Shown: positions 1 to 64,000 of the stretch, in pieces
Numbering within the stretch: the stretch's first letter is position 1
How the letters are laid out: each line of letters begins with the position of its first letter
From: an uncultured Anaerolineae bacterium
GTDB lineage: Bacteria > Chloroflexota > Anaerolineae > Anaerolineales > Villigracilaceae
Assembly: GCA_903822545.1 (NCBI GenBank)
Contig: CAIJPN010000086.1
Location: 1 to 64,000 of the forward strand
Direction of reading: 5' to 3'
DNA: 64,000 nt
Position numbers and translations under genes: made by a program
Notes under the pieces: model-generated
The model's database searches: none
Seen by the model: only the letters and a program-made list of their open reading frames with translations
What the model was told of the DNA's origin: nothing

Positions 1-923
1 TAGCCGCCTTCGTAGCTTTGTCCTTTGCGCCCGCGCAAGTTGCCGGTGCTGCCGTTGTACCAGGCGCCGTTGTCGCTGGTGAAGATGACGAGCGTGTTCT
101 GCCACTGTCCACGCGCTTGCAGGGTCTTGACCAGTTCGCCGAGACTCCAGTCAATTTCTTCGACGGTGTCGCCATACAGCCCGCCTTTGGATTTGCCGCG
201 GAAGTTCTCGGATGCGTGCAGGGGTTGGTGGGGGTAGGTGTGAGCAAAGTACAGGAAGAAGGGCGCGTCGTTTGTCTGCTCAATAAATTGGATGGCTTCG
301 CGGGTGTACAAGCCCGTCAGTTTGTCCATTCCGGTGAAGTCGGGCGAGAGACATTCGTTATTGCGATAGAGCGCGAAGTCTTTCATGTCGTTGCTGTGCG
401 GCACGCCGAAGAAGTGGTCAAAGCCGAAGCGCAGCGGATGGTATTCGGGGTAGCGCGGAAACTCGCCAAGATGCCACTTGCCGACCATGCAGGTTTTATA
501 TCCGGCAGTTTTCAACGCTTGGGCGATGGTCATTTCCTGCGCGGGGATGCCGCGCGCTTTGGGGTCGTTGTTGTAATCCATGAAGCCGAGGCGGGTCAGG
601 AATTTGGCAACTCCCCACCAGAACCAGCCCCAGAAATCCGCCCAGCGCGAATCGGCGGGCGGGCGAAAACCTGCACGCTTGGCTCCCAGTACCCAGCCCA
701 GGTTGGCGCGCTCGGGGTAGCGACCCGTCAACAGACCGAAGCGGGATGGGGTGCAGAGCGAGTTGCAGGCGTAGAACGAGGTGAATGTCACCCCACCCTG
801 CGCCAGTTGGTTGACGTTCGGGGTGTTCATCACGCTGTTGCCGTAGGGCGGCAGGTCGCCGTAGCCGAGGTCGTCGCAGTTGATGATGACAATGTTGGGT
901 CGGGGAGCAGGCTTGTCGGTCAT
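1..923 (-). CDS. Sulfatase (arylsulfatase A-like), 3' end cut by window edge
   Basis: Hydrolyses sulfate esters, probably on sugars or glycans given its neighbour. The first 307 codons are visible and the C-terminus lies outside the window. The N-terminus has the metal-binding PNIVIINCDDLGYGD segment. The formylglycine site follows as C-T-P-S-R within LCTPSRFGLLTGRYP near residue 63, the type-I Cys-type sulfatase signature. VGKWHLG and FTSDNGAW, also typical of the family, come later. No signal peptide is seen, so it may be cytoplasmic. The ATG at 923 overlaps the TGA of the upstream transporter gene (ATGA), suggesting translational coupling. With the symporter and AraC regulator it likely forms a unit for uptake and desulfation of a sulfated sugar. 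The family call is firm; the substrate is unknown. Confidence 0.93.
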   Translation of the reverse strand, partial: MTDKPAPRPNIVIINCDDLGYGDLPPYGNSVMNTPNVNQLAQGGVTFTSFYACNSLCTPSRFGLLTGRYPERANLGWVLGAKRAGFRPPADSRWADFWGWFWWGVAKFLTRLGFMDYNNDPKARGIPAQEMTIAQALKTAGYKTCMVGKWHLGEFPRYPEYHPLRFGFDHFFGVPHSNDMKDFALYRNNECLSPDFTGMDKLTGLYTREAIQFIEQTNDAPFFLYFAHTYPHQPLHASENFRGKSKGGLYGDTVEEIDWSLGELVKTLQARGQWQNTLVIFTSDNGAWYNGSTGNLRGRKGQSYEGG

Positions 924-2290
924 TGCGCCTGCTCCGGGGCGGATCGGGCGGCGAGTTCCTTTCGCAGCGCGGCGTGAGCTTCCTTCGTGATGGGGTATTT
1001 CATCAATAGCGGAACACAAATCAACATGGCGATGGCGGGGATGATGGCGTAAAAGAAGCGGATGCCGAACAGGGCGGTTTCGGTTTGCGCCACGTTGGGG
1101 ACGTAGCCGAACCAGTCCAGCGCCCAGCCAGGGACAGCAACGCCGAGGGCGTAGGCGAATTTGGTCAGGAAGTTGGAGAGACCGTAATAGATTCCTTCGC
1201 GGCGTTTGCCGGTCAGTTTTTCATCGTATTCGATCACGTCGGGCATCATGGCGTAGGGGAAGACCCATTGCGCGGAAAAACTGATGCCGAGAACGATGGC
1301 AACGACATATACCCAGGGCGTAGGCTCGTGCGGCAGGAAGAAAAAGGCCAGCAGGAAGGTGATGGAGGCCAGCGTCAGGCCGAGGGCGTAGGCCGGGCCT
1401 TTGTTGATGCGGTCGGCCAGCAGTTTGGCGGGCGCGGCGAACAGCCCGGTCATGGCGAGCGAGCCGATCATGATGTAGGTGAGCTGGTCGGCCATGCCAA
1501 GCTGGTATTGGATCAGGTACGGCAGCAGCGCGGCCTGGACGGTGAAGGCGAACCCGCCCATCATGAAAATTGCCATCAACGTGACGAAGGGTTTGTTCTT
1601 GAAGCACAAGACCACGCCATCCCAGGCGGGGATGCCGATGGGCTCTTCGGTGATGCTGGTAGTTTCTTTGATGGAAAAAGTGGTGATAAGCAGCGTGATC
1701 ATTGCAATCAGGCCAAAGACTGCGCCCGTGCCGCTCCATGCGCCCGCGCGGCTCAACCCCATGCCCATGAACAGTCCTACCAGGGCGGTGACGGCGCCCG
1801 CGCCCAGCACATATCCGAGCACCGCATTGATGCTTTTATACAACGCCAGGCTGGAACGCTCCTGGTAATCGTGGGTGACTTCAGCGATGAGCGAGGCGTA
1901 GGGCACGACTGCGATGGTGACAAAGGTGTCTTTGAGCCAGAAGGTGAGCAGGACGGCGAAAAAGGCGGCCATGCCCGTCAGCCCTTGCGGCAGGGAGAAC
2001 TGAATCCACGTCGCCAGGGCCAGCGGAACCGCGGCGATGAGCATAAAGATGCGGCGGCGCCCAAACTTCGAACGGGTGCGGTCGGACAGCCAGCCGAAGA
2101 GCGGATCGTTGAACGCGTCCCAGGTCAATTTCCCCAACAACAGCGCGCTGCCTGCCGTGGCAGGGCTGATGCCCGCCACGTCGGTGTAGTAAAAAAGCAG
2201 GAAGAAATCCATGGCGGCGCGCAGGGTGGTGAATCCCAACTCAGCCAGGGCGAAACGGAACTTGTAACCAGCGGTGAGTTTTTGCTCCAA
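920..2290 (-). CDS. GPH-family sugar:cation symporter (MFS, MelB-like)
   Basis: Inner-membrane secondary transporter of the glycoside-pentoside-hexuronide:cation symporter family, which imports glycosides with Na+ or H+. About 456 residues with roughly twelve hydrophobic segments. The diagnostic segment WDAFNDPLFGWLSDRT followed by the basic loop RSKFGRRR lies near residues 55-80. I chose the TTG at 2290 as start because AAGGAAGG sits a few bases upstream and family members begin with a similar LxxKLxxGYK stretch. A longer frame from a GTG at 2326 would begin inside a dispersed palindromic repeat and is unlikely. It overlaps the sulfatase start by 4 bp and lies downstream of the AraC-type gene on the same strand. 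The exact sugar cannot be read from the sequence. Confidence 0.88.
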   Translation of the reverse strand: MEQKLTAGYKFRFALAELGFTTLRAAMDFFLLFYYTDVAGISPATAGSALLLGKLTWDAFNDPLFGWLSDRTRSKFGRRRIFMLIAAVPLALATWIQFSLPQGLTGMAAFFAVLLTFWLKDTFVTIAVVPYASLIAEVTHDYQERSSLALYKSINAVLGYVLGAGAVTALVGLFMGMGLSRAGAWSGTGAVFGLIAMITLLITTFSIKETTSITEEPIGIPAWDGVVLCFKNKPFVTLMAIFMMGGFAFTVQAALLPYLIQYQLGMADQLTYIMIGSLAMTGLFAAPAKLLADRINKGPAYALGLTLASITFLLAFFFLPHEPTPWVYVVAIVLGISFSAQWVFPYAMMPDVIEYDEKLTGKRREGIYYGLSNFLTKFAYALGVAVPGWALDWFGYVPNVAQTETALFGIRFFYAIIPAIAMLICVPLLMKYPITKEAHAALRKELAARSAPEQAQ

Positions 2291-2311
2291 GGGGGCCTTC
2301 CTTTTATTGGC

Positions 2312-2394
2312 GTAGGGGCGACCCACAGGCTCATTATCGGGCGGAGTGGTCTGGCATTCACGCCTGATAGATGGCCTGGAAGGGTCGCCCTTAC
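2312..2394. repeat. Dispersed palindromic repeat, copy 1 (GTAGGGGCGACCC arms)
   Basis: The left arm GTAGGGGCGACCC is at 2312-2324 and the right arm GGGTCGCCCTTAC at 2382-2394, matching as an inverted repeat at 12 of 13 positions around about 57 bp. A second element with the same arms lies at 19224-19283. It sits in the gap upstream of the symporter gene and overlaps the alternative upstream GTG start. The element encodes nothing and looks like a REP/MITE-type intergenic repeat. Confidence 0.7.
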
Positions 2395-2491
2395 ATGGCG
2401 GGGAAAACTATGCTTATGGTAGCAAAATGGGGAAAGGTTGTCGTCTAAATTTATAAATTTTGACGAAATGGGGGAAAGTGGACGAAGGACG

Positions 2492-2535
2492 AAAGACCAA
2501 TGACCGTAGCTCTTCGTCCCTGGTCGTTGGTCTTT
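2492..2535. repeat. Inverted repeat just after the AraC gene
   Basis: AAAGACCAATGACC (2492-2505) pairs with GGTCGTTGGTCTTT (2522-2535) at 13 of 14 positions across a 16-nt loop. It abuts the TAA of the AraC-type gene at 2536. In the minus-strand transcript it could act as an mRNA 3' hairpin or processing signal before the symporter. There is no U-run on that strand, so a simple Rho-independent terminator is not supported. Confidence 0.5.
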
Positions 2536-3621
2536 TTACTTTTCCGACCCCAACGCCTGTTTGCGATACCCCGAAGGCGTTGTGCCGGTCTGTTGCTTGA
2601 AAATCGTGTTGAAGGATTGTTTTGACCCAAAGCCGACCTGGAAAGCAATTGCCAGCGTGCTTTCTTCGGGTTTTTCCACCAAAAGGGATTTGGCTTCTTC
2701 CACCCGGAACTGGTTGACGTAGCTGGCAAAATTCATCCCCAGGCAGTCGTTGACGAACTCTGAAAGCTGGTGCGGGGTGATGAAGAGCTGCGCCGCGACT
2801 TCTTCCAGCTTCAGGTCGAACTGACGGTAGAGTTTTTCATCTTCCATCAATTCTTTCAGGCGGTTGATAATTTTTTCGCGGCTCAAACCCTGGATGAGCG
2901 ATTTCTTGTATTTTTCCTGGCGCTCTTCGCGGGCCACAAGCTGGTAAAAGTCGGGGTAGCGGTTTTCAAAGAGCAGGTAAGTGACCCCCGCCGCGCCGAG
3001 CAGGAAAATGCCAAGGTGCATGATCACCTGCTGGCTGGTGAAAAATCCCACGGCAATCAGCAGGATGGTGAGCATATTGAACAGGATCAGCGCGCTGGAG
3101 ATGAGTACCGGCTCGCGGGTGGGCTGGCGGCTGGCAAAGCCAATCTCCAGCCTCAGCAGGAGCGCGTATTGGATGAGCGCCACCACCACCCCGAGCAGGA
3201 TGACGTAGCTGGCGGCAAATTGCGCGGGATGGGCAAACAAGTCCCGGACGAGGGCCTGGCTATCGCTGAAGAAGTAGAACCAGGTCTCGCCGAGCAAAAC
3301 CAGCCCGGCGGGGACGATCTGCGCAATCACCCGGCCCGGGATTTTGCCCTCGGGGTAGAAAAACTTGAAGTAGCGGATGTAGTTGAGCGGCCCGGAGAGA
3401 AATAAAAGCGTAATGAACGGGTACAACAGCCACGGGTAGGCCTGGTATGTTCCAGCCGCGACAAAGTACAGTTGCAGACTCTGAATCCCCACCAGAACAT
3501 CCCGTCCAATCCGAAAGGCATACGAGCGGCTTTTATTGCGGCGCGTGAGGTGCAGAAGCGCCGTATAAAAGGTCAACACAGCGGCAATTGCAATGGATGT
3601 GGCTGCGGCAGTGGCAAGCAT
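2536..3621 (-). CDS. AraC-family regulator with N-terminal multi-pass membrane domain
   Basis: 361 residues. The first ~220 contain about seven hydrophobic segments (for example SIAIAAVLTFYTALL and AAGVTYLLF). A charged linker follows, then a C-terminal AraC/XylS double helix-turn-helix at ~265-355. The second HTH shows the family pattern IAFQVGFGSKQSFNTIFKQQTGTTPSGYR. Membrane-tethered AraC regulators of this layout sense an external or membrane signal. The gene lies first on the strand that continues into the symporter and sulfatase, so local control of that unit is a reasonable inference. Its ATG lies only 7 nt from a -10-like hexamer, suggesting a leaderless mRNA. Confidence 0.85.
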   Translation of the reverse strand: MLATAAATSIAIAAVLTFYTALLHLTRRNKSRSYAFRIGRDVLVGIQSLQLYFVAAGTYQAYPWLLYPFITLLFLSGPLNYIRYFKFFYPEGKIPGRVIAQIVPAGLVLLGETWFYFFSDSQALVRDLFAHPAQFAASYVILLGVVVALIQYALLLRLEIGFASRQPTREPVLISSALILFNMLTILLIAVGFFTSQQVIMHLGIFLLGAAGVTYLLFENRYPDFYQLVAREERQEKYKKSLIQGLSREKIINRLKELMEDEKLYRQFDLKLEEVAAQLFITPHQLSEFVNDCLGMNFASYVNQFRVEEAKSLLVEKPEESTLAIAFQVGFGSKQSFNTIFKQQTGTTPSGYRKQALGSEK

Positions 3622-3628
3622 GATGCAG

Positions 3629-3656
3629 TTATTACATAAATGACGGGGCAGGTCAA
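3629..3656 (-). promoter_or_regulatory. Putative promoter of the AraC gene (leaderless geometry)
   Basis: Read on the minus strand, TTGACC (3656-3651) is followed after 16 nt by TAATAA (3634-3629). Seven nucleotides later comes the ATG at 3621. Transcription would begin at or next to the start codon, leaving no Shine-Dalgarno. Confidence 0.55.
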
Positions 3657-3687
3657 GATGTGGGAGAATTTATGAAATTTTCACCTA

Positions 3688-3716
3688 TTGACACCTGTTT
3701 GCAGTCCCTTTATATT
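3688..3716 (+). promoter_or_regulatory. Putative sigma-70 promoter of ettA
   Basis: TTGACA (3688-3693), a 17-nt spacer, then TATATT (3711-3716). This is close to the vegetative consensus and leaves a leader of about 165 nt before the ettA start. No riboswitch fold was recognised in the leader. Confidence 0.6.
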
Positions 3717-3887
3717 GGTATACAGCATTGATGCAGTCAAACTAAAAATCTCCCGGTATGCTCAACGGCTTAGCGCCTATTCCAAAAACGACAGGCGTTA
3801 TCAGACCGGCACAACCCGGAACTATATTCAAAACTTGCGCTGAGCTCAAGATTGAGTAACCCTTGCCCAGGCAAAAGCGAGGATTTT

Positions 3888-5558
3888 ATGCCTTCCGATA
3901 CCCAGGTCATTTACTCCATGATGCGCGTTGGGCGCATCCATCCCCCCAACAAACAGGTGCTGCGCGATATTTCGCTCGGCTTTTATTATGGCGCCAAAAT
4001 CGGCGTGCTCGGTCTGAATGGCGCGGGCAAATCCACACTCCTGCGCATTATGGCGGGCGTTGACAAAGATTATGTTGGTGAAATCGCCCAGAGCAAGGGT
4101 TACACCATCGGCTACCTGCCCCAGGAGCCTGAGCTTGACCCCGAAAAAACGGTCATTGCCACCATCCGCGAAGCCGTCCAGCCGATAGTGGACATGCTCG
4201 CCAAATATGAAGACATCAATGCCAAATTCGGCGAACCGGATGCCGATTTTGATGCGCTGATCGCCGAACAGGCCAAATTGCAGGATGCGCTGGATAAGGT
4301 GGATGCCTGGAACCTGGATTCGCACCTGGATGTGGCGATGGATGCCCTGCGCTGCCCGCCGCCGGATTCCGTTATCAAGAATCTGTCTGGCGGCGAAAAG
4401 AGACGCGTTGCGCTGACCCGTCTCTTGCTCACGGAACCTGATATTCTCCTGCTCGACGAGCCGACCAACCACCTCGATGCTGAATCCGTTGCCTGGCTGG
4501 AGCATCATCTGCAGCAGTATAAAGGGACAGTAATTGCTGTCACCCATGATCGCTACTTCCTCGATAATGTGGCGGGCTGGATCCTGGAACTGGATCGCGG
4601 CTACGGCATCCCGTGGAAGGGCAATTACTCCTCGTGGCTGGAGCAAAAGCAGGAAGCCTTGCGCCAGGAAGAAAAATCGGAATCCAGACGCCAGAAAACA
4701 CTGGAACGCGAGTTGGAATGGATCCGCATGTCGCCCAAGGCGCGCCAATCTAAGGGCCAGGCGCGCGTGACGGCTTACGAGAAATTGCTCTCCCAGGAAG
4801 TGGAAAAATACCGCAGTGAGCAAGAAATCTACATTCCGCCGGGCCCGCGCCTGGGGGATGTGGTGGTTGAGTTAAATAGCATCAGTAAAAGCTACGGCGA
4901 GCGTCTGATTTTGGATAATTTCACAGCAAAAATCGAACCTGGCTCGATTGTGGGCATTGTCGGCCCGAACGGCGCGGGCAAAACCACCCTGTTGAAGATG
5001 ATTGTCGGGCAGGAAAAGCCCGACAGCGGCGACATCCGCATTGGCAAAACCGTGAAAATGGGCTACGCCGACCAGAGCCGCACGCTTGACCCCGAAAAAT
5101 CGGTCTACGAGGAAATCACCGGCGGTGCGGATCAGTTGGAGTTGGGCAACCGCAAAGTCAATGCCCGTGGATATTGCTCGTCGTTCAACTTCGCCGGTTC
5201 TGACCAGCAGAAGAAAATTAGCATGCTTTCGGGCGGCGAGCGCAACCGTGTTCACCTGGCCAAGATGCTCAAGGAAGGCCACAACGTCATCCTGCTCGAT
5301 GAACCGACCAATGACCTGGATGTGAACACCCTGCGGGCGTTGGAAGATGCGCTGGAAGAGTTTGCCGGCTGCGCGGTGGTGGTCAGCCACGACCGCTGGT
5401 TCCTCGACCGTATCTGCACTCACATCCTGGCCTTTGAAGGCGATAGCCAGGCGCGGATGTTCCTGGGCAATTGGAGCGACTACGAGGAAGATTATAAGAA
5501 GCGCTATGGCAAAGATGTGAAGCCGACACGGGTGAAATACCGGCAGTTGAAGAGGTAA
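3888..5558 (+). CDS. ettA: Energy-dependent translational throttle protein EttA (ABC-F)
   Basis: Cytosolic ABC-F ATPase that binds the ribosomal E site and gates the first peptide-bond steps according to ATP level. 556 residues, matching the usual ~555. Two ABC domains are present. The first has Walker A GLNGAGKST, signature LSGGEKRRVAL and Walker B LLLDEPTNHLD. The second has GPNGAGKTT, LSGGERNRVHL and ILLDEPTNDLD. Between them lies the charged P-site-tRNA-interaction linker (residues ~240-320). The start at 3888 has GCGAGGA upstream at a good distance. An upstream in-frame TTG at 3852 lacks such a site. A terminator hairpin follows directly. Confidence 0.96.
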   Translation: MPSDTQVIYSMMRVGRIHPPNKQVLRDISLGFYYGAKIGVLGLNGAGKSTLLRIMAGVDKDYVGEIAQSKGYTIGYLPQEPELDPEKTVIATIREAVQPIVDMLAKYEDINAKFGEPDADFDALIAEQAKLQDALDKVDAWNLDSHLDVAMDALRCPPPDSVIKNLSGGEKRRVALTRLLLTEPDILLLDEPTNHLDAESVAWLEHHLQQYKGTVIAVTHDRYFLDNVAGWILELDRGYGIPWKGNYSSWLEQKQEALRQEEKSESRRQKTLERELEWIRMSPKARQSKGQARVTAYEKLLSQEVEKYRSEQEIYIPPGPRLGDVVVELNSISKSYGERLILDNFTAKIEPGSIVGIVGPNGAGKTTLLKMIVGQEKPDSGDIRIGKTVKMGYADQSRTLDPEKSVYEEITGGADQLELGNRKVNARGYCSSFNFAGSDQQKKISMLSGGERNRVHLAKMLKEGHNVILLDEPTNDLDVNTLRALEDALEEFAGCAVVVSHDRWFLDRICTHILAFEGDSQARMFLGNWSDYEEDYKKRYGKDVKPTRVKYRQLKR

Positions 5559-5560
5559 TA

Positions 5561-5597
5561 AAAAAATGGGGCGTGATGTCTCACGCTCCATTTTTTA
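5561..5597 (+). terminator. Rho-independent terminator of ettA
   Basis: AAAAAATGGGGCGTGA (5561-5576) pairs with TCACGCTCCATTTTTT (5581-5596) at 15 of 16 positions around the loop TGTC, ending in a T-run. It starts 2 nt after the ettA stop. It contains an ATG at 5566 that is in frame with the next gene, which is therefore not the real start. Confidence 0.85.
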
Positions 5598-5610
5598 TTA
5601 CCAAAAGTTG

Positions 5611-5616
5611 TATACT
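5611..5616 (+). promoter_or_regulatory. -10 element for a leaderless GGDEF mRNA
   Basis: TATACT at 5611-5616 ends 6 nt before the ATG at 5623, so the transcript probably starts at the A of the start codon. No clear -35 hexamer is seen, because that region is occupied by the ettA terminator. Confidence 0.5.
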
Positions 5617-5622
5617 TTTAGT

Positions 5623-7545
5623 ATGTTCATTTTTACAGTGATTGCTGCGCTCTTGTGTATTGCGACGGGGGTTAATACCATCGCCAGTGTAGTCAGTTGG
5701 CGCAAGGCAAATACCAGGCCTGGCTTTTACTTTGCCGTAGGCATTACCTGCGCTACGTTCTGGACGCTGGCATCTGCGTTAGATTATGCGGCAATTCCTA
5801 TTCCTTTGAAAATCTTTTTTGCCAAATGGGAATACATCTTCTATCATGCATCATTAGCTTTTCACCTCTTATTTCTGTTATTCTATGCAGGCTATGTGGA
5901 ACTGGCTGAGAGCAAGCTTTTACGTTTTGTCTTATTGGTTGGGTGTGGTATCAACATCCTGCTCGCCTGGACGAATGAGTTGCACGGCTGGCTGTGGATC
6001 GGTTTCTCCCCGGGACAATTTGGTAATAACACGGTTATTTTTGAACATGGCCCCGCTTACCTGTGGGTGACGGGCACCGGCTATCTGTTATATGGGAGTA
6101 TTCTTTTGACAGCATGGCTGGCAACACGCCATGGTTCAAGACATTCGCGCAGGCAGGGGTGGTTCTTATTTTTCGCTTTCCTCCTACCCCTGCTGGGGAA
6201 TTTGGTCTATCAGTTTGAGTCGCCCGAACTCAAGGGGATGGATTGGGCGAATATCTTGATCTCCGTCTCGAGCATTATGGCTGTGTGGGTTTTGTATGGC
6301 ACCCGGCTGCTCGATATCATCCCAATTGCTCGCGAAAAGCTTCTTGATAGTTTGAGTGATGGCATGATGGTAGTCGATACACAGGGGCGCATCGTTGATA
6401 TTAATCAATCGGCAGCGAGCATGTTGGGTTCGCTGCCAGACAAAATGATAGCCAGCAATCTCGATGAAGTTTTGCCGCTCGCAAAATCCTTTTCAGCGCA
6501 TCCGCCTGAACCAGAAATCAGAACCGAAATTGAAGTTGGCGATTCGGAAAAACGCTATTTTGATGTGCTTATCACCCCTCTGTTTGAAAATAAAACCGTA
6601 TTTATTGGACGCCTAATCATTTTTCGCGATATGACCAGCCGAAAACAGAACGAACTGCATATGCTGCAACTTAGCCGTGTCGTTGAGCAAAGTCCCACAT
6701 CCATTGCGATCACCGATCTGGATGGAAACATTACATATGTAAACCCACACTTCTCAGCTCTGACAGGCTACACCTTTGACGAATCGATTGGACAGAACAT
6801 CAGGATTCTAAAATCCGGGCATACCCCATTGGGGATATACACAGAATTGTGGCAAACTATCGTTGCTGGCAAAATTTGGAAAGGTGAATTCTTGAACAAA
6901 AAGAAAAATGGCGATTTATATTGGGCACAAGCCACAATTGCCCCTGTTTTTGGTCCAGATGGCAAAATCCTCAACTTGATCGCAATCAAAGAAGATATTA
7001 CCGAGCAAAAACTAATGGCTGTTGAACTGGAACGGTTGGCCTCTACGGATTCTCTGACCGGGATGATTAATCGTCGAGAATTGATCCGGCGCGCCGAAAT
7101 TGAGCTGGAACGCGCCCGTCGCTACCAGCACCCCACTGCCGCGATCATGCTGGATGTTGACCACTTTAAAAAGGTCAACGACTCTTACGGCCATGCCGCA
7201 GGCGACAGGGTTCTGGTAATGCTGGCGCAACTACTGACCCGAGAACTCCGCGTTAGTGATCTGGTGGCGCGCTATGGTGGGGAAGAATTTATGCTTGTGC
7301 TGCCAGAAACCCCCCTCGATAAAGCGATAAATATCGCCGAACGAATTCGCGATACTGTTACCAATACCCCGGTGATGGTGGATGGCCAGACCATTCGTGT
7401 CACCATCAGCTTGGGGGTGACCAGCAGTGAAAGTGCTGGGCAGGATTTTGAATCCCTGCTCAAAGCAGCGGATCGGTTGTTGTACCAGGCCAAGCAATTG
7501 GGGCGGAATCGGGTAGCAGCTTCGTCAGTAAGTGAAATTATCTAA
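5623..7545 (+). CDS. Membrane diguanylate cyclase (7TM sensor - PAS - PAS - GGDEF)
   Basis: Makes the second messenger cyclic di-GMP from GTP. 640 residues. Residues 1-230 carry about seven membrane segments like the 7TM histidine-kinase N-terminal sensor region. A PAS-type domain lies at ~235-335. A second PAS domain at ~345-460 has the typical GNITYVNPHFSALTGY and GEFLNKKKNGDLYW stretches. A GGDEF domain fills ~475-635. The active site is intact: R-Y-G-G-E-E-F with GGEEF at ~552-556. An RVSD allosteric product-inhibition site (RxxD) lies five residues before it. The start at 5623 is chosen because an upstream in-frame ATG at 5566 lies inside the ettA terminator. No effector gene is adjacent. 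Confidence 0.92.
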   Translation: MFIFTVIAALLCIATGVNTIASVVSWRKANTRPGFYFAVGITCATFWTLASALDYAAIPIPLKIFFAKWEYIFYHASLAFHLLFLLFYAGYVELAESKLLRFVLLVGCGINILLAWTNELHGWLWIGFSPGQFGNNTVIFEHGPAYLWVTGTGYLLYGSILLTAWLATRHGSRHSRRQGWFLFFAFLLPLLGNLVYQFESPELKGMDWANILISVSSIMAVWVLYGTRLLDIIPIAREKLLDSLSDGMMVVDTQGRIVDINQSAASMLGSLPDKMIASNLDEVLPLAKSFSAHPPEPEIRTEIEVGDSEKRYFDVLITPLFENKTVFIGRLIIFRDMTSRKQNELHMLQLSRVVEQSPTSIAITDLDGNITYVNPHFSALTGYTFDESIGQNIRILKSGHTPLGIYTELWQTIVAGKIWKGEFLNKKKNGDLYWAQATIAPVFGPDGKILNLIAIKEDITEQKLMAVELERLASTDSLTGMINRRELIRRAEIELERARRYQHPTAAIMLDVDHFKKVNDSYGHAAGDRVLVMLAQLLTRELRVSDLVARYGGEEFMLVLPETPLDKAINIAERIRDTVTNTPVMVDGQTIRVTISLGVTSSESAGQDFESLLKAADRLLYQAKQLGRNRVAASSVSEII

Positions 7546-7682
7546 TTCTTTGCAAGTATCAGGTTCCTGTGATGTTACAGCGATCACCCTCCAGGGAATG
7601 ATGAGACCCCTGGTTTTTCGAGAGTTCAGGCCGGTTATTTTCTGTCAAATTCGGCGGGCTGAACTCCATTTGGGGGCAAATG

Positions 7683-7759
7683 CCCTGCCTCAGTATAGGA
7701 AAGTCATTCGGGCTACCAAAAGAGTCGGTTAATGTCGACTTCTATGCCCTGAGGCAGGG
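7683..7759. repeat. Perfect 11-bp inverted repeat in the intergenic gap
   Basis: CCCTGCCTCAG (7683-7693) and CTGAGGCAGGG (7749-7759) are perfect complements separated by 55 nt. They occupy the 7546-7818 gap between converging genes, where I see no gene. A structured transcript end or a decayed repeat is possible. Confidence 0.5.
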
Positions 7760-7818
7760 ATTGCGCGGCGTCTCAACGGAACACGGCCAAAAGATAATAA
7801 GGCTTAACGTTACTGTGT

Positions 7819-8856
7819 TTATTGTGGCTCAAGGTTTTCGGCCAGGGATGGGGCCGTGGGGGGAGCAACCACCGTCAGACGCCGGTAAGTCAGCGTCCAC
7901 ACCGATTGGAAGTAAGTCTCCTGGATGCCAGTCAACAACAGGCTAATGGGTAATGCAATCGCACAGCAGGCCAGCGTAATTGCAGCAATCACTACCCAGC
8001 TTTGGTCGTTTGCCAAAACGCCGATCCCTATCGCCAGCGGGATGACCGCGATAATGATTGGAATGGCAATCACAATGCCGACCACGATGCCGATCACCCA
8101 CAGGATAATCCCGACCAGGACAACAGAAAGCCAGTTCTTGGAGAAGACTTCCCAGCCGCGCCTGAAGCCTTCCATCACGCCCAGGTCTTCGAGCACGATG
8201 GCATTGCGCACCTGCTCCACAATCAGGTTGATGATGGTGCCCAGGATGCCAATGATACACATCAGCACAATAACAATACCACCCAGGCCCAGGATCATGG
8301 CCACGATTGCGCCTTCAGATGGGTTACCATTGGCCGAATAAACGCCGTAGCCAGCCAGCAGCACCCCGCCAAGGATCAGGATGGTGAGCAGGAAAAACGG
8401 CAGCCCCACCAGCAGGTTCAGGCCGAACATGCGCCAGAAATAGGGCAGGCTGTCACTCCAGATTTCGCCAAAGCTCATTGACGCCGTGCCATCATCGGCT
8501 CGGCCTGCGCCTTTAATCAGCCCGGTGCGGCCCATCACGCCGACGAAGTAGAATACTAGCCACAGCACGCACATCAGCAGGATGACGCCCAGAATCAGGC
8601 CCATATACTGATCGAAAAATGCCCGAACAGCCTGTTCAGAATCCATTTGACCAAACTGGCGGAAAGCATCGGGTAGTTCACTGCTGCCGCTGCCCCCATT
8701 GCCGCCACCATTATTGCTGCCGTTGGGGAAGTTAGCATTGCCACGACTGCCGCCAGAGCAGCTTGCCAGGATGCCGAAAATCCACAAAACTTTGAATTTC
8801 CAGGTGATTTGCCAGGCTTTGGTTAAGATTTCGCCGATATTGATTTTGATACTCAC
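7819..8856 (-). CDS. Polytopic membrane protein of unknown function
   Basis: 345 residues with about six strongly hydrophobic segments, the longest rich in Ile, Val and Gly. The N-terminus resembles proteins with a GEILTKAWQITWKFKVLWIFG-like opening, a pattern seen in uncharacterised bacterial membrane proteins. A Gly/Asn/Ser-rich loop follows at ~35-60. There are no catalytic motifs. The start is GTG at 8856, and GTGA overlaps the stop of the preceding gene. AGGAGG lies 5 nt upstream. Co-translation with the 131-residue membrane protein upstream is likely. I do not recognise a named function. Confidence 0.75.
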   Translation of the reverse strand: MSIKINIGEILTKAWQITWKFKVLWIFGILASCSGGSRGNANFPNGSNNGGGNGGSGSSELPDAFRQFGQMDSEQAVRAFFDQYMGLILGVILLMCVLWLVFYFVGVMGRTGLIKGAGRADDGTASMSFGEIWSDSLPYFWRMFGLNLLVGLPFFLLTILILGGVLLAGYGVYSANGNPSEGAIVAMILGLGGIVIVLMCIIGILGTIINLIVEQVRNAIVLEDLGVMEGFRRGWEVFSKNWLSVVLVGIILWVIGIVVGIVIAIPIIIAVIPLAIGIGVLANDQSWVVIAAITLACCAIALPISLLLTGIQETYFQSVWTLTYRRLTVVAPPTAPSLAENLEPQ

Positions 8857-9248
8857 TCTTCCTCCTTCTTTTCGAGCGACGCCCTGATGGCGTCATCCAC
8901 AATCTGGTTGTTCCTGCCAGCGGGAAGTCGCAGCAACTGGTGCAGCCCCGACCAGGCCAATAGCGGCACACCCACCGCCGTTCCGGTGACGGGGTATGGT
9001 ACGCCCGCGACGATGCCCATCGCCAGGCCTTTGGCTGCGGCGGCTCCCCATTCATCTTTTGCCAGGAACCGCTGGATCAGCATGGTGGAAAGTGTTCCAA
9101 GCGCGCCCACGCCCAGGCTGGTGAATAAAATCAGGAACGGGTCAATGATTTCGACCACGCCAAAAACACCATCCAGCGCAATCGTCACCAGCGCGGCCAG
9201 CGGGTGGATGGGTGCAGCAGGGATTTGTCGGGGTTCTTCGGGGGTCAT
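8853..9248 (-). CDS. Small membrane protein of unknown function
   Basis: 131 residues. A Pro-rich N-terminus is followed by two or three hydrophobic stretches (VTIALDGVFGVVEIIDPFLILFT; GLAMGIVAGVPYPVTGTAVGVPLLA) and a charged C-terminal tail ending in KKEEE. It has no recognised domain. Its stop overlaps the GTG of the next membrane protein gene by 4 bp, so the two are probably a functional pair. It follows guaA on the same strand after a 61-nt gap. Confidence 0.7.
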   Translation of the reverse strand: MTPEEPRQIPAAPIHPLAALVTIALDGVFGVVEIIDPFLILFTSLGVGALGTLSTMLIQRFLAKDEWGAAAAKGLAMGIVAGVPYPVTGTAVGVPLLAWSGLHQLLRLPAGRNNQIVDDAIRASLEKKEEE

Positions 9249-9309
9249 AATACTCCAATATACGCAGCAAAATCATTTTGGTAGCAGGGGGCGCAAGATC
9301 AATCCTGCG

Positions 9310-10851
9310 CTACTCCCATTCAATTGTGGCGGGCGGCTTGCTGGTGATGTCATACACCACACGGTTAATCCCGCGCACCTCGTTCACTATCCGCGTGGAA
9401 ACCTTCGCCAGCACTTCGTAAGGGATGCGCGCCCAATCGGCGGTCATAAAATCGTCGGTCAGCACGGCGCGGATGGCGCAGGCTTCCTGGTAGGTGCGCT
9501 GGTCACCCATCACGCCCACCGAGCGGACAGGCAGCAACACCGCAAAGGCCTGAGATGTGCCCGCGCCCTTCCCAAGCAAGCCAGCCGCCGCTAATTCTTG
9601 GGTCAGGATGGAATCGGCCTGGCGGAGACGTTCCGCCCGCTCGGGCGTCACCTCGCCGAGGACTCGTACCGTCAACCCCGGCCCCGGGAACGGCTGCCGC
9701 CAAACCATCTCGGTCGGCAGCCCGAGGGCTTCGCCCACCGCCCGGACTTCATCCTTGAACAAATAGCGCAGCGGCTCGACCAGTTCGAATTGCATATCCT
9801 TTGGCAGCCCGCCGACGTTGTGATGCGTCTTGATTTTGTCGGCTTTGTTGCGGTCGGGGGCAGACGATTCAACCACATCCGGGTAAATCGTGCCCTGCAC
9901 CAGGAATTTGGGCTGGCCCAGGCTTTTGGCTTCGCGCTCAAAGATGCGGATGAACTTCTCGCCGACGATTTTACGCTTCTTTTCGGGGTCGGTTTCACCC
10001 GCCAGCGCCGCGAAATACTCGTCGGCGGCATCCACGGCCACCAGTTCCGCGCCGAGCATCTCGCGGAAGGCGGTGACGACCTGCTCCGGCTCGTTTTTGC
10101 GCAGCAGGCCGGTGTTGACGAAGACCGCCACCAGCTGGTCGCCAACCGCCTTGTGGACGAGGGCGGCAGCCACAGACGAATCCACGCCCCCCGAAACGGC
10201 AGCCAGCACCCGGCTTGATCCTACCTGTTGGCGGATTCGCTCCACAGACTCGTCGATGATCGAGGCCGGAGTCCAGTCTGGGGTGATTCCACAAATATCC
10301 ACCGCAAAATGCTGAATGAGTTCTTTTCCGCGCGGGGTGTGGTTGACTTCGGGATGGAATTGCACGGCAAAATAACGGCGCGAGAAGTCGCCCATGGCAG
10401 CGTAGGGGCTGTTGCCACTTTGGGCGAGGGCCACAAAGCCGGGCGGCATTTGCGTAACTTTGTCGCCGTGCGACATCCAGACTTTGGAGATGACATCCAG
10501 CATGGTGCCGGGGATGAGCGGCTGGATTTCGGCGTGGCCGTACTCGCGCTGGGCTGATGGGTCGACTTTGCCGCCCAGGGCGTGGGTGAGGGCTTGCATC
10601 CCGTAGCAGATGCCGAGGATGGGCAGTTTGCTCTCCAGGATGAAAGGCTGGATGTAGGGCGCGCCCGGCTCGTAAACCGATTTCGGCCCGCCCGAAAGGA
10701 TGATGCCTTTCGGGTGGATGGACATGATTTTTTCCTGCGGGGCGTCCCAGGGGAACAGCTCGCAGTAGACGTTGGCCTCGCGTACGCGCCGGGCGATGAG
10801 CTGGGCAAACTGGGAACCGAAGTCGAGGATGGCGATGGAATTGTGGGTCAT
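9310..10851 (-). CDS. guaA: GMP synthase (glutamine-hydrolysing)
   Basis: Converts XMP, glutamine and ATP into GMP, the last step of guanine nucleotide synthesis, in the cytosol. 513 residues, a normal length. The N-terminal class I glutamine amidotransferase has the nucleophile Cys in GICYGMQAL and the catalytic His/Glu in FHPEVNHTP. The ATP pyrophosphatase domain carries the PP-loop [13 protein letters not shown] at ~220-232. The C-terminal dimerisation domain ends with [14 protein letters not shown], as in the family. A long leader of ~200 nt precedes it behind a good promoter. Confidence 0.98.
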
Positions 10852-11057
10852 AAAGTTGTCCTGCTGTTCTGTTGTCCGGTTCCCGAAACTGGAAAACTGG
10901 ATAACGGATTAACGTTTTTCGGAAACCTGGGGGAAATCCTGGTATTTGCCGGTGGGAAGGTGGCTTATCCCGTTTTACCCAAAGATAGCGGGCGGATGGC
11001 TGTCGCCTGGTGCGATTTGTACGGTAGTTGCCATTGACTATACCTTTTCCGTAATCC

Positions 11058-11086
11058 AGTGTAATCACCCTGGCAATTAAAGTCAA
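11058..11086 (-). promoter_or_regulatory. guaA: Putative sigma-70 promoter of guaA
   Basis: On the minus strand TTGACT (11086-11081) is followed after exactly 17 nt by TACACT (11063-11058). Transcription would start near 11051, about 200 nt before the guaA ATG. Confidence 0.6.
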
Positions 11087-11354
11087 TCACCTGTTGCCCA
11101 AGGCACATGGCCCCCTGGCGTAACGGTTGTGATATCAGATGCGATTCGGTAAAAAATGGCATAAAAATTGATCTATGGATTTTCCCGTTCACCCTTTGCA
11201 TGATCACCTTACGCCCTCCACGGTTTTGACACTAATTGCACAATGGTTACGCAAAAGTTGGGATTTTTACCGCCAGGAGCGCCAATTTTTTACAAAAACC
11301 CTGGTTAAACCGGGCATCCTGGCAGGCTCTTCAGGCAGCCAGTTTCAGGCATGA

Positions 11355-11360
11355 TAAAAT
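11355..11360 (+). promoter_or_regulatory. rsmI: -10 element for a leaderless rsmI mRNA
   Basis: TAAAAT ends 6 nt before the rsmI ATG at 11367, the same geometry as upstream of the GGDEF gene at 5623. No Shine-Dalgarno is visible. Confidence 0.5.
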
Positions 11361-11366
11361 CCCTGC

Positions 11367-12191
11367 ATGGGAACCCTCTATCTTGTCGCCACCCCAATTG
11401 GCAACCTGGAAGATCTATCTCCGCGCGCCGTGCGAATTTTGCGTGAATCCGCGCTTATCGCCGCCGAAGATACGCGCCAGACCCAAAAATTGCTCAACCA
11501 CTTCGATATTCACACACGCATCACCAGCTACTTCGAGCATAACAAACTCTCCAAGCTCGATTTCATCCTCGAAACCCTCAACCAGGGAGATGTGGCGCTG
11601 GTATCAGACGCCGGCACGCCCGCCATCAACGATCCCGGTTATGAACTCGTCAAAGCCGCCCTCCAGGCTGGCCGGGTTATCAGCCCGGTGCCGGGGCCAT
11701 CGGCTCCAGTAACCGCCCTGGTGGCCTCCGGCCTGCCCACCGATTCCTTCCTCTACCTGGGCTACCTGCCGCGAAAATCTTCCGAACGCCAGGAATTCCT
11801 GGCGCAAAATGCCAGTGTGCGCCACACCCTGGTTTTTCTCGAGACACCGCATCGCCTGTTGGATTCGCTCGATGACCTTTTTGCCATACTGGGAGACCGC
11901 CCCATGGCGGCCTGCCGTGAGCTGACCAAACTCCACGAACAGTTTGTGCGCGGAACAATCAGCCAGGTAAAAGCCCATTTCACCGAACAAGAGCCACGGG
12001 GCGAGTTCGTGTTGGTAGTAGGCGGCTTTTCGATGCCCGCCAGCCTCAAATGGTCAGAAGAAAAGCTGCTCGCTGCCATCCAATCTTCCATAAATAGTGG
12101 CAAAAAAGCCAAAGAGACCGCCGTCGAGCTGGCAGGAATATCGGGCTGGGGGAAAAAAGAGATTTACGCACTGGTGAGCGCATCAAAATGA
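11367..12191 (+). CDS. rsmI: 16S rRNA (cytidine-1402-2'-O)-methyltransferase RsmI
   Basis: SAM-dependent methyltransferase of the tetrapyrrole-methylase fold that 2'-O-methylates C1402 in the ribosomal P site. 274 residues. The N-terminus MGTLYLVATPIGNLEDLSPRA is the family signature. SDAGTPAINDPG, PGPSAPVTALVASGLP and the FLETPHR motif follow in order. The C-terminal extension (GKKAKETAVELAGISGWGKKEIY) matches the usual small C-terminal domain. The last codons overlap the start of the CAP lipoprotein gene by 4 bp (ATGA). Confidence 0.97.
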   Translation: MGTLYLVATPIGNLEDLSPRAVRILRESALIAAEDTRQTQKLLNHFDIHTRITSYFEHNKLSKLDFILETLNQGDVALVSDAGTPAINDPGYELVKAALQAGRVISPVPGPSAPVTALVASGLPTDSFLYLGYLPRKSSERQEFLAQNASVRHTLVFLETPHRLLDSLDDLFAILGDRPMAACRELTKLHEQFVRGTISQVKAHFTEQEPRGEFVLVVGGFSMPASLKWSEEKLLAAIQSSINSGKKAKETAVELAGISGWGKKEIYALVSASK

Positions 12192-13210
12192 TTGGGGCAG
12201 GATCTGTGATTGGTAAATTTTGCCGTTTAACTGGTTTCCTGCTGGCCCTGGCTCTTCTCGCCGCCTGTGCCGCCCCGGCCATGCCCACCGTTACCGCAAC
12301 TCTTCCCGCCCCGAGCGCGACTCCTGCACCGACAGCGACCCTCACCGCCACTGCCGCGCCTACCCCCACCGTTTACACCAGCCCCACCCCCCAGGCCAAT
12401 TGCACCGACCTGGCGCTTTTTGTCGAAGATGTCACCATCCCCGATAATACCAGCCTGGAAAAAGGCCAAACTTTTACCAAAACCTGGAAATTGCGCAACG
12501 TCGGCACCTGCACATGGAACAGTACATACCACCTGGTCTTAATCGGCGGCGAGAACATGTCCAGCCCCCAAACAACCCCCCTGGCTGAAACTTTGCCCGG
12601 GAATACGATCGACATTTCTGTCACCCTGATAGCGCCCACCCGCGATGGGGCTTTTTCATCCATTTATGAACTGCGCAGCCCCAATGGGCTTTACATCCCG
12701 GTTGGGCAGATGACCAGTATCTGGCTCAAGGTGCTGGTTGGGACGGGGATTACCGTGCCAGTCGCTTTACCCAGCCAATATGTGCCTGCCAAAACCGCTG
12801 GCGGGGTTTGTAAATCGAGCGAAAATGCCGGGGCCGCGGCAGAGATTATCGGGTTGATCAATGCAGCCCGGGCTGAAGCGCAGCTCCCGGCCTTGTCATT
12901 TAACGGGGCGCTGAGCGCTGCCGCGCTGGCTCACAGCCTGGATATGGGCTGTAACAATTTCCTTGACCATCGCGGCTCCGATGGTTCGTGGATTGGTGAC
13001 CGGATCGCCGCTGCCGGATATGTCACCTACAATTACACCGAGATTATTGCCATCGGTTCGCCGCGTGATGCTATGCAGCAGTGGCGCAACAGCCCGGGCC
13101 ACTGGAACGCCATCCTTGACCCCACCATTAGCGATATCGGCGCGGCGTATGTGGCGGTGGCTGGCAGCATTCATGGCAGCTATATCACGGTTGACCTGGC
13201 AGGTCCGTAG
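12188..13210 (+). CDS. Lipoprotein with NBR1-type Ig-like domain and CAP domain
   Basis: Predicted surface lipoprotein of 340 residues. A signal peptide ends in a lipobox (LLAAC, Cys ~27). A Thr/Pro/Ala-rich spacer follows to ~residue 70. An NBR1-like Ig domain (~72-185) has the typical KGQTFTKTWKLRNVGTCTW. A CAP/SCP-like domain fills ~215-340 with LSFNGALSAAALAHSLDMG, DHRGSDGSWIGDRI and the C-terminal SPGHWNAILDP. CAP proteins bind sterols or lipids or act as hydrolases; which applies here is not known. The start overlaps the rsmI stop (ATGA). Confidence 0.85.
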   Translation: MIGAGSVIGKFCRLTGFLLALALLAACAAPAMPTVTATLPAPSATPAPTATLTATAAPTPTVYTSPTPQANCTDLALFVEDVTIPDNTSLEKGQTFTKTWKLRNVGTCTWNSTYHLVLIGGENMSSPQTTPLAETLPGNTIDISVTLIAPTRDGAFSSIYELRSPNGLYIPVGQMTSIWLKVLVGTGITVPVALPSQYVPAKTAGGVCKSSENAGAAAEIIGLINAARAEAQLPALSFNGALSAAALAHSLDMGCNNFLDHRGSDGSWIGDRIAAAGYVTYNYTEIIAIGSPRDAMQQWRNSPGHWNAILDPTISDIGAAYVAVAGSIHGSYITVDLAGP

Positions 13211-13230
13211 TGCCCAATATCCTTGTTCTT

Positions 13231-13253
13231 TTTGCGGATTGCCAATCTGCAAA
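13231..13253. repeat. Short hairpin after the CAP gene
   Basis: TTTGCGGATT and AATCTGCAAA pair at 9 of 10 positions around GCC. No T-run follows on the plus strand, so termination is uncertain. Confidence 0.35.
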
Positions 13254-13327
13254 GGGTCAAACTGCCAAACAAAATTGATTTTCAAACCATAGCAACTCGC
13301 GCTATTTGGAAAAACCTACACCCTGGG

Positions 13328-14002
13328 ATGACTATGACAGACTTACCTGGCCGCGCTTTTGAAATCCATCAAACCTTGCTCGATTTTTACGGTGAACCGA
13401 TCTGGCGCAACCCGCTGCCTGCCATCGATGAATTGGTTTCCACCATCCTGTCGCAGAATACCAACGATGTCAACCGCGACCGGGCTTTTAATGCGCTGCG
13501 GGAGCGGTTCCCCACCTGGGAAGCTGTGCGCGATGCCGGTGTGACCGATGTTATCGAAGCCATTCGCCCGGCCGGGCTGGGCAACCAGAAAGGGCCGCGC
13601 ATCCAGCAGGTATTGCGCGAGATTACCAGCGAACGTGGAAATCTCGATCTATCGTTCCTGGCAGATATTCCGCTGGAGGAAGCGCGCGGGTGGCTGACCC
13701 GGTTCAAGGGGGTGGGGCCAAAAACGGCGGCCATTGTGTTGTGCTTTTCGCTGGGGAGGCCAGCTTTCCCGGTGGATACGCACATTTACCGGGTGAGTGG
13801 CCGCCTGGGGCTGCGGCCCGCCACCATGAGCGTGGAAGACGCCCATCCGCATCTTGAGGGGCTTTTCCCGCCAGAGACGTATTATGCCGCGCATTTAAAC
13901 ATCATCCGGCTTGGGCGTGAAATTTGTCACGCGCGCAAGCCGGAGTGTGGGAAGTGTCCATTGCGCGATCGGTGCGCTACAGGGTTGGCGCAAGAACAGT
14001 AA
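13328..14002 (+). CDS. Endonuclease III-like DNA glycosylase (HhH-GPD, 4Fe-4S)
   Basis: Base-excision repair glycosylase/AP lyase of the Nth superfamily. 224 residues from the ATG at 13328. The HhH motif GVGPKTAAIVL carries the catalytic Lys and is followed by VDTHIYRVSGRLG with the conserved Asp. The C-terminus has the cluster pattern C-x6-C-x2-C-x5-C in CHARKPECGKCPLRDRC, as in Nth and MutY. SQNTNDVNRDRAF matches the helix typical of this branch. I leave the symbol empty because several Nth-like subfamilies exist. The start is chosen from the family N-terminus; an upstream frame from 13223 adds a non-conserved 35 residues. Confidence 0.9.
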   Translation: MTMTDLPGRAFEIHQTLLDFYGEPIWRNPLPAIDELVSTILSQNTNDVNRDRAFNALRERFPTWEAVRDAGVTDVIEAIRPAGLGNQKGPRIQQVLREITSERGNLDLSFLADIPLEEARGWLTRFKGVGPKTAAIVLCFSLGRPAFPVDTHIYRVSGRLGLRPATMSVEDAHPHLEGLFPPETYYAAHLNIIRLGREICHARKPECGKCPLRDRCATGLAQEQ

Positions 14003-14060
14003 TGGTTTGTTTTTTGGCCCTACTGTTTTTGATTTCAAAACCTGTAAGGGCAACCCGCTG

Positions 14061-17000
14061 TTATGGTTCCCAGGTCACATGGCGCAGTGCTGTGAGATAG
14101 GGTTTACCATCGATGTATTCAAACCCGGCCAGCCAGGCGCGCCAGTCCAGCTCGATGCCGGGGGTGCCGGGGCGGTAGACATTATAGTAATTCCACAGCG
14201 AGAACGGCCAGGGATTGGGATACATGCTGATGTAGCTCAGGCCGTTGGGTTCGGTGACGTAACTGGCGTTGAATACATCCAGCAGTTTGGGGCGCATGGC
14301 ATCGGTGAAAGTGCCGACCAGGTTGGCGCTGCCGCCCGGGCCGGGGCCCCAGTCGAAGGATGTGGTGCTGCTGAAGATGGAGGCTGCCTGGGCAGCGCTG
14401 TAAACGATGGGGGTGTTGTATTGCCAGTAGGATATAGACAACCCACGCTTGGGGTTGACCAGGCTGGCGAAAAGTGTCCCATTTTGAGTGTTGAGCGCAT
14501 CTTTGAGTGAACTGATGATTGCCAGCGGGCGCGAATCGGCGGCGAACCCTTGCGGGCTGACCTGTTCGGTCAGGTAGTAGGCATTCACCCAGCCTGTGCC
14601 GCCGCTGGGGATTTGGATCTCGGCCCAGGCGTCGCTGCCAACCATGGTTTTGTGGCCGGTGCCAAAGATGCCGGTGGCGTTATATTCCAGCGTGGAAATG
14701 ATCGGGTTGCTGACGCCAGCCCCGGCGCGGACGTTGAGCACATCCGTCGAAGCGACCGAAATCACAGCGTAAGGGCCGGTTCCAGGCAGGAATTTGGTTG
14801 GGGCAACCAGGACGCTGTGCCAGAACAGGCTGCCATCCTCCAGGCGTCTGGCGTACAGGATAGCTTCACCTTTCCCATCCAGCCCCCAGCCTGAGACGAA
14901 CAGGGCCTGCGCAGAGGCCGGGTCAAGCCCCATGATGGCGTAGGGATTGGCTCCATAAAGCAGGGTGGTCAAATCCTTATCAGGGTTCGGAATCAGGGTT
15001 GTATTCGCGCCGATATAAGCATTTTGCAGCACCTGGATGGCATCCTCTGGCGGGTAACCGTTGCCTTCCGACTGCCAGTAGGCAAAACCAAAAAATTCGC
15101 CCATCAAGATTTTGGCCGTGCTGAAATCTTTGGCATTCAATTTATCTACAATCAGCTGGCTGAATTTGGCCGGCTCGCGGGTGACCAGCTTGAAGATGTG
15201 GCTGATGCTGCCTGCGTTGATGACATACTGGCCAATGGGCAGGCCGGTGGTGTAGAGCGTTTCAACGCGCTCAAACGGTGTGGCAACCTGGTTGCACTGC
15301 GCGGCAGTATCAAAGTTGGTGCTAATATTGAAGGTGAAGATGTTGCCACTGCGCAGTTGGTTAACACCCGCGATGGTGGTGCAGCCATCATCTGGCAGCC
15401 GCCCTTTGATGGTGGCAAGCGCTTGCAGCGGCTCGTCTTCCACGATCTGGACATCGATGCTCTCAACAATTGCCGGGGATGGCGTGACAACCACCGTCGG
15501 GGTGGGGATGGGGCTGGTGGAAAGCAGGTTCCAGGTGACGGCGCCATCTGTGGTGCGGTAGAGTGAGGTCGCTCCGTCAGCATTGGCGGTGAGTACCCAG
15601 CCAGTGCTGGCTGAGACAAAATCCATGCCCCGGTAACTGCCGGTGAAATCAACATTGGGGGTAACAATGCTCCAGCTTGCACCGGCATTGTGGGTGACGT
15701 GGAACGTGCCATTCCAGTCCCAGCCAAAAGCATCCGTCATCGAGACGAAATCGGCATTTTCCGCGCCGCGTGTATAGGCTGTCGAACGAGACCAGGTCGA
15801 ACCCGCATCGTGGGTGGTGTAAATGAACAGGTCGCGCCCTGCTGATGTTCCCAGCCAAACCGGCAGGATGCCATCGCTTGCGCCGAAGAAACTCACCCCG
15901 GCAGTGTTCACATAAGCCGTGCTGTAGCCGGTGGGCAGCGTAAGCGTCTTCAGCGCCCATGAAACACCCGAATCGATGGATTTATACAGGTAAACCTGCC
16001 CGGCAGCCGGGCTGTCGCCGCCGATCCAGAGCATGGTGCCATTGGGGACGGCCAGGCTGGTTTTGTGTCCGCCCAGCGGCAGCGTGCTGGAATATCCAGC
16101 CGTAGTCGGGTCATTGGTGTACTGGCGAACCCAGCTTGCGCCGCCATTGGCGGTCTTATAAACTTCCACCGATTGTTTGTTCATGGCCGCGCCGGTAATG
16201 GTCAATACATAGCCGGTGCTGGCATTGGTGAAGCGGATCAAGCCTCCGCCAAAGGGTGTGTCGCTGCGCGACCAGCTTACCCCGCCATTGGTGGTGTGGA
16301 AAATCGACCCGGCGGCTATTTCCGATTGATTGATGAGTACCCACCCGTTATCTGTATCAATAAACTGGGCCGAAACCAACAGCCCGCCCAGGTCAACGCC
16401 CGGCATGGTGACATCGAACCAGTGCAGGCCGCCATCGCCGGTGCGCAAGATGCGTGCCTCGTCAATCGCCCAGCCGCTGAACGTGTTCACCATCTGCAAC
16501 TGGCGGATGGCCGGTGAATCGATCGGCGTTCCGGGCAGGCTGGTAGGGGTTGGCGTGGAAGTCGGCGTCAGCGTGGGGGTAGGTGTGAAGGTGACTGTGG
16601 GTGTGGCAGTGGGGATGTAGGTTTTGAACGAGCGCGTTGTCCACGGGCCGAAGTGCGGCATCGAGTTGACGCCGCGCACCCGCCAGTAGTAAATCGTTCC
16701 CGGTAAAAGCAGGGTGGGGTCAGTGATGGTGTAGAGATGGTTTGTGATGGGCGCAAAAGTCTTTTCGAAGACGGGTGAACTGAAATCAGCGTTATCATCC
16801 ACTTGTAGCTGGTAAAAGGCAAAGACTGTGCCGCCGGGCAAGGTAACGGCCGCCCAATCCAGTTTGGGGGTCAGGCTGGTAACGGCTCCCACCGCGGGGG
16901 AGAGCAGGGTTACAGCATAAGGCGGATTCGGCGACTTAAACGATGAGCTGCTCCAGGCGCTGATATTTGTTCCCTGGGCGCGCACCCGCCAGTAGATGGT

Positions 17001-18119
17001 GTAGTTGCGCGGCAGGTCTGTCTTGAGGGTGTATTCCGAACTGGTCAGTGCAACACTCAGGAACGGTGACGCAAAGTTCGAATAGATGGACATAACCAAC
17101 CCGTAGCCGGTAGCGCCGGGCACATCGCTCCAGTCCACGCTGGGGCGCAGGTGCCTGGGCGGTGAAAGCGGAACCAGGCTGGGTGCGGGCAGGGCCGTGC
17201 GGAAGGAACGCGTTGACCATGCGGCGTATTGTCCCAGGCTGTTGAGTGTGCGCACGCGCCAGTAGAAGGTGGTGTTGGCATCCAGCGCAGTGGGGATGGC
17301 GTATTCGTGGCTGCCAGCGTTCAAGATGCTGCGGGCCAAAATCGGGCTGGAAAAATCGGGGTTATCATCAACTTCAAGCTGGTACGCGCCGAAAGCCACG
17401 CCTGTGGGCAGGGTGGATGCCAGCCAGTCCAATTTGGGAGTGTATACCGTTAAAAGTGCGTTGTTCGCCGGGCTGCTCAACACGGGCGGGTAGGGCGGGT
17501 TTGGCGATTTGAATGTAGATGTTACCCAGGGCCCGGCATTTGGCAGGTTGGCGCGCACGCGCCAGTACAGCAATGTATTGCGCGGCAGGTCAACACCAGG
17601 GGTATATGTGGATGCTGCGCTGGAGATGTTGATCAGCGGATAGGCATACGAGGCATAGCGCGATACCACCAGATTGTAGGAGGTGGCTCCAGGAATATCG
17701 GCCCAGTCAAAGGTGGGCCGTAAATTGGGTGGGGTCGAACCCGGTATCGGCAACAGGATGATGGATGTGGGCGTGGATGAACTGGTCGGTGTAGCAGTGG
17801 AGATACCATCCTCGGGTGTGGCTGTGAAGGTGGCGGTGTCACCCGTTACCGGTGTGAATGTAGTTGTGGCGGTAACTGATGGGGTAAATGTGACGGTTGG
17901 TGTGGCCGAAACAAGCGGTGTCTTGGTGGGTGTGCTGGTGGCGGTCGGCCAGCGCGTATCGGTTGGCCTGACGGTTGCAGTAGGCCAGCGGGTATCAGTT
18001 GGCCTGACGGTGGCGGTTCCCAACAGCAGGGCGGATTGTTCAGCGTTAGCGAGAACGGTGGAAAAGGCCAGGGGAACGAATAAAAGGGCAAAAACGAGGG
18101 TGATCCAGAGTTTTTTCAC
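14061..18119 (-). CDS. Large secreted multidomain protein (Fn3-like / BNR-propeller / SH3-like)
   Basis: 1352 residues and exported: the signal peptide ends near ALANAEQ-like residues at ~27. A Thr/Pro-rich linker (~35-125) holds a 12-residue tandem repeat ATVRPTDTRWPT. Four fibronectin/WRVR modules (~126-500) carry paired markers, PxLDWA..YQLxVDDNxDFSSP and YYWRVRx. After a second Thr/Pro linker, ~540-880 is a BNR/YCF48-like propeller with repeated W-rich strands (GWxxDEARILRTGDGGLHW, TTDGAVTWN). The C-terminal ~460 residues include an SH3-like part (VLNVRAGAGVSNPIISTL..GWVNAYYL) and two domains I do not recognise. The start is GTG at 18119 with AAGGAGG upstream. A cell-surface adhesion or carbohydrate-related role is only a guess. 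Confidence 0.85.
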   Translation of the reverse strand: MKKLWITLVFALLFVPLAFSTVLANAEQSALLLGTATVRPTDTRWPTATVRPTDTRWPTATSTPTKTPLVSATPTVTFTPSVTATTTFTPVTGDTATFTATPEDGISTATPTSSSTPTSIILLPIPGSTPPNLRPTFDWADIPGATSYNLVVSRYASYAYPLINISSAASTYTPGVDLPRNTLLYWRVRANLPNAGPWVTSTFKSPNPPYPPVLSSPANNALLTVYTPKLDWLASTLPTGVAFGAYQLEVDDNPDFSSPILARSILNAGSHEYAIPTALDANTTFYWRVRTLNSLGQYAAWSTRSFRTALPAPSLVPLSPPRHLRPSVDWSDVPGATGYGLVMSIYSNFASPFLSVALTSSEYTLKTDLPRNYTIYWRVRAQGTNISAWSSSSFKSPNPPYAVTLLSPAVGAVTSLTPKLDWAAVTLPGGTVFAFYQLQVDDNADFSSPVFEKTFAPITNHLYTITDPTLLLPGTIYYWRVRGVNSMPHFGPWTTRSFKTYIPTATPTVTFTPTPTLTPTSTPTPTSLPGTPIDSPAIRQLQMVNTFSGWAIDEARILRTGDGGLHWFDVTMPGVDLGGLLVSAQFIDTDNGWVLINQSEIAAGSIFHTTNGGVSWSRSDTPFGGGLIRFTNASTGYVLTITGAAMNKQSVEVYKTANGGASWVRQYTNDPTTAGYSSTLPLGGHKTSLAVPNGTMLWIGGDSPAAGQVYLYKSIDSGVSWALKTLTLPTGYSTAYVNTAGVSFFGASDGILPVWLGTSAGRDLFIYTTHDAGSTWSRSTAYTRGAENADFVSMTDAFGWDWNGTFHVTHNAGASWSIVTPNVDFTGSYRGMDFVSASTGWVLTANADGATSLYRTTDGAVTWNLLSTSPIPTPTVVVTPSPAIVESIDVQIVEDEPLQALATIKGRLPDDGCTTIAGVNQLRSGNIFTFNISTNFDTAAQCNQVATPFERVETLYTTGLPIGQYVINAGSISHIFKLVTREPAKFSQLIVDKLNAKDFSTAKILMGEFFGFAYWQSEGNGYPPEDAIQVLQNAYIGANTTLIPNPDKDLTTLLYGANPYAIMGLDPASAQALFVSGWGLDGKGEAILYARRLEDGSLFWHSVLVAPTKFLPGTGPYAVISVASTDVLNVRAGAGVSNPIISTLEYNATGIFGTGHKTMVGSDAWAEIQIPSGGTGWVNAYYLTEQVSPQGFAADSRPLAIISSLKDALNTQNGTLFASLVNPKRGLSISYWQYNTPIVYSAAQAASIFSSTTSFDWGPGPGGSANLVGTFTDAMRPKLLDVFNASYVTEPNGLSYISMYPNPWPFSLWNYYNVYRPGTPGIELDWRAWLAGFEYIDGKPYLTALRHVTWEP
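17941..18012. repeat. 36-bp tandem repeat inside the secreted protein gene
   Basis: Two adjacent 36-bp units (17941-17976 and 17977-18012) differ at 5 positions and encode two copies of ATVRPTDTRWPT just after the signal peptide. It is a likely site for copy-number change by slippage. Confidence 0.8.
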
Positions 18120-18144
18120 AACAGCCTCCTTCTGTTAAGAAGAG

Positions 18145-18177
18145 GCAAGGGGAAAGGATGCTCCTTTTCCCCCTTGC
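18145..18177. repeat. Hairpin just upstream of the secreted protein gene
   Basis: GCAAGGGGAAAGGA and TCCTTTTCCCCCTTGC form an imperfect hairpin with a TGC loop, about 25 nt before the GTG start and 5' of its AAGGAGG. It would be in the leader of the minus-strand mRNA. Confidence 0.5.
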
Positions 18178-18238
18178 TGTTTCATTATTCATCTTTTTGG
18201 CAGTTGTGGGCGTTTCAGGTGTGTGACAGAAAGGGTGG

Positions 18239-18493
18239 TCAGCCAGGCGTGGTAGGATTCTTTCTCCACAAGAATTCACCGGCCAGTTCCCGCCATCGCC
18301 GCAGGTAAGGCTGGATGTGAGGGTCTTTCCACATCCCAGCCAGGTGAAGTATAAGCACGTTGAAGGACATGGGAGCAGGGCCGTCATCCGCGCCGCAACA
18401 AGGCGCCGGGCCGCAGTTATCACTTCTTCTTTGTTTCCAAAATAGCGCAGTACCTGTTTGCGCCTGATGGCACCAGCTATCTTTACCTTAACT
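18239..18493 (-). pseudogene. Possible frameshifted TetR-family gene remnant
   Basis: On the minus strand the segment before 18421 reads KIAGAIRRKQVLRYFGNKEEVITAARR, which resembles the end of a TetR helix-turn-helix (xYRYFGNKEEL). The reading frame then becomes Cys/Pro-rich and implausible. The +1 frame continues with a protein-like MSFNVLILHLAGMWKDPHIQ stretch ending at a TGA (18239-18241). There is no intact N-terminal helix or start. A decayed transcription regulator next to the intact tetR at 18590 is my reading. The 470-bp gap otherwise contains no gene I can support. Confidence 0.35.
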
Positions 18494-18589
18494 CAAATCA
18501 GAATGAACGAGGTTCAGCCCGGCGGGACAACATCCCGCACTGTAGAATGCAATTTCCCGAGTTGGCGAAGGCGTTGTGGTGATAACCAT

Positions 18590-19201
18590 CTACCGGTTTT
18601 CCCCTTTCAGACCGAACATCATCAGTGCGCCCAGTTCCTTCACAATGTTCGGATGGCTAAAAAAGCGTGACTGCAATTCCGGGTAACTGAATATATCCAT
18701 GAAAGCGCCAAAATAGATTGCCAGGGCATTGTCAGAGATGCTTGTATCCACCTGCCCCTGTTGGCGGCCTTCCTTGACCAGGCTGAGCATCAACCCGGTC
18801 ATCCTTTCTCGGGCAGCTGTACGGATTTTCCTGATTTCAGGATCGTTTTGCACATCCACACTGCTGGCAAACAGGGTTGTTTCGGCTGTTGATGGTCGCC
18901 CGCTGGCCATCATGTCTGCGATAAACTGCAAGAAAGCGGCCATTTTTTCGCGGTATGGCAGGTTGGGAGCCAGGACTTCCTCAACGCGGGTCATCAGGTG
19001 CTCCACCGCGCCTGTGACAAATTCACGCGCGATGGCATCCTTGCTGCCAAAATTGTTATAGATGGTCGCCTGTGAAACGCCCGCCTTACGGGCAATATCT
19101 GCAACGCTGACGCGATCCACCCCAAACTGGCTGAACAACTCCCAGGCCGCCTTGCGGATTTCTTCTTTACTCTGTTCTTTGCGGCGTTCGAATCCGTCCA
19201 T
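18590..19201 (-). CDS. TetR/AcrR-family transcriptional regulator
   Basis: 203 residues. The N-terminal TetR helix-turn-helix is clear: KAAWELFSQFGVDRVSVADIARKAGVSQATIYNNFGSKDAIAREF (residues ~17-61). The C-terminal ~140 residues form the variable ligand-binding and dimerisation region. The ATG at 19201 has GAGGAG upstream. The gene is divergent from the PEP-synthase-like gene. The 207-bp gap holds a perfect 13-bp inverted repeat placed on a consensus promoter facing that gene, the usual position of a TetR repressor site. Repression of the phosphotransferase gene, and possibly of itself, is inferred. The ligand is unknown. Confidence 0.93.
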   Translation of the reverse strand: MDGFERRKEQSKEEIRKAAWELFSQFGVDRVSVADIARKAGVSQATIYNNFGSKDAIAREFVTGAVEHLMTRVEEVLAPNLPYREKMAAFLQFIADMMASGRPSTAETTLFASSVDVQNDPEIRKIRTAARERMTGLMLSLVKEGRQQGQVDTSISDNALAIYFGAFMDIFSYPELQSRFFSHPNIVKELGALMMFGLKGENR

Positions 19202-19223
19202 GTTGGTGCTCCTCTATTGCTCG

Positions 19224-19283
19224 GTAGGGGCGACCCATCATAGCCAACCTAGGCAATGTTATGCCTGGGCGGGTTGCCCCTAC
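19224..19283. repeat. Dispersed palindromic repeat, copy 2 (GTAGGGGCGACCC arms)
   Basis: GTAGGGGCGACCCA (19224-19237) faces GGGTTGCCCCTAC (19271-19283), 12 of 13 paired. It is the same element as at 2312-2394, with a shorter centre. It lies directly upstream of tetR. Confidence 0.7.
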
Positions 19284-19318
19284 GGATAATAAAAATGTAA
19301 TTTTTAGAGTTTTATAGA

Positions 19319-19355
19319 TTGACAATTCCAAAATTACGCATATAATTTTGGAATT
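19319..19355 (+). promoter_or_regulatory. Consensus promoter covered by a TetR-type operator
   Basis: TTGACA (19319-19324), a 16-nt spacer and TATAAT (19341-19346) form a near-perfect sigma-70 promoter. A perfect inverted repeat, AATTCCAAAATTA (19324-19336) and TAATTTTGGAATT (19343-19355) around CGCATA, covers the spacer and -10. Binding of a dimeric repressor here would block the promoter. TetR is encoded next door. Confidence 0.8.
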
Positions 19356-19407
19356 ACTCAATGATTATATTACAAAATTACAGCAAGTTACAACCGGAGC
19401 AATTGCA

Positions 19408-22107
19408 ATGACGACAATCTTTCCCCTTAACGCTACCCAACTCCCCTCGCTGGAGCAGGCGGGCGGCAAAGCCCTGGCGCTGATGCAGATGACTGCCGCC
19501 GGGATGCCCGTCCCGCCCGGGCTGGTGCAGACCGTGAAGTTTTTCGCGCCCTGGCTGGATGCGCTGAAACAATCCCCGGCGTGGGAGGCCCTGGGCAGCG
19601 GTGGAGAGATTGGCCCGGCGGCGAGGGCGTTGCAGGCTTTATGTAACAGCCTGGCCCTGACCGATACGCAAAAAGCGGAACTCGACCAGGCTTTAATCAT
19701 GTTCCGCGCGCAGCATGGCGGGGACCTGTTTGCTGTGCGCTCCTCGTCACCGGAGGAAGACCTGGAAGGGGCCTCCTTTGCCGGGGGTTATGAGACCACG
19801 CTGGGGGTCAGGCTGGAAGACCTCGAAGCGGCTATCCGCCATTCGTTTGCGTCCAGTTTCGACGAGCGGGTCTTTGTTTACAAAAAGGAACACGGTTTTC
19901 GCCTCGACCAGCCGCGGATCGCGGTCATCCTCCAGCAGCAGGTGGATGCGGATGCCGCCGGGGTGGCCTTTTCGCTCAACCCGCTCAACAATTGCTACGA
20001 CGAAGCCGTCATCAACGCCAATCATGGCCTGGGCGAGTCGGTGGTGGCCGGGGAGGCCGACCCGGACCTTTTTGTGGTAGACAGGCTGCGGGGCGAAATC
20101 ATCGAGACCCGCAGCGGGGCGAAACAGGCCGTCACTCGGTTAAATGCTGAAGGTGGCACCATCAAATCCGTCACCCAACCCTCACCCTCCGCCCTCTCCC
20201 AGTGGGAGAGGGGACTCTTGCCCGCTTCCCCCGCCGGGGGAGGGGCCAGGGGTGAGAGCGCGCCCGAAACCGCCATCACTCCCGCGCAAGCGCTGGAGCT
20301 GACCCGCCTGCTCGAAAAAGTGGAAACCTATTTCCAGAAGCCGGTCGATATCGAGTGGGCGCTGGCGGGCGGAAAGTTTTTCCTGCTCCAGGCGCGGCCA
20401 ATCACCACCTACCTGCCGCTGCCGCCCGAGATGATCACCGCGCCGGGGCAGCCCAAACGCCTGTATGCCAACTCGACGCTAATCGAGCAGGGTTTGCAGG
20501 AGCCGCTTTCGGTGCTCGGGACCGATTTTCTCGGTCATGTGCTCAACAAGGTGGGCGGGCCGGTGGCCGAAGGCGCGATCGGGCTGGATGGCGTCACTTT
20601 TACGGTGGGCGGCGGCTATTACATGAACGTCTCGCACGCGCTGATGATGGGCATGAAAAACGCCGCGCTCGCGCCGGGCAGCATGGGCGACCTGCGTGTG
20701 ACTGAAATTCTCGATAGCATCGACATGCAGCAATACACCGGCGGCCAACTGCCCGCAAAATTGAAGGCCCTGCGCGGGCAGATGATTTTCAAGATGCTGC
20801 CGATGGTCACCGGGGTGCTCGAAGCGTATTTCCGCCCGGAGCACGTGCTCGAAAAATACCAGGCCGCCCTGCCAGAGCAAAACCGGCGGCTGGAGACTTT
20901 TGCCGCCAACGGCCGTTCTTTGCAGGCCCAGGCCGTTGCCCTCACCGAACTGCTGACCTTTTTCTACGGCGGTTACGGCATCCCGATGATCCTGGCCGGG
21001 CAGGCCGCCCAGCAGCGCATCCGCGGGCTGTTCAAGGCCGAGGCGGCACAGGTGCAGGATGCGCTCATCAACCTGGGGATTGCGCTGCCGGGCAACAAGA
21101 CCACGGAAATGGGGGAAGCGCTCTACGCCCTGGCCGCATCGCCGGAACTCAAACGCTACGACAACGCTGCGGATTTCCTTTCCGCCCTGGAGCAGGGTTC
21201 GGTTGCTCCTGATTTTGCCAGCCGCTGGCAGAACTTCCTGGCTGAATTTGGCTTCCGCTGCCCGGCCGAGATCGACCCGGCCACGCCGCGTCCCTACGAA
21301 GACCCGGCGCGCCTGTTTGAACAGCTCAAGGCCATGCCCGTGGATGATTCGCGCTCGTTTTTCGATACCGCCCGCGCCAAACGCGAAGCCGCCTACCAAA
21401 TGCTGTACGAAATCGCGCTCAAGAAAGGCAAAAACCAGGCCCGCGCCTTCGAACGCTACTACAAGCGCTGGCTGACCTTTGGCGGCTACCGCGAGACCCC
21501 AAAATATTACGTGATCAAAGTGATTGACCTTTTCCGCCGCCAGGCACTCGCCATCGCCCAAACCTTCCTCGCCGCCGGACGGCTCGACTCCCCCGAACAA
21601 ATCTTCGACCTGACCATCGCTGATATCGACCGCGCTACTATCGATCCCGCGCTGGATTTGCGCGCCCTGGCCGCTGAACGTTCGGCGCTGATCCACAAAA
21701 TCCGCCGGAGCAAGCTGACAGCGCGGATCATCGACTCGCGCGGCAAAATCTACTACCCGCCCCGCAAAGCCGCCGCGGAGGGCGAGTTCAGCGGCGTACC
21801 CATCTCGCCCGGTATAGTACAGGGACGGGTGAGGGTGCTGCATTCAGCCAGCGAAAAGAAACTGCTCCCCGGTGAGATTCTCGTCGCCCGCGCCACCGAT
21901 CCCGGCTGGACGCCGCTCTTTATCAACGCCAAAGGCATCATCCTGGAAATTGGCGGCGCGCTCCAGCACGGCGCAGTCGTGGCCCGCGAATACGGCATCC
22001 CATGCGTCTCCGGGTTGGATGACGCCACAAGCAAATTGAAAGATGGTCAGCTAGTGGAAGTGGACGGCTCGAACGGGGTCGTGCGGGTTTTGGACTGGGG
22101 TTTGTGA
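19408..22107 (+). CDS. PEP synthase / rifampin phosphotransferase-like phosphotransferase
   Basis: 899 residues with the layout ATP-binding domain, substrate domain, swivelling phospho-His domain. The N-terminal PPDK/PpsA-type ATP-grasp (~1-330) has AGGKALALMQMTAAGMPVPPG, FAVRSSSPEEDLEGASFAG and DIEWALAGGKFFLLQARPI. The middle part (~340-780) matches neither pyruvate-type nor known drug domains clearly to me. The C-terminal PEP-utiliser domain has GGALQHGAVVAREYGIP with the phospho-His ~854. This order is that of rifampin phosphotransferase (Rph) and PEP synthase relatives; a substrate other than pyruvate is likely. The ATG at 19408 has GGAG upstream. An in-frame palindromic element occupies residues ~258-283. 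TetR control is indicated by the operator. Confidence 0.82.
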   Translation: MTTIFPLNATQLPSLEQAGGKALALMQMTAAGMPVPPGLVQTVKFFAPWLDALKQSPAWEALGSGGEIGPAARALQALCNSLALTDTQKAELDQALIMFRAQHGGDLFAVRSSSPEEDLEGASFAGGYETTLGVRLEDLEAAIRHSFASSFDERVFVYKKEHGFRLDQPRIAVILQQQVDADAAGVAFSLNPLNNCYDEAVINANHGLGESVVAGEADPDLFVVDRLRGEIIETRSGAKQAVTRLNAEGGTIKSVTQPSPSALSQWERGLLPASPAGGGARGESAPETAITPAQALELTRLLEKVETYFQKPVDIEWALAGGKFFLLQARPITTYLPLPPEMITAPGQPKRLYANSTLIEQGLQEPLSVLGTDFLGHVLNKVGGPVAEGAIGLDGVTFTVGGGYYMNVSHALMMGMKNAALAPGSMGDLRVTEILDSIDMQQYTGGQLPAKLKALRGQMIFKMLPMVTGVLEAYFRPEHVLEKYQAALPEQNRRLETFAANGRSLQAQAVALTELLTFFYGGYGIPMILAGQAAQQRIRGLFKAEAAQVQDALINLGIALPGNKTTEMGEALYALAASPELKRYDNAADFLSALEQGSVAPDFASRWQNFLAEFGFRCPAEIDPATPRPYEDPARLFEQLKAMPVDDSRSFFDTARAKREAAYQMLYEIALKKGKNQARAFERYYKRWLTFGGYRETPKYYVIKVIDLFRRQALAIAQTFLAAGRLDSPEQIFDLTIADIDRATIDPALDLRALAAERSALIHKIRRSKLTARIIDSRGKIYYPPRKAAAEGEFSGVPISPGIVQGRVRVLHSASEKKLLPGEILVARATDPGWTPLFINAKGIILEIGGALQHGAVVAREYGIPCVSGLDDATSKLKDGQLVEVDGSNGVVRVLDWGL
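20179..20256. repeat. Palindromic element inserted in-frame in the phosphotransferase gene
   Basis: Nested inverted repeats are visible: CTCACCC (20181-20187) with GGGTGAG (20250-20256), CCTCTCCC (20193-20200) with GGGAGAGG (20204-20211), and CCCCC/GGGGG around GCC (20228-20240). In frame it encodes SPSALSQWERGLL followed by a Gly/Ala-rich tail. It resembles REP-type dispersed elements of the CCCTCTCCC...GGGAGAGGG kind. A homologous copy is at 23407-23441. Confidence 0.75.
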
Positions 22108-22395
22108 GAATGCGAGCAACTTAGGATAGGCTGGAATGGCCTGTCTGCAATCTATTTCGTGAACTCCGTGTCTTCGTTTTTTGATTTCCCGCACCCAAAA
22201 GTTCTTCATCGCGGCTGATTTTCAGGGACCCCAGGGATTAGCAAATGGAGAGACCAAATTAAGACGCGCCTGTTATGAAAAAACCGCCTAAAACCCCGAA
22301 AATGATAGGAACTATCCAAATTCCCTCTTGAAAACCATCCCAACCGGGCGCACAATAGATTTGCAGCCTCTGATTACAGGTAGAAAGGTCACAGA

Positions 22396-23205
22396 ATGAG
22401 CTACATCCTCAACGATTTCTCCGAGCCAGCCATCGTTTTCGCCGTCAAACAAAACCTTTACGAACTCTTCCGCTATCTCCACCACTGGTTCAAAGCCGAA
22501 TTCCACGAAACTTCCAAACTCCGCCGCTGGTGGACACCGATTCCCTATCCCTGGTTCAACGGCGTCATCAGCCTCCAACCACCCGATGGCGATGAAAGCC
22601 GCACCATCCAGGAAAACATCGAATACTTCCGCTCACAAAATCGGGATATCTTCACCTGGTGGCTGGCTCCGCACACCGAAACCAGCGGTTGGGAACAGCA
22701 GCTTCTCGCCAGGGGCTTAACCCGCGAAGACAACACCCCCGGCATGGCCATCGACATCGAAACACTCACCGAAGAAATCCTCGTCCCGCCCGGCCTCGAG
22801 ATCATGCGCGTCAGCGACCCCACCGGCTTGCGTACCTGGGCCGAAACCTTTGTCGCCGGGTACGGCCTGCCGCCTGGCTGGCAGCCACCCATCCTCGATA
22901 TGATGCTCACCATCGGCATGGATCTGCCCCACCCGGCCTACCTCGCCACCCTGCGCGGCGTTCCGGATGCCACATCGGCTGTTTTTTATGGCGCGGGCGT
23001 AGCCGGGGTGCAAATGGTCGCCACCCTGCCCGAATGGCGCGGGCACGGCATCGGCGCAGCCATTACACGCCACCCACTGCTCGAAGCGCGCAAACAAGGT
23101 TATCGCATCGGCATCCTGCAATCATCCAGCGAGGGGTTCAGCGTTTACAAACGCCTCGGCTTCAAGGAAATCTGCCGCATGACACATTATTCCTGGGAAA
23201 AATAG
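22396..23205 (+). CDS. GNAT-family N-acetyltransferase
   Basis: 269 residues. The C-terminal ~100 residues form a GNAT fold. The acetyl-CoA pyrophosphate loop is seen as ATLPEWRGHGIGAAITRHPL (R/Q-x-x-G-x-G/A type). It is followed by GYRIGILQSSSEGFSVYKRLGFKEI, where the YKRLGF motif is the classic C-terminal marker. The N-terminal half looks like a second, degenerate GNAT-like or substrate domain. An AAAGG-type ribosome site precedes the ATG. The 3' end overlaps the convergent NAD-binding protein gene by 19 bp. The substrate is not predictable. Confidence 0.88.
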   Translation: MSYILNDFSEPAIVFAVKQNLYELFRYLHHWFKAEFHETSKLRRWWTPIPYPWFNGVISLQPPDGDESRTIQENIEYFRSQNRDIFTWWLAPHTETSGWEQQLLARGLTREDNTPGMAIDIETLTEEILVPPGLEIMRVSDPTGLRTWAETFVAGYGLPPGWQPPILDMMLTIGMDLPHPAYLATLRGVPDATSAVFYGAGVAGVQMVATLPEWRGHGIGAAITRHPLLEARKQGYRIGILQSSSEGFSVYKRLGFKEICRMTHYSWEK

Positions 23206-24440
23206 CGCACATTCAGCCCCCAAAACAAAAAACCGGGCAGCCCAAAAGGCATAAAAAAGACCGTTTGGGAGGTCCTGCCCCCGGGCGTGGTGCCACGCTC
23301 CAGCCACAACCGGCCCGGGATCTTTCCTCGCGCCTGCCAGCGGAGCGTTCCGCCCTGTACGTTTTCCACCGTTTCCCAAGTTTCAACGCCCCCAATCTTT
23401 GGCAGGCCCCTCTCCCCCTGGGAAATGACGGACGGTGAGTGGTTTTTATCTTCCCGGTAATCCACCAACATACCCTCGTGCCGCATACGCACATGGCTTT
23501 TGCCCTTCTCCAGCCAGATGCGCTCCACTTCATCCGGGTTGGTTTCATCCAGGGCGCGGCGCACCGCCTCAGCGTAATCTAAAGGCCGGATGGTTGGAAA
23601 CAGGCTGAGGGGCGAACGATCCAGCACCAGGCTGTCATTCTGGAGTCCTTCCACCAGCGGCAGGGCATACGAAAACTCCACCGGGGTCAGTAAATCTACA
23701 AAAAAGGCCATTACAAAGGGCGGGATGAACGGCAAAAGCAGCGCACGGCGTTCCAAGGCACGGATACGGGCATATTCTGAGATCACATCGATGTAAGTGC
23801 GCTCTTTTTCGCAGCCCAGGCCGATGGTTTTGCCCCAGCAGGCGGGTGTTTCCAGCGCTGCGACGAGGTAAGCCAGCACATCTGGCGTGGCAACCGGCTG
23901 GGAGCGATGCCTCAGCCAGCTTGGCCCCAAAATCAACGGGAATTGCTCGGCGATAAAGCGGATCATCTCAAATGAGACACTGCCCGGCCCGACAATCACC
24001 CCGGCGCGAAACTCGGTGACGGGCACACCCGCTTCGCGCAGTGCCTTGCCAGTTTCGATGCGCGAACGCAGGTGGAGCGCCAGCTTATCGGCCGGGTCTG
24101 ACAGCCCGCCAAGATAGATGATGTGCTTGACCCCGGCATCCCTGGCAGCGAACGAAAAATTCCGTGCGCTTACCAGGTCGAGACGGTCGTAGCCGTGTCC
24201 CGAAGCCATGCTGTGAACGAGGTAATAAGCGGCGCTGACACCCTGCATCGCCGCCGGGAGCGTTTCGGGGCGGGTGACATCACCAGCCACAATTTCGACG
24301 CGCCCGAACCAGCGCCGCGCACGCAGGCGGTCCGGTTTGCGTGCCAGGCAACGCACGCGATAGCCTGCCTCCAAAAGCCTGGGGATCAGGCGGCTGGCAA
24401 TGTAGCCGGTAGAGCCGGTGACGAGGATGGTGTTTGTCAT
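23187..24440 (-). CDS. NAD(P)-binding SDR protein with eroded DUF2867 C-terminus
   Basis: 417 residues, an atypical SDR. The N-terminal Rossmann domain has TGSTGYIASRLIPRLLEAGYRVRCLARKPDRL. The C-terminus should carry a DUF2867 domain, as in its neighbour, but about 70 residues are missing from its middle. In their place lies the palindrome-derived peptide SPSVISQGERGL (residues ~335-346). The last strand FGLPGFLFWGLN still aligns with GLPGYLYWYSM of the paralogue. The start at 24440 is chosen because the fold begins with MTNTILVTG. It follows the paralogue on the same strand with a hairpin between. It may be a decaying duplicate. Confidence 0.8.
   Translation of the reverse strand: MTNTILVTGSTGYIASRLIPRLLEAGYRVRCLARKPDRLRARRWFGRVEIVAGDVTRPETLPAAMQGVSAAYYLVHSMASGHGYDRLDLVSARNFSFAARDAGVKHIIYLGGLSDPADKLALHLRSRIETGKALREAGVPVTEFRAGVIVGPGSVSFEMIRFIAEQFPLILGPSWLRHRSQPVATPDVLAYLVAALETPACWGKTIGLGCEKERTYIDVISEYARIRALERRALLLPFIPPFVMAFFVDLLTPVEFSYALPLVEGLQNDSLVLDRSPLSLFPTIRPLDYAEAVRRALDETNPDEVERIWLEKGKSHVRMRHEGMLVDYREDKNHSPSVISQGERGLPKIGGVETWETVENVQGGTLRWQARGKIPGRLWLERGTTPGGRTSQTVFFMPFGLPGFLFWGLNVRYFSQE
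23407..23441. repeat. Second in-frame copy of the palindromic element (in the SDR gene)
   Basis: Read on the minus strand, 35 bp here match the element at 20179 at 29 of 35 positions. It is translated in the same frame, giving SPSVISQGERGL against SPSALSQWERGL. Only the first half of the longer element is recognisable. Confidence 0.7.
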
Positions 24441-24459
24441 AATTTTGAGTGATACTTTT

Positions 24460-24497
24460 GGAAAGTAGGAAGTGGGTACATCCACCTTCTACTTTCC
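24460..24497. repeat. Hairpin between the paralogous SDR genes
   Basis: GGAAAGTAGGAAGTGG (24460-24475) pairs with CCACCTTCTACTTTCC (24482-24497) at 14 of 16 positions. It overlaps the stop codon of the upstream gene. It may modulate downstream expression; no T-run follows. Confidence 0.5.
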
Positions 24498-25958
24498 ACT
24501 TTCTGCAATCTCCTGGGCTCTTTTGGCAATCTCGCGCGTCATCCCATCAAAAATAAACTTATGGAAAGGCCACATGGAGTACCAGTAGAGGTAGCCGGGC
24601 AGGCCATGCGGGTCAAAGTAGGCGGTGGTGGTGAGCAGGGTTTTGCCGTCATCCTGCGGGATGGATTGGAATTCCAGCCAGGCTTTGCCGGGGACTTTCA
24701 TCTCGGCCAGCAGGCGCATGCGCTGGCCTGGGACGAGTTCCTGCACTCGCCAGAAATCCAGCGATTCGCCCACCCAGACATCGTCGGGGTGGCGGCGGCC
24801 CCGACGCAGGCCGACCCCACCGATGACTTTGTCCATCCAGCCGCGTATCGACCAGGCCCAGTCCATGTAGAACCAGCCGCGCTCGCCGCCAATGCCGGTA
24901 TAGGCGCGGTAAACGCTTTCAGCGGGCAAATCCACCAGCTTTTGGCGGCGCTCCAGGAACATGCCATCCACCATTTCAAAAGAATAGGGCTTGACATCGC
25001 CTTTGGATGTGACCAGCGCATCTGACCAGGAGGATTCGATATCGCCTTTGTCAATTTTGATCAGGGCATAGCGCACTGCCGTCTGGAAATCAAGCGGCTG
25101 GATGTGCGGGAACAGTTTGCGCGCCAGGTCATCGTGGACGATGGAATCGGCGTGCAGGCCCTCGATGATCGGCATGACAGCCTGGTAAGTGATGGGCGTG
25201 ACCATGTGCACCCAGTAGGCCGACATGTGCGGAGCATACACCGGCGTGGGGATCAGGAAACGCTTCAGGTTGCGCTCCCTGGCATATTCCAGCAGCATGT
25301 CGGCATAGCTCAGGCGGACAGCGCCGCCGATTTCGATCAGTTTGCCCAGGCTGGCAGGTGTCTCGATGGCTGAAACCAGGTAACTCAACACATCGCGGAT
25401 GGCAATGGGCTGGGCATGTGAGAAAAACCAGCGCGGGCAAACCAGCACCGGCTCACGTTCTGCCAGGTAACGCACCATCTCGAACAGCACCGAGCCGGAT
25501 CCGACGATCATACCGGCGCGAAATTCAGTCACGGGCACGCGCCCCTGCCGCAGGATGTATCCGGTCTCGTGGCGGGCGCGCAGATACGGGGAGAGTCGCG
25601 CCGAAGGGTCAACCAACTCGCCGAGATAGATGATTCGCTCGATCGCGGCTTCATCGGCCGCTTCGGCAAAGTTGCGGGCCGCTTGCATATCGCGCGCGGC
25701 GTTGACTTTCCCACGCTGCAAACCATGGATCAGGTAATAGGCCACTGCCACGCCTTGCATGGCCGAACGCAGGCTGGACATTTCCAGCACGTCACCCTGC
25801 AGCACTTCCACATCCGCCAGCCAGGGGCGGCCCTGCAAACGAGACGGGTCGCGCACCAGGCAGCGCACGCGATAGCCCGCTTCCACCAAACGCGGGATGA
25901 GTCTCCCGCCAATATAACCGGTCGCACCGGTAACTAAGATAAGGTTTCCTGGGGTCAT
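24489..25958 (-). CDS. NAD(P)-binding SDR protein with DUF2867 domain
   Basis: 489 residues. The N-terminal NmrA/YbjT-type Rossmann domain has GNLILVTGATGYIGGRLIPRL and the basic motif YRVRCLVRDPSRL. The C-terminal ~160 residues are a DUF2867 domain with the conserved YTGIGGERGWFYMDW, RRHPDDVWVGESLDFWRV and FDPHGLPGYLYWY segments. Family members are uncharacterised, with proposed roles in NADH- or quinone-linked reactions. It is divergent from comEC with 73 bp between starts. The ATG at 25958 is chosen by the fold start; -10-like TATATT lies 8 nt upstream. Confidence 0.87.
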   Translation of the reverse strand: MTPGNLILVTGATGYIGGRLIPRLVEAGYRVRCLVRDPSRLQGRPWLADVEVLQGDVLEMSSLRSAMQGVAVAYYLIHGLQRGKVNAARDMQAARNFAEAADEAAIERIIYLGELVDPSARLSPYLRARHETGYILRQGRVPVTEFRAGMIVGSGSVLFEMVRYLAEREPVLVCPRWFFSHAQPIAIRDVLSYLVSAIETPASLGKLIEIGGAVRLSYADMLLEYARERNLKRFLIPTPVYAPHMSAYWVHMVTPITYQAVMPIIEGLHADSIVHDDLARKLFPHIQPLDFQTAVRYALIKIDKGDIESSWSDALVTSKGDVKPYSFEMVDGMFLERRQKLVDLPAESVYRAYTGIGGERGWFYMDWAWSIRGWMDKVIGGVGLRRGRRHPDDVWVGESLDFWRVQELVPGQRMRLLAEMKVPGKAWLEFQSIPQDDGKTLLTTTAYFDPHGLPGYLYWYSMWPFHKFIFDGMTREIAKRAQEIAESGK

Positions 25959-26018
25959 AGTCTCAAAATATATCATCAACTTTCCCAAGCGGGACAGAAA
26001 AATTGGGTCGAATCACGA

Positions 26019-26024
26019 TACAAT
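26019..26024 (+). promoter_or_regulatory. -10 element for a leaderless comEC mRNA
   Basis: TACAAT ends 7 nt before the ATG at 26032. This supports that start over a second in-frame ATG at 26065, which has only a weak GGAG upstream. Confidence 0.45.
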
Positions 26025-26031
26025 CATAGTA

Positions 26032-28389
26032 ATGGGAGAAAATATCTCGGAGCAGGTATCCAAAATGACCGGTTTTTGGCTGGCGATATCCTTCATCGCG
26101 GGGGTTATCTTTGCCAGCCTGGTTTCGCTTCCCATTTGGGGCTGGGTGGCGCTCGGGGTAATCTTGGGTCTCGAAGCCGGGATCCTGCTGCGTTTCCGCC
26201 CACAAATGCAGCGGGCGCGCTACCTGTTCTTTTTGGCGGCGTTCTGCTTCGGGGCGGCGCATTACGAATTCCGCAAACCCGGGATCAACCCCGGAGAAAT
26301 CGCATCTTACAACGACAGCAATCGCAAAATCTATGTGACCGGCACCATCATCGAGGCCCCGGATGTGCGCGACACCTACCAGAACCTGCGCCTGGCGGTC
26401 AAATCTGTAGATGTGGGCAAGGGCGAACAGCCCATAAGCGGGCTGCTGCTGGTCAAACTCAGCGCCGACGAGCCGATCCCCTACGGGACGCTGGTGCGCG
26501 TGCGCGGCAAGCTGGAAACACCCGCTGAGAGCGAAGACTTTTCATACAAGGATTATCTCGCCCGCGAAAACATCCACTCGATTATGCGTGTCAGCCGTAT
26601 CACCATCTTACCAGAAGAAGATCAGGATACGCTGACGGCCTTCATTTACCGCATGAAAAACAGCCTGCTCAAAGTCAACTACCGGCTGTTCACCGACCCC
26701 GAAGCGCCGCTTTTTGCCGGGATACTGTTCGGCGATGATAAACACATCTCAGCGGATGTTGCCGAAGCCTTTAAAAACACCGGCACCAGCCACATTATCG
26801 CCATTTCGGGCTTCAACATAGCCATCATTGCGGCAGTTTTTGTGGCCGTCTTTAGCCGCGTGCTTGGCAAACGCAACGGCACAATCCTGGCGGTTATCGC
26901 AATCAGCATCTACACCATTCTCGTTGGCGCAGACGCATCGGTGGTGCGCGCTGCCATCATGGGCACGCTCTCGCTAATGGCGCAGCAGCTTGGACGGCGC
27001 AACATGGCGCTCAATACGCTCGCCATCGTCGCCGCTGGTATGGCCTTCTTCAACCCGCTGGTACTATGGGATATCGGCTTCCAGCTTTCCTTCGCCGCCA
27101 CGCTCGGGCTGGTGCTCTACGCCAGCCCCATCCAGGATGCCGTTGGTGGTTTCCTGGAGCGCCGCCTGTCGGTCAAAATCGCCCGGCAGGTCATCGGCCC
27201 GCTCTCCGAATACTTCCTGATGACCCTGGCAGCTCAACTGACCACCCTGCCGATCATCATCTACTACTTTGGGCGGCTCTCGCTGGTTTCACTCATCACC
27301 AACCCCTTTGTGCTGCCCGCCCAACCAGCGCTGATGATCCTCGGCGGGCTGGCGGTGGCGCTCGGCAAAATCTACTTCCCGCTCGGCCAGCTGGTAGGAT
27401 TTTTTGCCTGGCCGTTCGCCACCTACACCATCCGCGTGATCGAATACTTCAACAGCTGGCCCAACGGCGTCCTGGTTCTGGGAGATTTCAGCCTGCTGTT
27501 TGTGGTGCTGTTTTATGTAATTTTGATTGGTCTGACCTTTGCCGCTGCCCGTTTCGTGTGGGTTTCCCGCGCCATCAGCCCATCCGTTATCCTTTCTGCC
27601 CTGGCAGTGCTGACCGTTTTGACGTGGCGCACCGCCCTGACCATTCCCGATGGACGCCTGCACATCACCTTTTTCGATGTCGGCTCCGGCAACGCAATTT
27701 TTGTGGAAACACCCACAGGGCGGTATGTACTCATCGATGGCGGCTCAAGCCCCTCGACCCTGGCTGACCAGCTCGGGCGGCGCATCCCGCCCTTCAACCG
27801 CGGCATCGACTACCTGGTCATCGGCACCACGCAAGAGAACGAAGTCGCCGCCCTGCCGCGCACCATCGAACGCTACCAACCCCAAGAAGCGCTGTGGGCC
27901 GGGAACACCGAAGCCTCGTATTCTGCCGCGCAACTGAATGAGACCCTCACCCGCCAGGCAGTCAAGCCGCATCAAGCCCGCGTGGGCGATACGCTTAATC
28001 TGGGCAACGGTGCCACCCTGGAAGTTTTATACACCTCCCCGCGCGGGGCCATACTCAAGCTGCAATGGAACAAATTCCGCGCCATCCTGCCGCTGGGCAT
28101 GAATTTCGAAGCCTTGAAGGCCCTGCAAAATGGCCGCGTCATCGGCCCGGTGGATGTGCTGCTGCTGGCCGACCAGGGCTACCTGCCCGCCAACCCGCCC
28201 GACTGGATCAAAAACCTGTCGCCACAGGCCATCATCCTGAGCGTGGCCGCCAACGATACCAATGGAATGCCCGACCCGGCGCTGATGGATTCGCTCCAGG
28301 GATACAACATCCTGCGCACCGATGTCAACGGCTGGATCAAAATCTCCACAGACGGTGAGCAGATGTGGCTGGAGAGTCAGCGAAAATAA
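26032..28389 (+). CDS. ComEC/Rec2-family DNA-uptake channel protein, MBL domain degenerate
   Basis: Inner-membrane channel that moves single-stranded DNA into the cell during natural transformation. 785 residues. The N-terminal DUF4131-type region (residues ~1-170) includes an OB-like part. The ComEC core (~200-480) has the diagnostic GTSHIIAISGFNIAIIAAVF and DIGFQLSFAATLGLVLYASP. The C-terminal metallo-beta-lactamase-like domain starts with FFDVGSGNAIFVETP and LIDGGSSPS. At the metal site the expected THxDxDHxGG is replaced by GTTQENEVAAL, so the nuclease function seems lost. No other competence gene is in the window. Confidence 0.9.
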   Translation: MGENISEQVSKMTGFWLAISFIAGVIFASLVSLPIWGWVALGVILGLEAGILLRFRPQMQRARYLFFLAAFCFGAAHYEFRKPGINPGEIASYNDSNRKIYVTGTIIEAPDVRDTYQNLRLAVKSVDVGKGEQPISGLLLVKLSADEPIPYGTLVRVRGKLETPAESEDFSYKDYLARENIHSIMRVSRITILPEEDQDTLTAFIYRMKNSLLKVNYRLFTDPEAPLFAGILFGDDKHISADVAEAFKNTGTSHIIAISGFNIAIIAAVFVAVFSRVLGKRNGTILAVIAISIYTILVGADASVVRAAIMGTLSLMAQQLGRRNMALNTLAIVAAGMAFFNPLVLWDIGFQLSFAATLGLVLYASPIQDAVGGFLERRLSVKIARQVIGPLSEYFLMTLAAQLTTLPIIIYYFGRLSLVSLITNPFVLPAQPALMILGGLAVALGKIYFPLGQLVGFFAWPFATYTIRVIEYFNSWPNGVLVLGDFSLLFVVLFYVILIGLTFAAARFVWVSRAISPSVILSALAVLTVLTWRTALTIPDGRLHITFFDVGSGNAIFVETPTGRYVLIDGGSSPSTLADQLGRRIPPFNRGIDYLVIGTTQENEVAALPRTIERYQPQEALWAGNTEASYSAAQLNETLTRQAVKPHQARVGDTLNLGNGATLEVLYTSPRGAILKLQWNKFRAILPLGMNFEALKALQNGRVIGPVDVLLLADQGYLPANPPDWIKNLSPQAIILSVAANDTNGMPDPALMDSLQGYNILRTDVNGWIKISTDGEQMWLESQRK

Positions 28390-28432
28390 AACTTTTGAGC
28401 GGGGTTTGCATCCAAAGGGAAGATTTGGAATC

Positions 28433-28474
28433 CCGAAGCTCTGCTTCGGCGATGCGGAAGTAGGAACCTCCGCA
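28433..28474. repeat. Double-hairpin intergenic repeat upstream of icd
   Basis: CCGAAGC/GCTTCGG (28433-28439, 28443-28449) forms a perfect hairpin. A second pair TGCGGA/TCCGCA (28453-28458, 28469-28474) follows. The whole resembles a dispersed REP-like sequence. It lies about 110 bp upstream of the icd ATG. Confidence 0.55.
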
Positions 28475-28544
28475 CTCCAGAATATAATCACATTTTCAGG
28501 CCGAATCTTGACAATCAGCACTGGAAACCGCCAAATGGCGCGGG

Positions 28545-28550
28545 TATAAT
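28545..28550 (+). promoter_or_regulatory. icd: -10 element of icd
   Basis: A consensus TATAAT about 38 nt before the icd ATG. The best upstream TTGACA (28508) is 31 nt away, too far for a standard pair. Only the -10 is supported. Confidence 0.5.
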
Positions 28551-28588
28551 CGCCAGGTTCAAGTTAATTCCTAAAGGAGAGAGTTCAA

Positions 28589-29989
28589 ATGGCTTATCAA
28601 AATGTCAAAGTCCCCGAAGGTGGGGCAAAAATCACCATCAAAGATGGTGTTTTGCAAGTTCCCAACAATCCGGTTATCCCCTATGTCGAAGGCGACGGCA
28701 CAGGCCGCGACATCTGGCGCGCTTCGGTGCGTGTCTTCGATGCAGCTGTTGAGAAGGCCTACGGTGGCACAAAGAAAATCCACTGGATGGAAGTTTATGC
28801 CGGTGAGAAGTCGTTCAAACTCTTCCAAAGCTGGCTGCCCGAAGAAACCAACGAAGCCTTCCGCGAGTTCCTGGTTGGCATCAAAGGCCCGCTGACCACT
28901 CCCATCGGCGGCGGCATCCGCTCGCTGAACGTGGCCCTGCGCAAGAACCTGGATCTGTACGTCTGCCAGCGCCCCGTCCGCTGGTACCAGGGAGTGCCTT
29001 CGCCCGTCAAACACCCCGAATATGTCGATATGGTCATCTTCCGCGAAAACACCGAAGATATTTACACCGGGATCGAGTTCCAGTATGGCACGGAAGCCAA
29101 CCAGAAGTTCAAAGAAGTCTTCAAAGAAGCCTTCCCCAAAGAATACGCCAAGATGCGCTTCCCCGATACTGCCGGCATCGGCATCAAGCCCGTTTCGGTC
29201 GAAGGCACCGAGCGTCTCGTCCGCGCCGCCATCAAGTGGGCGCTGGCCAACAAGCGCAAGAGTGTGAACTTTGTCCACAAGGGCAACATTATGAAGTTCA
29301 CCGAAGGCGCTTTCAAGGATTGGGGCTACACCCTGGCTGCCCGCGAATTCCGCAACGAGATCGTCACCGAGCGCGAAAGCTGGATTTTGGGCAACAAAGA
29401 AAAAGACGCCAACCTGAGCGTGGAAGACAACGCCAAGATGATCGATCCCGGCTTTGACATGATGTCGCCTGCCCAGCAGAACGACATCAAGGCCGAGGTG
29501 GAAGCCGCGCTGAAGCTGTGGGAGACCCACGGCAACGGCCAGTGGAAGAAAAAGCTGATGATCAAAGACTCCATCGCCGATGTCAGCCTGCAATTCACCA
29601 TCATCCGCCCGCGCGACTATGATGTCATCGCCACCCTGAACCTGAACGGCGACTATCTCTCCGACGCCCTGGCCGCCCAGGTTGGTGGCATCGGCATCGC
29701 TCCCGGCGCGAACATCAACTACGAAACCGGCCACGCCATCTTCGAAGCCACCCATGGCACCGCGCCCAAATATGCCGACCTCGACAAGGTCAACCCCGGC
29801 TCGGTCATTCTCTCTGGCGAGATGATGCTGCGCTACATGGGCTGGAGCGAAGCCGCCGACCTGATCGTGAAGGGCATGGAAGCCGCCATCGGCGCCAAGA
29901 CCGTCACCTACGATTTCGCCCGCCTGATGGATGGCGCCACCGAAGTCAAGTGCTCGGAATTCGGCGACGCGATCATCAAGCACATGTAG
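28589..29989 (+). CDS. icd: Isocitrate dehydrogenase (NADP+)
   Basis: Oxidatively decarboxylates isocitrate to 2-oxoglutarate in the TCA cycle. 466 residues, somewhat longer than the ~416 of E. coli Icd. [17 protein letters not shown] and EVYAGEKSF open the fold. The substrate loop follows as [29 protein letters not shown], with the regulatory Ser position in IRSLN. Later landmarks are [16 protein letters not shown], the metal-binding Asp region [38 protein letters not shown] and [11 protein letters not shown]. The ATG has AAGGAGAG upstream. A strong hairpin 104 bp after the stop is a probable terminator. Confidence 0.96.
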
Positions 29990-30093
29990 GCACAAAGCTC
30001 AATGTCTTTGCCCGTTTTGCTGTTTTGCCCAATCACATGGTAAAGCGGTTACGGGCGGGGGCGCTTATTGAATAAAGCCCATATTGTTGGGAG

Positions 30094-30139
30094 TTCCCTG
30101 TAGGACAAATCGGAAGATTGGTACTACAGGGAATTTTAC
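30094..30139 (+). terminator. Hairpin downstream of icd, probable terminator
   Basis: TTCCCTGTAG (30094-30103) pairs perfectly with CTACAGGGAA (30124-30133). The inner bases also pair, giving a 16 of 18 stem with a GGAA loop, followed by TTTTACTT. Confidence 0.6.
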
Positions 30140-30170
30140 TTAATCGAGTTGTTCATGAACAAAGCAATTT

Positions 30171-30270
30171 TTAACGCCAAGTCGCCAAGAATTCCTGCTG
30201 AAAATCACGCAGGGCGCTGATTTTCCAATTTGAACCTAAAAACTTTGCGTCCCTGCATCTTCGCGTTAAC
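30171..30270. repeat. Decayed intergenic repeat (TTAACGCCAAG...CGCGTTAA)
   Basis: A segment beginning TTAACGCCAAGTCGCCAAG and ending TCTTCGCGTTAA matches the style of common dispersed repeats. It carries a perfect inner pair GAAAATCA/TGATTTTC (30200-30207, 30218-30225). The 377-bp gap after icd otherwise holds no gene I can support. Confidence 0.45.
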
Positions 30271-30366
30271 GGTTTTCGGATGGATTTTTATCGCGGAACA
30301 AGTCTAATGCCAGTGTTATCCTCGCCAATTTGGGGATTTGCATTGTGTGACGCGGGATTTTTATGG

Positions 30367-31131
30367 TTATTTTTCGTTTTTTACCGGGTTAGTCAACTTC
30401 CCCAGACCCTCAATCTCCACTTCGACTTCATCACCATCTTTGAGCGGGCCAACCCCAGACGGGGTGCCGGTGAAGATAATATCCCCAGGCTCCAGGGTCA
30501 TAATCGAAGAAACGTAAGCGATCAACGTTCCCACATTAAAAACCATATCTCGGGTAGATGCCATCTGGCGCGGCTGCCCGCTGACACGACAGGTGATCAG
30601 CGCATCGAGCGGCTCGAAATCCGTGTCGATCCACGGGCCAAAAATACAAAAAGTATCAAAACCTTTGGCACGCGTCCACTGCCCATCGATTTTTTGCAAA
30701 TCACGGGCAGTAACATCATTCCCAACCGTATACCCGAGAATATATTCGCGGGCTTTTTCGGCGGCGATATGCCGCCCGCGTTTGCCGATAACAATCACCA
30801 GCTCAGCTTCATGCTCCACCTGCTGTGATTGGGGCGGCAGCAGGATGGTATCGCCAGGGTTGATGATGGATGATGGCGGTTTCAAGAAGATCAGTGGAAT
30901 CTTGGGCACATCGTTGCCGAGTTCTTTAGCATGTTCAACATAATTCCGCCCAACACAAACAATTTTTGAGGGCTGGCAGGGAGCCAGCAAGCGCGCGTTC
31001 TGGAGCGGGGTTTCAGCCTTCAAGCGGCGATATTCCCCAAAGGGATTACCATCGATGGCTCCAAGATTGTCTTCATGGATCCAGCCATATTTAGGGGTTT
31101 CATTCTTGATTTGATACCGAATGATGCGCAT
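30367..31131 (-). CDS. Fumarylacetoacetate hydrolase (FAH)-family protein
   Basis: 254 residues. FAH-superfamily enzymes hydrolyse, decarboxylate or isomerise C-C bonds in 2-oxo diacids with a Mg2+ centre. KIVCVGRNYVEHAKELGN is the family entry motif. The metal ligands are the Glu in QVEHEAELVIVIGKRG and the Asp in YTVGNDVTARDLQ. The substrate-binding stretches GQWTRAKGFDTFCIFGPWI and GDIIFTGTPSGVGPL complete the fold. The ATG at 31131 (MRIIRY) is preferred over 31143 because GGAG sits 7 nt ahead of it. It might be an acylpyruvase or an oxaloacetate-type decarboxylase; the genome context does not decide. Confidence 0.9.
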   Translation of the reverse strand: MRIIRYQIKNETPKYGWIHEDNLGAIDGNPFGEYRRLKAETPLQNARLLAPCQPSKIVCVGRNYVEHAKELGNDVPKIPLIFLKPPSSIINPGDTILLPPQSQQVEHEAELVIVIGKRGRHIAAEKAREYILGYTVGNDVTARDLQKIDGQWTRAKGFDTFCIFGPWIDTDFEPLDALITCRVSGQPRQMASTRDMVFNVGTLIAYVSSIMTLEPGDIIFTGTPSGVGPLKDGDEVEVEIEGLGKLTNPVKNEK

Positions 31132-31164
31132 GGGATTCTCCATAGTCAGGAATGGCTATAAGTG

Positions 31165-31193
31165 TAACTCGCAATCTTTTAACTCGCAACCTT
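31165..31193. repeat. Direct repeat upstream of tRNA-Val
   Basis: TAACTCGCAATCTT (31165-31178) and TAACTCGCAACCTT (31180-31193) are 13 of 14 identical with a 15-nt period. They lie just 5' of the tRNA -10 and within the divergent gap. Confidence 0.55.
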
Positions 31194-31197
31194 CGAG

Positions 31198-31203
31198 TAT
31201 AAT
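31198..31203 (+). promoter_or_regulatory. -10 element of tRNA-Val
   Basis: TATAAT ends 11 nt before the mature 5' end of the tRNA. No clear -35; the direct repeat occupies that position. Confidence 0.55.
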
Positions 31204-31214
31204 ATGGGTCTGTT

Positions 31215-31288
<74 letters not shown>

Positions 31289-31301
31289 CAGATTTTTCCA
31301 G

Positions 31302-31326
31302 ACCCGGCCCAAAAGGCCGGGTTTCG
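31302..31326 (+). terminator. Hairpin after tRNA-Val
   Basis: ACCCGGCC (31302-31309) and GGCCGGGT (31315-31322) pair perfectly around CAAAA. It is followed by a short T stretch only. Confidence 0.55.
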
Positions 31327-31410
31327 CGTACAAAATAGGCACAGGGCAACCCTCCATTCGTATCCATCCAAAAAGCACACCATTTTTCAAAATCACAACC
31401 CGAGATAAAG

Positions 31411-32157
31411 ATGAACCCGGTCAACTTCCTCCTGGCCGCCGATATCGACGGCACCCTGCTTGGCAATGAAAGCGGCGAAACCTTATTCCAGCAATTCGCA
31501 TCCCGGCGCGCCGGGACATTCACACTGGCCTACATCACCGGACGCTACCGCTGGTCAGTGCTGGCATTGGTCAACCAGGGCCGCCTGCCCCGCCCGCGCT
31601 TCATCTGCGGTGATGTTGGCACCGAAATTTTTGATTTGGATGATCCTGCCAACCAAATCGGCCAGGCATTTGCTGCCCAGGTTCCCGCTGATTGGGATTT
31701 GGATACAATCTACCGGCTGGGAGTTGGGGATGGTATCAGCCGCCAGGAATTTGAAGAGGGACAGCCACGCTTCCAGGCTGGATTTTACTGGGATTCCCGC
31801 CCCGAATCCCTGGCCGCGTTTAATGAGCGTTTATCCCAACTGGAAGGTATTTACATCCAGGCCAGCTACGACACCTACATTGATGTGCTGCCTGTTACCC
31901 TGGGCAAAGGCAGCGCCGTCAGCTTTTTGCAAAAACAATTAGGTTTTACTCCCCAACAAGTGATTGTCGCCGGCGATTCAGGTAACGACCGCCAGATGTT
32001 TGAAACCCCTTACCAGGGCATCGTCCCATCCAATGCCCTGGATGAGTTAAAGGAGTTTGCGCGCAAACCCTGGCATTACCATAGTCCCTATCCTGCTGCG
32101 CATGGTGTTCTGGATGGTCTTCTTCACTTTGGCTTCCTCGAAAACGAAAAAAACTGA
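31411..32157 (+). CDS. HAD-superfamily sugar-phosphate phosphatase (sucrose-phosphatase-like)
   Basis: 248 residues. Cytosolic HAD phosphatase of the Cof / sucrose-6-phosphate phosphatase type. Motif I is DIDGTL with nucleophile Asp10. Motif II Thr lies in YITGR. The motif III Lys is in TLGKGSAV. Motif IV is VAGDSGND. The cap sequence (ICGDVGTEIF, QASYDTYIDVLPV) matches S6PP-type members, which also include glucosylglycerol-phosphate and mannosylglycerate-phosphate phosphatases. No sugar-phosphate synthase gene is adjacent, so the substrate is open. The gene converges on the cytochrome cluster and shares a bidirectional terminator with it. Confidence 0.86.
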   Translation: MNPVNFLLAADIDGTLLGNESGETLFQQFASRRAGTFTLAYITGRYRWSVLALVNQGRLPRPRFICGDVGTEIFDLDDPANQIGQAFAAQVPADWDLDTIYRLGVGDGISRQEFEEGQPRFQAGFYWDSRPESLAAFNERLSQLEGIYIQASYDTYIDVLPVTLGKGSAVSFLQKQLGFTPQQVIVAGDSGNDRQMFETPYQGIVPSNALDELKEFARKPWHYHSPYPAAHGVLDGLLHFGFLENEKN

Positions 32158-32162
32158 AATCC

Positions 32163-32208
32163 ACACATAAAAAAACCGCGCCATCACCGGCGCGGTTTTT
32201 TTATGTGT
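32163..32208. terminator. Bidirectional terminator, perfect 20-bp stem
   Basis: Arms at 32163-32182 and 32189-32208 are perfectly complementary around ATCACC. GC-rich tops (CCGCGCC/GGCGCGG) are flanked by seven A/T on both sides. It serves both the HAD gene (plus) and the cytochrome b-c gene (minus). Confidence 0.93.
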
Positions 32209-32230
32209 AAAATTGAAAGGACGCAGGGTT

Positions 32231-33391
32231 TTATTTTTCGGGTGCTCCGGCATCAATCCATGCCTTGATTTGGGTCAATTCATCTGCTGTGAATTGACCG
32301 GGGTGTCCACCGGCATTTTGTTTGATAACCAGCTTGCTGTTGGCACTGTCTTTGGGTGTGATAACCTTCATCGCATCGGCGTATGTGGTCAGGTTGACAT
32401 TGCCCATGGCGGTTGCGCCATGGCACATGCTACATTTTTTCTGGGCAAGCGGTCCGGCAAAGGCTTCCCACGTCAGGGTTGTGACGGCTACAGGTTCAGG
32501 GGTGGGGGTAGGGGTGGGCAAGGGGGTCGGAGTCAGCGGGTAGAAGGCTGGTACGGTTTCGCCCTGTGGCAGTGTTACGACGGCGGTGGTTTCAAAGGCA
32601 ACGAAGTAGTAAAAGCCCACACTGAACGCCGCCACCAGCACAAAGGCGAGAGGAAAATAAATCATCTGGCGTTTTCTCAGCACTGTCGGGGCGATTTGCA
32701 CTTCGTGTTTGCCTGATTCTATTGCGGCCAGTTCTGCCGGGTGTTCGTGTAACATTTCTTCCCGGCTGAGTTTGCCGGTAAACATGCTCAGGTTGAGATG
32801 TTTGATGTGAACATGGTAGAAGTGCCAGATGATGATGGCTGCCACTGCCAGGACAGCTTCACCCCCATGTGCGGCTTTCGCAGCTGGGATGGCTTCGCCG
32901 GGCAGATAGCGCAGTGTGGAGATTGGGTTCCACATCATGAACCCTGTCAGTCCCATCACCACAGTTCCCCAGATGAGCGCCAGGTATTCGATTTTTTCAG
33001 CGTATGAGTAGCGCCCATAATAGCCTTTGTGGCGTCTGAAACCCAGGTAATACTGCACATCTTCGTAAACGTGCAACGCATCGCTGATCCATGGGATCAT
33101 GCTGATGGGGGTGCTCAGAACCATTACGCGGTACATCACTTCCAGCACATGCACCAGGCTGACGATCATCATCACGATCGCAGATGCGTGATGGATGTTG
33201 CGGGCTACTTCCACCCCGCCGGTCAACTCAAAGAAAGCGGTGCTAATTGGGGAAAGTGGGTATCTTTGGGGCAGGCCAGTAAAACCCAGCAGGCTGAAAG
33301 AGATCAAAAAGATGAAGTGTTGTACGCGTTGTAACAGGTCAAAACGAACAAACACTTTTTTCTTCGTCGGGGTGCTGGTCATGTCACTCAT
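32231..33391 (-). CDS. Cytochrome b (FdnI/thiosulfate-reductase type) fused to monohaem cytochrome c
   Basis: 386 residues. The N-terminal four- to five-helix di-haem cytochrome b has His pairs in NIHHASAIVMMIVSLVHV and WHFYHVHIKHLNLSMFTGKLS, the pattern of formate-dehydrogenase-gamma-like quinol oxidases. A Pro/Thr linker (PLPTPTPTPEP) follows. A C-terminal cytochrome c domain has KKCSMCHGATAMGN as CxxCH and ends with ADELTQIKAWIDAG. Quinol electrons could thus pass from haem b directly to an attached haem c. The ATG at 33391 overlaps the end of the nonahaem gene by 8 bp, with GAGG upstream. It is the last gene of the unit and ends at the bidirectional terminator. Confidence 0.88.
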   Translation of the reverse strand: MSDMTSTPTKKKVFVRFDLLQRVQHFIFLISFSLLGFTGLPQRYPLSPISTAFFELTGGVEVARNIHHASAIVMMIVSLVHVLEVMYRVMVLSTPISMIPWISDALHVYEDVQYYLGFRRHKGYYGRYSYAEKIEYLALIWGTVVMGLTGFMMWNPISTLRYLPGEAIPAAKAAHGGEAVLAVAAIIIWHFYHVHIKHLNLSMFTGKLSREEMLHEHPAELAAIESGKHEVQIAPTVLRKRQMIYFPLAFVLVAAFSVGFYYFVAFETTAVVTLPQGETVPAFYPLTPTPLPTPTPTPEPVAVTTLTWEAFAGPLAQKKCSMCHGATAMGNVNLTTYADAMKVITPKDSANSKLVIKQNAGGHPGQFTADELTQIKAWIDAGAPEK

Positions 33392-34598
33392 AGGTGGCCT
33401 CTTCCGATGTGTCCTTCGGCTGCCTTTCACGCGCTTTGGGTTTCGCAGGTGGGCGGAACTTGTTGATCATCAGACGGGCAAAGTCCAGCACAACCAGTAT
33501 GCCCATGGGGATGAGCGCACCTGGGATCAAGAATTGGTAGAACAGGTTAACGTAGTATACGATAGGGTATTTTTCGGCTGATGGGATGTAGTGCGACATC
33601 CACGATTCTGGGAAGTTGGTATTCGCTTCGGGATGGCAGGTTTGGCAACGCGCCAGCAGGTTTTCTTTGACTTCCAGCCCCTTTTTGGGGTCATCCACTT
33701 TGGTAATATCGTGGATTCCATGGCAGTCATAGCAAACCGGTTTGTTGGTGGTTGCGTCTGGGGCAACTTTTTCAAAGATGGTAACTGTGGTGCCGTGGAA
33801 ATCTGCCACATAGGTGTTGAGAACCTGGGTGGAGATCCCATATTTGTCCATAATGGTTGGGTCGGTATGGCATTTGGCACAAATTTGCGGTGACATCAGG
33901 CGGAAAGTAGATGTACGCGGATCTTCAATGATGTGAACACCATGACAGTCGATACAGGTGGGAACATCGGGGTTGCTCTCATCCGATAGGGCTTCGCCGT
34001 GTACGCTGTTCCTGTATTTATCGTAGATGGCGCTGTGGCATTTGCGACAGGTTTGCGGAATCCATTGGCGGGTATCGGGCAAAATTTCCCCGGTGTTTGT
34101 ATCGTGAATACGACGAACATCGTGGGCGGTGTGGCAGTCGGTACAGATGGCCGCTTCCATTTGGCCGCTGGCGCGGGCAGCAGCGTGGGCACTGTCTTTT
34201 TCCTGGCTGGACTGTTCCTGGTGGCATTGGGCGCAGGTTTCGTTTAAACGTAAGGTGGCTTCACGCGCGCTGCCCGCTTTGAAGTCGTGTCCCATGCCAG
34301 GTTCAAAGCCGACGTGACATTGAACGCAAGTAATTCCGCCTTCTCCGTGTACCGAAAGGGTAAATATTTGCGGGTCTACAAACAGGTTGTAGAAGTCACC
34401 GTTGGGTAGGTTGACGGAAATTTGGGGATTTTGGTGACAGGCCAGACAGGCATCGTTTTCAGGCCCGGCAAGCACACGGGAGCTTGCAGCTGTTTCTCCC
34501 GGGCCAGGGGTGGCTGCTGCTGCCGGGAAGACAGCCAGCCCCAGGGCGACGATTAACACCGTCAACCCGGTAATAAAAAAGTAGTGGCGGATGCGCAT
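33384..34598 (-). CDS. Membrane-anchored nonahaem cytochrome c (copy 2)
   Basis: 404 residues. The N-terminal signal/anchor FFITGLTVLIVALGLAVFPAAAA directs it to the periplasmic face. Nine CxxCH motifs are visible: CLACH, CVQCH, CAQCH, CTDCH, CRKCH, CIDCH, CAKCH, CYDCH and CQTCH. A C-terminal helix (LIPGALIPMGILVVLDFARLMI) anchors the other end. There is no CxxCK, so it is not an NrfA- or ONR-type nitrite reductase. It lies between two cytochrome b genes and is a clear paralogue of the gene at 35328. A role as electron conduit from the adjacent cytochrome b is inferred. Confidence 0.92.
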   Translation of the reverse strand: MRIRHYFFITGLTVLIVALGLAVFPAAAATPGPGETAASSRVLAGPENDACLACHQNPQISVNLPNGDFYNLFVDPQIFTLSVHGEGGITCVQCHVGFEPGMGHDFKAGSAREATLRLNETCAQCHQEQSSQEKDSAHAAARASGQMEAAICTDCHTAHDVRRIHDTNTGEILPDTRQWIPQTCRKCHSAIYDKYRNSVHGEALSDESNPDVPTCIDCHGVHIIEDPRTSTFRLMSPQICAKCHTDPTIMDKYGISTQVLNTYVADFHGTTVTIFEKVAPDATTNKPVCYDCHGIHDITKVDDPKKGLEVKENLLARCQTCHPEANTNFPESWMSHYIPSAEKYPIVYYVNLFYQFLIPGALIPMGILVVLDFARLMINKFRPPAKPKARERQPKDTSEEATYE

Positions 34599-34602
34599 TA
34601 CT

Positions 34603-35331
34603 TCAGCTCTCCTGGTTGTTGGTTTTGACTGACTTCTCGTTTCTAACCAGCCGTTCGTACTCTTTAGTATGGAATTCGCGCATTTCTGTTTCGCTCAGAC
34701 GGCCGGTGAAGATGCTCAGGTTTAATCTTTCAAGATGGACATGGTAGATGTGCCAGATCAGGATGAAAACCGCTGCGACGATGGATTCGGTGCTGTGGGC
34801 CATTTTGGCAGCTGGAACTACCCCGCCGGGCAGGAATTGGGTGAATTCCACCGGGAACCAGATGATAAACCCGCTGATGCCCATGATGCCAAACCCGAAG
34901 AAAACTACCCAGTAAGTTACTTTCTGCTCGAAGTTGTATCTTCCAAATTTGGGTTTGTCGGAGCGCATAAAAAGCAAGTACTGGAGCATATGCCCGGCAT
35001 CGCGCACGTCTTGCCAGGTGGGTAGCAGGTCGCCGGGCAGTTTGCGGCGGGTGATCTGGTAGATGATGCGTCCCAGGTGGTAGATGGCCTCCAGGGCCAG
35101 GATGATGGCTGCGATGTGGTGGATTTGCCGGATCATATCCATGCGTTCCGGGGTGGAGAGCAGGTCCTGGCTCCAGGAGAACTCGCGATATTTTTGCGGT
35201 AGGCCGGTGAGCATCAGGACTGTGGCGCTCAGGAACAAGATCAAGTGTTCCCAGCGCTGCCCAACGTCAAACCGCAGGAAAGCTTTTTCTTGTTGCACTT
35301 TTACTGTGGTTGATTTTTGCTTTCCGGTCAT
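34603..35331 (-). CDS. Di-haem cytochrome b subunit (FdnI-like)
   Basis: 242 residues with four to five membrane helices. Haem-ligand candidates are QIHHIAAIILALEAIYH and WHIYHVHLERLNLSIFTGRLSE, as in quinone-linked cytochrome b561/FdnI proteins. It is paralogous to the N-terminal part of the b-c fusion at 32231 but has no haem c tail. The ATG at 35331 overlaps the preceding nonahaem gene's TGA (ATGA). It pairs with nonahaem copy 1, and likely oxidises or reduces menaquinone for it. Confidence 0.9.
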   Translation of the reverse strand: MTGKQKSTTVKVQQEKAFLRFDVGQRWEHLILFLSATVLMLTGLPQKYREFSWSQDLLSTPERMDMIRQIHHIAAIILALEAIYHLGRIIYQITRRKLPGDLLPTWQDVRDAGHMLQYLLFMRSDKPKFGRYNFEQKVTYWVVFFGFGIMGISGFIIWFPVEFTQFLPGGVVPAAKMAHSTESIVAAVFILIWHIYHVHLERLNLSIFTGRLSETEMREFHTKEYERLVRNEKSVKTNNQES

Positions 35332-36437
35332 GGCATGCTTCTCCTCACACGGTCTACGATAGAGCGGACGATTTGCAGGATGACGTAAATCACGCAGACC
35401 CACAAGACAAACGGGGTAAAAGATGAGTAGAATACTTCTACATAGTATAGGATGGGTGTACGTTCCAGGCTGATTTCGTTGTGGCCGGTCCAGGCGTCAG
35501 CCCAATTGGGCCCGGCGGTGGGGTGACATTGTTTGCAGGTTTGCAAAAGGTTTTTGGGATTAACCTTTGATTCAGGATCGGTTGTCTTGCGGATGTCATG
35601 AATCCCGTGGCAGTCGGTGCAAACGGCGCTATCGTGCCAGATGGTGGGCCAGCGTGCTTTGTACACGGAAACATCCACCCCGTGCCAGGAGCGTTTGTAG
35701 ATGCTGTAAACATCGGCAGAAAGCCCGTATTTTGCCATTAAGTCTTGGTTGGCGTGACAGCCTGCGCACAATTCCGGGCTTTGGACGCGAAATTGGATGG
35801 TTCGGGGATCCTGGATGTTGTGTACGCCGTGGCAATCGGTGCAAACCGGCACATCTTTATTATCTTCTGAGATCAGGGCCATGCCGTGGACGCTTTGTTT
35901 GTAGGTGTCAACGATTTGGCCGTGACATTTGCTGCATGTTTCTGAAATCAGGGTGCGAGGCTCATCCGGTTTTTGTACGTTGTGCGAGCCGTGACAGTCG
36001 GTGCAGACTGGTGCTTCGAGATTCCCACCGGTGGCGGCGCTTGCGTGCATACTATCAAGTGTTTTCTCGTAGTTGGCTGAATGACACTTTTCGCACGATT
36101 TGTAATAGACCCGGGAAAGTTCGCGTTTGCTTTGGTAACTGATTGCAGGATGAGGGTAGGTGGTGATATCGGTGTGGCAGGCTTCACATTCAATGCCTAG
36201 CGGGCTATGGATGGAATGATTGAGCACATCCTGTGAGATGAACAGCGAGAGGGTTTCACCGCTGGGCAGTGTCATTTTCAGGTTTGGGTCGCTATGACAT
36301 TGGAGACAGTATTTTTCTGTTTCTTGGGCGGGTTTCCCGGCGCTCGCAGGGGATGTTACCAGGATACTCAAAAGCAGCACCAGTGCGCCAGCCGCGATCA
36401 ATCCAATTTTATGATGATACCGATTGCGCGATGTCAT
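35328..36437 (-). CDS. Membrane-anchored nonahaem cytochrome c (copy 1)
   Basis: 369 residues with an N-terminal signal (IGLIAAGALVLLLSILVTSPASA) and a C-terminal helix (FTPFVLWVCVIYVILQIV). Nine CxxCH: CLQCH, CEACH, CEKCH, CTDCH, CSKCH, CTDCH, CAGCH, CTDCH and CKQCH. Spacing and sequence follow copy 2 closely, so a duplication of the cytochrome c/cytochrome b pair is likely. Its start ATG overlaps the TGA of the small membrane protein gene. There is no CxxCK catalytic haem. The electron partner is unknown. Confidence 0.92.
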   Translation of the reverse strand: MTSRNRYHHKIGLIAAGALVLLLSILVTSPASAGKPAQETEKYCLQCHSDPNLKMTLPSGETLSLFISQDVLNHSIHSPLGIECEACHTDITTYPHPAISYQSKRELSRVYYKSCEKCHSANYEKTLDSMHASAATGGNLEAPVCTDCHGSHNVQKPDEPRTLISETCSKCHGQIVDTYKQSVHGMALISEDNKDVPVCTDCHGVHNIQDPRTIQFRVQSPELCAGCHANQDLMAKYGLSADVYSIYKRSWHGVDVSVYKARWPTIWHDSAVCTDCHGIHDIRKTTDPESKVNPKNLLQTCKQCHPTAGPNWADAWTGHNEISLERTPILYYVEVFYSSFTPFVLWVCVIYVILQIVRSIVDRVRRSMP

Positions 36438-36640
36438 GACCGAGATTCCTCCTGGTTTTTTCCTTTTTCGTTGGATTCTCTCTCATCCAATTCTTCATCT
36501 GTAGGTTCTTGTGTTTCGTTAGCGACCAGTCCGGCTCGACGAAGCAGGTATGAAACGCCAAACAAAACGAGGAGTGGAACCAGACAGCGCAGGATGAACA
36601 GAAAACCCACAAATATTGGATTGGCAGATGTATCGTTCAT
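36434..36640 (-). CDS. Small single-pass membrane protein in the cytochrome unit
   Basis: 68 residues. One helix (IFVGFLFILRCLVPLLVLFGVSYLL) is followed by an Arg/Arg stop signal and a strongly acidic tail (EPTDEELDERESNEKG). A GGGAGAAGCG-type ribosome site precedes the ATG, and the TGA overlaps the ATG of nonahaem copy 1, so it is a real coupled gene. Small membrane subunits accompany Hmc- and Qrc-type redox complexes; a similar accessory role is an inference. It opens this transcription unit. Confidence 0.7.
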   Translation of the reverse strand: MNDTSANPIFVGFLFILRCLVPLLVLFGVSYLLRRAGLVANETQEPTDEELDERESNEKGKNQEESRS

Positions 36641-36821
36641 CGCTTCTCCCTCCGCGTCAGGGATTGCTGACAGCTTTTGACGTGTGTTGTGAGCATTGCA
36701 TCTCCAGAGATGAATATAAGGTTAAGCTAGCATAAGTATAACTTAAACGAATACTGGGATAAGAGAATTATGTCATTATTTATGCTTACATAAATAATAA
36801 TGTTAGGGTAGGGATTAAAAA

Positions 36822-36854
36822 CTTCAGGGTAAAAACACTGTTTTTACCCTGAAG
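36822..36854 (-). terminator. Rho-independent terminator of the NrfD module
   Basis: CTTCAGGGTAAAAAC (36822-36836) pairs perfectly with GTTTTTACCCTGAAG (36840-36854) around ACT. The minus-strand transcript continues with TTTTTAATCC. It separates the octahaem/FeS/NrfD unit from the next cytochrome unit. Confidence 0.88.
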
Positions 36855-36875
36855 TAAGTGAAGGCAGAATCAGCT

Positions 36876-38096
36876 TTAGTGTTCGGAATGCTCAAATATC
36901 GGTAGCAATTTTACTGCCAGGGTGATAACTGTCAGGGCGTAACAAACTACCAGGATGCCAACTCCCCATTCGATGGGCGCCGGGAAGTAGCTTCCAGCGG
37001 GCAGTTGGTAGAGTGTGCCTGGGGAATATGACAGCGGGACGAAGAGACCGCCAACTGTCACGTTCCAGCGATGAACGGCGATGCCGATCATTGCGGATAG
37101 GGCTCCCAACACGGCGGCGGCTGGGCTGCGATTGAAGCGCGGCACCAGGAACAGGATGGCTGGAACCAGGATGCCAAGCAGCACTTCACCTACATAGAAG
37201 CTGAAGTTGAAGGGGGTCTCTGCGCTCAGCATGGAAAAGGCGCTCATGGTTCCAGATGTGCGTCCATAGTAGGTAACGGCGGCCATGTCCCAGAATTTGA
37301 TGTATCCGTACGAAAGCAGGGCCACGCCGCTGAAACGTGTGATCATGCGCAGGACATCGTGTTTGATGTTGCGTTTGCGGGTGATCCACTCAATGACGTA
37401 AGCCAGGGCGGCTGTTACCGCCGGCCCGGATGCAATTGCTGACAGGACAAACATGATTGGCATGCTGGGCTTGAACCAGACCGGGCGTGATTTGATAACG
37501 CCGTAAGCCGCACCGAGTGATGATTGGTGTAGCAGTGAAATTACCAGGCCCAGGGCTGCAAGGTAGGGGGTCAGCTTGTGCAGGAAATGGGCTAATTTGC
37601 GCAGGCTGGGCCAGTTATCAAACCATTTGGTTTCGACGATGACTGGTGCAAATTCTGCGATCAGGATGGTCAGGTAGATGGTGATGCACATGGTGACTTC
37701 CCACAGCACCGAGTGAACATTCCAGAATACCCAGGGATGCCAAAAACGGTCGGGGCGGCCAATGTCCATAACCAGGGTTAGCAGGGCCGAGGTGTATCCG
37801 GCGAAACCAACCAGCACGGCCAGCCGGATGATGGGCTGGAGACGTTTGATGCCGAAGATGTATACAATCGCCGAGAGGGTGAATGCGCCAGCGCCCAGGG
37901 CTATGGATGTCAGGTCGATGGTAATCCACAGTCCCCACGGGACGGAGTCGCTCATGTTGGTGATGCCCAGGCCCTTGATGAAGATTATGATGGCCGAGTA
38001 CAGGCCAATTGCCAGGCCTACGCCCAGCATTCCCATCCACACCAGGAAGGCCGGTTTGGGCAGTTGGAATTTGGGTTCCAGTTCTGAAATAGCCAT
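36876..38096 (-). CDS. NrfD/PsrC-family membrane subunit
   Basis: 406 residues with ~10 membrane helices. Quinone-interacting membrane anchor of the NrfD/PsrC/ActC/HybB type. Landmarks: PWGLWITIDLTSIALGAGAFTLS, MDIGRPDRFWHPWVFWNVHSVLWEV and LHQSSLGAAYGVIKSRPVW, all family-conserved. NrfD proteins carry no haem but bind quinol near the membrane surface and may translocate protons. It starts 2 nt after the ferredoxin gene, with GGAGGG upstream, and ends just before a terminator. The partners are the FeS protein and the octahaem cytochrome immediately upstream. Confidence 0.94.
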   Translation of the reverse strand: MAISELEPKFQLPKPAFLVWMGMLGVGLAIGLYSAIIIFIKGLGITNMSDSVPWGLWITIDLTSIALGAGAFTLSAIVYIFGIKRLQPIIRLAVLVGFAGYTSALLTLVMDIGRPDRFWHPWVFWNVHSVLWEVTMCITIYLTILIAEFAPVIVETKWFDNWPSLRKLAHFLHKLTPYLAALGLVISLLHQSSLGAAYGVIKSRPVWFKPSMPIMFVLSAIASGPAVTAALAYVIEWITRKRNIKHDVLRMITRFSGVALLSYGYIKFWDMAAVTYYGRTSGTMSAFSMLSAETPFNFSFYVGEVLLGILVPAILFLVPRFNRSPAAAVLGALSAMIGIAVHRWNVTVGGLFVPLSYSPGTLYQLPAGSYFPAPIEWGVGILVVCYALTVITLAVKLLPIFEHSEH

Positions 38097-38098
38097 GT

Positions 38099-38950
38099 CT
38101 ACATGCCCTCCTTGGGCGGGATATAGTACACACTCGTCTCTGTGCCAAGATCATCGCGCAGGCGCAGTGTGGCGTTGTTGGCGATTACCTGTGAGACGCG
38201 GCTTTCTGGGTTTTTTAGGTTCCCAAATGCGCGTGCGTTTACCGGGCAAATGTTGACACAGGCAGGTGTGGCTTCGCGATCTTCTCCTGGGGTTAGTTTT
38301 TTCTCTGTTTCTTCAGACATAGCCATGTCGATGCGTTGGATGCAGAAGGTGCACTTTTCTACGACCCCGCGCGGTCGGCGTTCCACTTCTGGGATGCCCC
38401 AGGTGGGGATAAAGGGGTTTTCATCGGTGCGCGATTCCCAGTTGAATTTGCGGGCATCGTAAGGGCAGGCTACTTCACAGTAACGGCAGCCAATGCAGCG
38501 CCCATAATCCATGACTACCAGGCCATCTTCACGGTGATATGTGGCTTTTACCGGGCAAACTTCTACACATGGTGCGTTTTGGCAGTGCAGGCAAGGCCGG
38601 CTGAGGAAGAATGTGTGCCCTGAAGTGGTTTTGTCTTTGATGACCAGGTTCCAGGGTTTATCGCTGAAAACATCGTTCGTGGCGTTGCATGCGCGCTGGC
38701 AGTATTCACAACCAATGCACAGGTCAAGGTTAATAACCATGCCCCAGTGGTTTTCGCCGGTTGCGCCATGACCGCCGCTTTCAGCTGCGCCAGGTCCACC
38801 TTCCAACTGCTGTTGTTTCAGTGCGCCGAAGGGGGAAAGTGGGCCGGTGGTGAGCAGCGGAGCCAGGATAGCTGACCCGGCGGTGGCTGCAACCATCTTG
38901 ATGACATCGCGACGGGTTAGGTCGATAACTACTTTCTTTTTCTTGGCCAT
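38099..38950 (-). CDS. Tat-exported four-cluster ferredoxin subunit (NrfC/HybA-like)
   Basis: 283 residues. A twin-arginine signal DLTRRDVIKMVAATAG at residues ~10-25 exports the folded protein. Cys groups for four [4Fe-4S] clusters: CIGCEYCQRAC, CLHCQNAPCVEVCP, CIGCRYCEVACP and CTFCIQR with CVNICP. This is the standard electron-wire subunit between a periplasmic redox protein and NrfD. The ATG overlaps the octahaem gene stop (TAATG). Together with NrfD and the octahaem cytochrome it forms a quinone-cytochrome module; the reaction direction is unknown. Confidence 0.94.
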   Translation of the reverse strand: MAKKKKVVIDLTRRDVIKMVAATAGSAILAPLLTTGPLSPFGALKQQQLEGGPGAAESGGHGATGENHWGMVINLDLCIGCEYCQRACNATNDVFSDKPWNLVIKDKTTSGHTFFLSRPCLHCQNAPCVEVCPVKATYHREDGLVVMDYGRCIGCRYCEVACPYDARKFNWESRTDENPFIPTWGIPEVERRPRGVVEKCTFCIQRIDMAMSEETEKKLTPGEDREATPACVNICPVNARAFGNLKNPESRVSQVIANNATLRLRDDLGTETSVYYIPPKEGM

Positions 38951-39930
38951 TATTCTTCCACCTCCACAAGCCGGATGCGCTTGCTGACGATCCAGGCTGC
39001 CACACCACCGGTGATTAAACCGATGATTGCGCCCTGGATCAAGCCCGTGTAAAGACGGACATTGTTTTGGGTCTGAAGCGTCTGGATTGTCTGTTCATTT
39101 TCCTGAATCTTCCTTTGCAGTTCTTCCTCAGTCAAAACAGCCTGTTCCACGTTTTCACCTGAGAGCCGCACAATGGTATCGCGGGTGTGGACGGTGTCTT
39201 TGTGGCAGGAAATACAGGCTTCAGAACCGACCGAGAATGTGTGTCCAGTGGCGAATAGTCCGCCCGTGGAACTGGCATGGGAAGCGGTTGCCATGTGGCA
39301 ATTGCTGCACTGCAAGCCGGCAGTGGAGTGCGTGCCGTGCGTGAAGGATGAACCGGTATCTTTGTGGCAGTTGCCGCACAATTCGTTGATGCTGGCGGCA
39401 CGAGGTTGTTGTGAGTGGGAGTTATGGCAAGATTCGCAGTTAATATTCATTTGCCCGTGATTGCTGGCGCGCCATTCATCGGTGGTGGTTTTGTGGCAGC
39501 GCGCGCACAGCGTCGCATCGGGGGTGATTGGCATGGGGTTTTGGGGATGATTCGTCTGCATGGGGCCATGGCAGGCTTCACAGGTTACACCTTCTTCTTC
39601 ATACTTCCCGGTGGCAGGATCATACCCGGTAGTGTGGCATTCCAGGCATGTAACCGCCGAACCCTGCTTTGACCAATCCTGTTGGAAGATTGGGGATGAA
39701 AAAGCCTGGGAGTGAAGTGTACCCTGCCAGGTTTCATGTACATCTTTGTGGCAAGTTGCGCAGGCAGCCGAACCAGTGTAACCAGCAGATTCTGCAACTG
39801 GGGCAGGGGCGGGGGCAGCCTGGGCGGGCCGTGCCAGGCTGATCGCCATACCGAGAGCAGTTGTCACGGCAAAAACAACCAGGAAAGTGATCCAGATCGG
39901 TTTACTAACGATTTGCTTGAATTTTTTCAT
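38950..39930 (-). CDS. Membrane-anchored octahaem cytochrome c
   Basis: 326 residues. An N-terminal signal anchor (IWITFLVVFAVTTALGMAISLA) is followed by eight CxxCH motifs: CATCH, CLECH, CEACH, CARCH, CESCH, CGNCH, CSNCH and CISCH. A Gln/Glu-rich coiled-coil-like stretch (EEELQRKIQENEQTIQTLQ) and a C-terminal helix (LIQGAIIGLITGGVAAWIV) end the protein. No CxxCK, so not a nitrite reductase or hydroxylamine oxidoreductase. It heads the unit with GGAGGAG upstream. It likely passes electrons to or from the ferredoxin/NrfD pair. Confidence 0.93.
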   Translation of the reverse strand: MKKFKQIVSKPIWITFLVVFAVTTALGMAISLARPAQAAPAPAPVAESAGYTGSAACATCHKDVHETWQGTLHSQAFSSPIFQQDWSKQGSAVTCLECHTTGYDPATGKYEEEGVTCEACHGPMQTNHPQNPMPITPDATLCARCHKTTTDEWRASNHGQMNINCESCHNSHSQQPRAASINELCGNCHKDTGSSFTHGTHSTAGLQCSNCHMATASHASSTGGLFATGHTFSVGSEACISCHKDTVHTRDTIVRLSGENVEQAVLTEEELQRKIQENEQTIQTLQTQNNVRLYTGLIQGAIIGLITGGVAAWIVSKRIRLVEVEE

Positions 39931-40285
39931 TTCGCATTCTCCTCCAGAGAAGGTTTATCGGTCTTGCCAGTTATATACCCGGTTGGTAGGGCCTCCAACA
40001 GGCAGCAAGTACTCCCTCTAATTTTATTTTCATTAACCGCGCATTAATAGTGCTAAATATCACAAAGAATACGTGATACATGATTGAAAAACCACATAAA
40101 ATGATGTAACTGCCCCCAATAGGCAAAAAATAACCATTGGAGACCAGTAATAGGACAAATTTGGGTAATTTATATGACATTTGTCATCCAACTTTATGTT
40201 CCCTTTTCAGGATTCCTTAAGCTAAATATGTAAAATCCTAGATGTAGCATCTGTTCATTGTGAAACCACAAAGGAGTTAAATAGC
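39931..40285. promoter_or_regulatory. Divergent control region, octahaem unit versus ccm cluster
   Basis: The 355-bp gap has no gene. It holds TATCAC-N9-GTGATA (40058-40078), the 14-bp palindrome ATGACATTTGTCAT (40174-40187), and a TAAAAT hexamer at 40231-40236 that may be the -10 of ccmE. Either palindrome could bind a dimeric regulator such as an FNR/CRP-type protein. That would couple cytochrome synthesis with maturation. No regulator gene is nearby. Confidence 0.5.
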
Positions 40286-40783
40286 ATGTCTCAATCCCCC
40301 AAAATGAAGTTTATGGTTGGCGGCCTGTTAATCCTGGCGGCTGTTATCTATCTGATCGTATCGTCCACCACTGCCAGCGCCCAATATTTCTTGACAGTGG
40401 ATGAGCTTAAGGCCAAGGGAAACAGCATCGCAAACCGCGACTTGCGCGTTTCTGGCGCTGTCTTGGGTGAAACGATCGAATATGACCCCAATACCCTGAC
40501 GCTTAAATTTGTAATCGCCCATGTTCCTGGTGAAACTGCCCAAATTGACGATGAAGGCGGTCTTGCCGAAGTCTTGCACCAGGCTGTTATCGACCCATCT
40601 CGCCAGAAACTTACGGTAATCTACGTTGGCGCCAAGCCAGACCTGCTGCGAAACGAAGCCCAGGCCATTATGACTGGCAAGCTGGATGAAAATGGTGTCT
40701 TCCATGCGGATGAACTTTTGCTAAAATGCCCCACTCGCTATGAAGAAGCAGTTCCTGAACAATCTGGCCCTGCGGGCAACTAG
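40286..40783 (+). CDS. ccmE: Cytochrome c maturation haem chaperone CcmE, CxxxY type
   Basis: 165 residues. Periplasmic haem chaperone tethered by one N-terminal helix (GGLLILAAVIYLIVSS). It has the CcmE OB fold, with DLRVSGAVLGETIEYDPNTLTLKFVIAH, VIYVGAKPDLLRNEAQAIMTGKL and the family turn DENGVFHADELLLKCPTRY. The haem-binding His of the usual HxxxY is replaced: the motif is C148-P-T-R-Y152. This Cys-x-x-x-Tyr form is the known alternative haem ligand of archaeal and some bacterial System I variants. AAGGAG precedes the ATG. It heads a ten-gene ccm cluster. Confidence 0.95.
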   Translation: MSQSPKMKFMVGGLLILAAVIYLIVSSTTASAQYFLTVDELKAKGNSIANRDLRVSGAVLGETIEYDPNTLTLKFVIAHVPGETAQIDDEGGLAEVLHQAVIDPSRQKLTVIYVGAKPDLLRNEAQAIMTGKLDENGVFHADELLLKCPTRYEEAVPEQSGPAGN

Positions 40784-40784
40784 C

Positions 40785-40824
40785 GTTTGCGCAAACAAGG
40801 CCGTCTCCTGGCGGGGACGGCCTT
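40785..40824. repeat. Hairpin between ccmE and ccmF
   Basis: The palindrome GTTTGCGCAAAC (40785-40796) is followed by AAGGCCGTC/GACGGCCTT (40797-40805, 40816-40824). It may tune the ccmE:ccmF ratio; the trailing T stretch is short. Confidence 0.55.
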
Positions 40825-40848
40825 ATCTTGTCTTTAGGAGGAGCAGTT

Positions 40849-42969
40849 ATGCTTGCTGATTTCGGTTATGGAATTTTAGTTGTAGCTTTTTTGACATCTG
40901 TCTATAGTGTTGGAGCCGCTTTTTACGGCCATTTCGAGAAAAAACAAAAATGGGTCGAAAGCGCCCGCCTTGCCATGCAGTTGACTTTCCCACTATTGAG
41001 CCTGGCCGCGCTCGACCTGCTCTACTTGCTGGCGACCAACGATTTTAATGTTAGCTTTGTTTACGAAGTCACCAGCCGCGATATGCCTCTCTACCTGCGC
41101 CTTACAGCTTGGTGGGGCGGCCAGGCTGGATCGTTACTGTTCTGGTCGTGGCTCATGTCCGCTTTCGCCACGGCGGTCACCCTGCGTAACTGGGATCGCG
41201 ACCGCGAATTCCTGCCCTGGGTGGTGATTGTTTCATCCGTCACCATGGCGTTCTTTATCGGCCTTAACGTAATGCCCTTTTTTGAAGAAAACCCCTTCGC
41301 TCGCTTCTGGGCATCAACCCTGGATGGAAGTGTAAATGCTTACACCTTCCAGCCTGCCAATTCAGTAGCCTTCCCCACCCCCGATATGGTGGCAACCTTT
41401 GATGGCAACGGCCTCAACCCGCTGCTGCGCCACCCCGGCATGATCATTCATCCCCCCATGCTTTACCTGGGATTTGTCTCCTTCGTCATCCCCTTCGCCT
41501 TTGCGATCGCCGCCCTGGTGACAGGTCGCACTGACGACCGCTGGATCCGCATCACCCGCCGCTGGACCCTGATTGCCTGGCTGTTCCTCTCCCTTGGCCT
41601 GGTACTCGGCGGGCGCTGGGCCTACGATGTGCTCGGCTGGGGCGGCTACTGGGGCTGGGACCCGGTTGAGATCGCGGCTTTCATGCCCTGGCTTACCGGC
41701 ACAGCCTTCCTGCACTCGGTCATGATCCAGGAAAAGCGCGGCATGTTGAAACACTGGAACATGATCCTTATCATCCTGACCTATGCCCTGATCATTTTCG
41801 GGACTTTCCTCACCCGTTCTGGTGTGCTGTCGTCTGTCCACGCTTTTGCTCAGAGCAACATTGGTCCGGCCTTCTTTGGCTTCATCGGCATCACTTTTGT
41901 GACTTCGATCTCCCTGCTTATCTGGCGCTGGGCCGACCTCTCATCCGAAGCGCAAATGGATTCAATGCTTTCACGTGAAGCCCTGTTCCTGCTCAACAAC
42001 CTGCTTTTTATTGGTATCCTGGTCGTTTGTTTCTGGGGCGTCATCTTCCCATTGATTTCCGAATTGTTCACCGGGCAAAAAGTCACCGTTGGGCCGCCTT
42101 TTTACGAGCGCGCCACCGGGCCGCTTTTTGCCGGGCTGGTCATCCTGATGGGCATTGCCCCTCTCTCCGCCTGGGGGCACTCCACCATCAAAACCCTCGG
42201 CAGGGCCTTGTGGAAACCGCTCATCGTCACCATCCTGGTGACAATCGCATTTGTGGCCTTCGCTTTTACCAACCGCGAAGTGATAAACGATTACTTCCCC
42301 TATGCGATCATCGGCTTTTTCGCAGTTGCTATGACGGCATTCATCACACTTTATGAGTTCTGGCGCGCTGCCCGCGCCCGCAGCCGCGCTCAAAAAGAGA
42401 ATTTCTTCATCTCACTCTGGCGGCTGGCCGGAAGAAACCGCCGCCGCTATGGTGGTTACACCATCCACCTGGCGGTTGTGTTGATGGCAATTGGCATCAT
42501 CGGCATCGAAATGTTCCAGACCGAAACCCAGGTCAGCATGTCGCGCGGGCAAAAAATTGAATTCTCTGGCTACACCATCGAATTCAAAGATTTCTATTCT
42601 TTCAAATATGAAGATAATCGCTGGGTTAACCGCGCCGAAATGAACATCTATCGTGATGGACAATTCCTGACCATGTTGGCCCCGCGCTACGATGTTTACC
42701 CTGATGGACAACCCATGACCATTGCAGGCGTACGCAGCACCATGATCGACGACCTGTACATCATCCTGGTCAACTGGGAACAAGGCTCGGCAGACCTGGC
42801 ACCGTTTAAGATTTACCACAACCCGCTGGTTAACTGGTTGTGGTTGGGTTCCTATCTCTTTATCGTCGGCACACTCATCGCCGCCTGGCCCGATAAAGAC
42901 CCCGAAAGTCTCCCGGCGCGCGTGCGCGGCAAGCAAACCCCCGTCTACCAGAGCACTTCCGCCGATTAA
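40849..42969 (+). CDS. ccmF: Haem lyase subunit CcmF
   Basis: 706 residues. Inner-membrane subunit of the haem-apocytochrome ligation complex. About 14 helices. The WWD-type haem-handling motif is W-G-G-Y-W-G-W-D-P-V-E inside GGYWGWDPVEIAAFMPWLTG. WWGGQAGSLLFWSWL and the conserved HPPMLYLG segment (external His) come earlier. The periplasmic part near the C-terminus (residues ~560-650) has the family motif KDFYSFKYEDN. The ATG at 40849 is chosen because AGGAGG lies 7 nt upstream; the frame also opens at 40828. Confidence 0.96.
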   Translation: MLADFGYGILVVAFLTSVYSVGAAFYGHFEKKQKWVESARLAMQLTFPLLSLAALDLLYLLATNDFNVSFVYEVTSRDMPLYLRLTAWWGGQAGSLLFWSWLMSAFATAVTLRNWDRDREFLPWVVIVSSVTMAFFIGLNVMPFFEENPFARFWASTLDGSVNAYTFQPANSVAFPTPDMVATFDGNGLNPLLRHPGMIIHPPMLYLGFVSFVIPFAFAIAALVTGRTDDRWIRITRRWTLIAWLFLSLGLVLGGRWAYDVLGWGGYWGWDPVEIAAFMPWLTGTAFLHSVMIQEKRGMLKHWNMILIILTYALIIFGTFLTRSGVLSSVHAFAQSNIGPAFFGFIGITFVTSISLLIWRWADLSSEAQMDSMLSREALFLLNNLLFIGILVVCFWGVIFPLISELFTGQKVTVGPPFYERATGPLFAGLVILMGIAPLSAWGHSTIKTLGRALWKPLIVTILVTIAFVAFAFTNREVINDYFPYAIIGFFAVAMTAFITLYEFWRAARARSRAQKENFFISLWRLAGRNRRRYGGYTIHLAVVLMAIGIIGIEMFQTETQVSMSRGQKIEFSGYTIEFKDFYSFKYEDNRWVNRAEMNIYRDGQFLTMLAPRYDVYPDGQPMTIAGVRSTMIDDLYIILVNWEQGSADLAPFKIYHNPLVNWLWLGSYLFIVGTLIAAWPDKDPESLPARVRGKQTPVYQSTSAD

Positions 42970-42980
42970 TTGGGAATTCT

Positions 42981-43466
42981 ATGAAACGCATCCTCACCAT
43001 CACCATTTTCACCCTGTTCCTGGCGCTGGCGTTCGCATCTGTGGCTTTTGCCCAGCAATCTGGCCCTACCGATGACGATGTTAATGCCATTGCCAAGCAG
43101 CTTTTCTGCCCGGTGTGCGAAAACACTCCCCTGGATGTCTGCCCAACCCAGGCCTGCGCCCAGTGGCGCGCCCTCATCAAAGAAAAACTGGCCGCCGGGT
43201 GGAGCGAGCAGCAGATTAAAGATTACTTCGTAACCCAATATGGCGCGCGCGTGCTCTCTGAACCGCCTCGCACCGGCCTGAACTGGCTGGTTTACATCGT
43301 CCCGCCGGTGGTTTTCATCATTGGCGCAGTAATCCTTTACCGCGGATTGGTATCCATGCGCAAGCCGGCCGCCATGACTGTTGCCGAATCGGCCCCGGCA
43401 ACGAAAAATGAATCGGCGGAAGATTACATGAAAAGGGTTGAAGAAGAACTCAAAAAGCGCAATTAG
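42981..43466 (+). CDS. ccmH: Cytochrome c maturation protein CcmH (CycL)
   Basis: 161 residues. Periplasmic, anchored by a C-terminal helix (LVYIVPPVVFIIGAVILYRGLV), after a signal peptide ending at VAFAQ. Reduces apocytochrome disulfides for haem ligation through its CxxC, here LFCPVCEN at Cys43/Cys46. The usual RCxxCQN is modified, and two more Cys follow (DVCPTQAC). KEKLAAGWSEQQIKDYFVTQYG is family-typical. The gene starts 11 nt after ccmF. Confidence 0.92.
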   Translation: MKRILTITIFTLFLALAFASVAFAQQSGPTDDDVNAIAKQLFCPVCENTPLDVCPTQACAQWRALIKEKLAAGWSEQQIKDYFVTQYGARVLSEPPRTGLNWLVYIVPPVVFIIGAVILYRGLVSMRKPAAMTVAESAPATKNESAEDYMKRVEEELKKRN

Positions 43467-43505
43467 CTTTTTCAACCACAAACCACCTGTTCCAGGAGAA
43501 TGTTC

Positions 43506-44087
43506 ATGACCCAAACCAACCCAACCCCTGCTTCCCCCAGGCGCGGCGTGCCCGCCTGGGTGCAGGTGATTGTCTGGGCAATCTTGTTCGGATTGCTCGC
43601 GCTGGTCGCTTTTGGCCTGCGCAACGCCCAGCAGGGAACCGTCCAGGTGGGTGACACCATCCCCGGCTTTTCCCTGACCCTTTTCGATGGCTACCAGTAC
43701 CAGGATAAAAGCACCGTCAGTCTGGCTGATTTCAAAGGCAAAGTGGTTGTCATCAACTTTTGGGCTTCGTGGTGCAAACCATGTGAAGAAGAAGCCGCCG
43801 AACTGGAAGCCGTCTGGCGCGCAAATCAGGCCAATGGCAATGTGATATTCCTCGGCGTTGATTACACCGACACCGAACCTGAAGCGCGCGGCTACCTGAC
43901 CAAGTTCGACATCAGCTACCCCAACGGCCCCGACCTGGGCACTCGCATCTCACAGATGTTTCGCATCAAAGGTGTGCCCGAAACCTACTTCATCGATGAA
44001 AATGGCGTCTTGAAATATATCCAGATTGGCCCCTTCGCGTCTTCAGCAGAAATCCAGCGCGTCATCGACCAACTTTTGAATGATTAG
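43506..44087 (+). CDS. ccmG: Periplasmic thioredoxin CcmG/DsbE (TlpA/ResA-like)
   Basis: 193 residues. An N-terminal membrane anchor (VIVWAILFGLLALVAFGL) is followed by a thioredoxin fold. The redox motif is WASWCKPCEEEAAELEAVW. The cis-Pro lies in KGVPETYFIDENG. It keeps apocytochrome Cys or CcmH reduced. The ATG at 43506 is chosen because AGGAGA stands 7 nt upstream, while the ATG at 43500 is too close to it. Position in the ccm operon supports the CcmG role over a general TlpA. Confidence 0.9.
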   Translation: MTQTNPTPASPRRGVPAWVQVIVWAILFGLLALVAFGLRNAQQGTVQVGDTIPGFSLTLFDGYQYQDKSTVSLADFKGKVVVINFWASWCKPCEEEAAELEAVWRANQANGNVIFLGVDYTDTEPEARGYLTKFDISYPNGPDLGTRISQMFRIKGVPETYFIDENGVLKYIQIGPFASSAEIQRVIDQLLND

Positions 44088-44095
44088 GAATTGAC

Positions 44096-44617
44096 ATGGA
44101 ATTAGGCGCAATCATCCTCACCCTTGCTGTAACCCTGCTGGCGGTTGGTTTTATCGCCCGTCCCTTTTTTGAAAAGCGCAAATTTGGCGTTATCTCTGCC
44201 GAAGAACACGAACTTTCGTCCCTGTTGGCCGAACGTGACCGCCTCATCACCGCTTTGCAGGAATTGGATTTTGACAACACTCTCGGCAAAATTCCCGCCG
44301 AAGATTATCCTACCCAACGCGCAGGCCTGATGCAAAAAGCCGCCATCGCCATCCGCCGTTTGGATGAACTCCAGCCGCGCGGGCTGGCTGGCGATGCCGA
44401 AAGCCGCATCGAAGCTGTCATTGCCGCCCGCCGCGCCGATGCCGCCGCTGTGAACGAACCCGTTTCTGCGGCGATTTCTGATGAAGAACTTGAATCCATC
44501 ATCTCGGCCCGTCGGTCAGAACGCAAAGAAAAGTCTGGTGGTTTTTGCCCCAAGTGCGGCAAACCTGTCCTTCGCTCCGACAAATTCTGCCCCAGTTGCG
44601 GAAAATCCATCAAATAA
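44096..44617 (+). CDS. CcmI-like protein with C-terminal double zinc ribbon
   Basis: 173 residues. An N-terminal helix (GAIILTLAVTLLAVGFIARPFF) leads to a coiled part whose ERDRLITALQELDFDNTLGKIPAEDYPTQRAGL resembles the membrane-proximal part of CcmI. The tetratricopeptide half of CcmI is missing. In its place are an Ala/Arg-rich helix and a zinc-ribbon pair CPKCGK...CPSCGK at the end. It may be a cytosolic or membrane scaffold of the haem-ligation complex. Position between ccmG and the dihaem lipoprotein supports a maturation role. Function not proven. Confidence 0.65.
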   Translation: MELGAIILTLAVTLLAVGFIARPFFEKRKFGVISAEEHELSSLLAERDRLITALQELDFDNTLGKIPAEDYPTQRAGLMQKAAIAIRRLDELQPRGLAGDAESRIEAVIAARRADAAAVNEPVSAAISDEELESIISARRSERKEKSGGFCPKCGKPVLRSDKFCPSCGKSIK

Positions 44618-44636
44618 CACCGAAAGAACCCACCTG

Positions 44637-46586
44637 ATGAAATATCGCCTCCTGCTTGCCCTTGCCATCCTGGCTATTGCCTTGAGCGGCTGCATTTCAC
44701 TGGCCGAAGATATCACCCCGCCTCCCGGCTACCAATCGCCCACCCCTGCGCCCACATTGGGTAACCTGTTCCCACCTGCGGCCCCAGATCTTGCTGCGGG
44801 CGCCTCCATTTACGCCCAAAAATGTGCCGCCTGTCATGGCGAAAAAGGCCTGGGCGATGGCCCGCAGGCCAAACAATTGACCGTTAATGTGCCGGCCCTG
44901 GGCGTCCCAGAGATTGCCCGCCGCGCTGCGCCATCAGATTGGTACACCACCATCACCCGTGGCCGCATCCAAAACTTTATGCCACCATTTTCCAGCCTCA
45001 CCGACCAACAGCGCTGGGATGTGTTGGCTTACGCCTTCAGCCTGAGTACCACCCCAGAGCTTCTGGCGCAAGGCCAGGCACTCTACGCCACCAACTGCAC
45101 CGAATGTCATGGCGTAGATGGCAAAAAAGCTCCCGGGGCTGACCTGACCAGCCAGGAAGCCCTATCGCGCTTGACCCAAAACGACCTGTTCGGTTTCGTT
45201 AAAAAAGGCCTGAAGCAGGGTGCAGATGTAACCATGCCCCCCTCCAACCTGGCAGATAATGAAATCTACGCTGTCGTAGCCTACATCCGCACCTTTACGC
45301 TCATCCAGCCTGAGTCGGCTGCCACACCCGAACCGCCCGCCACGCCGACCCCGCCCACCCCGAACGCAGCTTCCGCTGATAGTGCAACCCCTGGCACCCC
45401 CGTGGCCACTGCTGCCCAGCCAGCCAACTTGGGCAGCATCAGCGGGAAAGTCAGCAGCCCTGGCGGGAAACTTCCCTCTGACCTGGTGCTGACCCTGCAC
45501 GGATTCTCCCACGACCAAACCGACAGCGCCTCTACCGGCCCCCAGGAAGTCATCACCCTCACGCTTACCCCATCCAGCGATGGCAGCTACAAAGCTGAGA
45601 ATGTTGAACTGGGCGAAAATCGTTTCTTCCTGGTTGAAACCCAGTACCAGGGTGTTTCTTATCAGACCGAAGTAGGGATCAGTGAAGCCGGGAAGACCGA
45701 AATGGTGCTGCCAGACCTGGTCATCTACGAAACCACCGAAGACACATCCAACCTGACCCTGAACCAACTGCACCTGTTTGTAAATGCGCCTGCCAACAAT
45801 ATCATCAACATGTATGCCCTGTATGTCTTCACCAACGCCAGCGACAAAGCCGTTGGCGTATCTATGGACGCGCAGGAACGCATTCCGTTTGTCAAAATCC
45901 CTGAAGTTGCCGTTGCCGACAGCCTGGCCTATGAAGATGCGCAAATGGGTGCATCATTCATGCAATATAACGAAACCGGCTTTGCCATGATCCCCACTGA
46001 TAAACAGTATGGCATTGCGGCCTCCTTCAACCTGCCCTATGACAAACAGGTTGAAATTTCCCAGCCGATAGCAGTCACTGCCAAAACCGTCTCCATCCTC
46101 GTCCCTGAAGGCATGACCATTACTGGCGACGGCCTGACAGATGGCGGCGTTCAATCGATGCAGGGCGGACAGAACTTCCAGATCTATTCAACCAGTGGCG
46201 AAGTGAAAAGCGGCAGTGCCCTCAACTTCACCATCTCAGGTGAACCCAAGGCCAGCTCAGGCACAACTGGCACAACCCAGGCCCCCGCAACCACCGACAG
46301 CAACCAGACAACACTGGTCATCGCTGTGGCGGCCTTTGGCGTAGTTTTAATTGTTGCCGGGCTGTACCTGTTCTGGCGCGATCGCAATCGCTCCGCCAGA
46401 GATGATGATTTTGAAGATGATGACTTCGAAGATGAAGAAAATGACGACTTAGACTTAAATGTCGAAGAAATCATGGATGCCATCATTGCCCTCGATGAAC
46501 AGTACAAAGCGCAAAACATCACAGAAGAAGCCTACCAGCAACGCCGCGCCGAGTTAAAAGCACGCCTAAAAGGCAAAGTGAAATAA
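44637..46586 (+). CDS. Dihaem cytochrome c lipoprotein with C-terminal membrane anchor
   Basis: 649 residues. A signal with lipobox (IALSGC, Cys ~20). Two class-I cytochrome c domains (~55-225): KCAACHGEKGLGDGP and NCTECHGVDGKKAPGA, each followed by a distal Met region (MPPFSSLTD, MPPSNLADNE). A Pro/Thr/Ala linker leads to a large beta-rich domain (~285-560) that I do not recognise. A membrane helix (LVIAVAAFGVVLIVAGLYLFW), an acidic strip and a C-terminal EEAYQQRRAELKARLK motif like that of the CcmI-like gene follow. It is inserted in the ccm operon. An electron-transfer role on the outer face is inferred. Confidence 0.85.
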   Translation: MKYRLLLALAILAIALSGCISLAEDITPPPGYQSPTPAPTLGNLFPPAAPDLAAGASIYAQKCAACHGEKGLGDGPQAKQLTVNVPALGVPEIARRAAPSDWYTTITRGRIQNFMPPFSSLTDQQRWDVLAYAFSLSTTPELLAQGQALYATNCTECHGVDGKKAPGADLTSQEALSRLTQNDLFGFVKKGLKQGADVTMPPSNLADNEIYAVVAYIRTFTLIQPESAATPEPPATPTPPTPNAASADSATPGTPVATAAQPANLGSISGKVSSPGGKLPSDLVLTLHGFSHDQTDSASTGPQEVITLTLTPSSDGSYKAENVELGENRFFLVETQYQGVSYQTEVGISEAGKTEMVLPDLVIYETTEDTSNLTLNQLHLFVNAPANNIINMYALYVFTNASDKAVGVSMDAQERIPFVKIPEVAVADSLAYEDAQMGASFMQYNETGFAMIPTDKQYGIAASFNLPYDKQVEISQPIAVTAKTVSILVPEGMTITGDGLTDGGVQSMQGGQNFQIYSTSGEVKSGSALNFTISGEPKASSGTTGTTQAPATTDSNQTTLVIAVAAFGVVLIVAGLYLFWRDRNRSARDDDFEDDDFEDEENDDLDLNVEEIMDAIIALDEQYKAQNITEEAYQQRRAELKARLKGKVK

Positions 46587-46634
46587 AAATGACCATGCGA
46601 AGGCCAGCCGCCTTCGCATGGTTTCTGGAATCTC

Positions 46635-47333
46635 ATGATAGAAGTCAAAAAACTCGTCAAACGCTTTGGGATGAAAATAGTTCTGCGCGGGCTCGACTTT
46701 CATGTCGAACCGGGCGAATTTGTGGCCCTGCTCGGCCCCAATGGAGCCGGGAAAACCACCTTCCTGCGCATCCTGGCCTCGTTATCGCGCCCCAACCTGG
46801 GAGAAGTAAGGATTTCCGGTTACCGGCTGCCCAACCAGTCTGCCGAAGTTCGCCAGCGACTGGGCGTCGTCTCGCACATGCCGCTGCTTTATCCCGACTT
46901 GAGCGCTGAAGAAAACCTCCAATTCTACGGCCGCATGTACAACGTCTCGCAGCTTGACGCGCGTGTGACCGAAGTCCTCAACCTGGTAGGCCTGACCCAG
47001 CGCCGCCGTGACCTGGTACGCACTTTTTCGCGCGGAATGCAGCAGCGGCTCGCCATCGGTCGCGCCGTGCTCCACGACCCCGATGTGATGCTCTTCGACG
47101 AACCCTACACCGGCCTGGATCAGGACGCCTCCGAAATGCTTGATGACGTGCTCAAAAACGTGGCAGCGCGCGGCCGCACCGTCGTTATGACTTCTCACGA
47201 CCTGGCGCGCGCCGAAGAACTTGCCACCCGCTTTGATGTGCTATCGCGTGGCACTATCACCGCATCCACCTCGCGGGCCGGGCTGGGCAGCGGCAACCTG
47301 CTCAACTTCTACAAACAAGCGCTGGCAGGCTGA
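46635..47333 (+). CDS. ccmA: Haem exporter ATPase CcmA
   Basis: 232 residues. Cytosolic ABC ATPase that, with CcmB, releases holo-CcmE from CcmC. Walker A GPNGAGKTT, signature FSRGMQQRLAIGRA and Walker B VMLFDEPYTGLD, with switch His in MTSHDLARAEE, are all present. The next gene, ccmB, starts 1 nt after its stop. Confidence 0.96.
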   Translation: MIEVKKLVKRFGMKIVLRGLDFHVEPGEFVALLGPNGAGKTTFLRILASLSRPNLGEVRISGYRLPNQSAEVRQRLGVVSHMPLLYPDLSAEENLQFYGRMYNVSQLDARVTEVLNLVGLTQRRRDLVRTFSRGMQQRLAIGRAVLHDPDVMLFDEPYTGLDQDASEMLDDVLKNVAARGRTVVMTSHDLARAEELATRFDVLSRGTITASTSRAGLGSGNLLNFYKQALAG

Positions 47334-47334
47334 T

Positions 47335-48036
47335 ATGGAAAAAGGAACCGACATCCGCCCCAGCGGAAACTACTTCCGAGCAGTTTCTGCCGTCGCCTGG
47401 AAAGACCTGGCTGCCGAGCTTCGCTCACGCGAACTACTATCTTCCATGCTGGTATTTTCCCTGCTCGTCATCCTGATCTTCTACTTTGCCCTCGAACTGG
47501 ATGTGAAAGCCCGCGAAAAAATTACCGCCGGAGCCTTATGGGTCACCTTCGCCTTTGCCGGCACACTTGGGCTGAACCGCTCCATGGCAGTCGAAAAAGA
47601 CCGCGGCTGCCTCGACGGCCTCCTGCTGGCCCCGGTTGACCGCTCAGCCATCTACTTTGGCAAAGCAATTAGCAACCTGGCCTTCATGCTCATCGTGGAA
47701 GTAATCGTTCTGCCAGTTTACAGCGTACTCTACAACGTCAACTTATTCAACTTCGGGCTGATTGGTGTGATCCTGCTCGGCTCACTTGGCTACATCTCGG
47801 TCGGAACACTACTATCCACCATGTCTGTGCAAACCCGCACCCGCGATGTGCTCCTGCCCATTCTGCTCTTCCCGGTCATCGTCCCCGTATTGGTCGCCGC
47901 TGTCAAAGCTAGCAGCGGCTTCCTGCAAAACCTGGAAATGAGCGAAATCATGGCATGGGTCAACCTACTGATCGTATACGACATCATCTTCACTGCCATT
48001 GCCTTCATGGTTTTCGATTACGTTGTGGAAGAATAA
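47335..48036 (+). CDS. ccmB: Haem exporter membrane protein CcmB
   Basis: 233 residues with six helices, the membrane partner of CcmA. The sequence begins with a cytosolic stretch containing VAWKDLAAELRSRELLSSMLVFSLLV, as in the family. FAGTLGLNRSMAVEKDRGCLDGLLLAPVD is a CcmB landmark. The ATG at 47335 is right after the ccmA TGA; a longer frame reaching 47221 overlaps ccmA and is not homologous. Confidence 0.95.
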   Translation: MEKGTDIRPSGNYFRAVSAVAWKDLAAELRSRELLSSMLVFSLLVILIFYFALELDVKAREKITAGALWVTFAFAGTLGLNRSMAVEKDRGCLDGLLLAPVDRSAIYFGKAISNLAFMLIVEVIVLPVYSVLYNVNLFNFGLIGVILLGSLGYISVGTLLSTMSVQTRTRDVLLPILLFPVIVPVLVAAVKASSGFLQNLEMSEIMAWVNLLIVYDIIFTAIAFMVFDYVVEE

Positions 48037-48073
48037 ACCCGCGACGGAAACCTAACTTTTTCAAAGGAGTTCT

Positions 48074-48763
48074 ATGTCCTCGCAACCTCGCGCCTTACAA
48101 GTTCTCAATATCCTTTCCGTGGTGCTCCTGCTTGCTGCATACGCTCTGGTGTTCGGTTTTGCGCCCATCGAAAAAGTGATGGGCATCGTGCAAAAAGTGT
48201 TCTACTTTCACGTTGCCACCGCCTGGGTTGGTATGCTCGGATTCATCGCCGCCGCCATCACCGGCGTCATCTACCTGCGCACCCAAAACCTAAAATGGGA
48301 CATCATCACTGTCTCAGCAGTGGAAATCAGCCTGGTATTCTTCTTCATCACCATTGTGCTAGGCTCCACCTGGGCGCGCCCATCCTGGGGCACATGGTGG
48401 ACATGGGAACCACGCCTGACCACTGCCGCCATCCTCGAAATGATTTACCTCGCCTATATGCTCCTGCGCCAGGGAATTGACGACCCGGAGCGGCGCGCCC
48501 GTTTCGGGGCAGTTTACACCCTGATCGGTGGCATCAGCGTCCCGGTCACCTTCGTATCCATCCGGCTCTTCCGCACCATCCACCCGGTAGTCATCGGCAG
48601 CGGTGGAGGCGAGACAATGGGTCTAACCCGTCCCATGCTTGGAATCATGTTCTTCAGCATTGCCGTTTTCTCAGTCATTTTTATCACCCTCTTCTGGCAT
48701 CGCATCCGTCTCGGGCAGCTTGCCGACCACGTTGAGCAACTCAAACTAAAAATCACCCATTAA
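48074..48763 (+). CDS. ccmC: Haem exporter / CcmE-loading protein CcmC
   Basis: 229 residues with six helices. CcmC loads haem onto CcmE through its WWD domain, seen as STWARPSWGTWWTWEPRLTT, flanked by the two external His in KVFYFHVATAW and RTIHPVV. Starts after AAGGAG. Completes the CcmABC set with ccmD directly downstream. Confidence 0.96.
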   Translation: MSSQPRALQVLNILSVVLLLAAYALVFGFAPIEKVMGIVQKVFYFHVATAWVGMLGFIAAAITGVIYLRTQNLKWDIITVSAVEISLVFFFITIVLGSTWARPSWGTWWTWEPRLTTAAILEMIYLAYMLLRQGIDDPERRARFGAVYTLIGGISVPVTFVSIRLFRTIHPVVIGSGGGETMGLTRPMLGIMFFSIAVFSVIFITLFWHRIRLGQLADHVEQLKLKITH

Positions 48764-48778
48764 ACAGGGAGACTCCCC

Positions 48779-48928
48779 ATGGAAACAACCGTTCCAGACA
48801 CATTTAGCTACTTTATTGGTGGCTACATCTTCTTCACCGTCATGATGACAATATATGTTACCAGCTTGTTTATACGCTGGCGCTCGCTTAAACAAGAACA
48901 GGCAATTCTTGATGGAATTGAAAACTAA
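48779..48928 (+). CDS. ccmD: CcmD-like small membrane protein
   Basis: 49 codons, too short for most automatic calls. One helix (YFIGGYIFFTVMMTIYVTSLF) is followed by the basic-aromatic IRWRSLKQEQ, the usual CcmD pattern of a helix and a cytosolic basic tail. It starts 16 nt after ccmC with GGGAG upstream. CcmD is needed for release of holo-CcmE from the CcmABC complex. Position and shape carry this call; the sequence of CcmD is poorly conserved. Confidence 0.75.
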   Translation: METTVPDTFSYFIGGYIFFTVMMTIYVTSLFIRWRSLKQEQAILDGIEN

Positions 48929-48933
48929 CCTAT

Positions 48934-48963
48934 TTGACGCAAGATAATTATCTATTGTATAAT
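48934..48963 (+). promoter_or_regulatory. Putative promoter of the 49-64 kb signalling operon
   Basis: TTGACG (48934-48939), an 18-nt spacer, then a consensus TATAAT (48958-48963). It lies in the 123-bp gap after ccmD and before the DUF4388 gene, giving a leader of about 80 nt. Confidence 0.65.
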
Positions 48964-49051
48964 CATCGTAATTATATTGTCCCCTTCGGATAACCAATTC
49001 GAACTCGTTTTATTTCGAGGGGTACCACTCCACTCTTTTGAGGCCAAAACT

Positions 49052-49876
49052 ATGGCTCTTCGGGGTAACCTTCGCGATTTTACAGTAACACAGTTATTAA
49101 ATCTAATTAATCTGGCCCACAAAACCGGTACATTGGTGATTGAAGGGCCCAGTGAGGTCGCGCGTGTTGCTTTTCGCGATGGCAAACTTGCCTATGCCCA
49201 GGTAGGGCAGGAAGACAACCGCCTGGCAACCGTGTTGCATCGCTCCAACCGGCTAACGGCTGGGCAATATAATGCTATCATCCAGCGCGCTGCCCACGTA
49301 ACCGATAAAGAATTAGGCTTGTTGCTGATTAATGCTGGGTATCTATCCCAGGGTGATATTTTGACGGCGCTCCAGGCTTACTTCACTGACGTTGTTCGAC
49401 GTTTATTTACCTGGGTCGAGGGGTTTTTCAGGTTTGAAAATGAAATGATGCCCCCGGAAGACAGGATTAACGTCCGCCTGGACCTGGAAAATCTCATCAT
49501 CGAAGGCGCCCGCCAGCTACGAGAATGGGAACAACTTCAGGATGAAATCCCCAGCCTGGATATGGCGTTGAAATTCACCGAGCGCCCTGACACAAACATC
49601 CAAAAAATGAATTTGAGCGTGGAAGAATGGCGGGTGGTATCTTTCATCAACCCCAAAAACACCATTCGCCAGATTGGCGCCGCCGCCAAAATGGGCGACC
49701 TGGAAATCCGCCGCATCGTATATGGCCTGTTACAAGCTGGCTTAGTGGAAGTTGTGCGCCCTGAAGGCGCGCCGCCCACCGCACAAGAAAGAACCCGCGC
49801 AGCTGCGCCTGTTCAAGACAAAGAAGAACAGAAGTCGCTGGTTAACCGTTTGATCACGCGTATCCGCTCGATCTAA
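49052..49876 (+). CDS. DUF4388-domain protein
   Basis: 274 residues. The N-terminal DUF4388/PATAN-like domain starts MALRGNLRDFTVTQLLNLINLAHKTGTL and contains RVAFRDGKLAYAQVG, typical of this family of signalling partners in gliding bacteria, cyanobacteria and Chloroflexota. A second part (~185-235) with NLSVEEWRVVSFINPKNTIRQIGAA looks like a winged-helix-type repeat. A charged tail ends the protein. The ATG at 49052, preceded by GAGG, is preferred over a TTG at 48977 because DUF4388 begins with MAL-G-L. DUF4388 often accompanies Ras-like GTPases such as the next gene. Confidence 0.85.
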   Translation: MALRGNLRDFTVTQLLNLINLAHKTGTLVIEGPSEVARVAFRDGKLAYAQVGQEDNRLATVLHRSNRLTAGQYNAIIQRAAHVTDKELGLLLINAGYLSQGDILTALQAYFTDVVRRLFTWVEGFFRFENEMMPPEDRINVRLDLENLIIEGARQLREWEQLQDEIPSLDMALKFTERPDTNIQKMNLSVEEWRVVSFINPKNTIRQIGAAAKMGDLEIRRIVYGLLQAGLVEVVRPEGAPPTAQERTRAAAPVQDKEEQKSLVNRLITRIRSI

Positions 49877-49906
49877 TCCTTATTATCTAAGCTAAGGTGA
49901 GAAATT

Positions 49907-50449
49907 ATGCAAACAGTCAAAATGGTAGTGACTGGCCCCTTCAGTTCTGGCAAAACGGAGTTTATCCGTTCCGTCAGTGAAATCGATGTTGTAGCGACTG
50001 AGCGCAAGATTTCATCGGACGCCGAAAAAACAGTTAAACAGGCGACCACAGTGGCGATGGATTTTGGCCGTATTACTGTGGATGAAGACCTGGTTCTCTA
50101 TCTTTTTGGCACTCCCGGTCAGAAGCGCTTCGATTTCATGTGGGAAATCCTTTCAGAGGGTATGCTGGGTTTCATCGTCATGGTGGATAGCACCCGCCCT
50201 GAAACTTTTCGCGAAGCCCGCTCCATCCTTGAAACCTTCCGCGCCTATGCGCCTACCCCTTACGTCGTTTCAGCCAACAAACAGGATGCACCCGATGCCT
50301 GGGATGTGGAAGACATGCGTCATGCCCTGCGCCTGGATGCAAAAGTAAAACTACTGCCTTGTGTCGCGACAGACAAAACCACAGTGAAGAATGTACTGTT
50401 GGAATTGCTGTACAGCATTTTGGCCGAGATGGATGGCGGAGCAAAATAG
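49907..50449 (+). CDS. Ras-superfamily small GTPase (MglA/Rup-type)
   Basis: 180 residues. Cytosolic GTP-binding switch. G1/P-loop GPFSSGKTEF at residues 10-19, G2 Thr in KQATTVAMDFG, G3 LFGTPGQKRF (DxxG replaced by TPGQ, as in MglA-like proteins), G4 SANKQDAPDAW, G5 PCVATDK. Such GTPases set cell polarity or relay signals together with Roadblock- or DUF4388-type partners. No Roadblock/LC7 gene is adjacent. It sits directly after the DUF4388 gene in the same operon. Confidence 0.9.
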   Translation: MQTVKMVVTGPFSSGKTEFIRSVSEIDVVATERKISSDAEKTVKQATTVAMDFGRITVDEDLVLYLFGTPGQKRFDFMWEILSEGMLGFIVMVDSTRPETFREARSILETFRAYAPTPYVVSANKQDAPDAWDVEDMRHALRLDAKVKLLPCVATDKTTVKNVLLELLYSILAEMDGGAK

Positions 50450-50464
50450 CTTCGTGAAAAAGCC

Positions 50465-51265
50465 GTGTCCTCAATTACTACCGATCAAGGTATCGTTCAC
50501 TACGAAGTTTATGGGCGCGGTCGTCCGGTTATTTTGCTGCATGGGTGGCTAGGTTCTTGGGGATTGTGGCAAGAAACCATGGCCTATTTAGGCCGTTATT
50601 ATCGCACCTATGCGCTGGATTTTTGGGGGTTCGGCGAATCTGGCAAGAAGCGTGAAACTTACGCTGTGCAAGATTTTGTCAGCCTGGTAAACCAATTTAT
50701 GGATATTTTGGGGATCGTCAACGCCCCGCTGGTTGGCCACAGCATGGGTGGGACGGTTAGCCTTTCTGTAGCGATCCAGTACCCTCACCGGGTTAGCAAA
50801 GTCGTTGTGGTTGGCTCCCCCATTGTCGGGACATCGCTGGCGCTTCCGCTCAAACTGGCAGGATACCACTTTATCGCTTCCATTCTTTTCAATATGATGT
50901 GGGCTTTTCGCGGGGGGTTACGGATAGCATCTCCGTTTATTTGCGCTGATCCGCGTTTCCCGAAAATGATGGATAACGACCTTACCAAGACGACAGTTGA
51001 ATCTTTCCTGTTGAGTATTTCATCACTGCACCGCACCGACTTGCGCCCGATGCTCTCGCAGCTTAAAATCCCTGTAATGGGCATGTATGGAGATCGTGAT
51101 AATATCGTTCATCCGCGCCAATGGCAGCCGCTTGCGCAAGGCGTACCTCACGCACGAATTGTTCGTTGGCCGCGTGCCCAGCATTTTGTGATGATAGATG
51201 AACCGCAAGATTTTATGGAGAAGCTGAAAAATTTCCTGGATCAACAAGAGAATCCTACCGGATGA
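50465..51265 (+). CDS. Alpha/beta hydrolase, intact catalytic triad
   Basis: 266 residues, start GTG at 50465. Alpha/beta hydrolase fold with oxyanion HGWLGSW, nucleophile elbow GHSMGG (Ser93), acid in MYGDRDNIV and His in RAQHFVMID. The N-terminus SITTDQGIVHYEVYGRGRP aligns residue for residue with the pseudo-hydrolase at 63038. This type includes haloalkane/epoxide-hydrolase and RsbQ-like members. It likely cleaves or senses a small hydrophobic compound. It ends with an ATGA overlap to the V4R gene. Confidence 0.9.
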   Translation: MSSITTDQGIVHYEVYGRGRPVILLHGWLGSWGLWQETMAYLGRYYRTYALDFWGFGESGKKRETYAVQDFVSLVNQFMDILGIVNAPLVGHSMGGTVSLSVAIQYPHRVSKVVVVGSPIVGTSLALPLKLAGYHFIASILFNMMWAFRGGLRIASPFICADPRFPKMMDNDLTKTTVESFLLSISSLHRTDLRPMLSQLKIPVMGMYGDRDNIVHPRQWQPLAQGVPHARIVRWPRAQHFVMIDEPQDFMEKLKNFLDQQENPTG

Positions 51266-51897
51266 CTTCATCAGTTTCTTCTCCCGCCTATTATTATTCC
51301 AATCGAATGGGGCGGATCATCCTTTTGGCAATGGAAGAGATTGTCGGTTTGAATGGAGCAAATGCAACACTCAACCTGGCTTCTCTTTCGTCTTTTATTA
51401 ATAACTATCCCCCTCAGAATCACAAACTCGAAATTCCTTTTCGTTCGATTTCGAACATCCTGGTAGCCTTTGAAAGCCTTTATGGGCCTCGGGGTGGCCG
51501 GGGCGTAGCCCTGCGTGTTGGGCGGGCCTGCTTCCAACACGGGCTGCGTGAATTTGGCCCCATGTTTGGGCTGACTGACGTGGCTTTTCGGATGCTTCCA
51601 TTGCAAACCAGGCTCAACGTAGGGGCAGCCAGCTTCGCTGAGATTTTTAATAAGCATTCTGATCAGCGTGTTCGCCTTGAAGATGATGGGCGCATGTTGC
51701 ACTGGCATATTGAACGCTGTCCGCTTTGCTGGGAGCGCAAAACTGATGCACCCTGCTGCCACATGGCTGTCGGTTTATTACAGGAAGCTCTTTACTGGGT
51801 TAGTGGCGGTAAAATTTTTAACTTAGAAGAAACCCGCTGCATTGCCTGTGGAGACGCCACCTGTACCATTGTCATAGATAAAATCCCAATTTCCTGA
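51262..51897 (+). CDS. V4R-domain protein
   Basis: 211 residues. Cys-rich sensory domain of the 4-vinyl-reductase (V4R) family, which folds like TRAPP subunit Bet3 and binds small hydrophobic ligands. The characteristic end CIACGDATCTIVIDKIP is present, with CPLCWERKTDAPCCHMAVGLLQEAL ahead of it. The N-terminal half (MGRIILLAMEEIVGLNGANATL; FESLYGPRGGRGVALRVGRACF) fits the helical part. The ATG overlaps the hydrolase stop. As a ligand-binding partner next to a Ras-like GTPase, it is one of the most interesting genes here. Confidence 0.82.
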   Translation: MTSSVSSPAYYYSNRMGRIILLAMEEIVGLNGANATLNLASLSSFINNYPPQNHKLEIPFRSISNILVAFESLYGPRGGRGVALRVGRACFQHGLREFGPMFGLTDVAFRMLPLQTRLNVGAASFAEIFNKHSDQRVRLEDDGRMLHWHIERCPLCWERKTDAPCCHMAVGLLQEALYWVSGGKIFNLEETRCIACGDATCTIVIDKIPIS

Positions 51898-51899
51898 CT

Positions 51900-53177
51900 A
51901 TGCTAAAAGTAATTCTCCAATCCAAACGTGTTATCCCCCCTTTTAACGAAGCAGCGCGCGATCTGCGCGTTCAAAATGTGCCGCTATGGTTATGGCAGCG
52001 CAATGTTCTTGCTCCCTATGTTACTCGTGAAACCGAAGTGCCAGAAAAATCACCCCTCCCACAGCTACACGAGCCCATGCTGGTATATCGCGACAATCTG
52101 TTTTTCGATGAATTCTACATCGACGAATTCATCAAACAGGCCAAACGGCGCGGGCGCCCGTGTCGTGCCGCCTTCTCTTTAGATGACCCAGCTTTTCGAG
52201 AACATGCCCTGCCTTTGTCTGTTTCCTACACCCCCGCCGGATTGAACTACCTGGCCGACCTGTGGTACTACCCCAATGGCCCCGAAGCTGATGTCGATCC
52301 CTTGGTGATCAGCCTCCAGTCGCGTGAAGTCGGTTTCTACCATGTGCCATCTTACATGGCTGGTGAGCGCGGCGACCTGGTCTACCAGGTGCCTCAGCGC
52401 GCCATGATGGCGATCGACTGCTGGTCACACATGTTCATTGTGGATGTGGTTTTTGGCCTGTTCAAACGCGCCAACCGCTACGAAGTCCGCTCAAATACAG
52501 ACCCTATCTTCAAACTGCAAATCACCGCCCGGGCTTTATACGAAGGCCGCCAGGTGCTGGAATGTTCCGAGATGGTCAAAGTTGGCAAAGGCTGCACCAT
52601 CGACCCGCATGCCATCATTCATGGGCCCACCACCATCGGCGATAACGTAACCATCGGCGCGGGAACTGTCATCGAAAACTGCATTATCGGCAACAACGTT
52701 AATATTTCACAGGATGTTCAGTTGATGCTTTCTGTAGTGGGTGATGGTACCTTCCTACCCTTCCGGGCAGCCCTGTTTGAAACCACCATTATGGATAACT
52801 CGATGGTCGCCCAAAATACCTGCCTGCAAATGTGCGTGGTTGGGCGAAACACATTCATCGGAGCTGGTTCCACCTTCACCGACTATAACCTGCTGCCTGC
52901 CCCAATAAAAACCCTGGATGGCAACGAAAATCTAAAACCGACAAACCTGCCCGTATTGGGCGGGGCAGTGGGACACAACTGCCGTATAGGGGCTGGGATG
53001 ATTGTATACCCGGCTCGCACCATCGAGTCGGATGTTGTTATCGCCGCATCGAAAGAACGCCGGGTGATCGACAAAGATGTCAAATATGAAGATAGCGACC
53101 ACCACAAAATGAAAAATTCCCATCTCCATAAGCGCCTGTACCCCCGCCGGGGCGAGTCAGACCTGGAATCCTGGTGA
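51900..53177 (+). CDS. Left-handed beta-helix (hexapeptide) protein, transferase-like
   Basis: 425 residues. The first ~220 do not match a family I know; they end in YEVRSNTDPIFKLQ. Residues ~225-385 form a left-handed beta helix with hexapeptide repeats, for example CTIDPHAIIHGPTTIGDNVTIGAGTVIENCIIGNNVNI and IGAGMIVYPARTI. This resembles GlmU/LpxA-type acyl- and nucleotidyl-transferases. It starts 2 nt after the V4R stop. A role in modifying a cell-surface molecule is a guess from the fold only. Confidence 0.7.
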   Translation: MLKVILQSKRVIPPFNEAARDLRVQNVPLWLWQRNVLAPYVTRETEVPEKSPLPQLHEPMLVYRDNLFFDEFYIDEFIKQAKRRGRPCRAAFSLDDPAFREHALPLSVSYTPAGLNYLADLWYYPNGPEADVDPLVISLQSREVGFYHVPSYMAGERGDLVYQVPQRAMMAIDCWSHMFIVDVVFGLFKRANRYEVRSNTDPIFKLQITARALYEGRQVLECSEMVKVGKGCTIDPHAIIHGPTTIGDNVTIGAGTVIENCIIGNNVNISQDVQLMLSVVGDGTFLPFRAALFETTIMDNSMVAQNTCLQMCVVGRNTFIGAGSTFTDYNLLPAPIKTLDGNENLKPTNLPVLGGAVGHNCRIGAGMIVYPARTIESDVVIAASKERRVIDKDVKYEDSDHHKMKNSHLHKRLYPRRGESDLESW

Positions 53178-53180
53178 TTA

Positions 53181-54272
53181 ATGGATAGTTTTGCATTTAT
53201 TATTCATCCAATTGACCCCAAACGTGATGTTAGCAGAAAATACCCCTTCTTAGGAAAAATCCTTACCGAAAACCAGATCAATTTCTTTTCAACATTCTTC
53301 CCACCCGTTTATATTTCTGAAATTGAAGGAATTACATCTGCTGCTACTGGCAAGCAGATAAAAGGCTGGTTCATTGCCTGCCCCTTCACACCAAAGCGGA
53401 TGCTGGAGTTGCCTGAAAAGACGGTATACAAGAAAATTATCCAGACCGGGCATATGTCTGAACGGTTGGGAGCAAACATCCTCGGGTTAGGTGCATTCAC
53501 TTCAGTGGTAGGTGATGCAGGGATTACGATTGCCAGGGCGTTGGATGTGCCTGTGACTACAGGAGATTCTTACACGGTCTCGCTGGCTGTCGAATCCATC
53601 CAAAAAGCTGCTGAGATTATGGAAATCCCGTTATCTACTGCCACAGCTGCGGTGGTTGGAGCGACCGGTGCAATTGGGAAGATTTGCGCAGAATTACTCT
53701 CTGAAGCAGTTGGTGAGTTATACTTAATAGGACGACGTTTGGATGCCCTGGAAGAACTGCGAGAACGTTTGAGTCCAACGGCGCGCGCTGTTTTGCATAT
53801 CAGCAACAAAATGGATGTACTTTCACGGGCAAATTTAATTTTGACAGTAACAAGTGCTATCCATGATATTATTCAACCCGAGCATCTCCAACCGGGTAGT
53901 GTTGTTTGTGACGTGGCTCGACCTCGTGACGTTTCTGCAATGGTGGCAGCCGCGCGAAATGATATATTAGTAATTGATGGCGGCATGGTGGATGTGCCAG
54001 GGCCAGTCAATTTTCACTTTAACTTTGGTTTTCCGCCAGGAAAAGCTTATGCCTGTATGGCAGAAACTATGGCTCTGGCGCTCGAAGGGCGATTTGAAGA
54101 TTACACGTTGGGCAAGGAAATTACCCGCGCTCGCGTTGATGAAATCGCAAATATTTCAACAAAACACGGTTTTCGCTTAAGTGGCTTCCGCTCGTTTGAG
54201 CGAGAAGTGACATCTGAACAAATCGAAATTGTGCGAACGAATGCTAAGAAAATGCTTGCACGCAAATCATGA
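53181..54272 (+). CDS. Acyl-ACP reductase (AAR)-like oxidoreductase
   Basis: 363 residues. Homologous to cyanobacterial acyl-ACP reductase, which makes fatty aldehydes. Matching blocks are EIEGITSAATGKQIKGWF, LGLGAFTSVV, VTTGDSYTVSLAVESI and the NAD(P) motif VVGATGAIGK (residues ~158-167). The active Cys is in KAYACMAETMALALEG (Cys292), where cyanobacterial AAR has FACFAEAMLLEFEG. KHGFRLSGF matches the AAR C-terminus. No aldehyde decarbonylase gene is in the window, so the aldehyde may be a signal or intermediate. The final substrate is inferred, not shown. Confidence 0.8.
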   Translation: MDSFAFIIHPIDPKRDVSRKYPFLGKILTENQINFFSTFFPPVYISEIEGITSAATGKQIKGWFIACPFTPKRMLELPEKTVYKKIIQTGHMSERLGANILGLGAFTSVVGDAGITIARALDVPVTTGDSYTVSLAVESIQKAAEIMEIPLSTATAAVVGATGAIGKICAELLSEAVGELYLIGRRLDALEELRERLSPTARAVLHISNKMDVLSRANLILTVTSAIHDIIQPEHLQPGSVVCDVARPRDVSAMVAAARNDILVIDGGMVDVPGPVNFHFNFGFPPGKAYACMAETMALALEGRFEDYTLGKEITRARVDEIANISTKHGFRLSGFRSFEREVTSEQIEIVRTNAKKMLARKS

Positions 54273-54284
54273 TGGAGGCTCGTT

Positions 54285-55190
54285 ATGGGAAAAGCCCGCC
54301 TTTTGATTACCGAAGATGATGTCGATATCTCGACCATGCTCAAAATCTACTTCACTGGCCTCGGCTATGAAGTCGATACTGCCCTGCGTGGCCTGGATGC
54401 GCTGGAGAAGACACGCCAGGTGCTTCCGCACCTGATTGTGCTCGACATCATGCTGCCCGATATCGATGGGTATGAAGTCTGCCGCAACCTGCGTACCAAC
54501 ATGCGCACCAGCCACATTCCAGTCATCTTCCTGACACAAAAAGATGAACGTAGTGACCGGTTGCAGGGCCTGGAGCTTGGGGCGGACGATTACATCACCA
54601 AGCCATTCGACATCGAAGAGCTAAAGCTGCGTGTTCAGGGAGCCATTCGCCGCTCTGAACGCGAGAGCTTGACCGATCCACGTTCTGGCCTGCCTGCAGG
54701 ACGTTTGATCGAAGAACAATTGCGGAAAATCATCCGCGAAACGGGTTGGGCCTTCCTCGATTTGCGTATCAACCACTTTGAGCCATTCAAAGATGTGTAT
54801 GGGTTTGTAGCAGGGGATGATGTTTTGCGGTTTACCGGGATGCTCATTGGCGAAGTGCTCGACCAGATGGGCAGCACCAGCGATTTTGTTGGCCATGCAG
54901 GTGGCGATAATTTTGTCATCATCACCAAAGATGGGGCATCCACCCAAATCCGCAACCGCCTGAAAGACCGATTCAAAGAAGAAGTACAAACTCACTACAA
55001 CTTTATGGATCGACAGCAGGGTTATATCCTTGCGCCGACCAATGATGGGCAATCTGAGCGGGCAGCGCTTATGAGCCTGGCGATTGGGGTTGTTTCACCA
55101 TCGCAAAATTCATTTGCCGATATCCGTGAAATCACTGAACTGGCAGCCGAAGCGCGTCGCGCTGATGCCGCCGGGAGCAACAAAGGATAG
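54285..55190 (+). CDS. Response regulator with degenerate GGDEF domain
   Basis: 301 residues. The N-terminal receiver (~1-122) has acidic pocket EDD at 10-12, phospho-acceptor Asp54 in LIVLDIMLPDIDGYE, Thr84 and Lys107. A GGDEF-like domain follows (~130-295). Its signature is HAGGDNFVIIT, GGDNF in place of GG(D/E)EF, so diguanylate cyclase activity is doubtful. It may bind GTP or partner proteins instead. GGAGG precedes the ATG. It is located upstream of the giant histidine kinase, a likely phosphodonor. Confidence 0.88.
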   Translation: MGKARLLITEDDVDISTMLKIYFTGLGYEVDTALRGLDALEKTRQVLPHLIVLDIMLPDIDGYEVCRNLRTNMRTSHIPVIFLTQKDERSDRLQGLELGADDYITKPFDIEELKLRVQGAIRRSERESLTDPRSGLPAGRLIEEQLRKIIRETGWAFLDLRINHFEPFKDVYGFVAGDDVLRFTGMLIGEVLDQMGSTSDFVGHAGGDNFVIITKDGASTQIRNRLKDRFKEEVQTHYNFMDRQQGYILAPTNDGQSERAALMSLAIGVVSPSQNSFADIREITELAAEARRADAAGSNKG

Positions 55191-55198
55191 CATTTCTC

Positions 55199-58100
55199 AT
55201 GCTTGAAGGACAGTCTTTAGGCCTCGGTATTGGATTGCTGATCGCCGGACTCCTTTTTGTTCTGGCTGTCTGGTTCTTGTTACGCTTTGTTCCGCGCATC
55301 AGGCCAGATATCCGGGAAGTGACTACCCAGCTGGATGATATAAAAATCCAGCCGCATGGAGATGCCTTGTTGGTGATACGAACCGGGGGGCAGGTGGAGC
55401 ATGTTAACAAAGCCGCCCGGGAGTGGTTTGAATTGCTTGATGGGGAATTGCCCAACCTGGAACGCCTGGCAAGACGTATTCGCCCAGGCGAGAGTTTCCT
55501 CGAAATTTGCGCGGCTGAAGGTCAGGCGCGTTTTTCTATTAATGGCAGGTTGGCCGATGCACGCTCTTTTCGGGTGCCTGGCCCGACCCCTGTGGTGATG
55601 GTATCAATCTCCTGGGTGGATGCTGGTCTTGGTTTTGCAGAAGCGGGGGAAGAGCGCCTCTCTGTCAATGTTTTGAAACTGGTTTCAGATTTTTCCCGCA
55701 TTGTTTCAAGCGAACTAAGCTTGCCTGCCACTATCCAGGCTATTTTTGTAAATGTCGAAAATCTTATCCCCTCTGATTTTTTTGAAATCAAACTTTGGGA
55801 TGTACCATCTCACAGCCTGGTTACTTACCGGTTGGTTGGGCCGGTGGGAACATCCCGCCAATTACAGCAAGAAAAAGATACCCAATTCGGCGAATATTCT
55901 GCCGCGTTAGTGGCGCAGCGCCGGGAATTGATTATCGCAGATACGCGCTCGGCTTCACCGGTTCGTTTTGACCCGATTGGCACCAAAATCCCGCCGATGG
56001 GTTCCTATATCGGGTTACCTCTGCTGGTTGGGGAAGAGCTGGTTGGTACTATTGAAGTGGGCGTGACGCCTTCAAATGGGTTTTCGCTCGAAGATGCCCA
56101 CATCCTGCGCATGATCACAGGCCAGGTTGCGGTTGCCCTGCGCAATGCAAAGATGTATGAGGATCAACAACGCTGGACAACACAGTTGTTTGGCCTGACC
56201 AATCTTTCGCAATCGGTCAGTTCTTTGCGCGATGTTCGAGATCTTTTTGTGCGATTGGTGGAAGGGCTTTCTCCGTTATTCAACGTCAACATTTTAGGGT
56301 TCCTGCTGTACGATGAACATCGCCGCGTGCTGGAAGGTAAGGTTCCGTTTTTTGGGTTATCCAACCAGTTTGTTCAAATTTATAAAACATCCATTCGCCC
56401 CAACAGCCTGGCTGAAAAACGCATCTTGGGACAAGATATTATTGCATCGGTTGATGCATCCAACGATGAAGTGTGGAGTGACCTCGGTTTGCAAGACCTG
56501 GCCCAAGCGGCCAGCATCCGCGATACAGCCCTCGTCCCCCTCATTTCTGCAGGACGATTTTTAGGTTATTTGCAATTATCCAACCACCGTCAGGGAAACA
56601 CCCCGATTTCTCCAGAAGAGCTACGCTTGTTGAATGTGGTTGTCAACCAGGTTTCGGCTATTATCGAAAATGCGCTGCTGGTTCAGCAGGCACGCCAACG
56701 CAACCAGCGCACCGAGGCCATGCGCCGCATTTCCAGCCTGGTCAGTTCTCCGGCAACGCTGGACGAGATATTGCGCTATTCTGTTCAGGAGATTGCGCAA
56801 TTGCTCCAGGCAGATGTGGCTGCCATATTCCTGGTGGATGAACAAGAAGGTATTCTGCGCGGGCATATCCCTTCGGTCTATGGTGTCGCCAGCGATATGA
56901 TCGAGCCGCTTTCACGGCTATACATTAAATCATCCTCGGTTCATATAACGGTAGCGGGCAGCCAGCGCGCCTTTATCTCTGGGAATATCTCCAAGGGCCG
57001 TCGAATTTTGGGGGTTTACCGTCCGCTTGTGCGGCGAATGGCAATTGAATCAGCTATTGTCGTGCCGCTGATTGTGCGAGGCCAGGGCATTGGGGAATTA
57101 ATGCTTGGCTCTCACCTGGTTGACCTGTTCACCAATTATGATTTGCAGGTGGCCTCAACAGTTGCCAGCCAGCTTGCTGTGGCAATTGAAGGAGTGCGTT
57201 TTACCGGGCAGACGGATGATTTGATGCGTCGCAGGGCCAATCTGACCACTTTTGTCAGCCGGATTGCCCGCGAATTTAATACAACAGCAGATGTTTCTGA
57301 ACTTTTGCGCTTGATCTACGATGAAGCCCTCAAAATTTCGATGGCTGACTGCGGCGTAGCGATCATCTATAAAACCGACTCTGAAGAAAAGGGTTTTGAG
57401 CGCGAAATTTATGCTTCACTTGGACATAATACGGTCTCGCCACTGGTTAATGTTCATAAGAAAATGCTGCTGGATGGAGATTATGTTTTGGTGAAAGATG
57501 TTGATGAACCGCAGGTTCATCCTGGGGTTAGCGCAGCCCTGATATTTCCTCTCGCATATCACGAAGAAACAGTTGGTGTGATTGAATTGCACTCGTCAAA
57601 CCCTGACCGGTTTGATGAAATCGTCATCGAAGCGATGAAAACTCTTTCCATCCAGGCTGCTATCGCGTTGAGCAATATCTTCCGCCAGCGTGAGCAGCAG
57701 AAGCGTTTGGACACATTCCGCAAACGGATGGATACCCTGGGGCGTTTGTTCGAGATTTCGGGCAGTTTCCATGGGGATGAATCGGTGGAAGCCGCGCTTC
57801 ATCTCGTTGCAGATGGTTTGCGACAGCTGACCCCGTTTAATGTGGTGCTTATCAGTATTTATGATGATACCGATGCGCATTTGCAGCGGATTGCAGCGGT
57901 GGGCATTGCCCAAGATCAATTGGCGGCTGTCCTGGCTCATCGCTATCCATGGAGCAGTATTACCAGTTTTCTCCGACCTGAATTCCTGGTTGGGAAATCT
58001 TACTTTGTGCCTTTTGAACACTCCCCGGTTGCTCCTGCCGATATTCAGTTTGTAACCGTCCCGCTTGACGCCCCCAGCGATGGACCGGATGGCTGGAATG

Positions 58101-61100
58101 TGGAAGATTTGCTCCTGGTTCCACTTTTTGGGGATGATGGCAGCCCGATTGGCATGATCAGCCTGGATGCGCCTCGTGATGGCAAGCGCCCGAGTGCATC
58201 TACCTTTGAAATTATCGATGCTTTCACAGACCAGGCCGTTTTGAAGATGGTTGTTGCCAAAACGCTGTCACAGTACAAGCAAAAACTCCAGGATCTGTCT
58301 ATAGAAGTTGCCCGCCAGAAAACACTGGTTGATTTTGGATACCAAAGCTTGCCCATGTTCCTCTACAAGGATATTGAGCAGACTGTGGCGATTAACAACC
58401 TGTATCAGCGTTCCCGCCACATCCGCTCTGGGTTGCAATTGACCGAAGCTGTCAGCCGCCAGGTTGATTCTGTTTCAGCCCTGACGATGCTGGGGCAGCA
58501 GATTTTGACCAGCTTTGATATGTCGGCTTCTATGATTGCGCGTGAGACCCCTGAAGGCCCGCGCATCACCAGCGTTTTTGGGAATCTGCCCAAAGGCGCC
58601 AACCCGGAAGCGATGTTTGGCCAGCGCAATCCGCTTCGTAATTGCCTGCAAACGGGCGAGACCTTGATTTCTGAGAATTTGGATGAAGACGAAACCTGGC
58701 ATGATACCCCCTTCCTGACGGCTCTACGCACCAAGTCGTTCATCTGCATCCCGATTGTGATCAATAACAAGCCCCTGGCCGCGGTGATGGCAATTGACAC
58801 TTCACCCTTGCCATCTGTCAGCATGGATGATCGCCAGGTTTACTTCCAGATCAGCCGCCAGATTTCCATCATCCTGCAAAATATCAACCTGCTGAGTGAA
58901 ACCCGCCAGCGTTTGCAAGAAGTTAATCTTTTGCTCGATTTCAGCCGCCGTTTGAGCGGTCTTAACCCGCAGGAAATTTTACAGGCGCTGCTTGACAGTT
59001 CTTTGAAGGTGGTTTCTGCTGCTCATGCCGGTGTGGTGATGCTTGCCAGTGATAGCGAAGTTGCCCTGATACCGCAGGTTGCGCAAAATTATGTGGATAA
59101 TGCCAGCATACTGGAAATTTCCTACGCTTTCGGGGAAGGTTTGCCTGGGCGAGCGTATATCGAAAAACAGCCGCGCCGGGTTGATGAAGTCAATTTTGCT
59201 TTCGACTATAACCTTGGTGCTGAGAACCTGCTCAAATATCGTAAAGCTGTCGGAGGGCGAGTACCCATCTCCAGCATGGTCGTGCCTATTCGAACCAGTG
59301 AGCGTGAAATTGGTGTGATGGTGTTGGATAATTTCAACACCCCTTCAGCTTTCCGGCCAGATGATGAAGCCATCTTGCTCTCATTGACCCAACAAGTGGC
59401 TCTTTCACTTGAAAACGTTCGTCTGATGCAGGCAACCGAAGAACGCGCCGGGCAGCTCCAGGCGCTAAACTCAGTTGCGGCGGCAATCAGCACCAGCTTG
59501 ATGCGCGATGAATTGGTGCAGTCCCTGTTAGATCGTTTAGGCCAGGTTATCCCATACGATACCGCCATCTTGTGGATGCGCAGCGAGAATCGTATGGTGG
59601 TGGCTGAAGCGCGCGGTTACAGCGACACAGAAGATCGCAAAGGCTTGATCGTAGACGTTTCTGATAGCCTCCTGCTTAACGAGATGTTGCGTTCCGGTCA
59701 GCCTATCAATGTTGGAGATGTTCATGCCGATTCTCGTTTCCCGGCGCTGATCGATGTCCAGTATTTCTCGTGGTTGGGTATCCCTTTGTTGACCAAAGGA
59801 CAGGTTACGGGTGTGATTGCACTGGAAAAACGGGAAAAAGCTTTTTACCAGCCCGAACAGATACAGCTTGCCAGCACATTTGCCAGCCAGGCATCTGTGG
59901 CCCTCGAAAACGCCAACCTTTTTGAAGAAAGCGTCCGCCGCGCTGCCGAACTGGACGAGCGTTCACAACGCCTGGCAATGCTCAACCAGTTCTCCTCCCA
60001 ACTCAACAGCGCCCTGACCGCAGACCAGATTTTGCGCCTGACTGCCACCCAGTTGATGACAGCCCTGCAGGCTGAGCGCACCATGATCATCTTGATCGAC
60101 AAACATTCCCGGGCCTTCTTGTTGGCTGTGTTGCCCGATGAATCTGATACGCCCCCCATTTATCGAACATTACCGCCATCCATGGTTTTGTCGCGCCTGG
60201 CAGAATCACTCAGCGTCTATACCACCGATCATGTACCTGGCAACAAGGAACTTGCTTCCCTGATCGAATACCTGCCCGATGTTGAGTCCCTGATGGTTTT
60301 GCCGATTGATACCAACCAGCTTGTTTACGCTATCGCTGTCGAAACCCATTCGCAACACCACTTCCTGCCTTCTGAGATCGAACTGGCTCGCACAATCGGC
60401 AACCAGGCTGCCATTGCCCTGGAAAGCGCCGATCTTTACCAATCTACACGCGCCACAGCCGATCGCATGTCTACTCTCAACATTGTGAGTGCTGAAATCA
60501 GTGCCACCCTGGATCCTGATGAAATCTACAAGGCCATCCACAGCGCCGTGAGTAAGTTAATGCCGCTGGATGCCTTTATCATTGCACTCCATGACCAGGT
60601 GCGGAACGATATCGATGGCGTTTATATCGTTGACATGGGCCAACGCATCGCCGGGGTACGCCTGGCTTACGGGGAAGGCCTTAGCGGACGTGTGATCGCC
60701 AATGGACAACCCGTCTTGACGCTCGATGCCGCCGAGTCTGACGCAGCCGGTGGAGTCAATATCGGTGAAGAAGCCACCCCACACTCCATCGTAGCTGTCC
60801 CGATGTTTTCTGGGCAGCGTGTAGTAGGCATGCTTTCTGCACAGACTTATCAATACAATGCTTATGATGAAAACGATCAGCAGCTTTTGGGAACGCTGGC
60901 AAATCAGGCTACTGTTGCCATCCAAAACGCACGTCTGTTTGCCGAAACCCAAAAATTTGCGGTCACGCTGGAACAAAGTGTGCAAGAACGCACCATCGAA
61001 CTGCAACGCGAAAAACATAACACAGAAACCTTGCTGCGCATCCTATCAGAAGTTTCGGCCAGCCTTGACCTTGACCGCGCCCTGAGCCGTACCCTGGCCC

Positions 61101-62653
61101 TGCTAAATGAAGCCATTGGCGGCGAGCAGGGAACCATTATGCTGGTTAGCTCGGAAGATAATATGCTCCACTACCGGGCCGGGTACGGCTATGCTACCGA
61201 CTCGTCCCAGGTGATGACGGCGCGGCCAATCAGCTCCTTCAAGCTGAAGATTGGCGAAGGCCTGGCAGGGTGGGTCGTTAAAAACCGCAAATCGGTTTTG
61301 GTGGAAGACCTTTACCAGGATCCACGCTGGGTGGTATCGCACAGCTCACAACAGCATCGCAGCGCCATCGTAGCCCCGCTGGTGGTTGGCGAAGATATCA
61401 TCGGCGCCATTATGGTGTTCCATCGCAAACTTGGCTATTTCACCCAGGCATCCCTCGATATGGTGCAGGCCATTGGCAGCCAGGTTGCCATTTCTATTAA
61501 CAACGCCCAGTTATATGGCCTGATCCGCGACCAGGCTGAGCGGCTGGGAAACATGCTGCGCAACCAGCAAATGGAAGCCAGCCGCCAGCAGGCTATCTTG
61601 GAAGCGGTAGCCGATGGTGTCTTGGTTACCGACCCTGCCAATAAGATTACTTTCGTTAATGCATCCATCGAACGTATCCTTGATCTTGGCCCATCCCGGC
61701 TGAATGGACAATCACTGGAAAACTTTGCCGGTCTGTTCGGTAAAACCACCCAGACCTGGACAAAAACCATTCGCAACTGGTCGCAAAACCCGGGCAGTCA
61801 GTATGCCGGAGAAACCTACGCCGAGCAGATCAGCCTCGATAACGGGCGTGTTGTCCTCGTACACCTGGCTCCCATCCTGTGGCATAATGAATTCTTGGGA
61901 ACGGTTTCAATTTTCCGTGATATAACCCATGAAGTTGAAGTTGACCGGCTCAAATCTGAATTTGTTGCTACCGTCAGTCATGAATTGCGCACGCCAATGA
62001 CAGCCATTCGTGGTTATGTCGATGTGATGCTGATGGGTGCCGCTGGGGCCTTGACCGACAACCAATCGCATTTCCTGGCCATTGTGAAAGAAAATACCGA
62101 ACGGCTGAATATCCTGGTGAATGACTTGTTGGATATTTCCCGCATCGAGGCAGGCCGAGTGACACTCTCCATCCAGCGCCTGGATCTTGAACAAGTGGCC
62201 GAAGAAGTGGTCGATTCAGTGCTCCAGCGTTCGCAAAAAGAAAATAAATCAATGAGTGTTGCGCTCGATGTGCAACCTGAACTCCCCCAGGTTTTGGCCG
62301 ATCCGGAACGTATCCGCCAAATAATTGGCAATTTAGTCGATAATGCGTACAATTACACTCCTGAAAAAGGGATGATTACGGTTCACCTTCACAAAGCTAA
62401 TGGTGACGTTCAGGTCGATGTTAAAGATAACGGCATTGGCATCGCTATCGAAGACCAGCCCCGTGTATTCGATAGATTTTATCGCGGCGAAGACCCGCTT
62501 GTCCTGGCTACGCCTGGAACCGGCTTGGGACTTCCCATTGTCCAGCAACTGGTGGAAATGCACCATGGGCGTATCTGGCTTTCCAGCTCAGGACTGCGCG
62601 GTGAGGGAAGTACCTTTTCCTTCACCATCCCCGCAGAAAGAATTGAGGAATAA
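55199..62653 (+). CDS. Giant membrane histidine kinase with about eleven GAF domains
   Basis: 2484 residues. One N-terminal helix (~10-30), then a PAS-like fold (~45-150), followed by ~11 tandem GAF domains at about 155-325, 326-500, 503-670, 673-835, 837-1030, 1079-1240, 1241-1415, 1420-1585, 1595-1755, 1761-1930 and 1947-2115. Each ends with a Q-V/A-A-x-A-L/I-x-N-A-type helix (for example QVAVALRNAKMYEDQ, QASVALENANLFEES). A PAS (~2131-2240), HisKA with SHELRTP (His2261) and HATPase_c with N box NLVDNAYNY, G1 DNGIGI and G2 GTGLGLPI complete it. GAF arrays bind small molecules or photopigments; no ligand residues are obvious. No receiver is fused; two separate receivers flank it. Confidence 0.93.
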   Translation: MLEGQSLGLGIGLLIAGLLFVLAVWFLLRFVPRIRPDIREVTTQLDDIKIQPHGDALLVIRTGGQVEHVNKAAREWFELLDGELPNLERLARRIRPGESFLEICAAEGQARFSINGRLADARSFRVPGPTPVVMVSISWVDAGLGFAEAGEERLSVNVLKLVSDFSRIVSSELSLPATIQAIFVNVENLIPSDFFEIKLWDVPSHSLVTYRLVGPVGTSRQLQQEKDTQFGEYSAALVAQRRELIIADTRSASPVRFDPIGTKIPPMGSYIGLPLLVGEELVGTIEVGVTPSNGFSLEDAHILRMITGQVAVALRNAKMYEDQQRWTTQLFGLTNLSQSVSSLRDVRDLFVRLVEGLSPLFNVNILGFLLYDEHRRVLEGKVPFFGLSNQFVQIYKTSIRPNSLAEKRILGQDIIASVDASNDEVWSDLGLQDLAQAASIRDTALVPLISAGRFLGYLQLSNHRQGNTPISPEELRLLNVVVNQVSAIIENALLVQQARQRNQRTEAMRRISSLVSSPATLDEILRYSVQEIAQLLQADVAAIFLVDEQEGILRGHIPSVYGVASDMIEPLSRLYIKSSSVHITVAGSQRAFISGNISKGRRILGVYRPLVRRMAIESAIVVPLIVRGQGIGELMLGSHLVDLFTNYDLQVASTVASQLAVAIEGVRFTGQTDDLMRRRANLTTFVSRIAREFNTTADVSELLRLIYDEALKISMADCGVAIIYKTDSEEKGFEREIYASLGHNTVSPLVNVHKKMLLDGDYVLVKDVDEPQVHPGVSAALIFPLAYHEETVGVIELHSSNPDRFDEIVIEAMKTLSIQAAIALSNIFRQREQQKRLDTFRKRMDTLGRLFEISGSFHGDESVEAALHLVADGLRQLTPFNVVLISIYDDTDAHLQRIAAVGIAQDQLAAVLAHRYPWSSITSFLRPEFLVGKSYFVPFEHSPVAPADIQFVTVPLDAPSDGPDGWNVEDLLLVPLFGDDGSPIGMISLDAPRDGKRPSASTFEIIDAFTDQAVLKMVVAKTLSQYKQKLQDLSIEVARQKTLVDFGYQSLPMFLYKDIEQTVAINNLYQRSRHIRSGLQLTEAVSRQVDSVSALTMLGQQILTSFDMSASMIARETPEGPRITSVFGNLPKGANPEAMFGQRNPLRNCLQTGETLISENLDEDETWHDTPFLTALRTKSFICIPIVINNKPLAAVMAIDTSPLPSVSMDDRQVYFQISRQISIILQNINLLSETRQRLQEVNLLLDFSRRLSGLNPQEILQALLDSSLKVVSAAHAGVVMLASDSEVALIPQVAQNYVDNASILEISYAFGEGLPGRAYIEKQPRRVDEVNFAFDYNLGAENLLKYRKAVGGRVPISSMVVPIRTSEREIGVMVLDNFNTPSAFRPDDEAILLSLTQQVALSLENVRLMQATEERAGQLQALNSVAAAISTSLMRDELVQSLLDRLGQVIPYDTAILWMRSENRMVVAEARGYSDTEDRKGLIVDVSDSLLLNEMLRSGQPINVGDVHADSRFPALIDVQYFSWLGIPLLTKGQVTGVIALEKREKAFYQPEQIQLASTFASQASVALENANLFEESVRRAAELDERSQRLAMLNQFSSQLNSALTADQILRLTATQLMTALQAERTMIILIDKHSRAFLLAVLPDESDTPPIYRTLPPSMVLSRLAESLSVYTTDHVPGNKELASLIEYLPDVESLMVLPIDTNQLVYAIAVETHSQHHFLPSEIELARTIGNQAAIALESADLYQSTRATADRMSTLNIVSAEISATLDPDEIYKAIHSAVSKLMPLDAFIIALHDQVRNDIDGVYIVDMGQRIAGVRLAYGEGLSGRVIANGQPVLTLDAAESDAAGGVNIGEEATPHSIVAVPMFSGQRVVGMLSAQTYQYNAYDENDQQLLGTLANQATVAIQNARLFAETQKFAVTLEQSVQERTIELQREKHNTETLLRILSEVSASLDLDRALSRTLALLNEAIGGEQGTIMLVSSEDNMLHYRAGYGYATDSSQVMTARPISSFKLKIGEGLAGWVVKNRKSVLVEDLYQDPRWVVSHSSQQHRSAIVAPLVVGEDIIGAIMVFHRKLGYFTQASLDMVQAIGSQVAISINNAQLYGLIRDQAERLGNMLRNQQMEASRQQAILEAVADGVLVTDPANKITFVNASIERILDLGPSRLNGQSLENFAGLFGKTTQTWTKTIRNWSQNPGSQYAGETYAEQISLDNGRVVLVHLAPILWHNEFLGTVSIFRDITHEVEVDRLKSEFVATVSHELRTPMTAIRGYVDVMLMGAAGALTDNQSHFLAIVKENTERLNILVNDLLDISRIEAGRVTLSIQRLDLEQVAEEVVDSVLQRSQKENKSMSVALDVQPELPQVLADPERIRQIIGNLVDNAYNYTPEKGMITVHLHKANGDVQVDVKDNGIGIAIEDQPRVFDRFYRGEDPLVLATPGTGLGLPIVQQLVEMHHGRIWLSSSGLRGEGSTFSFTIPAERIEE

Positions 62654-62656
62654 CGA

Positions 62657-63031
62657 ATGGCGAAAATTGTGATCGCAGAAGATGAACCTGATATCCGAGA
62701 ATTAATCGCTTTTACCCTGCGTTTCGCCGGTTACGAAGTTGTCGCTGGCGCAAATGGTGAAGAAGGCTACCAACTGGCCAAAATGGAACGCCCAGATCTG
62801 TGCATGTTTGATGTTCGTATGCCCAAAATGACAGGCTATGAAGCCTGCAAAAAGATCAAAGCCGACCCAGAGACGGCCCATATTCCGGTAGTTTTTCTTT
62901 CTGCCAAAGGCCAGGAATCTGAGATCGAACAAGGGATGCAGGCTGGTGCCGATGAATACCTACTTAAACCTTTTGCTCCCGACCAATTAACGGAGCGCCT
63001 GCGTGAAATCCTCGCAAAACACGGTAAATAA
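62657..63031 (+). CDS. Stand-alone response regulator receiver
   Basis: 124 residues, receiver only: acidic EDE at 8-10, phospho-Asp52 in CMFDVRMPKMTGYEAC, Ser82 and Lys104 in LLKPF. It begins 3 nt after the kinase stop, so it is the cognate single-domain partner (CheY/DivK-like, no output domain). Output must be by protein interaction, possibly with the DUF4388/GTPase pair. Confidence 0.93.
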   Translation: MAKIVIAEDEPDIRELIAFTLRFAGYEVVAGANGEEGYQLAKMERPDLCMFDVRMPKMTGYEACKKIKADPETAHIPVVFLSAKGQESEIEQGMQAGADEYLLKPFAPDQLTERLREILAKHGK

Positions 63032-63037
63032 GTTTCT

Positions 63038-63823
63038 ATGAGCGCGATTCTACTTAATGGCGGCATTGTTCATTACGAAGTGATCGGGCGCGGGCGCCCC
63101 ATCATCTTCCTGCACGGCTGGGTTGGCTCATGGCGCTACTGGATTCCCGCCATGCAGACCGCTTCCACCCAGTTCCGCGCGTATGCCGTGGATATGTGGG
63201 GGTTTGGCGAAACAGCCCACGACGCTTCACGCTACACCATCGAACAGCAAATTTCGCTCCTTGAGCATTTCTTACAAGAAATGGGTATCGCCAAGGTTGC
63301 CCTGGTTGGACATGGAATTGGCGCAATCGTTGGGTTATTCTTCACCCTGCGGTTCCCAACAACTGTGGATCGCATCATGGCGGTGGATGTGCCGCTGGAT
63401 GTCAGCGCCGTCAACCCCAGGCTGCGCAGTGCCTCCCCGGCAGAACTGGCCGACTGGCTACTCAGCCGCGACAGCGTTTCAGATGCCGCCCGCGCAGATG
63501 CTCCCAAATCTGACCCCCTGGCGTTGACCATGCCGCTCAACTCCCCCGAAATGTTCAACCTGCAATCACGCATGGGAACCATGAATACTCCCGCGTTGCT
63601 CGTCTACGGGCAAAATGATCCATTGGTGACCATCCCTGGCTACGAAGCCGCCTCGCTGCCGCTCAACTCGCATGTACTGGTGCTTGACCAATCTGGCCAC
63701 TTCCCGATGCTCGATGATGCCGCGCGCTTCAACCGCCTTTTGACAGACTTCTTCGCCCTGCAATCTGGTGAAAGCCCGCGAGACCTCCAGATGAAAGAAG
63801 AATGGCGCAGGCGTGTGCGCTAA
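63038..63823 (+). CDS. Alpha/beta hydrolase-fold protein, nucleophile lost
   Basis: 261 residues, paralogue of the gene at 50465 along the whole length (GIVHYEVIGRGRPIIFLHGWVGSW). At the nucleophile elbow the expected GxSxG reads GHGIG: residue 93 is Gly (codon GGA, 63314-63316), exactly where the paralogue has Ser93. Asp in YGQNDPLV and His in QSGHFPML are kept. Catalysis by the usual Ser mechanism is not possible; a ligand-sensing or chaperone role is more likely. It closes the operon; a terminator follows directly. Confidence 0.88.
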   Translation: MSAILLNGGIVHYEVIGRGRPIIFLHGWVGSWRYWIPAMQTASTQFRAYAVDMWGFGETAHDASRYTIEQQISLLEHFLQEMGIAKVALVGHGIGAIVGLFFTLRFPTTVDRIMAVDVPLDVSAVNPRLRSASPAELADWLLSRDSVSDAARADAPKSDPLALTMPLNSPEMFNLQSRMGTMNTPALLVYGQNDPLVTIPGYEAASLPLNSHVLVLDQSGHFPMLDDAARFNRLLTDFFALQSGESPRDLQMKEEWRRRVR

Positions 63824-63856
63824 AACGGGATGGCGCCCAGCCACCCCGTTTTTTTA
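63823..63856 (+). terminator. Rho-independent terminator of the signalling operon
   Basis: AAACGGGATGGC (63823-63834) pairs with GCCACCCCGTTT (63840-63851) at 11 of 12 positions, with a run of T after it. It includes the end of the stop codon region of the pseudo-hydrolase gene. Confidence 0.88.
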
Positions 63857-63868
63857 TCCATTCATCCC

Positions 63869-64000
63869 ATGCTCCCCCTCTCCGATACATCCCTGCTCAT
63901 CCAGCTTGGCGACAAAATCGATCCGCAGATCAATCGCCGCGTTCATATGCTGGCGGCAGCCCTGGCGCTTGACCCACTGCCCGGGATCTGCGAAACCGTA
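63869..64000 (+). CDS. pxpB: 5-oxoprolinase subunit PxpB / KipI-like, truncated by window end
   Basis: Only 44 codons are visible. SDTSLLIQLGDKIDPQINRRVHMLAAAL and PGICETV match the N-terminus of PxpB (KipI/allophanate hydrolase subunit 1), whose typical start is LLVxFGDxIDPxIN. PxpABC degrades 5-oxoproline to glutamate. It lies beyond the operon terminator and so is a new unit. The symbol is provisional since the rest and its partner genes are outside the window. Confidence 0.72.
   Translation, partial: MLPLSDTSLLIQLGDKIDPQINRRVHMLAAALALDPLPGICETV

Follow-up and report, generated by a model that had tools for sequence, protein, structure and literature searches.

Two CbcL-like split units and a QrcD-type module in an Anaerolineae gene cluster, a probable menaquinone/multihaem cytochrome exchanger

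An eight-gene redox cluster found within the window (meaning the whole 64,000-nucleotide stretch of uncultured Anaerolineae bacterium DNA that was analyzed) resolves, by homology, into two CbcL units, each split between a nonahaem cytochrome gene and a cytochrome b gene, and a QrcD-type c/FeS/NrfD module, and is probably a reversible menaquinone/multihaem cytochrome exchanger that feeds an envelope conduit and leans towards electron export. The first-pass annotation had suspected a quinone-cytochrome conduit of the Qrc/Cbc kind in a combination it did not recognize; the suspicion is borne out by the CbcL homology and by the QrcD residues found in NrfD, and the combination turns out to be the one just described. 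The system is real and conserved, and is kin to known quinone-cytochrome conduits rather than a new kind; in comparisons with the Geobacter, Qrc and Hmc types, no characterized complex proved to have the same subunit set, and literature searches on Chloroflexi/Anaerolineae brought up no account of such a layout. At the sequence level, the case is carried by homologies, haem ligand sets, proton-path residues, class-wide pairing and linkage.

Organization of the Cluster

The features of the cluster and its surroundings are as follows (window coordinates):

38950..39930, minus strand: c8, octahaem cytochrome c with a signal anchor and a C-terminal helix; 8 CxxCH; Pfam C554/C7/paired CXXCH
38099..38950, minus strand: FeS subunit, DsrO/QrcC-like, with a Tat-like leader and 16 Cys for four clusters
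36876..38096, minus strand: NrfD (PF03916), by residue pattern a QrcD/HybB/HmcC-type quinone subunit with N-side proton path residues
36821..36855, minus strand: intrinsic-terminator-like hairpin between units 1 and 2; 17-bp perfect arms, then a T run
36434..36640, minus strand: sTM (eighth gene), 68-aa one-helix protein with a good ribosome-binding site
35328..36437, minus strand: c9a, membrane-anchored nonahaem cytochrome; 9 CxxCH; predicted N-terminal half of a split CbcL
34603..35331, minus strand: b1, FdnI-like dihaem cytochrome b (PF01292); predicted C-terminal half of a split CbcL
33384..34598, minus strand: c9b, second nonahaem cytochrome; 9 CxxCH; assigned by homology to c9a and tree
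32231..33391, minus strand: b2c, FdnI-like cytochrome b with a C-terminal monohaem c domain; PF01292, 1 CxxCH, tree
32162..32209, minus strand: terminator-like hairpin after b2c; 20 pairs, T run
40286..48763, plus strand: divergent ccm gene run (ccmE, F, H, G, I, a 710-aa c-type cytochrome, ccmA, B, C)

All eight genes lie on the minus strand (39930-32231), and ORF and motif counts give 8 + 9 + 9 + 1 = 27 CxxCH, in agreement with the coordinates and the 8/9/9/1 haem c sites annotated initially. The two nonahaem/cytochrome b pairs are likewise confirmed as paralogous, c9a and c9b being 40% identical, interleaved with b1 and b2c (the latter carrying the monohaem c domain) and the sole two homologues found in the 5.53-Mb genome. 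No ORF in the window other than those of the multihaem cluster cytochromes has more than two CxxCH, a haem density far from chance. Regarding start codons, the b1 ORF can be extended to 35403, with the ATG at 35331 overlapping the c9a stop, and the b2c ORF can be extended to 33430, with a better ATG at 33391. The small sTM protein gave no match in a Pfam search, is 44-58% conserved before c9a in relatives, and has counterparts in sTM-like ORFs that come after NrfD at two other loci (L243 and L244).

The earlier view of an octahaem module followed by a second unit as one cluster holds for the gene order, but the intervening terminator splits the eight genes: with NrfD followed by a perfect 17-bp hairpin and a T run (36855-36821), they probably form two transcription units, c8-FeS-NrfD (unit 1) and sTM-c9a-b1-c9b-b2c (unit 2), within each of which the genes overlap or almost touch. 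Hairpins of different sequence occupy the same post-NrfD place at L032, L033, L062 and L063. Upstream of unit 2, at 36775-36798, there is also a perfect palindrome (ATTATTTATG-TAAG-CATAAATAAT) of Crp/Fnr-like 5-4-5 geometry, and in a similar place L032 carries an 8-bp palindrome of another sequence, spaced by 4 nt. By eye, a 19-codon leader ORF (MLTTHVKSCQQSLTRREKR; ~36699-36639, minus strand) overlaps the sTM start codon, and a similar one in L032 ends in WREKR.

The divergent ccm run, in which NCBIfam/Pfam support ccmE, ccmF, ccmB, ccmC and the ABC ATPase while the other genes are named by position and size, would mature the cluster cytochromes. Its 710-aa protein (44454-46586), located between ccmI and ccmA, has two CxxCH, and homologues of this protein adjoin ccm genes in L047 and L075.

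The Nonahaem Cytochrome/Cytochrome b Pairs

Judging by whole-length homology, each c9-b pair is a CbcL cut in two. In the inner membrane of Geobacter, CbcL acts as a quinone oxidoreductase; its nine c haems all have bis-His ligation, and its b domain is HydC/FdnI-like with six helices (PMC9129911, PMC6295460). It is needed for low-potential extracellular acceptors, and its c domain has a potential of -194 mV (PMC9129911). Profiles of c9 and b built from the window's class alone were run on Geobacteraceae genomes reached by a PpcA query (with a PpcA sequence matching PDB 1os6 over its full length), and in six of these genomes both profiles matched the same single ORF of 618-656 aa, with E-values of 1e-40 to 1e-48 for c9 and 1e-41 to 1e-46 for b. 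The three fused ORFs that were read have 9 CxxCH and 6 helices each, and the name CbcL is applied on the strength of how the ORFs of Geobacter sp. OR-1, G. argillaceus and Pelotalea are built. In the G. argillaceus ORF (L196), residues 13-324 match c9a and residues 337-565 match b1. Across the fused ORFs, the nine haem motifs align one to one with those of c9, and most of the distal His fall at shared positions. The split comes after the first membrane helix, the first helix of CbcL having its counterpart in the C-terminal helix of c9.

What is shared with CbcL (together with MtrH and MtoC) is thus nine bis-His c haems followed by an FdnI/HydC-like dihaem b. CbcL, however, carries c and b in one polypeptide, whereas here, and likewise in the class loci read, they are encoded by separate genes; unlike CbcL, the arrangement is also present twice, has a beta insertion after haem 1, bears an extra monohaem domain on one b, and stands alongside a QrcD-type module. 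Separate c and b genes are known from the menaquinol oxidoreductase CbcBA (Cbc5) of Geobacter (PMC7894505, PMC10989804), which differs in the seven haems of CbcA and in having no NrfD module, a distinction drawn from description and not from sequence. No relatives of c9b or b2c were found in plasmid records.

The structural models agree with these assignments. The best PDB profile match of c9 is 6r2q chain A, which we take to be MtrA of the Mtr complex, and the predicted c9a model (pLDDT 85.7) aligns with this chain over 217 residues at 4.5 A, while the predicted b1 model (pLDDT 86) has the FdnI fold (1kqf_C, Z 18.9), with four invariant His in the helices of the family alignment. The multihaem chain 6r2q_A bears the molecule name “Cystathionine beta-synthase”, which is wrong and may mislead searches. 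When c9 was compared with the PDB as a single sequence, its matches to yeast cytochrome c and nitrite reductases were short and motif-level and were set aside, as were its HAO-type structural matches (Z ~9), which reflect repeated haem packing at an rmsd of 9-13 A, MtrA fitting at a lower one.

The ligand sets bear on whether c8 or c9 could instead be the terminal enzyme of a periplasmic reductase branch (e.g., for an N or S compound), a reading that seems extremely improbable. The earlier claim that there is no catalytic haem stands up, CxxCK being absent from the cluster ORFs by motif count, and the c9 family (39 sequences) has nine CxxCH with nine conserved distal His, eight of them invariant, from which all c9 haems are predicted to be bis-His, so that c9 would offer no open site. 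The repeated haem packing shared with HAO-type enzymes does speak for such a branch, but at the high rmsd given above. In its favour, too, c8 contains a C554-like stretch; the c8 family has seven invariant distal His for eight haems, with spare His in the window protein, so that an open c8 site may exist.

The Octahaem Cytochrome/FeS/NrfD Module

By its residues, NrfD of unit 1 is of the QrcD/HybB/HmcC type. Its best score is to QrcD (288 bits, below the cut-off of 570), and the FeS subunit scores 189 bits with NCBIfam DsrO and 182 with QrcC, both below cut-off (400 for QrcC); the HmcB and HmcC equivalogs likewise fell short (65 of 420 and 174 of 550 bits). A proton path has been proposed for QrcD (PMC6303296), and mutation has shown D70, Y110, Y150 and S138 of QrcD to be essential (PMC13059093). 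Twelve of the 15 QrcD functional residues, these four and most of the proposed path included, map onto NrfD at a single offset of nine, any other offset giving at most two matches, and they are kept in ten class relatives of NrfD, E155 being variable. An Anaeromyxobacter HmcC-like protein keeps nearly all of them as well, whereas a CbcU candidate and the genome's own ActC-like protein (one example each) differ at most of the mapped positions; a reading of unit 1 as CbcSTU or ACIII was rejected on this residue pattern.

Unit 1 is not Qrc itself, because no molybdopterin subunit is linked: neither the ORFs nor Pfam revealed a molybdopterin-family QrcB among the cluster genes. The likeness to QrcABCD of sulfate reducers lies in the multihaem c, FeS and NrfD subunits and the conserved QrcD functional residues, whereas QrcABCD has QrcB, a hexahaem instead of an octahaem c, and QrcC/QrcD scores that the window proteins do not reach. 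Cbc4 (CbcSTU) of Geobacter also combines c, FeS and NrfD-type subunits but has a tetrahaem c and, in a set assigned by layout and not by name, a CbcU candidate devoid of the QrcD-type residues. An Hmc-like operon of Anaeromyxobacter soli (L194) encodes a split c9-b pair on the same strand as an NrfD-type module, but with an HmcBC-like module, a trihaem c7 in place of the octahaem cytochrome, and one c9-b pair only. In G. argillaceus (L196:2501-9224), the CbcL-like ORF has a tetrahaem c/FeS/NrfD set ~2 kb away, which makes the two module types neighbours there as well.

Synteny and Linkage of the Two Units

The order c8-FeS-NrfD-sTM-c9a-b1-c9b-b2c, the recurrence of which in other Anaerolineae had been suggested as a check, was found complete, or cut by contig ends alone, in six further genomes of two families (G280 and G130 from the same family; G057, G085, G109 and G021 from another). 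A seventh genome, G658, has one run of c10, c7/8, FeS, NrfD (only 40% identical), sTM, c9a (74%), b1, c9b, b2 and c7, keeping the module position with a different NrfD lineage. In the trees, c9a and b1 each fall in a long-stemmed clade confined to these clusters and c9b and b2 fall among ordinary pairs; the duplication is therefore old, and the pairs have kept company.

Units 1 and 2 might nevertheless be unrelated quinone-cytochrome units serving different pathways and merely neighbouring each other, as the terminator between them and G129, where unit 2 is present with no NrfD match at E <= 1e-60, would allow. This appears distinctly improbable given that a strong c9 and NrfD lie within 15 kb of each other in 20 of the 27 genomes having both (rearranged and divergent versions included), against a chance expectation of ~1% per genome, although the genomes are related and a binomial value overstates their independence; with the seven carriers of the window's cluster removed, 13 of 20 remain. 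The retained position in G658 and the sTM-like ORFs following NrfD elsewhere argue in the same direction, and Anaeromyxobacter soli repeats the idea of pairing, in that c9 and b share a strand with a trihaem c7 and an HmcBC-like module.

Putative Function and Direction of Electron Flow

The cluster would constitute the cytoplasmic-membrane end of a conduit that joins the menaquinone pool to a multihaem cytochrome chain lying outside the membrane. In unit 2, each FdnI-like cytochrome b would react with quinone and hand electrons to a membrane-anchored nine-haem rod (c9a or c9b), the one-haem c domain of b2c serving as a further docking point; in unit 1, NrfD (quinone site and cytoplasmic proton path), the FeS relay and the octahaem cytochrome would link the same quinone pool to the same extracytoplasmic haem network. 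Electrons may thus pass between menaquinone and c9/c8 and onward to c7/c8-type partners, most likely as low-potential export able to run in reverse. That the parts form one complex or circuit, that c7 and octahaem cytochromes encoded elsewhere are the outer partners, and that export is the prevailing direction is what we infer.

Candidate partners are found in the same genome, c7 on contig 25 (56%) and c8 on contig 11 (57-61%), and the tail of b2c is 52% identical to the tail of the contig 25 c7 cytochrome, which suggests a shared docking domain. Counting against the proposed conduit, both partners are unlinked to the cluster, a c10 cytochrome, which in many relatives flanks the pair, was not found in this genome, the two separately terminated units need not be one complex, and G129 has unit 2 with no NrfD module detected. 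Elsewhere in the genome (L058:6871-10325, contig 213), an HmcBC-like FeS/NrfD pair is followed by an ExtM-like octahaem cytochrome. A 765-aa b2 homologue at L035:12058-14355 has a tail of four monohaem domains in tandem, the number of such tail domains being variable.

Export is favoured because of the CbcL precedent and the outer cytochromes of the class, and import because QrcD- and FdnI-type modules, known chiefly as quinone reductases (PMC6303296), suit it energetically. In an import scheme, electrons from an extracellular or periplasmic donor would pass through c8 and c9 to menaquinone and on to ACIII and oxygen, energy being conserved in the manner of Qrc and formate dehydrogenase N. The QrcD proton path, a basis for electrogenic quinone reduction, is retained in NrfD (PMC13059093), and CbcL/MtoC relatives have been implicated in both directions (PMC6295460). 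The FdnI fold of b1 is also in line with import, as are the ACIII-like set (L060) and two COX1 genes of the genome. The potential of the CbcL c domain, which lies below the usual menaquinone potential, points the same way. Import is still rather unlikely, as export is the role of CbcL, the closest relative to have been tested, the window has no linked donor-side enzyme, and the class neighbours resemble outward conduits.

It also seems quite unlikely that the QrcD-type module and the two CbcL-type units make up one supercomplex with several quinone sites in series; such an assembly would be an energy-coupled, Q-cycle-like or reverse-electron-transport machine devoid of bc1 parts that drives or harvests extracellular electron transfer.

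Occurrence of Split CbcL Across the Class

Homologues of c9 are present in 117 of the 298 class genomes (39%), and in the neighbourhoods read, a cytochrome b bearing 0 to 10 extra CxxCH follows c9 wherever the contig allows. The neighbours of c9 are often large multihaem proteins of recurring families, namely c10 (44-67% identical, 15 loci), c7 and octahaem c8. A 2018 survey counted zero CbcL homologues in Chloroflexi (PMC6295460), perhaps due to looking for fused proteins. Being this widespread and usually placed beside large multihaem cytochromes, the c9 half of split CbcL could be searched for as a marker of quinone-linked extracellular electron transfer in this largely uncultured group, and the way the arrangement recurs in the class suggests an ability, in many uncultured relatives, to give electrons to the environment or take them from it; the recurrent coupling to a QrcD-type module, in turn, makes energy conservation at the quinone step testable.

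Some class loci depart from the usual pair. A head-to-tail fusion of two c9 domains (16-18 CxxCH) precedes a lone cytochrome b at L073:8190-10130 and L074:821-2647, and very large multihaem proteins (32 CxxCH in ~1250 aa) are encoded directly upstream of a c9-b pair at L064:4583-8329 and L067:5844-9593.

Follow-up and report, generated by a model that had tools for sequence, protein, structure and literature searches.

Does an operon of an uncultured Anaerolineae bacterium code for a prokaryotic counterpart of the TRAPP-Rab pair? In 2008, V4R was reportedly proposed to be the ancestor of Bet3. To our knowledge, no prokaryotic V4R protein had been tied to a GTPase when this proposal was made. 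The locus lies in a stretch of 64,000 nucleotides (contig CAIJPN010000086.1, positions 1 to 64,000, forward strand), which was analyzed as a whole and is called the window below. The original prediction was that a V4R protein and an MglA-like GTPase encoded in this window might form an ancestor-like analogue of the TRAPP-Rab pair, provided that the V4R protein binds the GTPase.

The Operon

As originally described, the GTPase (49907-50449) and the V4R protein (51262-51897) are encoded in one operon, the V4R gene being located two genes after the GTPase gene. They are part of a close-packed gene run on the + strand (49052-63823), in which the gaps range from a few to 30 bp. The hydrolase gene that separates the two starts 15 bp after the GTPase gene and overlaps the V4R gene by 4 bp. 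The genes of this run are:

49052..49876, + strand: DUF4388 protein, 274 aa, first gene of the operon (PF14332, 97 bits)
49907..50449, + strand: MglA-type small GTPase, 180 aa (Pfam Ras 40.5 bits, Arf 33.7 bits)
50465..51265, + strand: alpha/beta hydrolase with a GTG start, between GTPase and V4R (Abhydrolase_1, 112 bits)
51262..51897, + strand: V4R protein with a predicted Bet3 fold, 211 aa (PF02830, 28.8 bits)
51900..53177, + strand: left-handed beta-helix (hexapeptide) acyltransferase-like protein (Hexapep, 58 bits)
53181..54272, + strand: long-chain acyl-ACP reductase-like dehydrogenase (TIGR04058, 122 bits, under its cut-off of 449.7 bits)
54285..55190, + strand: response regulator whose GGDEF domain seems degenerate, reading GGDNF (Response_reg 93.6 bits, GGDEF 41 bits)
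55199..62653, + strand: very large multi-GAF histidine kinase, 2484 aa (HisKA, HATPase_c and no fewer than eight GAF stretches)
62657..63031, + strand: single-domain response regulator (Response_reg, 106 bits)
63038..63823, + strand: second alpha/beta hydrolase, last gene of the run (Abhydrolase_1, 70.8 bits)

The DUF4388 domain, which we take to be a likely PATAN domain, is encoded immediately 5' of the GTPase in nearly all genomes of the class. PATAN genes have been found near MglA genes of groups 1 and 5, and group 5 neighbourhoods are widely variable (PMC4316618). In the host genome (5.5 Mb), there is a single gene each for a DUF4388 protein and for a close copy of the GTPase, along with two Roadblock and six V4R genes.

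The response regulator encoded at 54285-55190 probably lacks diguanylate cyclase activity, because it has GGDNF in place of GGDEF and the motif is unrecognisable in many of its relatives. Relatives of the histidine kinase (55199-62653) differ strongly in length. Upstream of the operon (approximately 44000-48930), the genes resemble, as judged by eye from the sequence, a cytochrome c maturation (ccm) cluster.

Identity of the GTPase

The GTPase matches the Pfam families Ras and Arf, both above the curated cut-offs, and its best relative of solved structure is MglA from T. thermophilus (3t12, E 5e-9). Across most families of the class, its sequence identity is 66-89%. The motifs are GPFSSGKT (G1), LFGTPGQ (G3) and NKQD (G4). 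Among 29 relatives, GPFxxGKT is found in all, as is LFGTPGQ or LYGTPGQ, while NKxD is found in 28. An aspartate in G3 (DxxGQ) is typical of Rab and Ras. It is absent from this protein and from all 29 relatives checked, which have GTPGQ instead. According to Wuichet and Sogaard-Andersen, GTPGQ in G3 is a mark of MglA groups 2-5 (PMC4316618). Based on the matches to Ras, Arf and Thermus MglA and on GTPGQ in G3, the protein is, as far as its sequence is concerned, a member of the MglA family and not a Rab.

Several loci (L100, L101, L102, L105, L106 and L107) contain a conserved block coding for a Ser/Thr kinase with PQQ-type repeats, a PP2C phosphatase, a DnaJ-vWA protein and an FHA/zinc-ribbon protein. 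At two of these loci (L100, L102), genes for a receiver protein and for a second, divergent GTPase (46-54% identical) come after this block.

The V4R Protein: Predicted Fold and Putative Zinc Site

Compared to PF02830, the V4R protein from the window scores 28.8 bits alone and 31 bits in the genome search, the cut-off being 31 bits. A paralog and the orthologs score 34-43 bits and thus exceed the cut-off. The AlphaFold (AF2) model, for which 80 orthologs were used as input, has a pLDDT of 93.9. Its top structural match is an H-NOX protein (3nvr, Z 14.9, 171 residues). It also matches Thorarchaeal (Asgard) TRAPPC3 (7yh3, Z 14.0, rmsd 2.8, 149 residues), mouse Bet3 (1wc8, Z 13.2, rmsd 2.9, 150 residues), the Bet3 chain of the TRAPP-Ypt1 crystal (3cue_D, Z 12.0) and MopR (Z 11.9). 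While the structural matches thus include Bet3 and TRAPPC3, a profile search among PDB sequences retrieves MopR, MJ1460, PoxR and H-NOX, with neither Bet3 nor TRAPPC3 among the matches up to E 10. For this reason, we describe the protein as having a predicted Bet3 fold while belonging to the V4R family by sequence.

Five residues (C153, C166, E190, C193 and C201) are invariant in the ortholog alignment. Four of them (C166, E190, C193 and C201) align with C155, E178, C181 and C189 of MopR, which we assume to be the zinc ligands of that protein. The V4R protein thus seems to keep a putative zinc site of the sensor type (PoxR/MopR). His94, a candidate haem ligand, is mostly Tyr in the orthologs. 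V4R domains are thought to bind hydrophobic ligands (PMC2253512). The view of V4R as a sensor domain is supported by a distant Chloroflexota family, in which a Ser/Thr protein kinase and a V4R-like domain are encoded in a single frame (L226:5345-7102). In some Chloroflexia-like genomes (L249, L250), the V4R gene is located behind a frame that resembles, by eye, an out-of-frame sequence of a PucC-type light-harvesting transporter. These V4R proteins possibly represent the BchJ-like V4R branch.

Co-occurrence and Linkage

A set of 120 genomes from the same class was analyzed for gene co-occurrence. Counts are given as both genes, only the first, only the second, and neither. For the GTPase and V4R, they are 54/1/6/59. 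A lack of co-occurrence, which had been named as an outcome that would refute the original prediction, was thus not observed. In 40 of the 120 genomes, the V4R gene is located on the same strand, 68-1345 bp 3' of the GTPase gene, while approximately 0.02 such cases are expected by random placement. When tallied by hand at the level of families, the counts are 24/1/2/19 (p ~1e-9). Presence and absence cluster by lineage, so that none of the co-occurrence counts given here are independent and such p-values overstate their independence. Further V4R paralogs within the same genomes are not linked to the GTPase or to Roadblock.

A similar picture emerged from a second collection. Among the best 80 of 564 V4R relatives, the GTPase is encoded upstream in 78, and the loci also contain the hydrolase (77 of 80), DUF4388 (74 of 80), the acyltransferase (74 of 80) and the reductase (63 of 80). 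For 301 genomes from the whole phylum, 55 contain strong V4R orthologs together with the GTPase, 4 only the GTPase, 1 only V4R, and 241 neither. All detected instances of the module are from Chloroflexota, the search outside of this phylum having covered 14 control genomes and, from one collection, the best 80 of 564 relatives. The control genomes from Thermus and Deinobacterium contain Roadblock and DUF4388 and have no V4R match. V4R is thus not a general requirement for a switch of this kind. The same gene order is found, without comment, in a published table for Anaerolinea thermolimosa, where the accession numbers skip one gene at the place of V4R (PMC8756737).

At many loci, the V4R gene adjoins a conserved gene for a protein of 123 residues, which belongs to the Roadblock/LC7 family (Pfam, 66.9-70.6 bits) and has MglB among its relatives. 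Roadblock is related in fold to longin domains, such as those of the TRAPP longin subunits, yet it is not a longin. Co-occurrence of the GTPase and Roadblock in the 120 genomes is 54/1/1/64. V4R adjoins Roadblock in 28 genomes, mostly 89-335 bp 3' of it, and the GTPase adjoins Roadblock in 5. The host genome has such a Roadblock-V4R pair on contig 45, away from the window (L108). When both types of linkage are considered, V4R adjoins either the GTPase or Roadblock in 51 of the 54 genomes that have GTPase and V4R, the exceptions being G051, G104 and G107.

Gene Arrangements, Duplication and Fusions

The arrangement of the genes varies. In a minimal cassette, the hydrolase is missing and the GTPase is directly followed by V4R (L068-L077, L135, L137, L224). 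The order GTPase-Roadblock-V4R is found in L127 and L208. The latter is from a genome that is 8% contaminated, so that its assignment to another class is less certain, and it has the order DUF4388, GTPase, Roadblock, V4R, acyltransferase, hydrolase, Roadblock. Roadblock-V4R pairs occur in L108, L228-L233 and L243-L245. Outside of the class, Chloroflexia-like genomes contain all three genes at scattered positions, with V4R next to the acyltransferase instead (L215, L219, L221). In L135, GTPase and V4R are approximately 216 bp apart (3929-4144), and this spacer may be what is left of a hydrolase gene after its deletion.

The V4R tree contains groups linked to the GTPase and groups linked to Roadblock, and it requires no fewer than four partner changes on well-supported branches. 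The Roadblock-linked V4R from L228 sits within a GTPase-linked group. The simplest history is that of one ancestral gene set that was later duplicated and split. An early duplication would have resulted in the two V4R copies of many Anaerolineae, one by the GTPase and the other by Roadblock. At Roadblock-linked and related V4R loci (L108, L114, L116-L121), a relative of the response regulator with GGDNF is encoded directly 3' of V4R, and several of these loci also have a gene resembling GT2/dolichol-phosphate-mannose synthase. These shared neighbours suggest that the block around V4R was duplicated.

Natural fusions of V4R with the GTPase or with Roadblock were not found among the loci searched. 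Two types of candidates were rejected: the long frames around V4R in L249 and L250, which proved to be upstream junk, and, upon checking, the GTPase frame of 469 aa from G399 as a DUF4388 fusion. A single case, from an incomplete genome, has DUF4388 and the GTPase within a single open frame (461 aa), and Roadblock comes next (L227:3088-4470, - strand). A sequencing error is possible, because a relative (L252) has DUF4388 and GTPase as separate, overlapping genes. A DUF4388-Roadblock fusion with a divergent GTPase upstream (L253:3777-4706) is one of several that are implied by overlapping matches. The fusion in L253 ties DUF4388 to Roadblock, and the frame in L227, if genuine, ties it to the GTPase. 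As a probe for contact between GTPase and V4R, AlphaFold was also applied to a read-through pseudo-fusion from L135, in which both are encoded in one frame (GTPase, a linker of 70 residues, V4R). The resulting model has a pLDDT of 74.7 and a pTM of 0.51, with a well-folded V4R half and a poorly folded GTPase half.

A Proposed Switch and Its Alternatives

We propose, with a probability of about one in two, that the locus codes for a small-GTPase switch akin to MglA/MglB, in which V4R is the subunit that senses a ligand on a GTPase/Roadblock platform. The core of this switch would consist of the DUF4388/PATAN protein, the MglA-type GTPase, the MglB-like Roadblock protein and V4R. As a zinc-stabilised subunit for a hydrophobic ligand, V4R would dock on the GTPase/Roadblock platform and make the GTP/GDP state respond to a metabolite or a lipid-like signal. 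In Myxococcus, the receiver protein RomR helps to activate MglA. In a similar way, the histidine kinase and the receiver proteins of the operon would probably provide a second input. The likeliest candidates for the cellular output would be polarity, surface structures or envelope lipids.

V4R might, alternatively, be a sensor or carrier of a hydrophobic substrate for the lipid-type enzymes of the operon, with a tie to the GTPase that goes no further than the shared operon. We consider this rather improbable. The main evidence for an enzyme-serving V4R comes from L215, L219 and L221, where it directly adjoins the acyltransferase while the GTPase is encoded elsewhere. Retention of the acyltransferase in 74 and of the reductase in 63 of the best 80 of 564 loci is consistent with such a role, as is the hydrophobic ligand binding ascribed to V4R (PMC2253512). 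However, in L068-L076 and L224, V4R comes directly after the GTPase and an acyltransferase was not detected in the neighbourhood, as is also the case for the Roadblock-V4R pairs. In G111, the enzymes stay at a GTPase locus that is devoid of V4R, while the sole V4R adjoins Roadblock. It is also conceivable, though very improbable, that there is no functional tie at all, and that inherited operon order and lineage-clustered presence within one bacterial class account for the data. The presence of GTPase, V4R and Roadblock does cluster by family, and the phylum sample includes non-adjacent copies in other classes. Yet the linkage survives several rearrangements, partner exchange and duplication, the pairs are adjacent in 40 genomes compared to approximately 0.02 expected by chance, and the unlinked V4R paralogs from the same genomes serve as an internal control.

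The TRAPP-Rab analogy has to be considered separately. Bet3/Trs31 together with Bet5/Trs23 is an exchange factor for Rab1 and Rab11. Within TRAPP, the subunits in contact with the Rab are Bet3, Bet5, Trs31 and Trs23 (PMC9106297). It is unlikely in our view that V4R and Roadblock jointly open the nucleotide site of the GTPase as a TRAPP-like GEF. The three fold types of TRAPP-Rab are encoded together, in L208 and L127 even in a single run, and the V4R model aligns to Bet3 from the TRAPP-Ypt1 crystal (3cue_D, Z 12.0). On the other hand, H-NOX and TRAPPC3 match the V4R model equally well, the GTPase is MglA-type and lacks the G3 aspartate of Rab, and Roadblock is related to longin domains without being one. 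The original prediction is supported in part, by a co-occurrence and linkage of V4R and GTPase far beyond chance in approximately 24 families and several arrangements, and by the predicted Bet3/TRAPPC3 fold. It is fair to say that, at the level of folds, the analogy appears stronger than first proposed, because Roadblock is encoded in these genomes as well, at times within the operon, and because TRAPP uses Bet3-type and longin-type subunits jointly to contact Rab. The reading as an ancestor-like module is not supported by the present analysis, in view of GTPGQ in place of the Rab aspartate, the putative sensor-type zinc site, the equally good fold match to H-NOX and the detection of the module only in Chloroflexota. 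Likeness to TRAPP at fold level is no evidence for common function or ancestry.

Relation to Known Systems

Both MglA-MglB (Myxococcus, Thermus) and the Streptomyces conservons (CvnA-D) have an MglA-family GTPase with GTPGQ, Roadblock in the same genomes and sometimes in the same operon, and a histidine kinase and receiver proteins nearby, as is the case here. What distinguishes the Chloroflexota loci is the V4R protein in the linked set. V4R is absent from the main text of the MglA survey (PMC4316618). Within the literature searched, the linkage of GTPase, V4R and Roadblock appears to be newly described, while the MglA/MglB-type module itself was already known.

The TRAPP core (Bet3/Trs31/Bet5/Trs23) is similar in that a Bet3-fold protein, a small GTPase and a longin-related Roadblock are encoded together. 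It differs in that homology is at fold level only, the GTPase is MglA-type and the linked partner is Roadblock and not a longin. In addition, the system described here is known from genes and a predicted fold. The same three folds occur in Asgard archaea, another prokaryotic group, as Rab-like, Roadblock and TRAPPC3 proteins. One of the closest structural matches to the V4R model is TRAPPC3 from Thor (Z 14.0). This protein binds zinc (PMC10933270). In the Asgard strain MK-D1, the genes for the Rab-like, Roadblock and TRAPPC3 proteins are generally outside shared operons, as reported by Tran et al. (PMC10933270), whereas those for GTPase, Roadblock and V4R are linked here, and in Bacteria. Our literature search retrieved no paper in which bacterial V4R is connected to a small GTPase and Roadblock, this Asgard study being the only related one.

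With regulators of the PoxR/MopR/DmpR type, the V4R protein shares the predicted fold and the C-E-C-C set of putative zinc ligands. Unlike these, it is a stand-alone V4R protein that is devoid of DNA-binding and ATPase domains and is linked to a small-GTPase module. With H-NOX, it shares the fold, this being the best overall match of the model (Z 14.9), but the sequence match is too weak for membership and His94 is not conserved.

Significance

The linkage provides a concrete and widespread candidate system, in which a stand-alone V4R, Roadblock and an MglA-type GTPase are encoded in the same genomes and often chromosomally linked. With proteins of approximately 120 to 210 residues, the old question of which function prokaryotic Bet3-like proteins have, and if control of small GTPases is part of it, becomes directly testable. 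It is a doubtful, if attractive, idea that Chloroflexota have a GTPase activator composed of Bet3-type, Roadblock/longin-type and Ras-type folds, with V4R functionally contacting the GTPase/Roadblock platform. If true, bacteria would have had a small-GTPase regulator of Bet3-type and Roadblock-type proteins either before the vesicle traffic of eukaryotes or independently of it. Should the TRAPP analogy not hold, V4R would still be a type of sensory input that is new for MglA-type switches.

Follow-up and report, generated by a model that had tools for sequence, protein, structure and literature searches.

The closest described systems are proteins of the alpha/beta-hydrolase fold that take part in signalling or bind ligand without cleaving it. 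RsbQ, known from the RsbQ-PAS module of Bacillus subtilis and others, is encoded beside a phosphatase, histidine kinase or diguanylate cyclase, with which it is thought to act as a sensor, signalling through contact with a PAS domain (PMC3183031). Signalling by RsbQ requires the catalytic triad, and a second model put forward by the same authors holds that pocket occupancy, not catalysis, is the signal (PMC3183031). D14 and KAI2, the strigolactone and karrikin receptors of plants, keep Ser-His-Asp and have F-box proteins as partners; for D14, hydrolysis has been reported to be unnecessary for signalling (PMC6331613). The S102G variant of the N-acyl homoserine lactonase AidH has lost its activity, and its ligand-bound crystal complex has been solved (PMC3532132). 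Whether hydrolase-fold receptors must cleave their ligand to signal is debated for both RsbQ and the plant receptors. The neuroligins, Ser-less cholinesterase-like proteins, have lost the nucleophile in nature and act by binding; they are animal, extracellular proteins from another branch of the fold than the protein described here. No bacterial Ser-less alpha/beta-hydrolase sensor was found in the open-licence literature.

The window analyzed here is a stretch of 64,000 nucleotides from an uncultured Anaerolineae bacterium (contig CAIJPN010000086.1). Close to its 3' end it encodes a hydrolase-fold protein with an altered nucleophile elbow, referred to below as the pseudo-hydrolase.

63038–63823, + strand: tail-bearing alpha/beta hydrolase with Gly93 replacing the nucleophile (the pseudo-hydrolase); open reading frame of 261 amino acids, PF00561 and PF12697 above cut-off
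63314–63316, + strand: GGA codon for Gly93 in the nucleophile elbow GHGIG (codon read; alignment to CumD S103)
63617–63619, + strand: Asp194, acid of the former triad, kept in 159/164 members of the tail-bearing clade (clade and CumD alignments)
63698–63700, + strand: His221, histidine of the former triad, kept in 162/164 members (clade and CumD alignments)
63785–63820, + strand: C-terminal tail LQMKEEWRRRVR, residues 250–261, clade-specific, nearly invariant and of low predicted order (alignments, AlphaFold2)

The core profile PF00561 matches with 70.8 bits against a cut-off of 25.8, PF12697 is also well above its cut-off, and AlphaFold2 gives a confident model (mean pLDDT 92.1) whose best structural matches are ordinary hydrolases (Z 26–29; VIA, up to 28.9). 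AidH S102G with bound hexanoyl homoserine lactone (4g8b) ties for best match within the error of Z (Z 28.9, rmsd 2.3, 241 residues aligned, about 20% identity). RsbQ, D14 and KAI2 do not occur among the best 60 PDB matches listed, which thus give no sign of close kinship to any of the three. A profile alignment with CumD pairs Gly93 with the nucleophile position S103, which is Ala in 1iun and Ser in 2d0d, and pairs Asp194 and His221 with the catalytic Asp and His. The Ser-to-Gly exchange at residue 93 and the retention of the triad Asp and His, both proposed in an earlier sequence-only reading, are thereby confirmed. The Ser, Asp or Cys that serves as elbow nucleophile in catalytic members is absent, and on sequence grounds the protein is an alpha/beta hydrolase by fold, not by catalytic residues.

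The pseudo-hydrolase gene is the last of nine same-strand genes (49907–63823) whose eight junctions are all overlaps or gaps of at most 15 bp, which is consistent with an operon. The other eight genes, and the one that precedes them, are as follows.

48977–49876, + strand: protein 5' of the GTPase, DUF4388-like by eye, conserved start of the cluster (sequence by eye, gene order)
49907–50449, + strand: small Ras-like GTPase (family profile search)
50465–51265, + strand: intact paralogue with GHSMG at its own residue 93, no tail, GTG start (open reading frame and alignments; Ser in 55/55 relatives)
51262–51897, + strand: V4R-like domain protein (just under the Pfam cut-off)
51900–53177, + strand: left-handed beta-helix (hexapeptide) protein, acyltransferase-like (profile searches)
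53181–54272, + strand: acyl-ACP/thioester-reductase-like protein, similar to AAR and the PigE N terminus (NF053554, TIGR04058)
54285–55190, + strand: receiver with a degenerate GGDEF domain (GGDNF) (profile search, homologue alignment)
55199–62653, + strand: giant sensor histidine kinase of 2484 amino acids with about 10 GAF domains, one PAS, HisKA and HATPase_c (domain search)
62657–63031, + strand: single-domain, CheY-like receiver directly 5' of the pseudo-hydrolase (PF00072)

The earlier reading had placed an intact paralogue in the same operon as the altered copy, and the gene order agrees with this. The reductase-like protein scores 210 bits against part of the NF053554 model and 122 bits against TIGR04058, each short of the equivalog cut-off; together with the hexapeptide protein it may produce or alter a ligand derived from lipid. 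Only one canonical GGDEF occurs among 94 aligned homologues of the receiver-GGDEF protein, which is likely a second pseudo-enzyme of the cluster. The PAS domain of the kinase is confined to residues 2129–2243. Downstream of the pseudo-hydrolase, at about 63870–64000, a further gene seems by eye to start like KipI/PxpB (5-oxoprolinase subunit).

Homologues were sought in 61 relatives, in 249 genomes from the class and in 301 from the phylum Chloroflexota, the sampled assemblies being mostly metagenome-derived. Of the 55 near relatives, 51 have Gly and four have Asp at residue 93, and none has Ser; His221 is kept in 54/54 and Asp194 in 53/54. The nucleophile is the sole change in an otherwise ordinary hydrolase, as might be expected of a sequencing error or of a decaying pseudogene, but the chance of either is negligible. 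Error or a single-genome mutation is rejected by the Gly93 of the near relatives, which come from independent genomes, and decay by a dN/dS of 0.02–0.15 for close pairs, a range that indicates purifying selection whatever residue 93 is.

Phylum-wide sampling yielded 164 distinct rows of the tail-bearing clade, which is set apart by a branch with 100/100 support. Here residue 93 is Gly in 110, Ser in 19, Ala in 18, Thr in 10 and Asp in seven, and an invariant Gly93 in all orthologues is therefore rejected. On a tree built with column 93 left out, the Ser/non-Ser state changes at least nine times, seven of the changes being forced by well-supported branches alone; this count gives the number of changes and not their direction. 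The ancestral residue was likely Ser, given an outgroup that is all Ser and one Ser member, weakly supported, at the base of the clade. From Ser (mostly TCN) to Gly (GGN) the codon path takes two base changes, for which Ala (GCN) offers a one-step bridge. One member from the same family as the window genome has Ser (TCT) within a Gly clade and may represent either a regain or a retained state.

These counts bear on the sequence-only reading. It had asked whether orthologues conserve Gly93, which holds for the near relatives and only in part across the phylum. It had taken Ser in orthologues as a sign of error or of mutation in one genome; Ser does occur in several lineages, including the family of the window genome, yet Gly is no one-genome event. 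Finally, the description as a pseudo-enzyme is supported on sequence grounds, the nucleophile being absent, but not as that of a single dead copy, since residue 93 is lax throughout a phylum-wide clade and, judging from the tree, has changed several times. The persistence of the non-Ser state together with a clade-specific tail across the phylum is, on the alignments, far more than chance would give. As separate observations, four Asp93 members also lack Asp194 (Asn or Ser instead), as if the triad were decaying further, and 12 members carry an insert in the cap region that makes longer proteins (about 320–430 amino acids).

The motif K-E-E-W-x-R-R-x-R in the tail marks the clade: Trp256 and Arg258 are found in 164/164 members and Arg259 in 162/164. 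The paralogue lacks such a tail, and only the kinase-linked copy has one. The model is poorly ordered at the last residues (pLDDT 36–46 for blocks 251–261), and a segment predicted to be disordered yet invariant resembles a docking motif. In 164 of 166 loci the tail-bearing gene comes directly after a receiver or the giant GAF kinase. Specifically, the nearest same-strand upstream signalling gene is a receiver in 150 loci, the kinase in 14 and the receiver-GGDEF gene in two, with a gap of at most 60 bp in 138 loci and at most 300 bp in 164. The tail is unlikely to dock to the receiver alone, because it is kept at the 14 loci where no receiver gene was found between kinase and pseudo-hydrolase.

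The gene order also bears on a regulatory partnership, in which the pseudo-hydrolase would be an inactive subunit controlling the intact paralogue. The two copies are paralogues that have the stretch HGW-x-GSW-x-x-W in common, which weakly suggests that they recognise related molecules, and they co-occur in nearly all genomes holding either, so a functional tie between them is possible. The intact paralogue keeps its Ser throughout (35/35 rows in a first set; GHSMG at 20/20 loci in a second). However, where the copies separate, it is the kinase and not the paralogue to which the pseudo-hydrolase stays linked. In one lineage the cluster is split into DUF4388-GTPase-hydrolase(Ser)-hexapeptide-reductase and receiver-GGDEF-kinase-receiver-pseudo-hydrolase. 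In three distant families the intact paralogue mostly stands by itself at another place, and the tail-bearing copy remains behind the kinase; several of these loci have no receiver gene that we could find between the two. Both arrangements indicate that the tail clade goes with the kinase, in agreement with the kinase coupling proposed earlier. With the tail limited to the kinase-linked copy as well, we regard a role as controller of the paralogue as improbable. Two side observations concern the same gene orders. Loci L145–L152, set against L188 and L195, show the cluster naturally divided, with GTPase, hydrolase and reductase in one module and kinase, receiver and pseudo-hydrolase in the other. 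At seven other loci a V4R-like gene lies directly 3' of the pseudo-hydrolase, and at several of these no V4R-like gene was found at its usual mid-cluster place.

A strong kinase linkage, an invariant tail and a freely exchanged nucleophile would also suit a pure adaptor or scaffold, whose fold does no more than present the surfaces and the tail that hold the kinase in a complex, with no ligand involved. Such a protein would not need His221 (162/164), Asp194 (159/164), or His92 and Trp28 (both 164/164), unless these are kept for structural reasons. The conservation of the four residues favors ligand binding, and we consider a pure scaffold rather unlikely. His221 and Asp194 may, at the same time, leave room for residual catalysis, and the 19 members that keep Ser could be active enzymes; if so, the clade may hold both active and inactive receptors.

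The near invariance of His221 and Asp194 and the kept oxyanion-side motif also raise the question of an enzyme that still works without a Ser nucleophile, for example by His/Asp base catalysis or with a water activated by His221. For some enzymes with the alpha/beta-hydrolase fold a mechanism lacking a covalent Ser step has been proposed, and dehalogenases and epoxide hydrolases use an Asp at this position as their nucleophile; these precedents speak for the idea. Against it, the five residues found at position 93 have no common chemistry, Asp194 is lost in the very Asp93 members mentioned above, and two tail-clade members lack the triad His. A Ser-free enzyme appears less probable even than a scaffold.

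We therefore give slightly better than even chances to a role as a non-catalytic signalling subunit, a kinase-coupled receptor or adaptor of the giant GAF kinase whose pocket binds a ligand and whose tail docks. Variation at residue 93 alongside a fixed fold and tail counts in its favor. Under this proposal, the pseudo-hydrolase would descend from an alpha/beta hydrolase and would have kept its fold and what is left of the active site (the HGW oxyanion side, His92, Asp194 and His221) as a binding site for a small molecule, which is most likely related to the substrates of the intact paralogue and of the reductase-like and acyltransferase-like proteins. Occupancy of the pocket would be passed to the kinase through direct contact, with the invariant, flexible tail as the likely docking element. 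As hydrolysis would not be needed, the catalytic Ser could repeatedly have given way to Gly, Ala, Thr or Asp. The sequences show the exchange, its spread, the tail, the purifying selection and the gene order; inactivity, a ligand in the old pocket, contact with the kinase and docking by the tail are inferred from them. More tentatively, and at somewhat below even chances, we propose that Chloroflexota hold a phylum-wide family of hydrolase-fold receptors, docked by their tails to giant GAF kinases, in which Ser was removed several times independently with the receptor kept, and whose ligand is probably made or cleared by the cluster itself. The results point to a widely conserved signalling cluster of the phylum with a possible self-made ligand, and no described Chloroflexota system of this kind was found in the open-licence literature.

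Compared with the known systems, the pseudo-hydrolase is like RsbQ in that a hydrolase gene adjoins the gene of a signalling protein. RsbQ was nevertheless rejected as a family label: its gene precedes that of a partner whose N-terminal PAS domain is of the RsbP type, whereas the pseudo-hydrolase gene follows those of a multi-GAF kinase and a receiver, and RsbQ keeps and needs the triad that the pseudo-hydrolase has lost. The C-terminal tail is a further difference. The triad requirement of RsbQ, as the nearest bacterial precedent, counts against a non-catalytic reading. With D14 and KAI2 the likeness lies in a hydrolase fold serving as receptor, and the difference in Gly93, which breaks the Ser-His-Asp triad; signalling by D14 without hydrolysis counts for a non-catalytic receptor (PMC6331613). 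So does AidH S102G, inactive and ligand-bound, which carries by engineering the same change at the same place and binds without cleaving (PMC3532132), although it is a laboratory mutant without a signalling role. Natural Ser, Gly, Ala, Thr and Asp versions occur in the same gene context, which makes the question of cleavage testable by comparing orthologues; a non-catalytic role, if true, would show from nature that hydrolase receptors can signal without hydrolysis. The ligand sensor after the example of RsbQ or D14-like proteins that the sequence-only reading had suggested is plausible, with D14 the better precedent and RsbQ an imperfect one; that reading as a whole is supported in part. The family would exemplify the occupancy model of the RsbQ authors. 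We do not claim membership of either RsbQ or D14/KAI2; the pseudo-hydrolase probably works like a hydrolase receptor.
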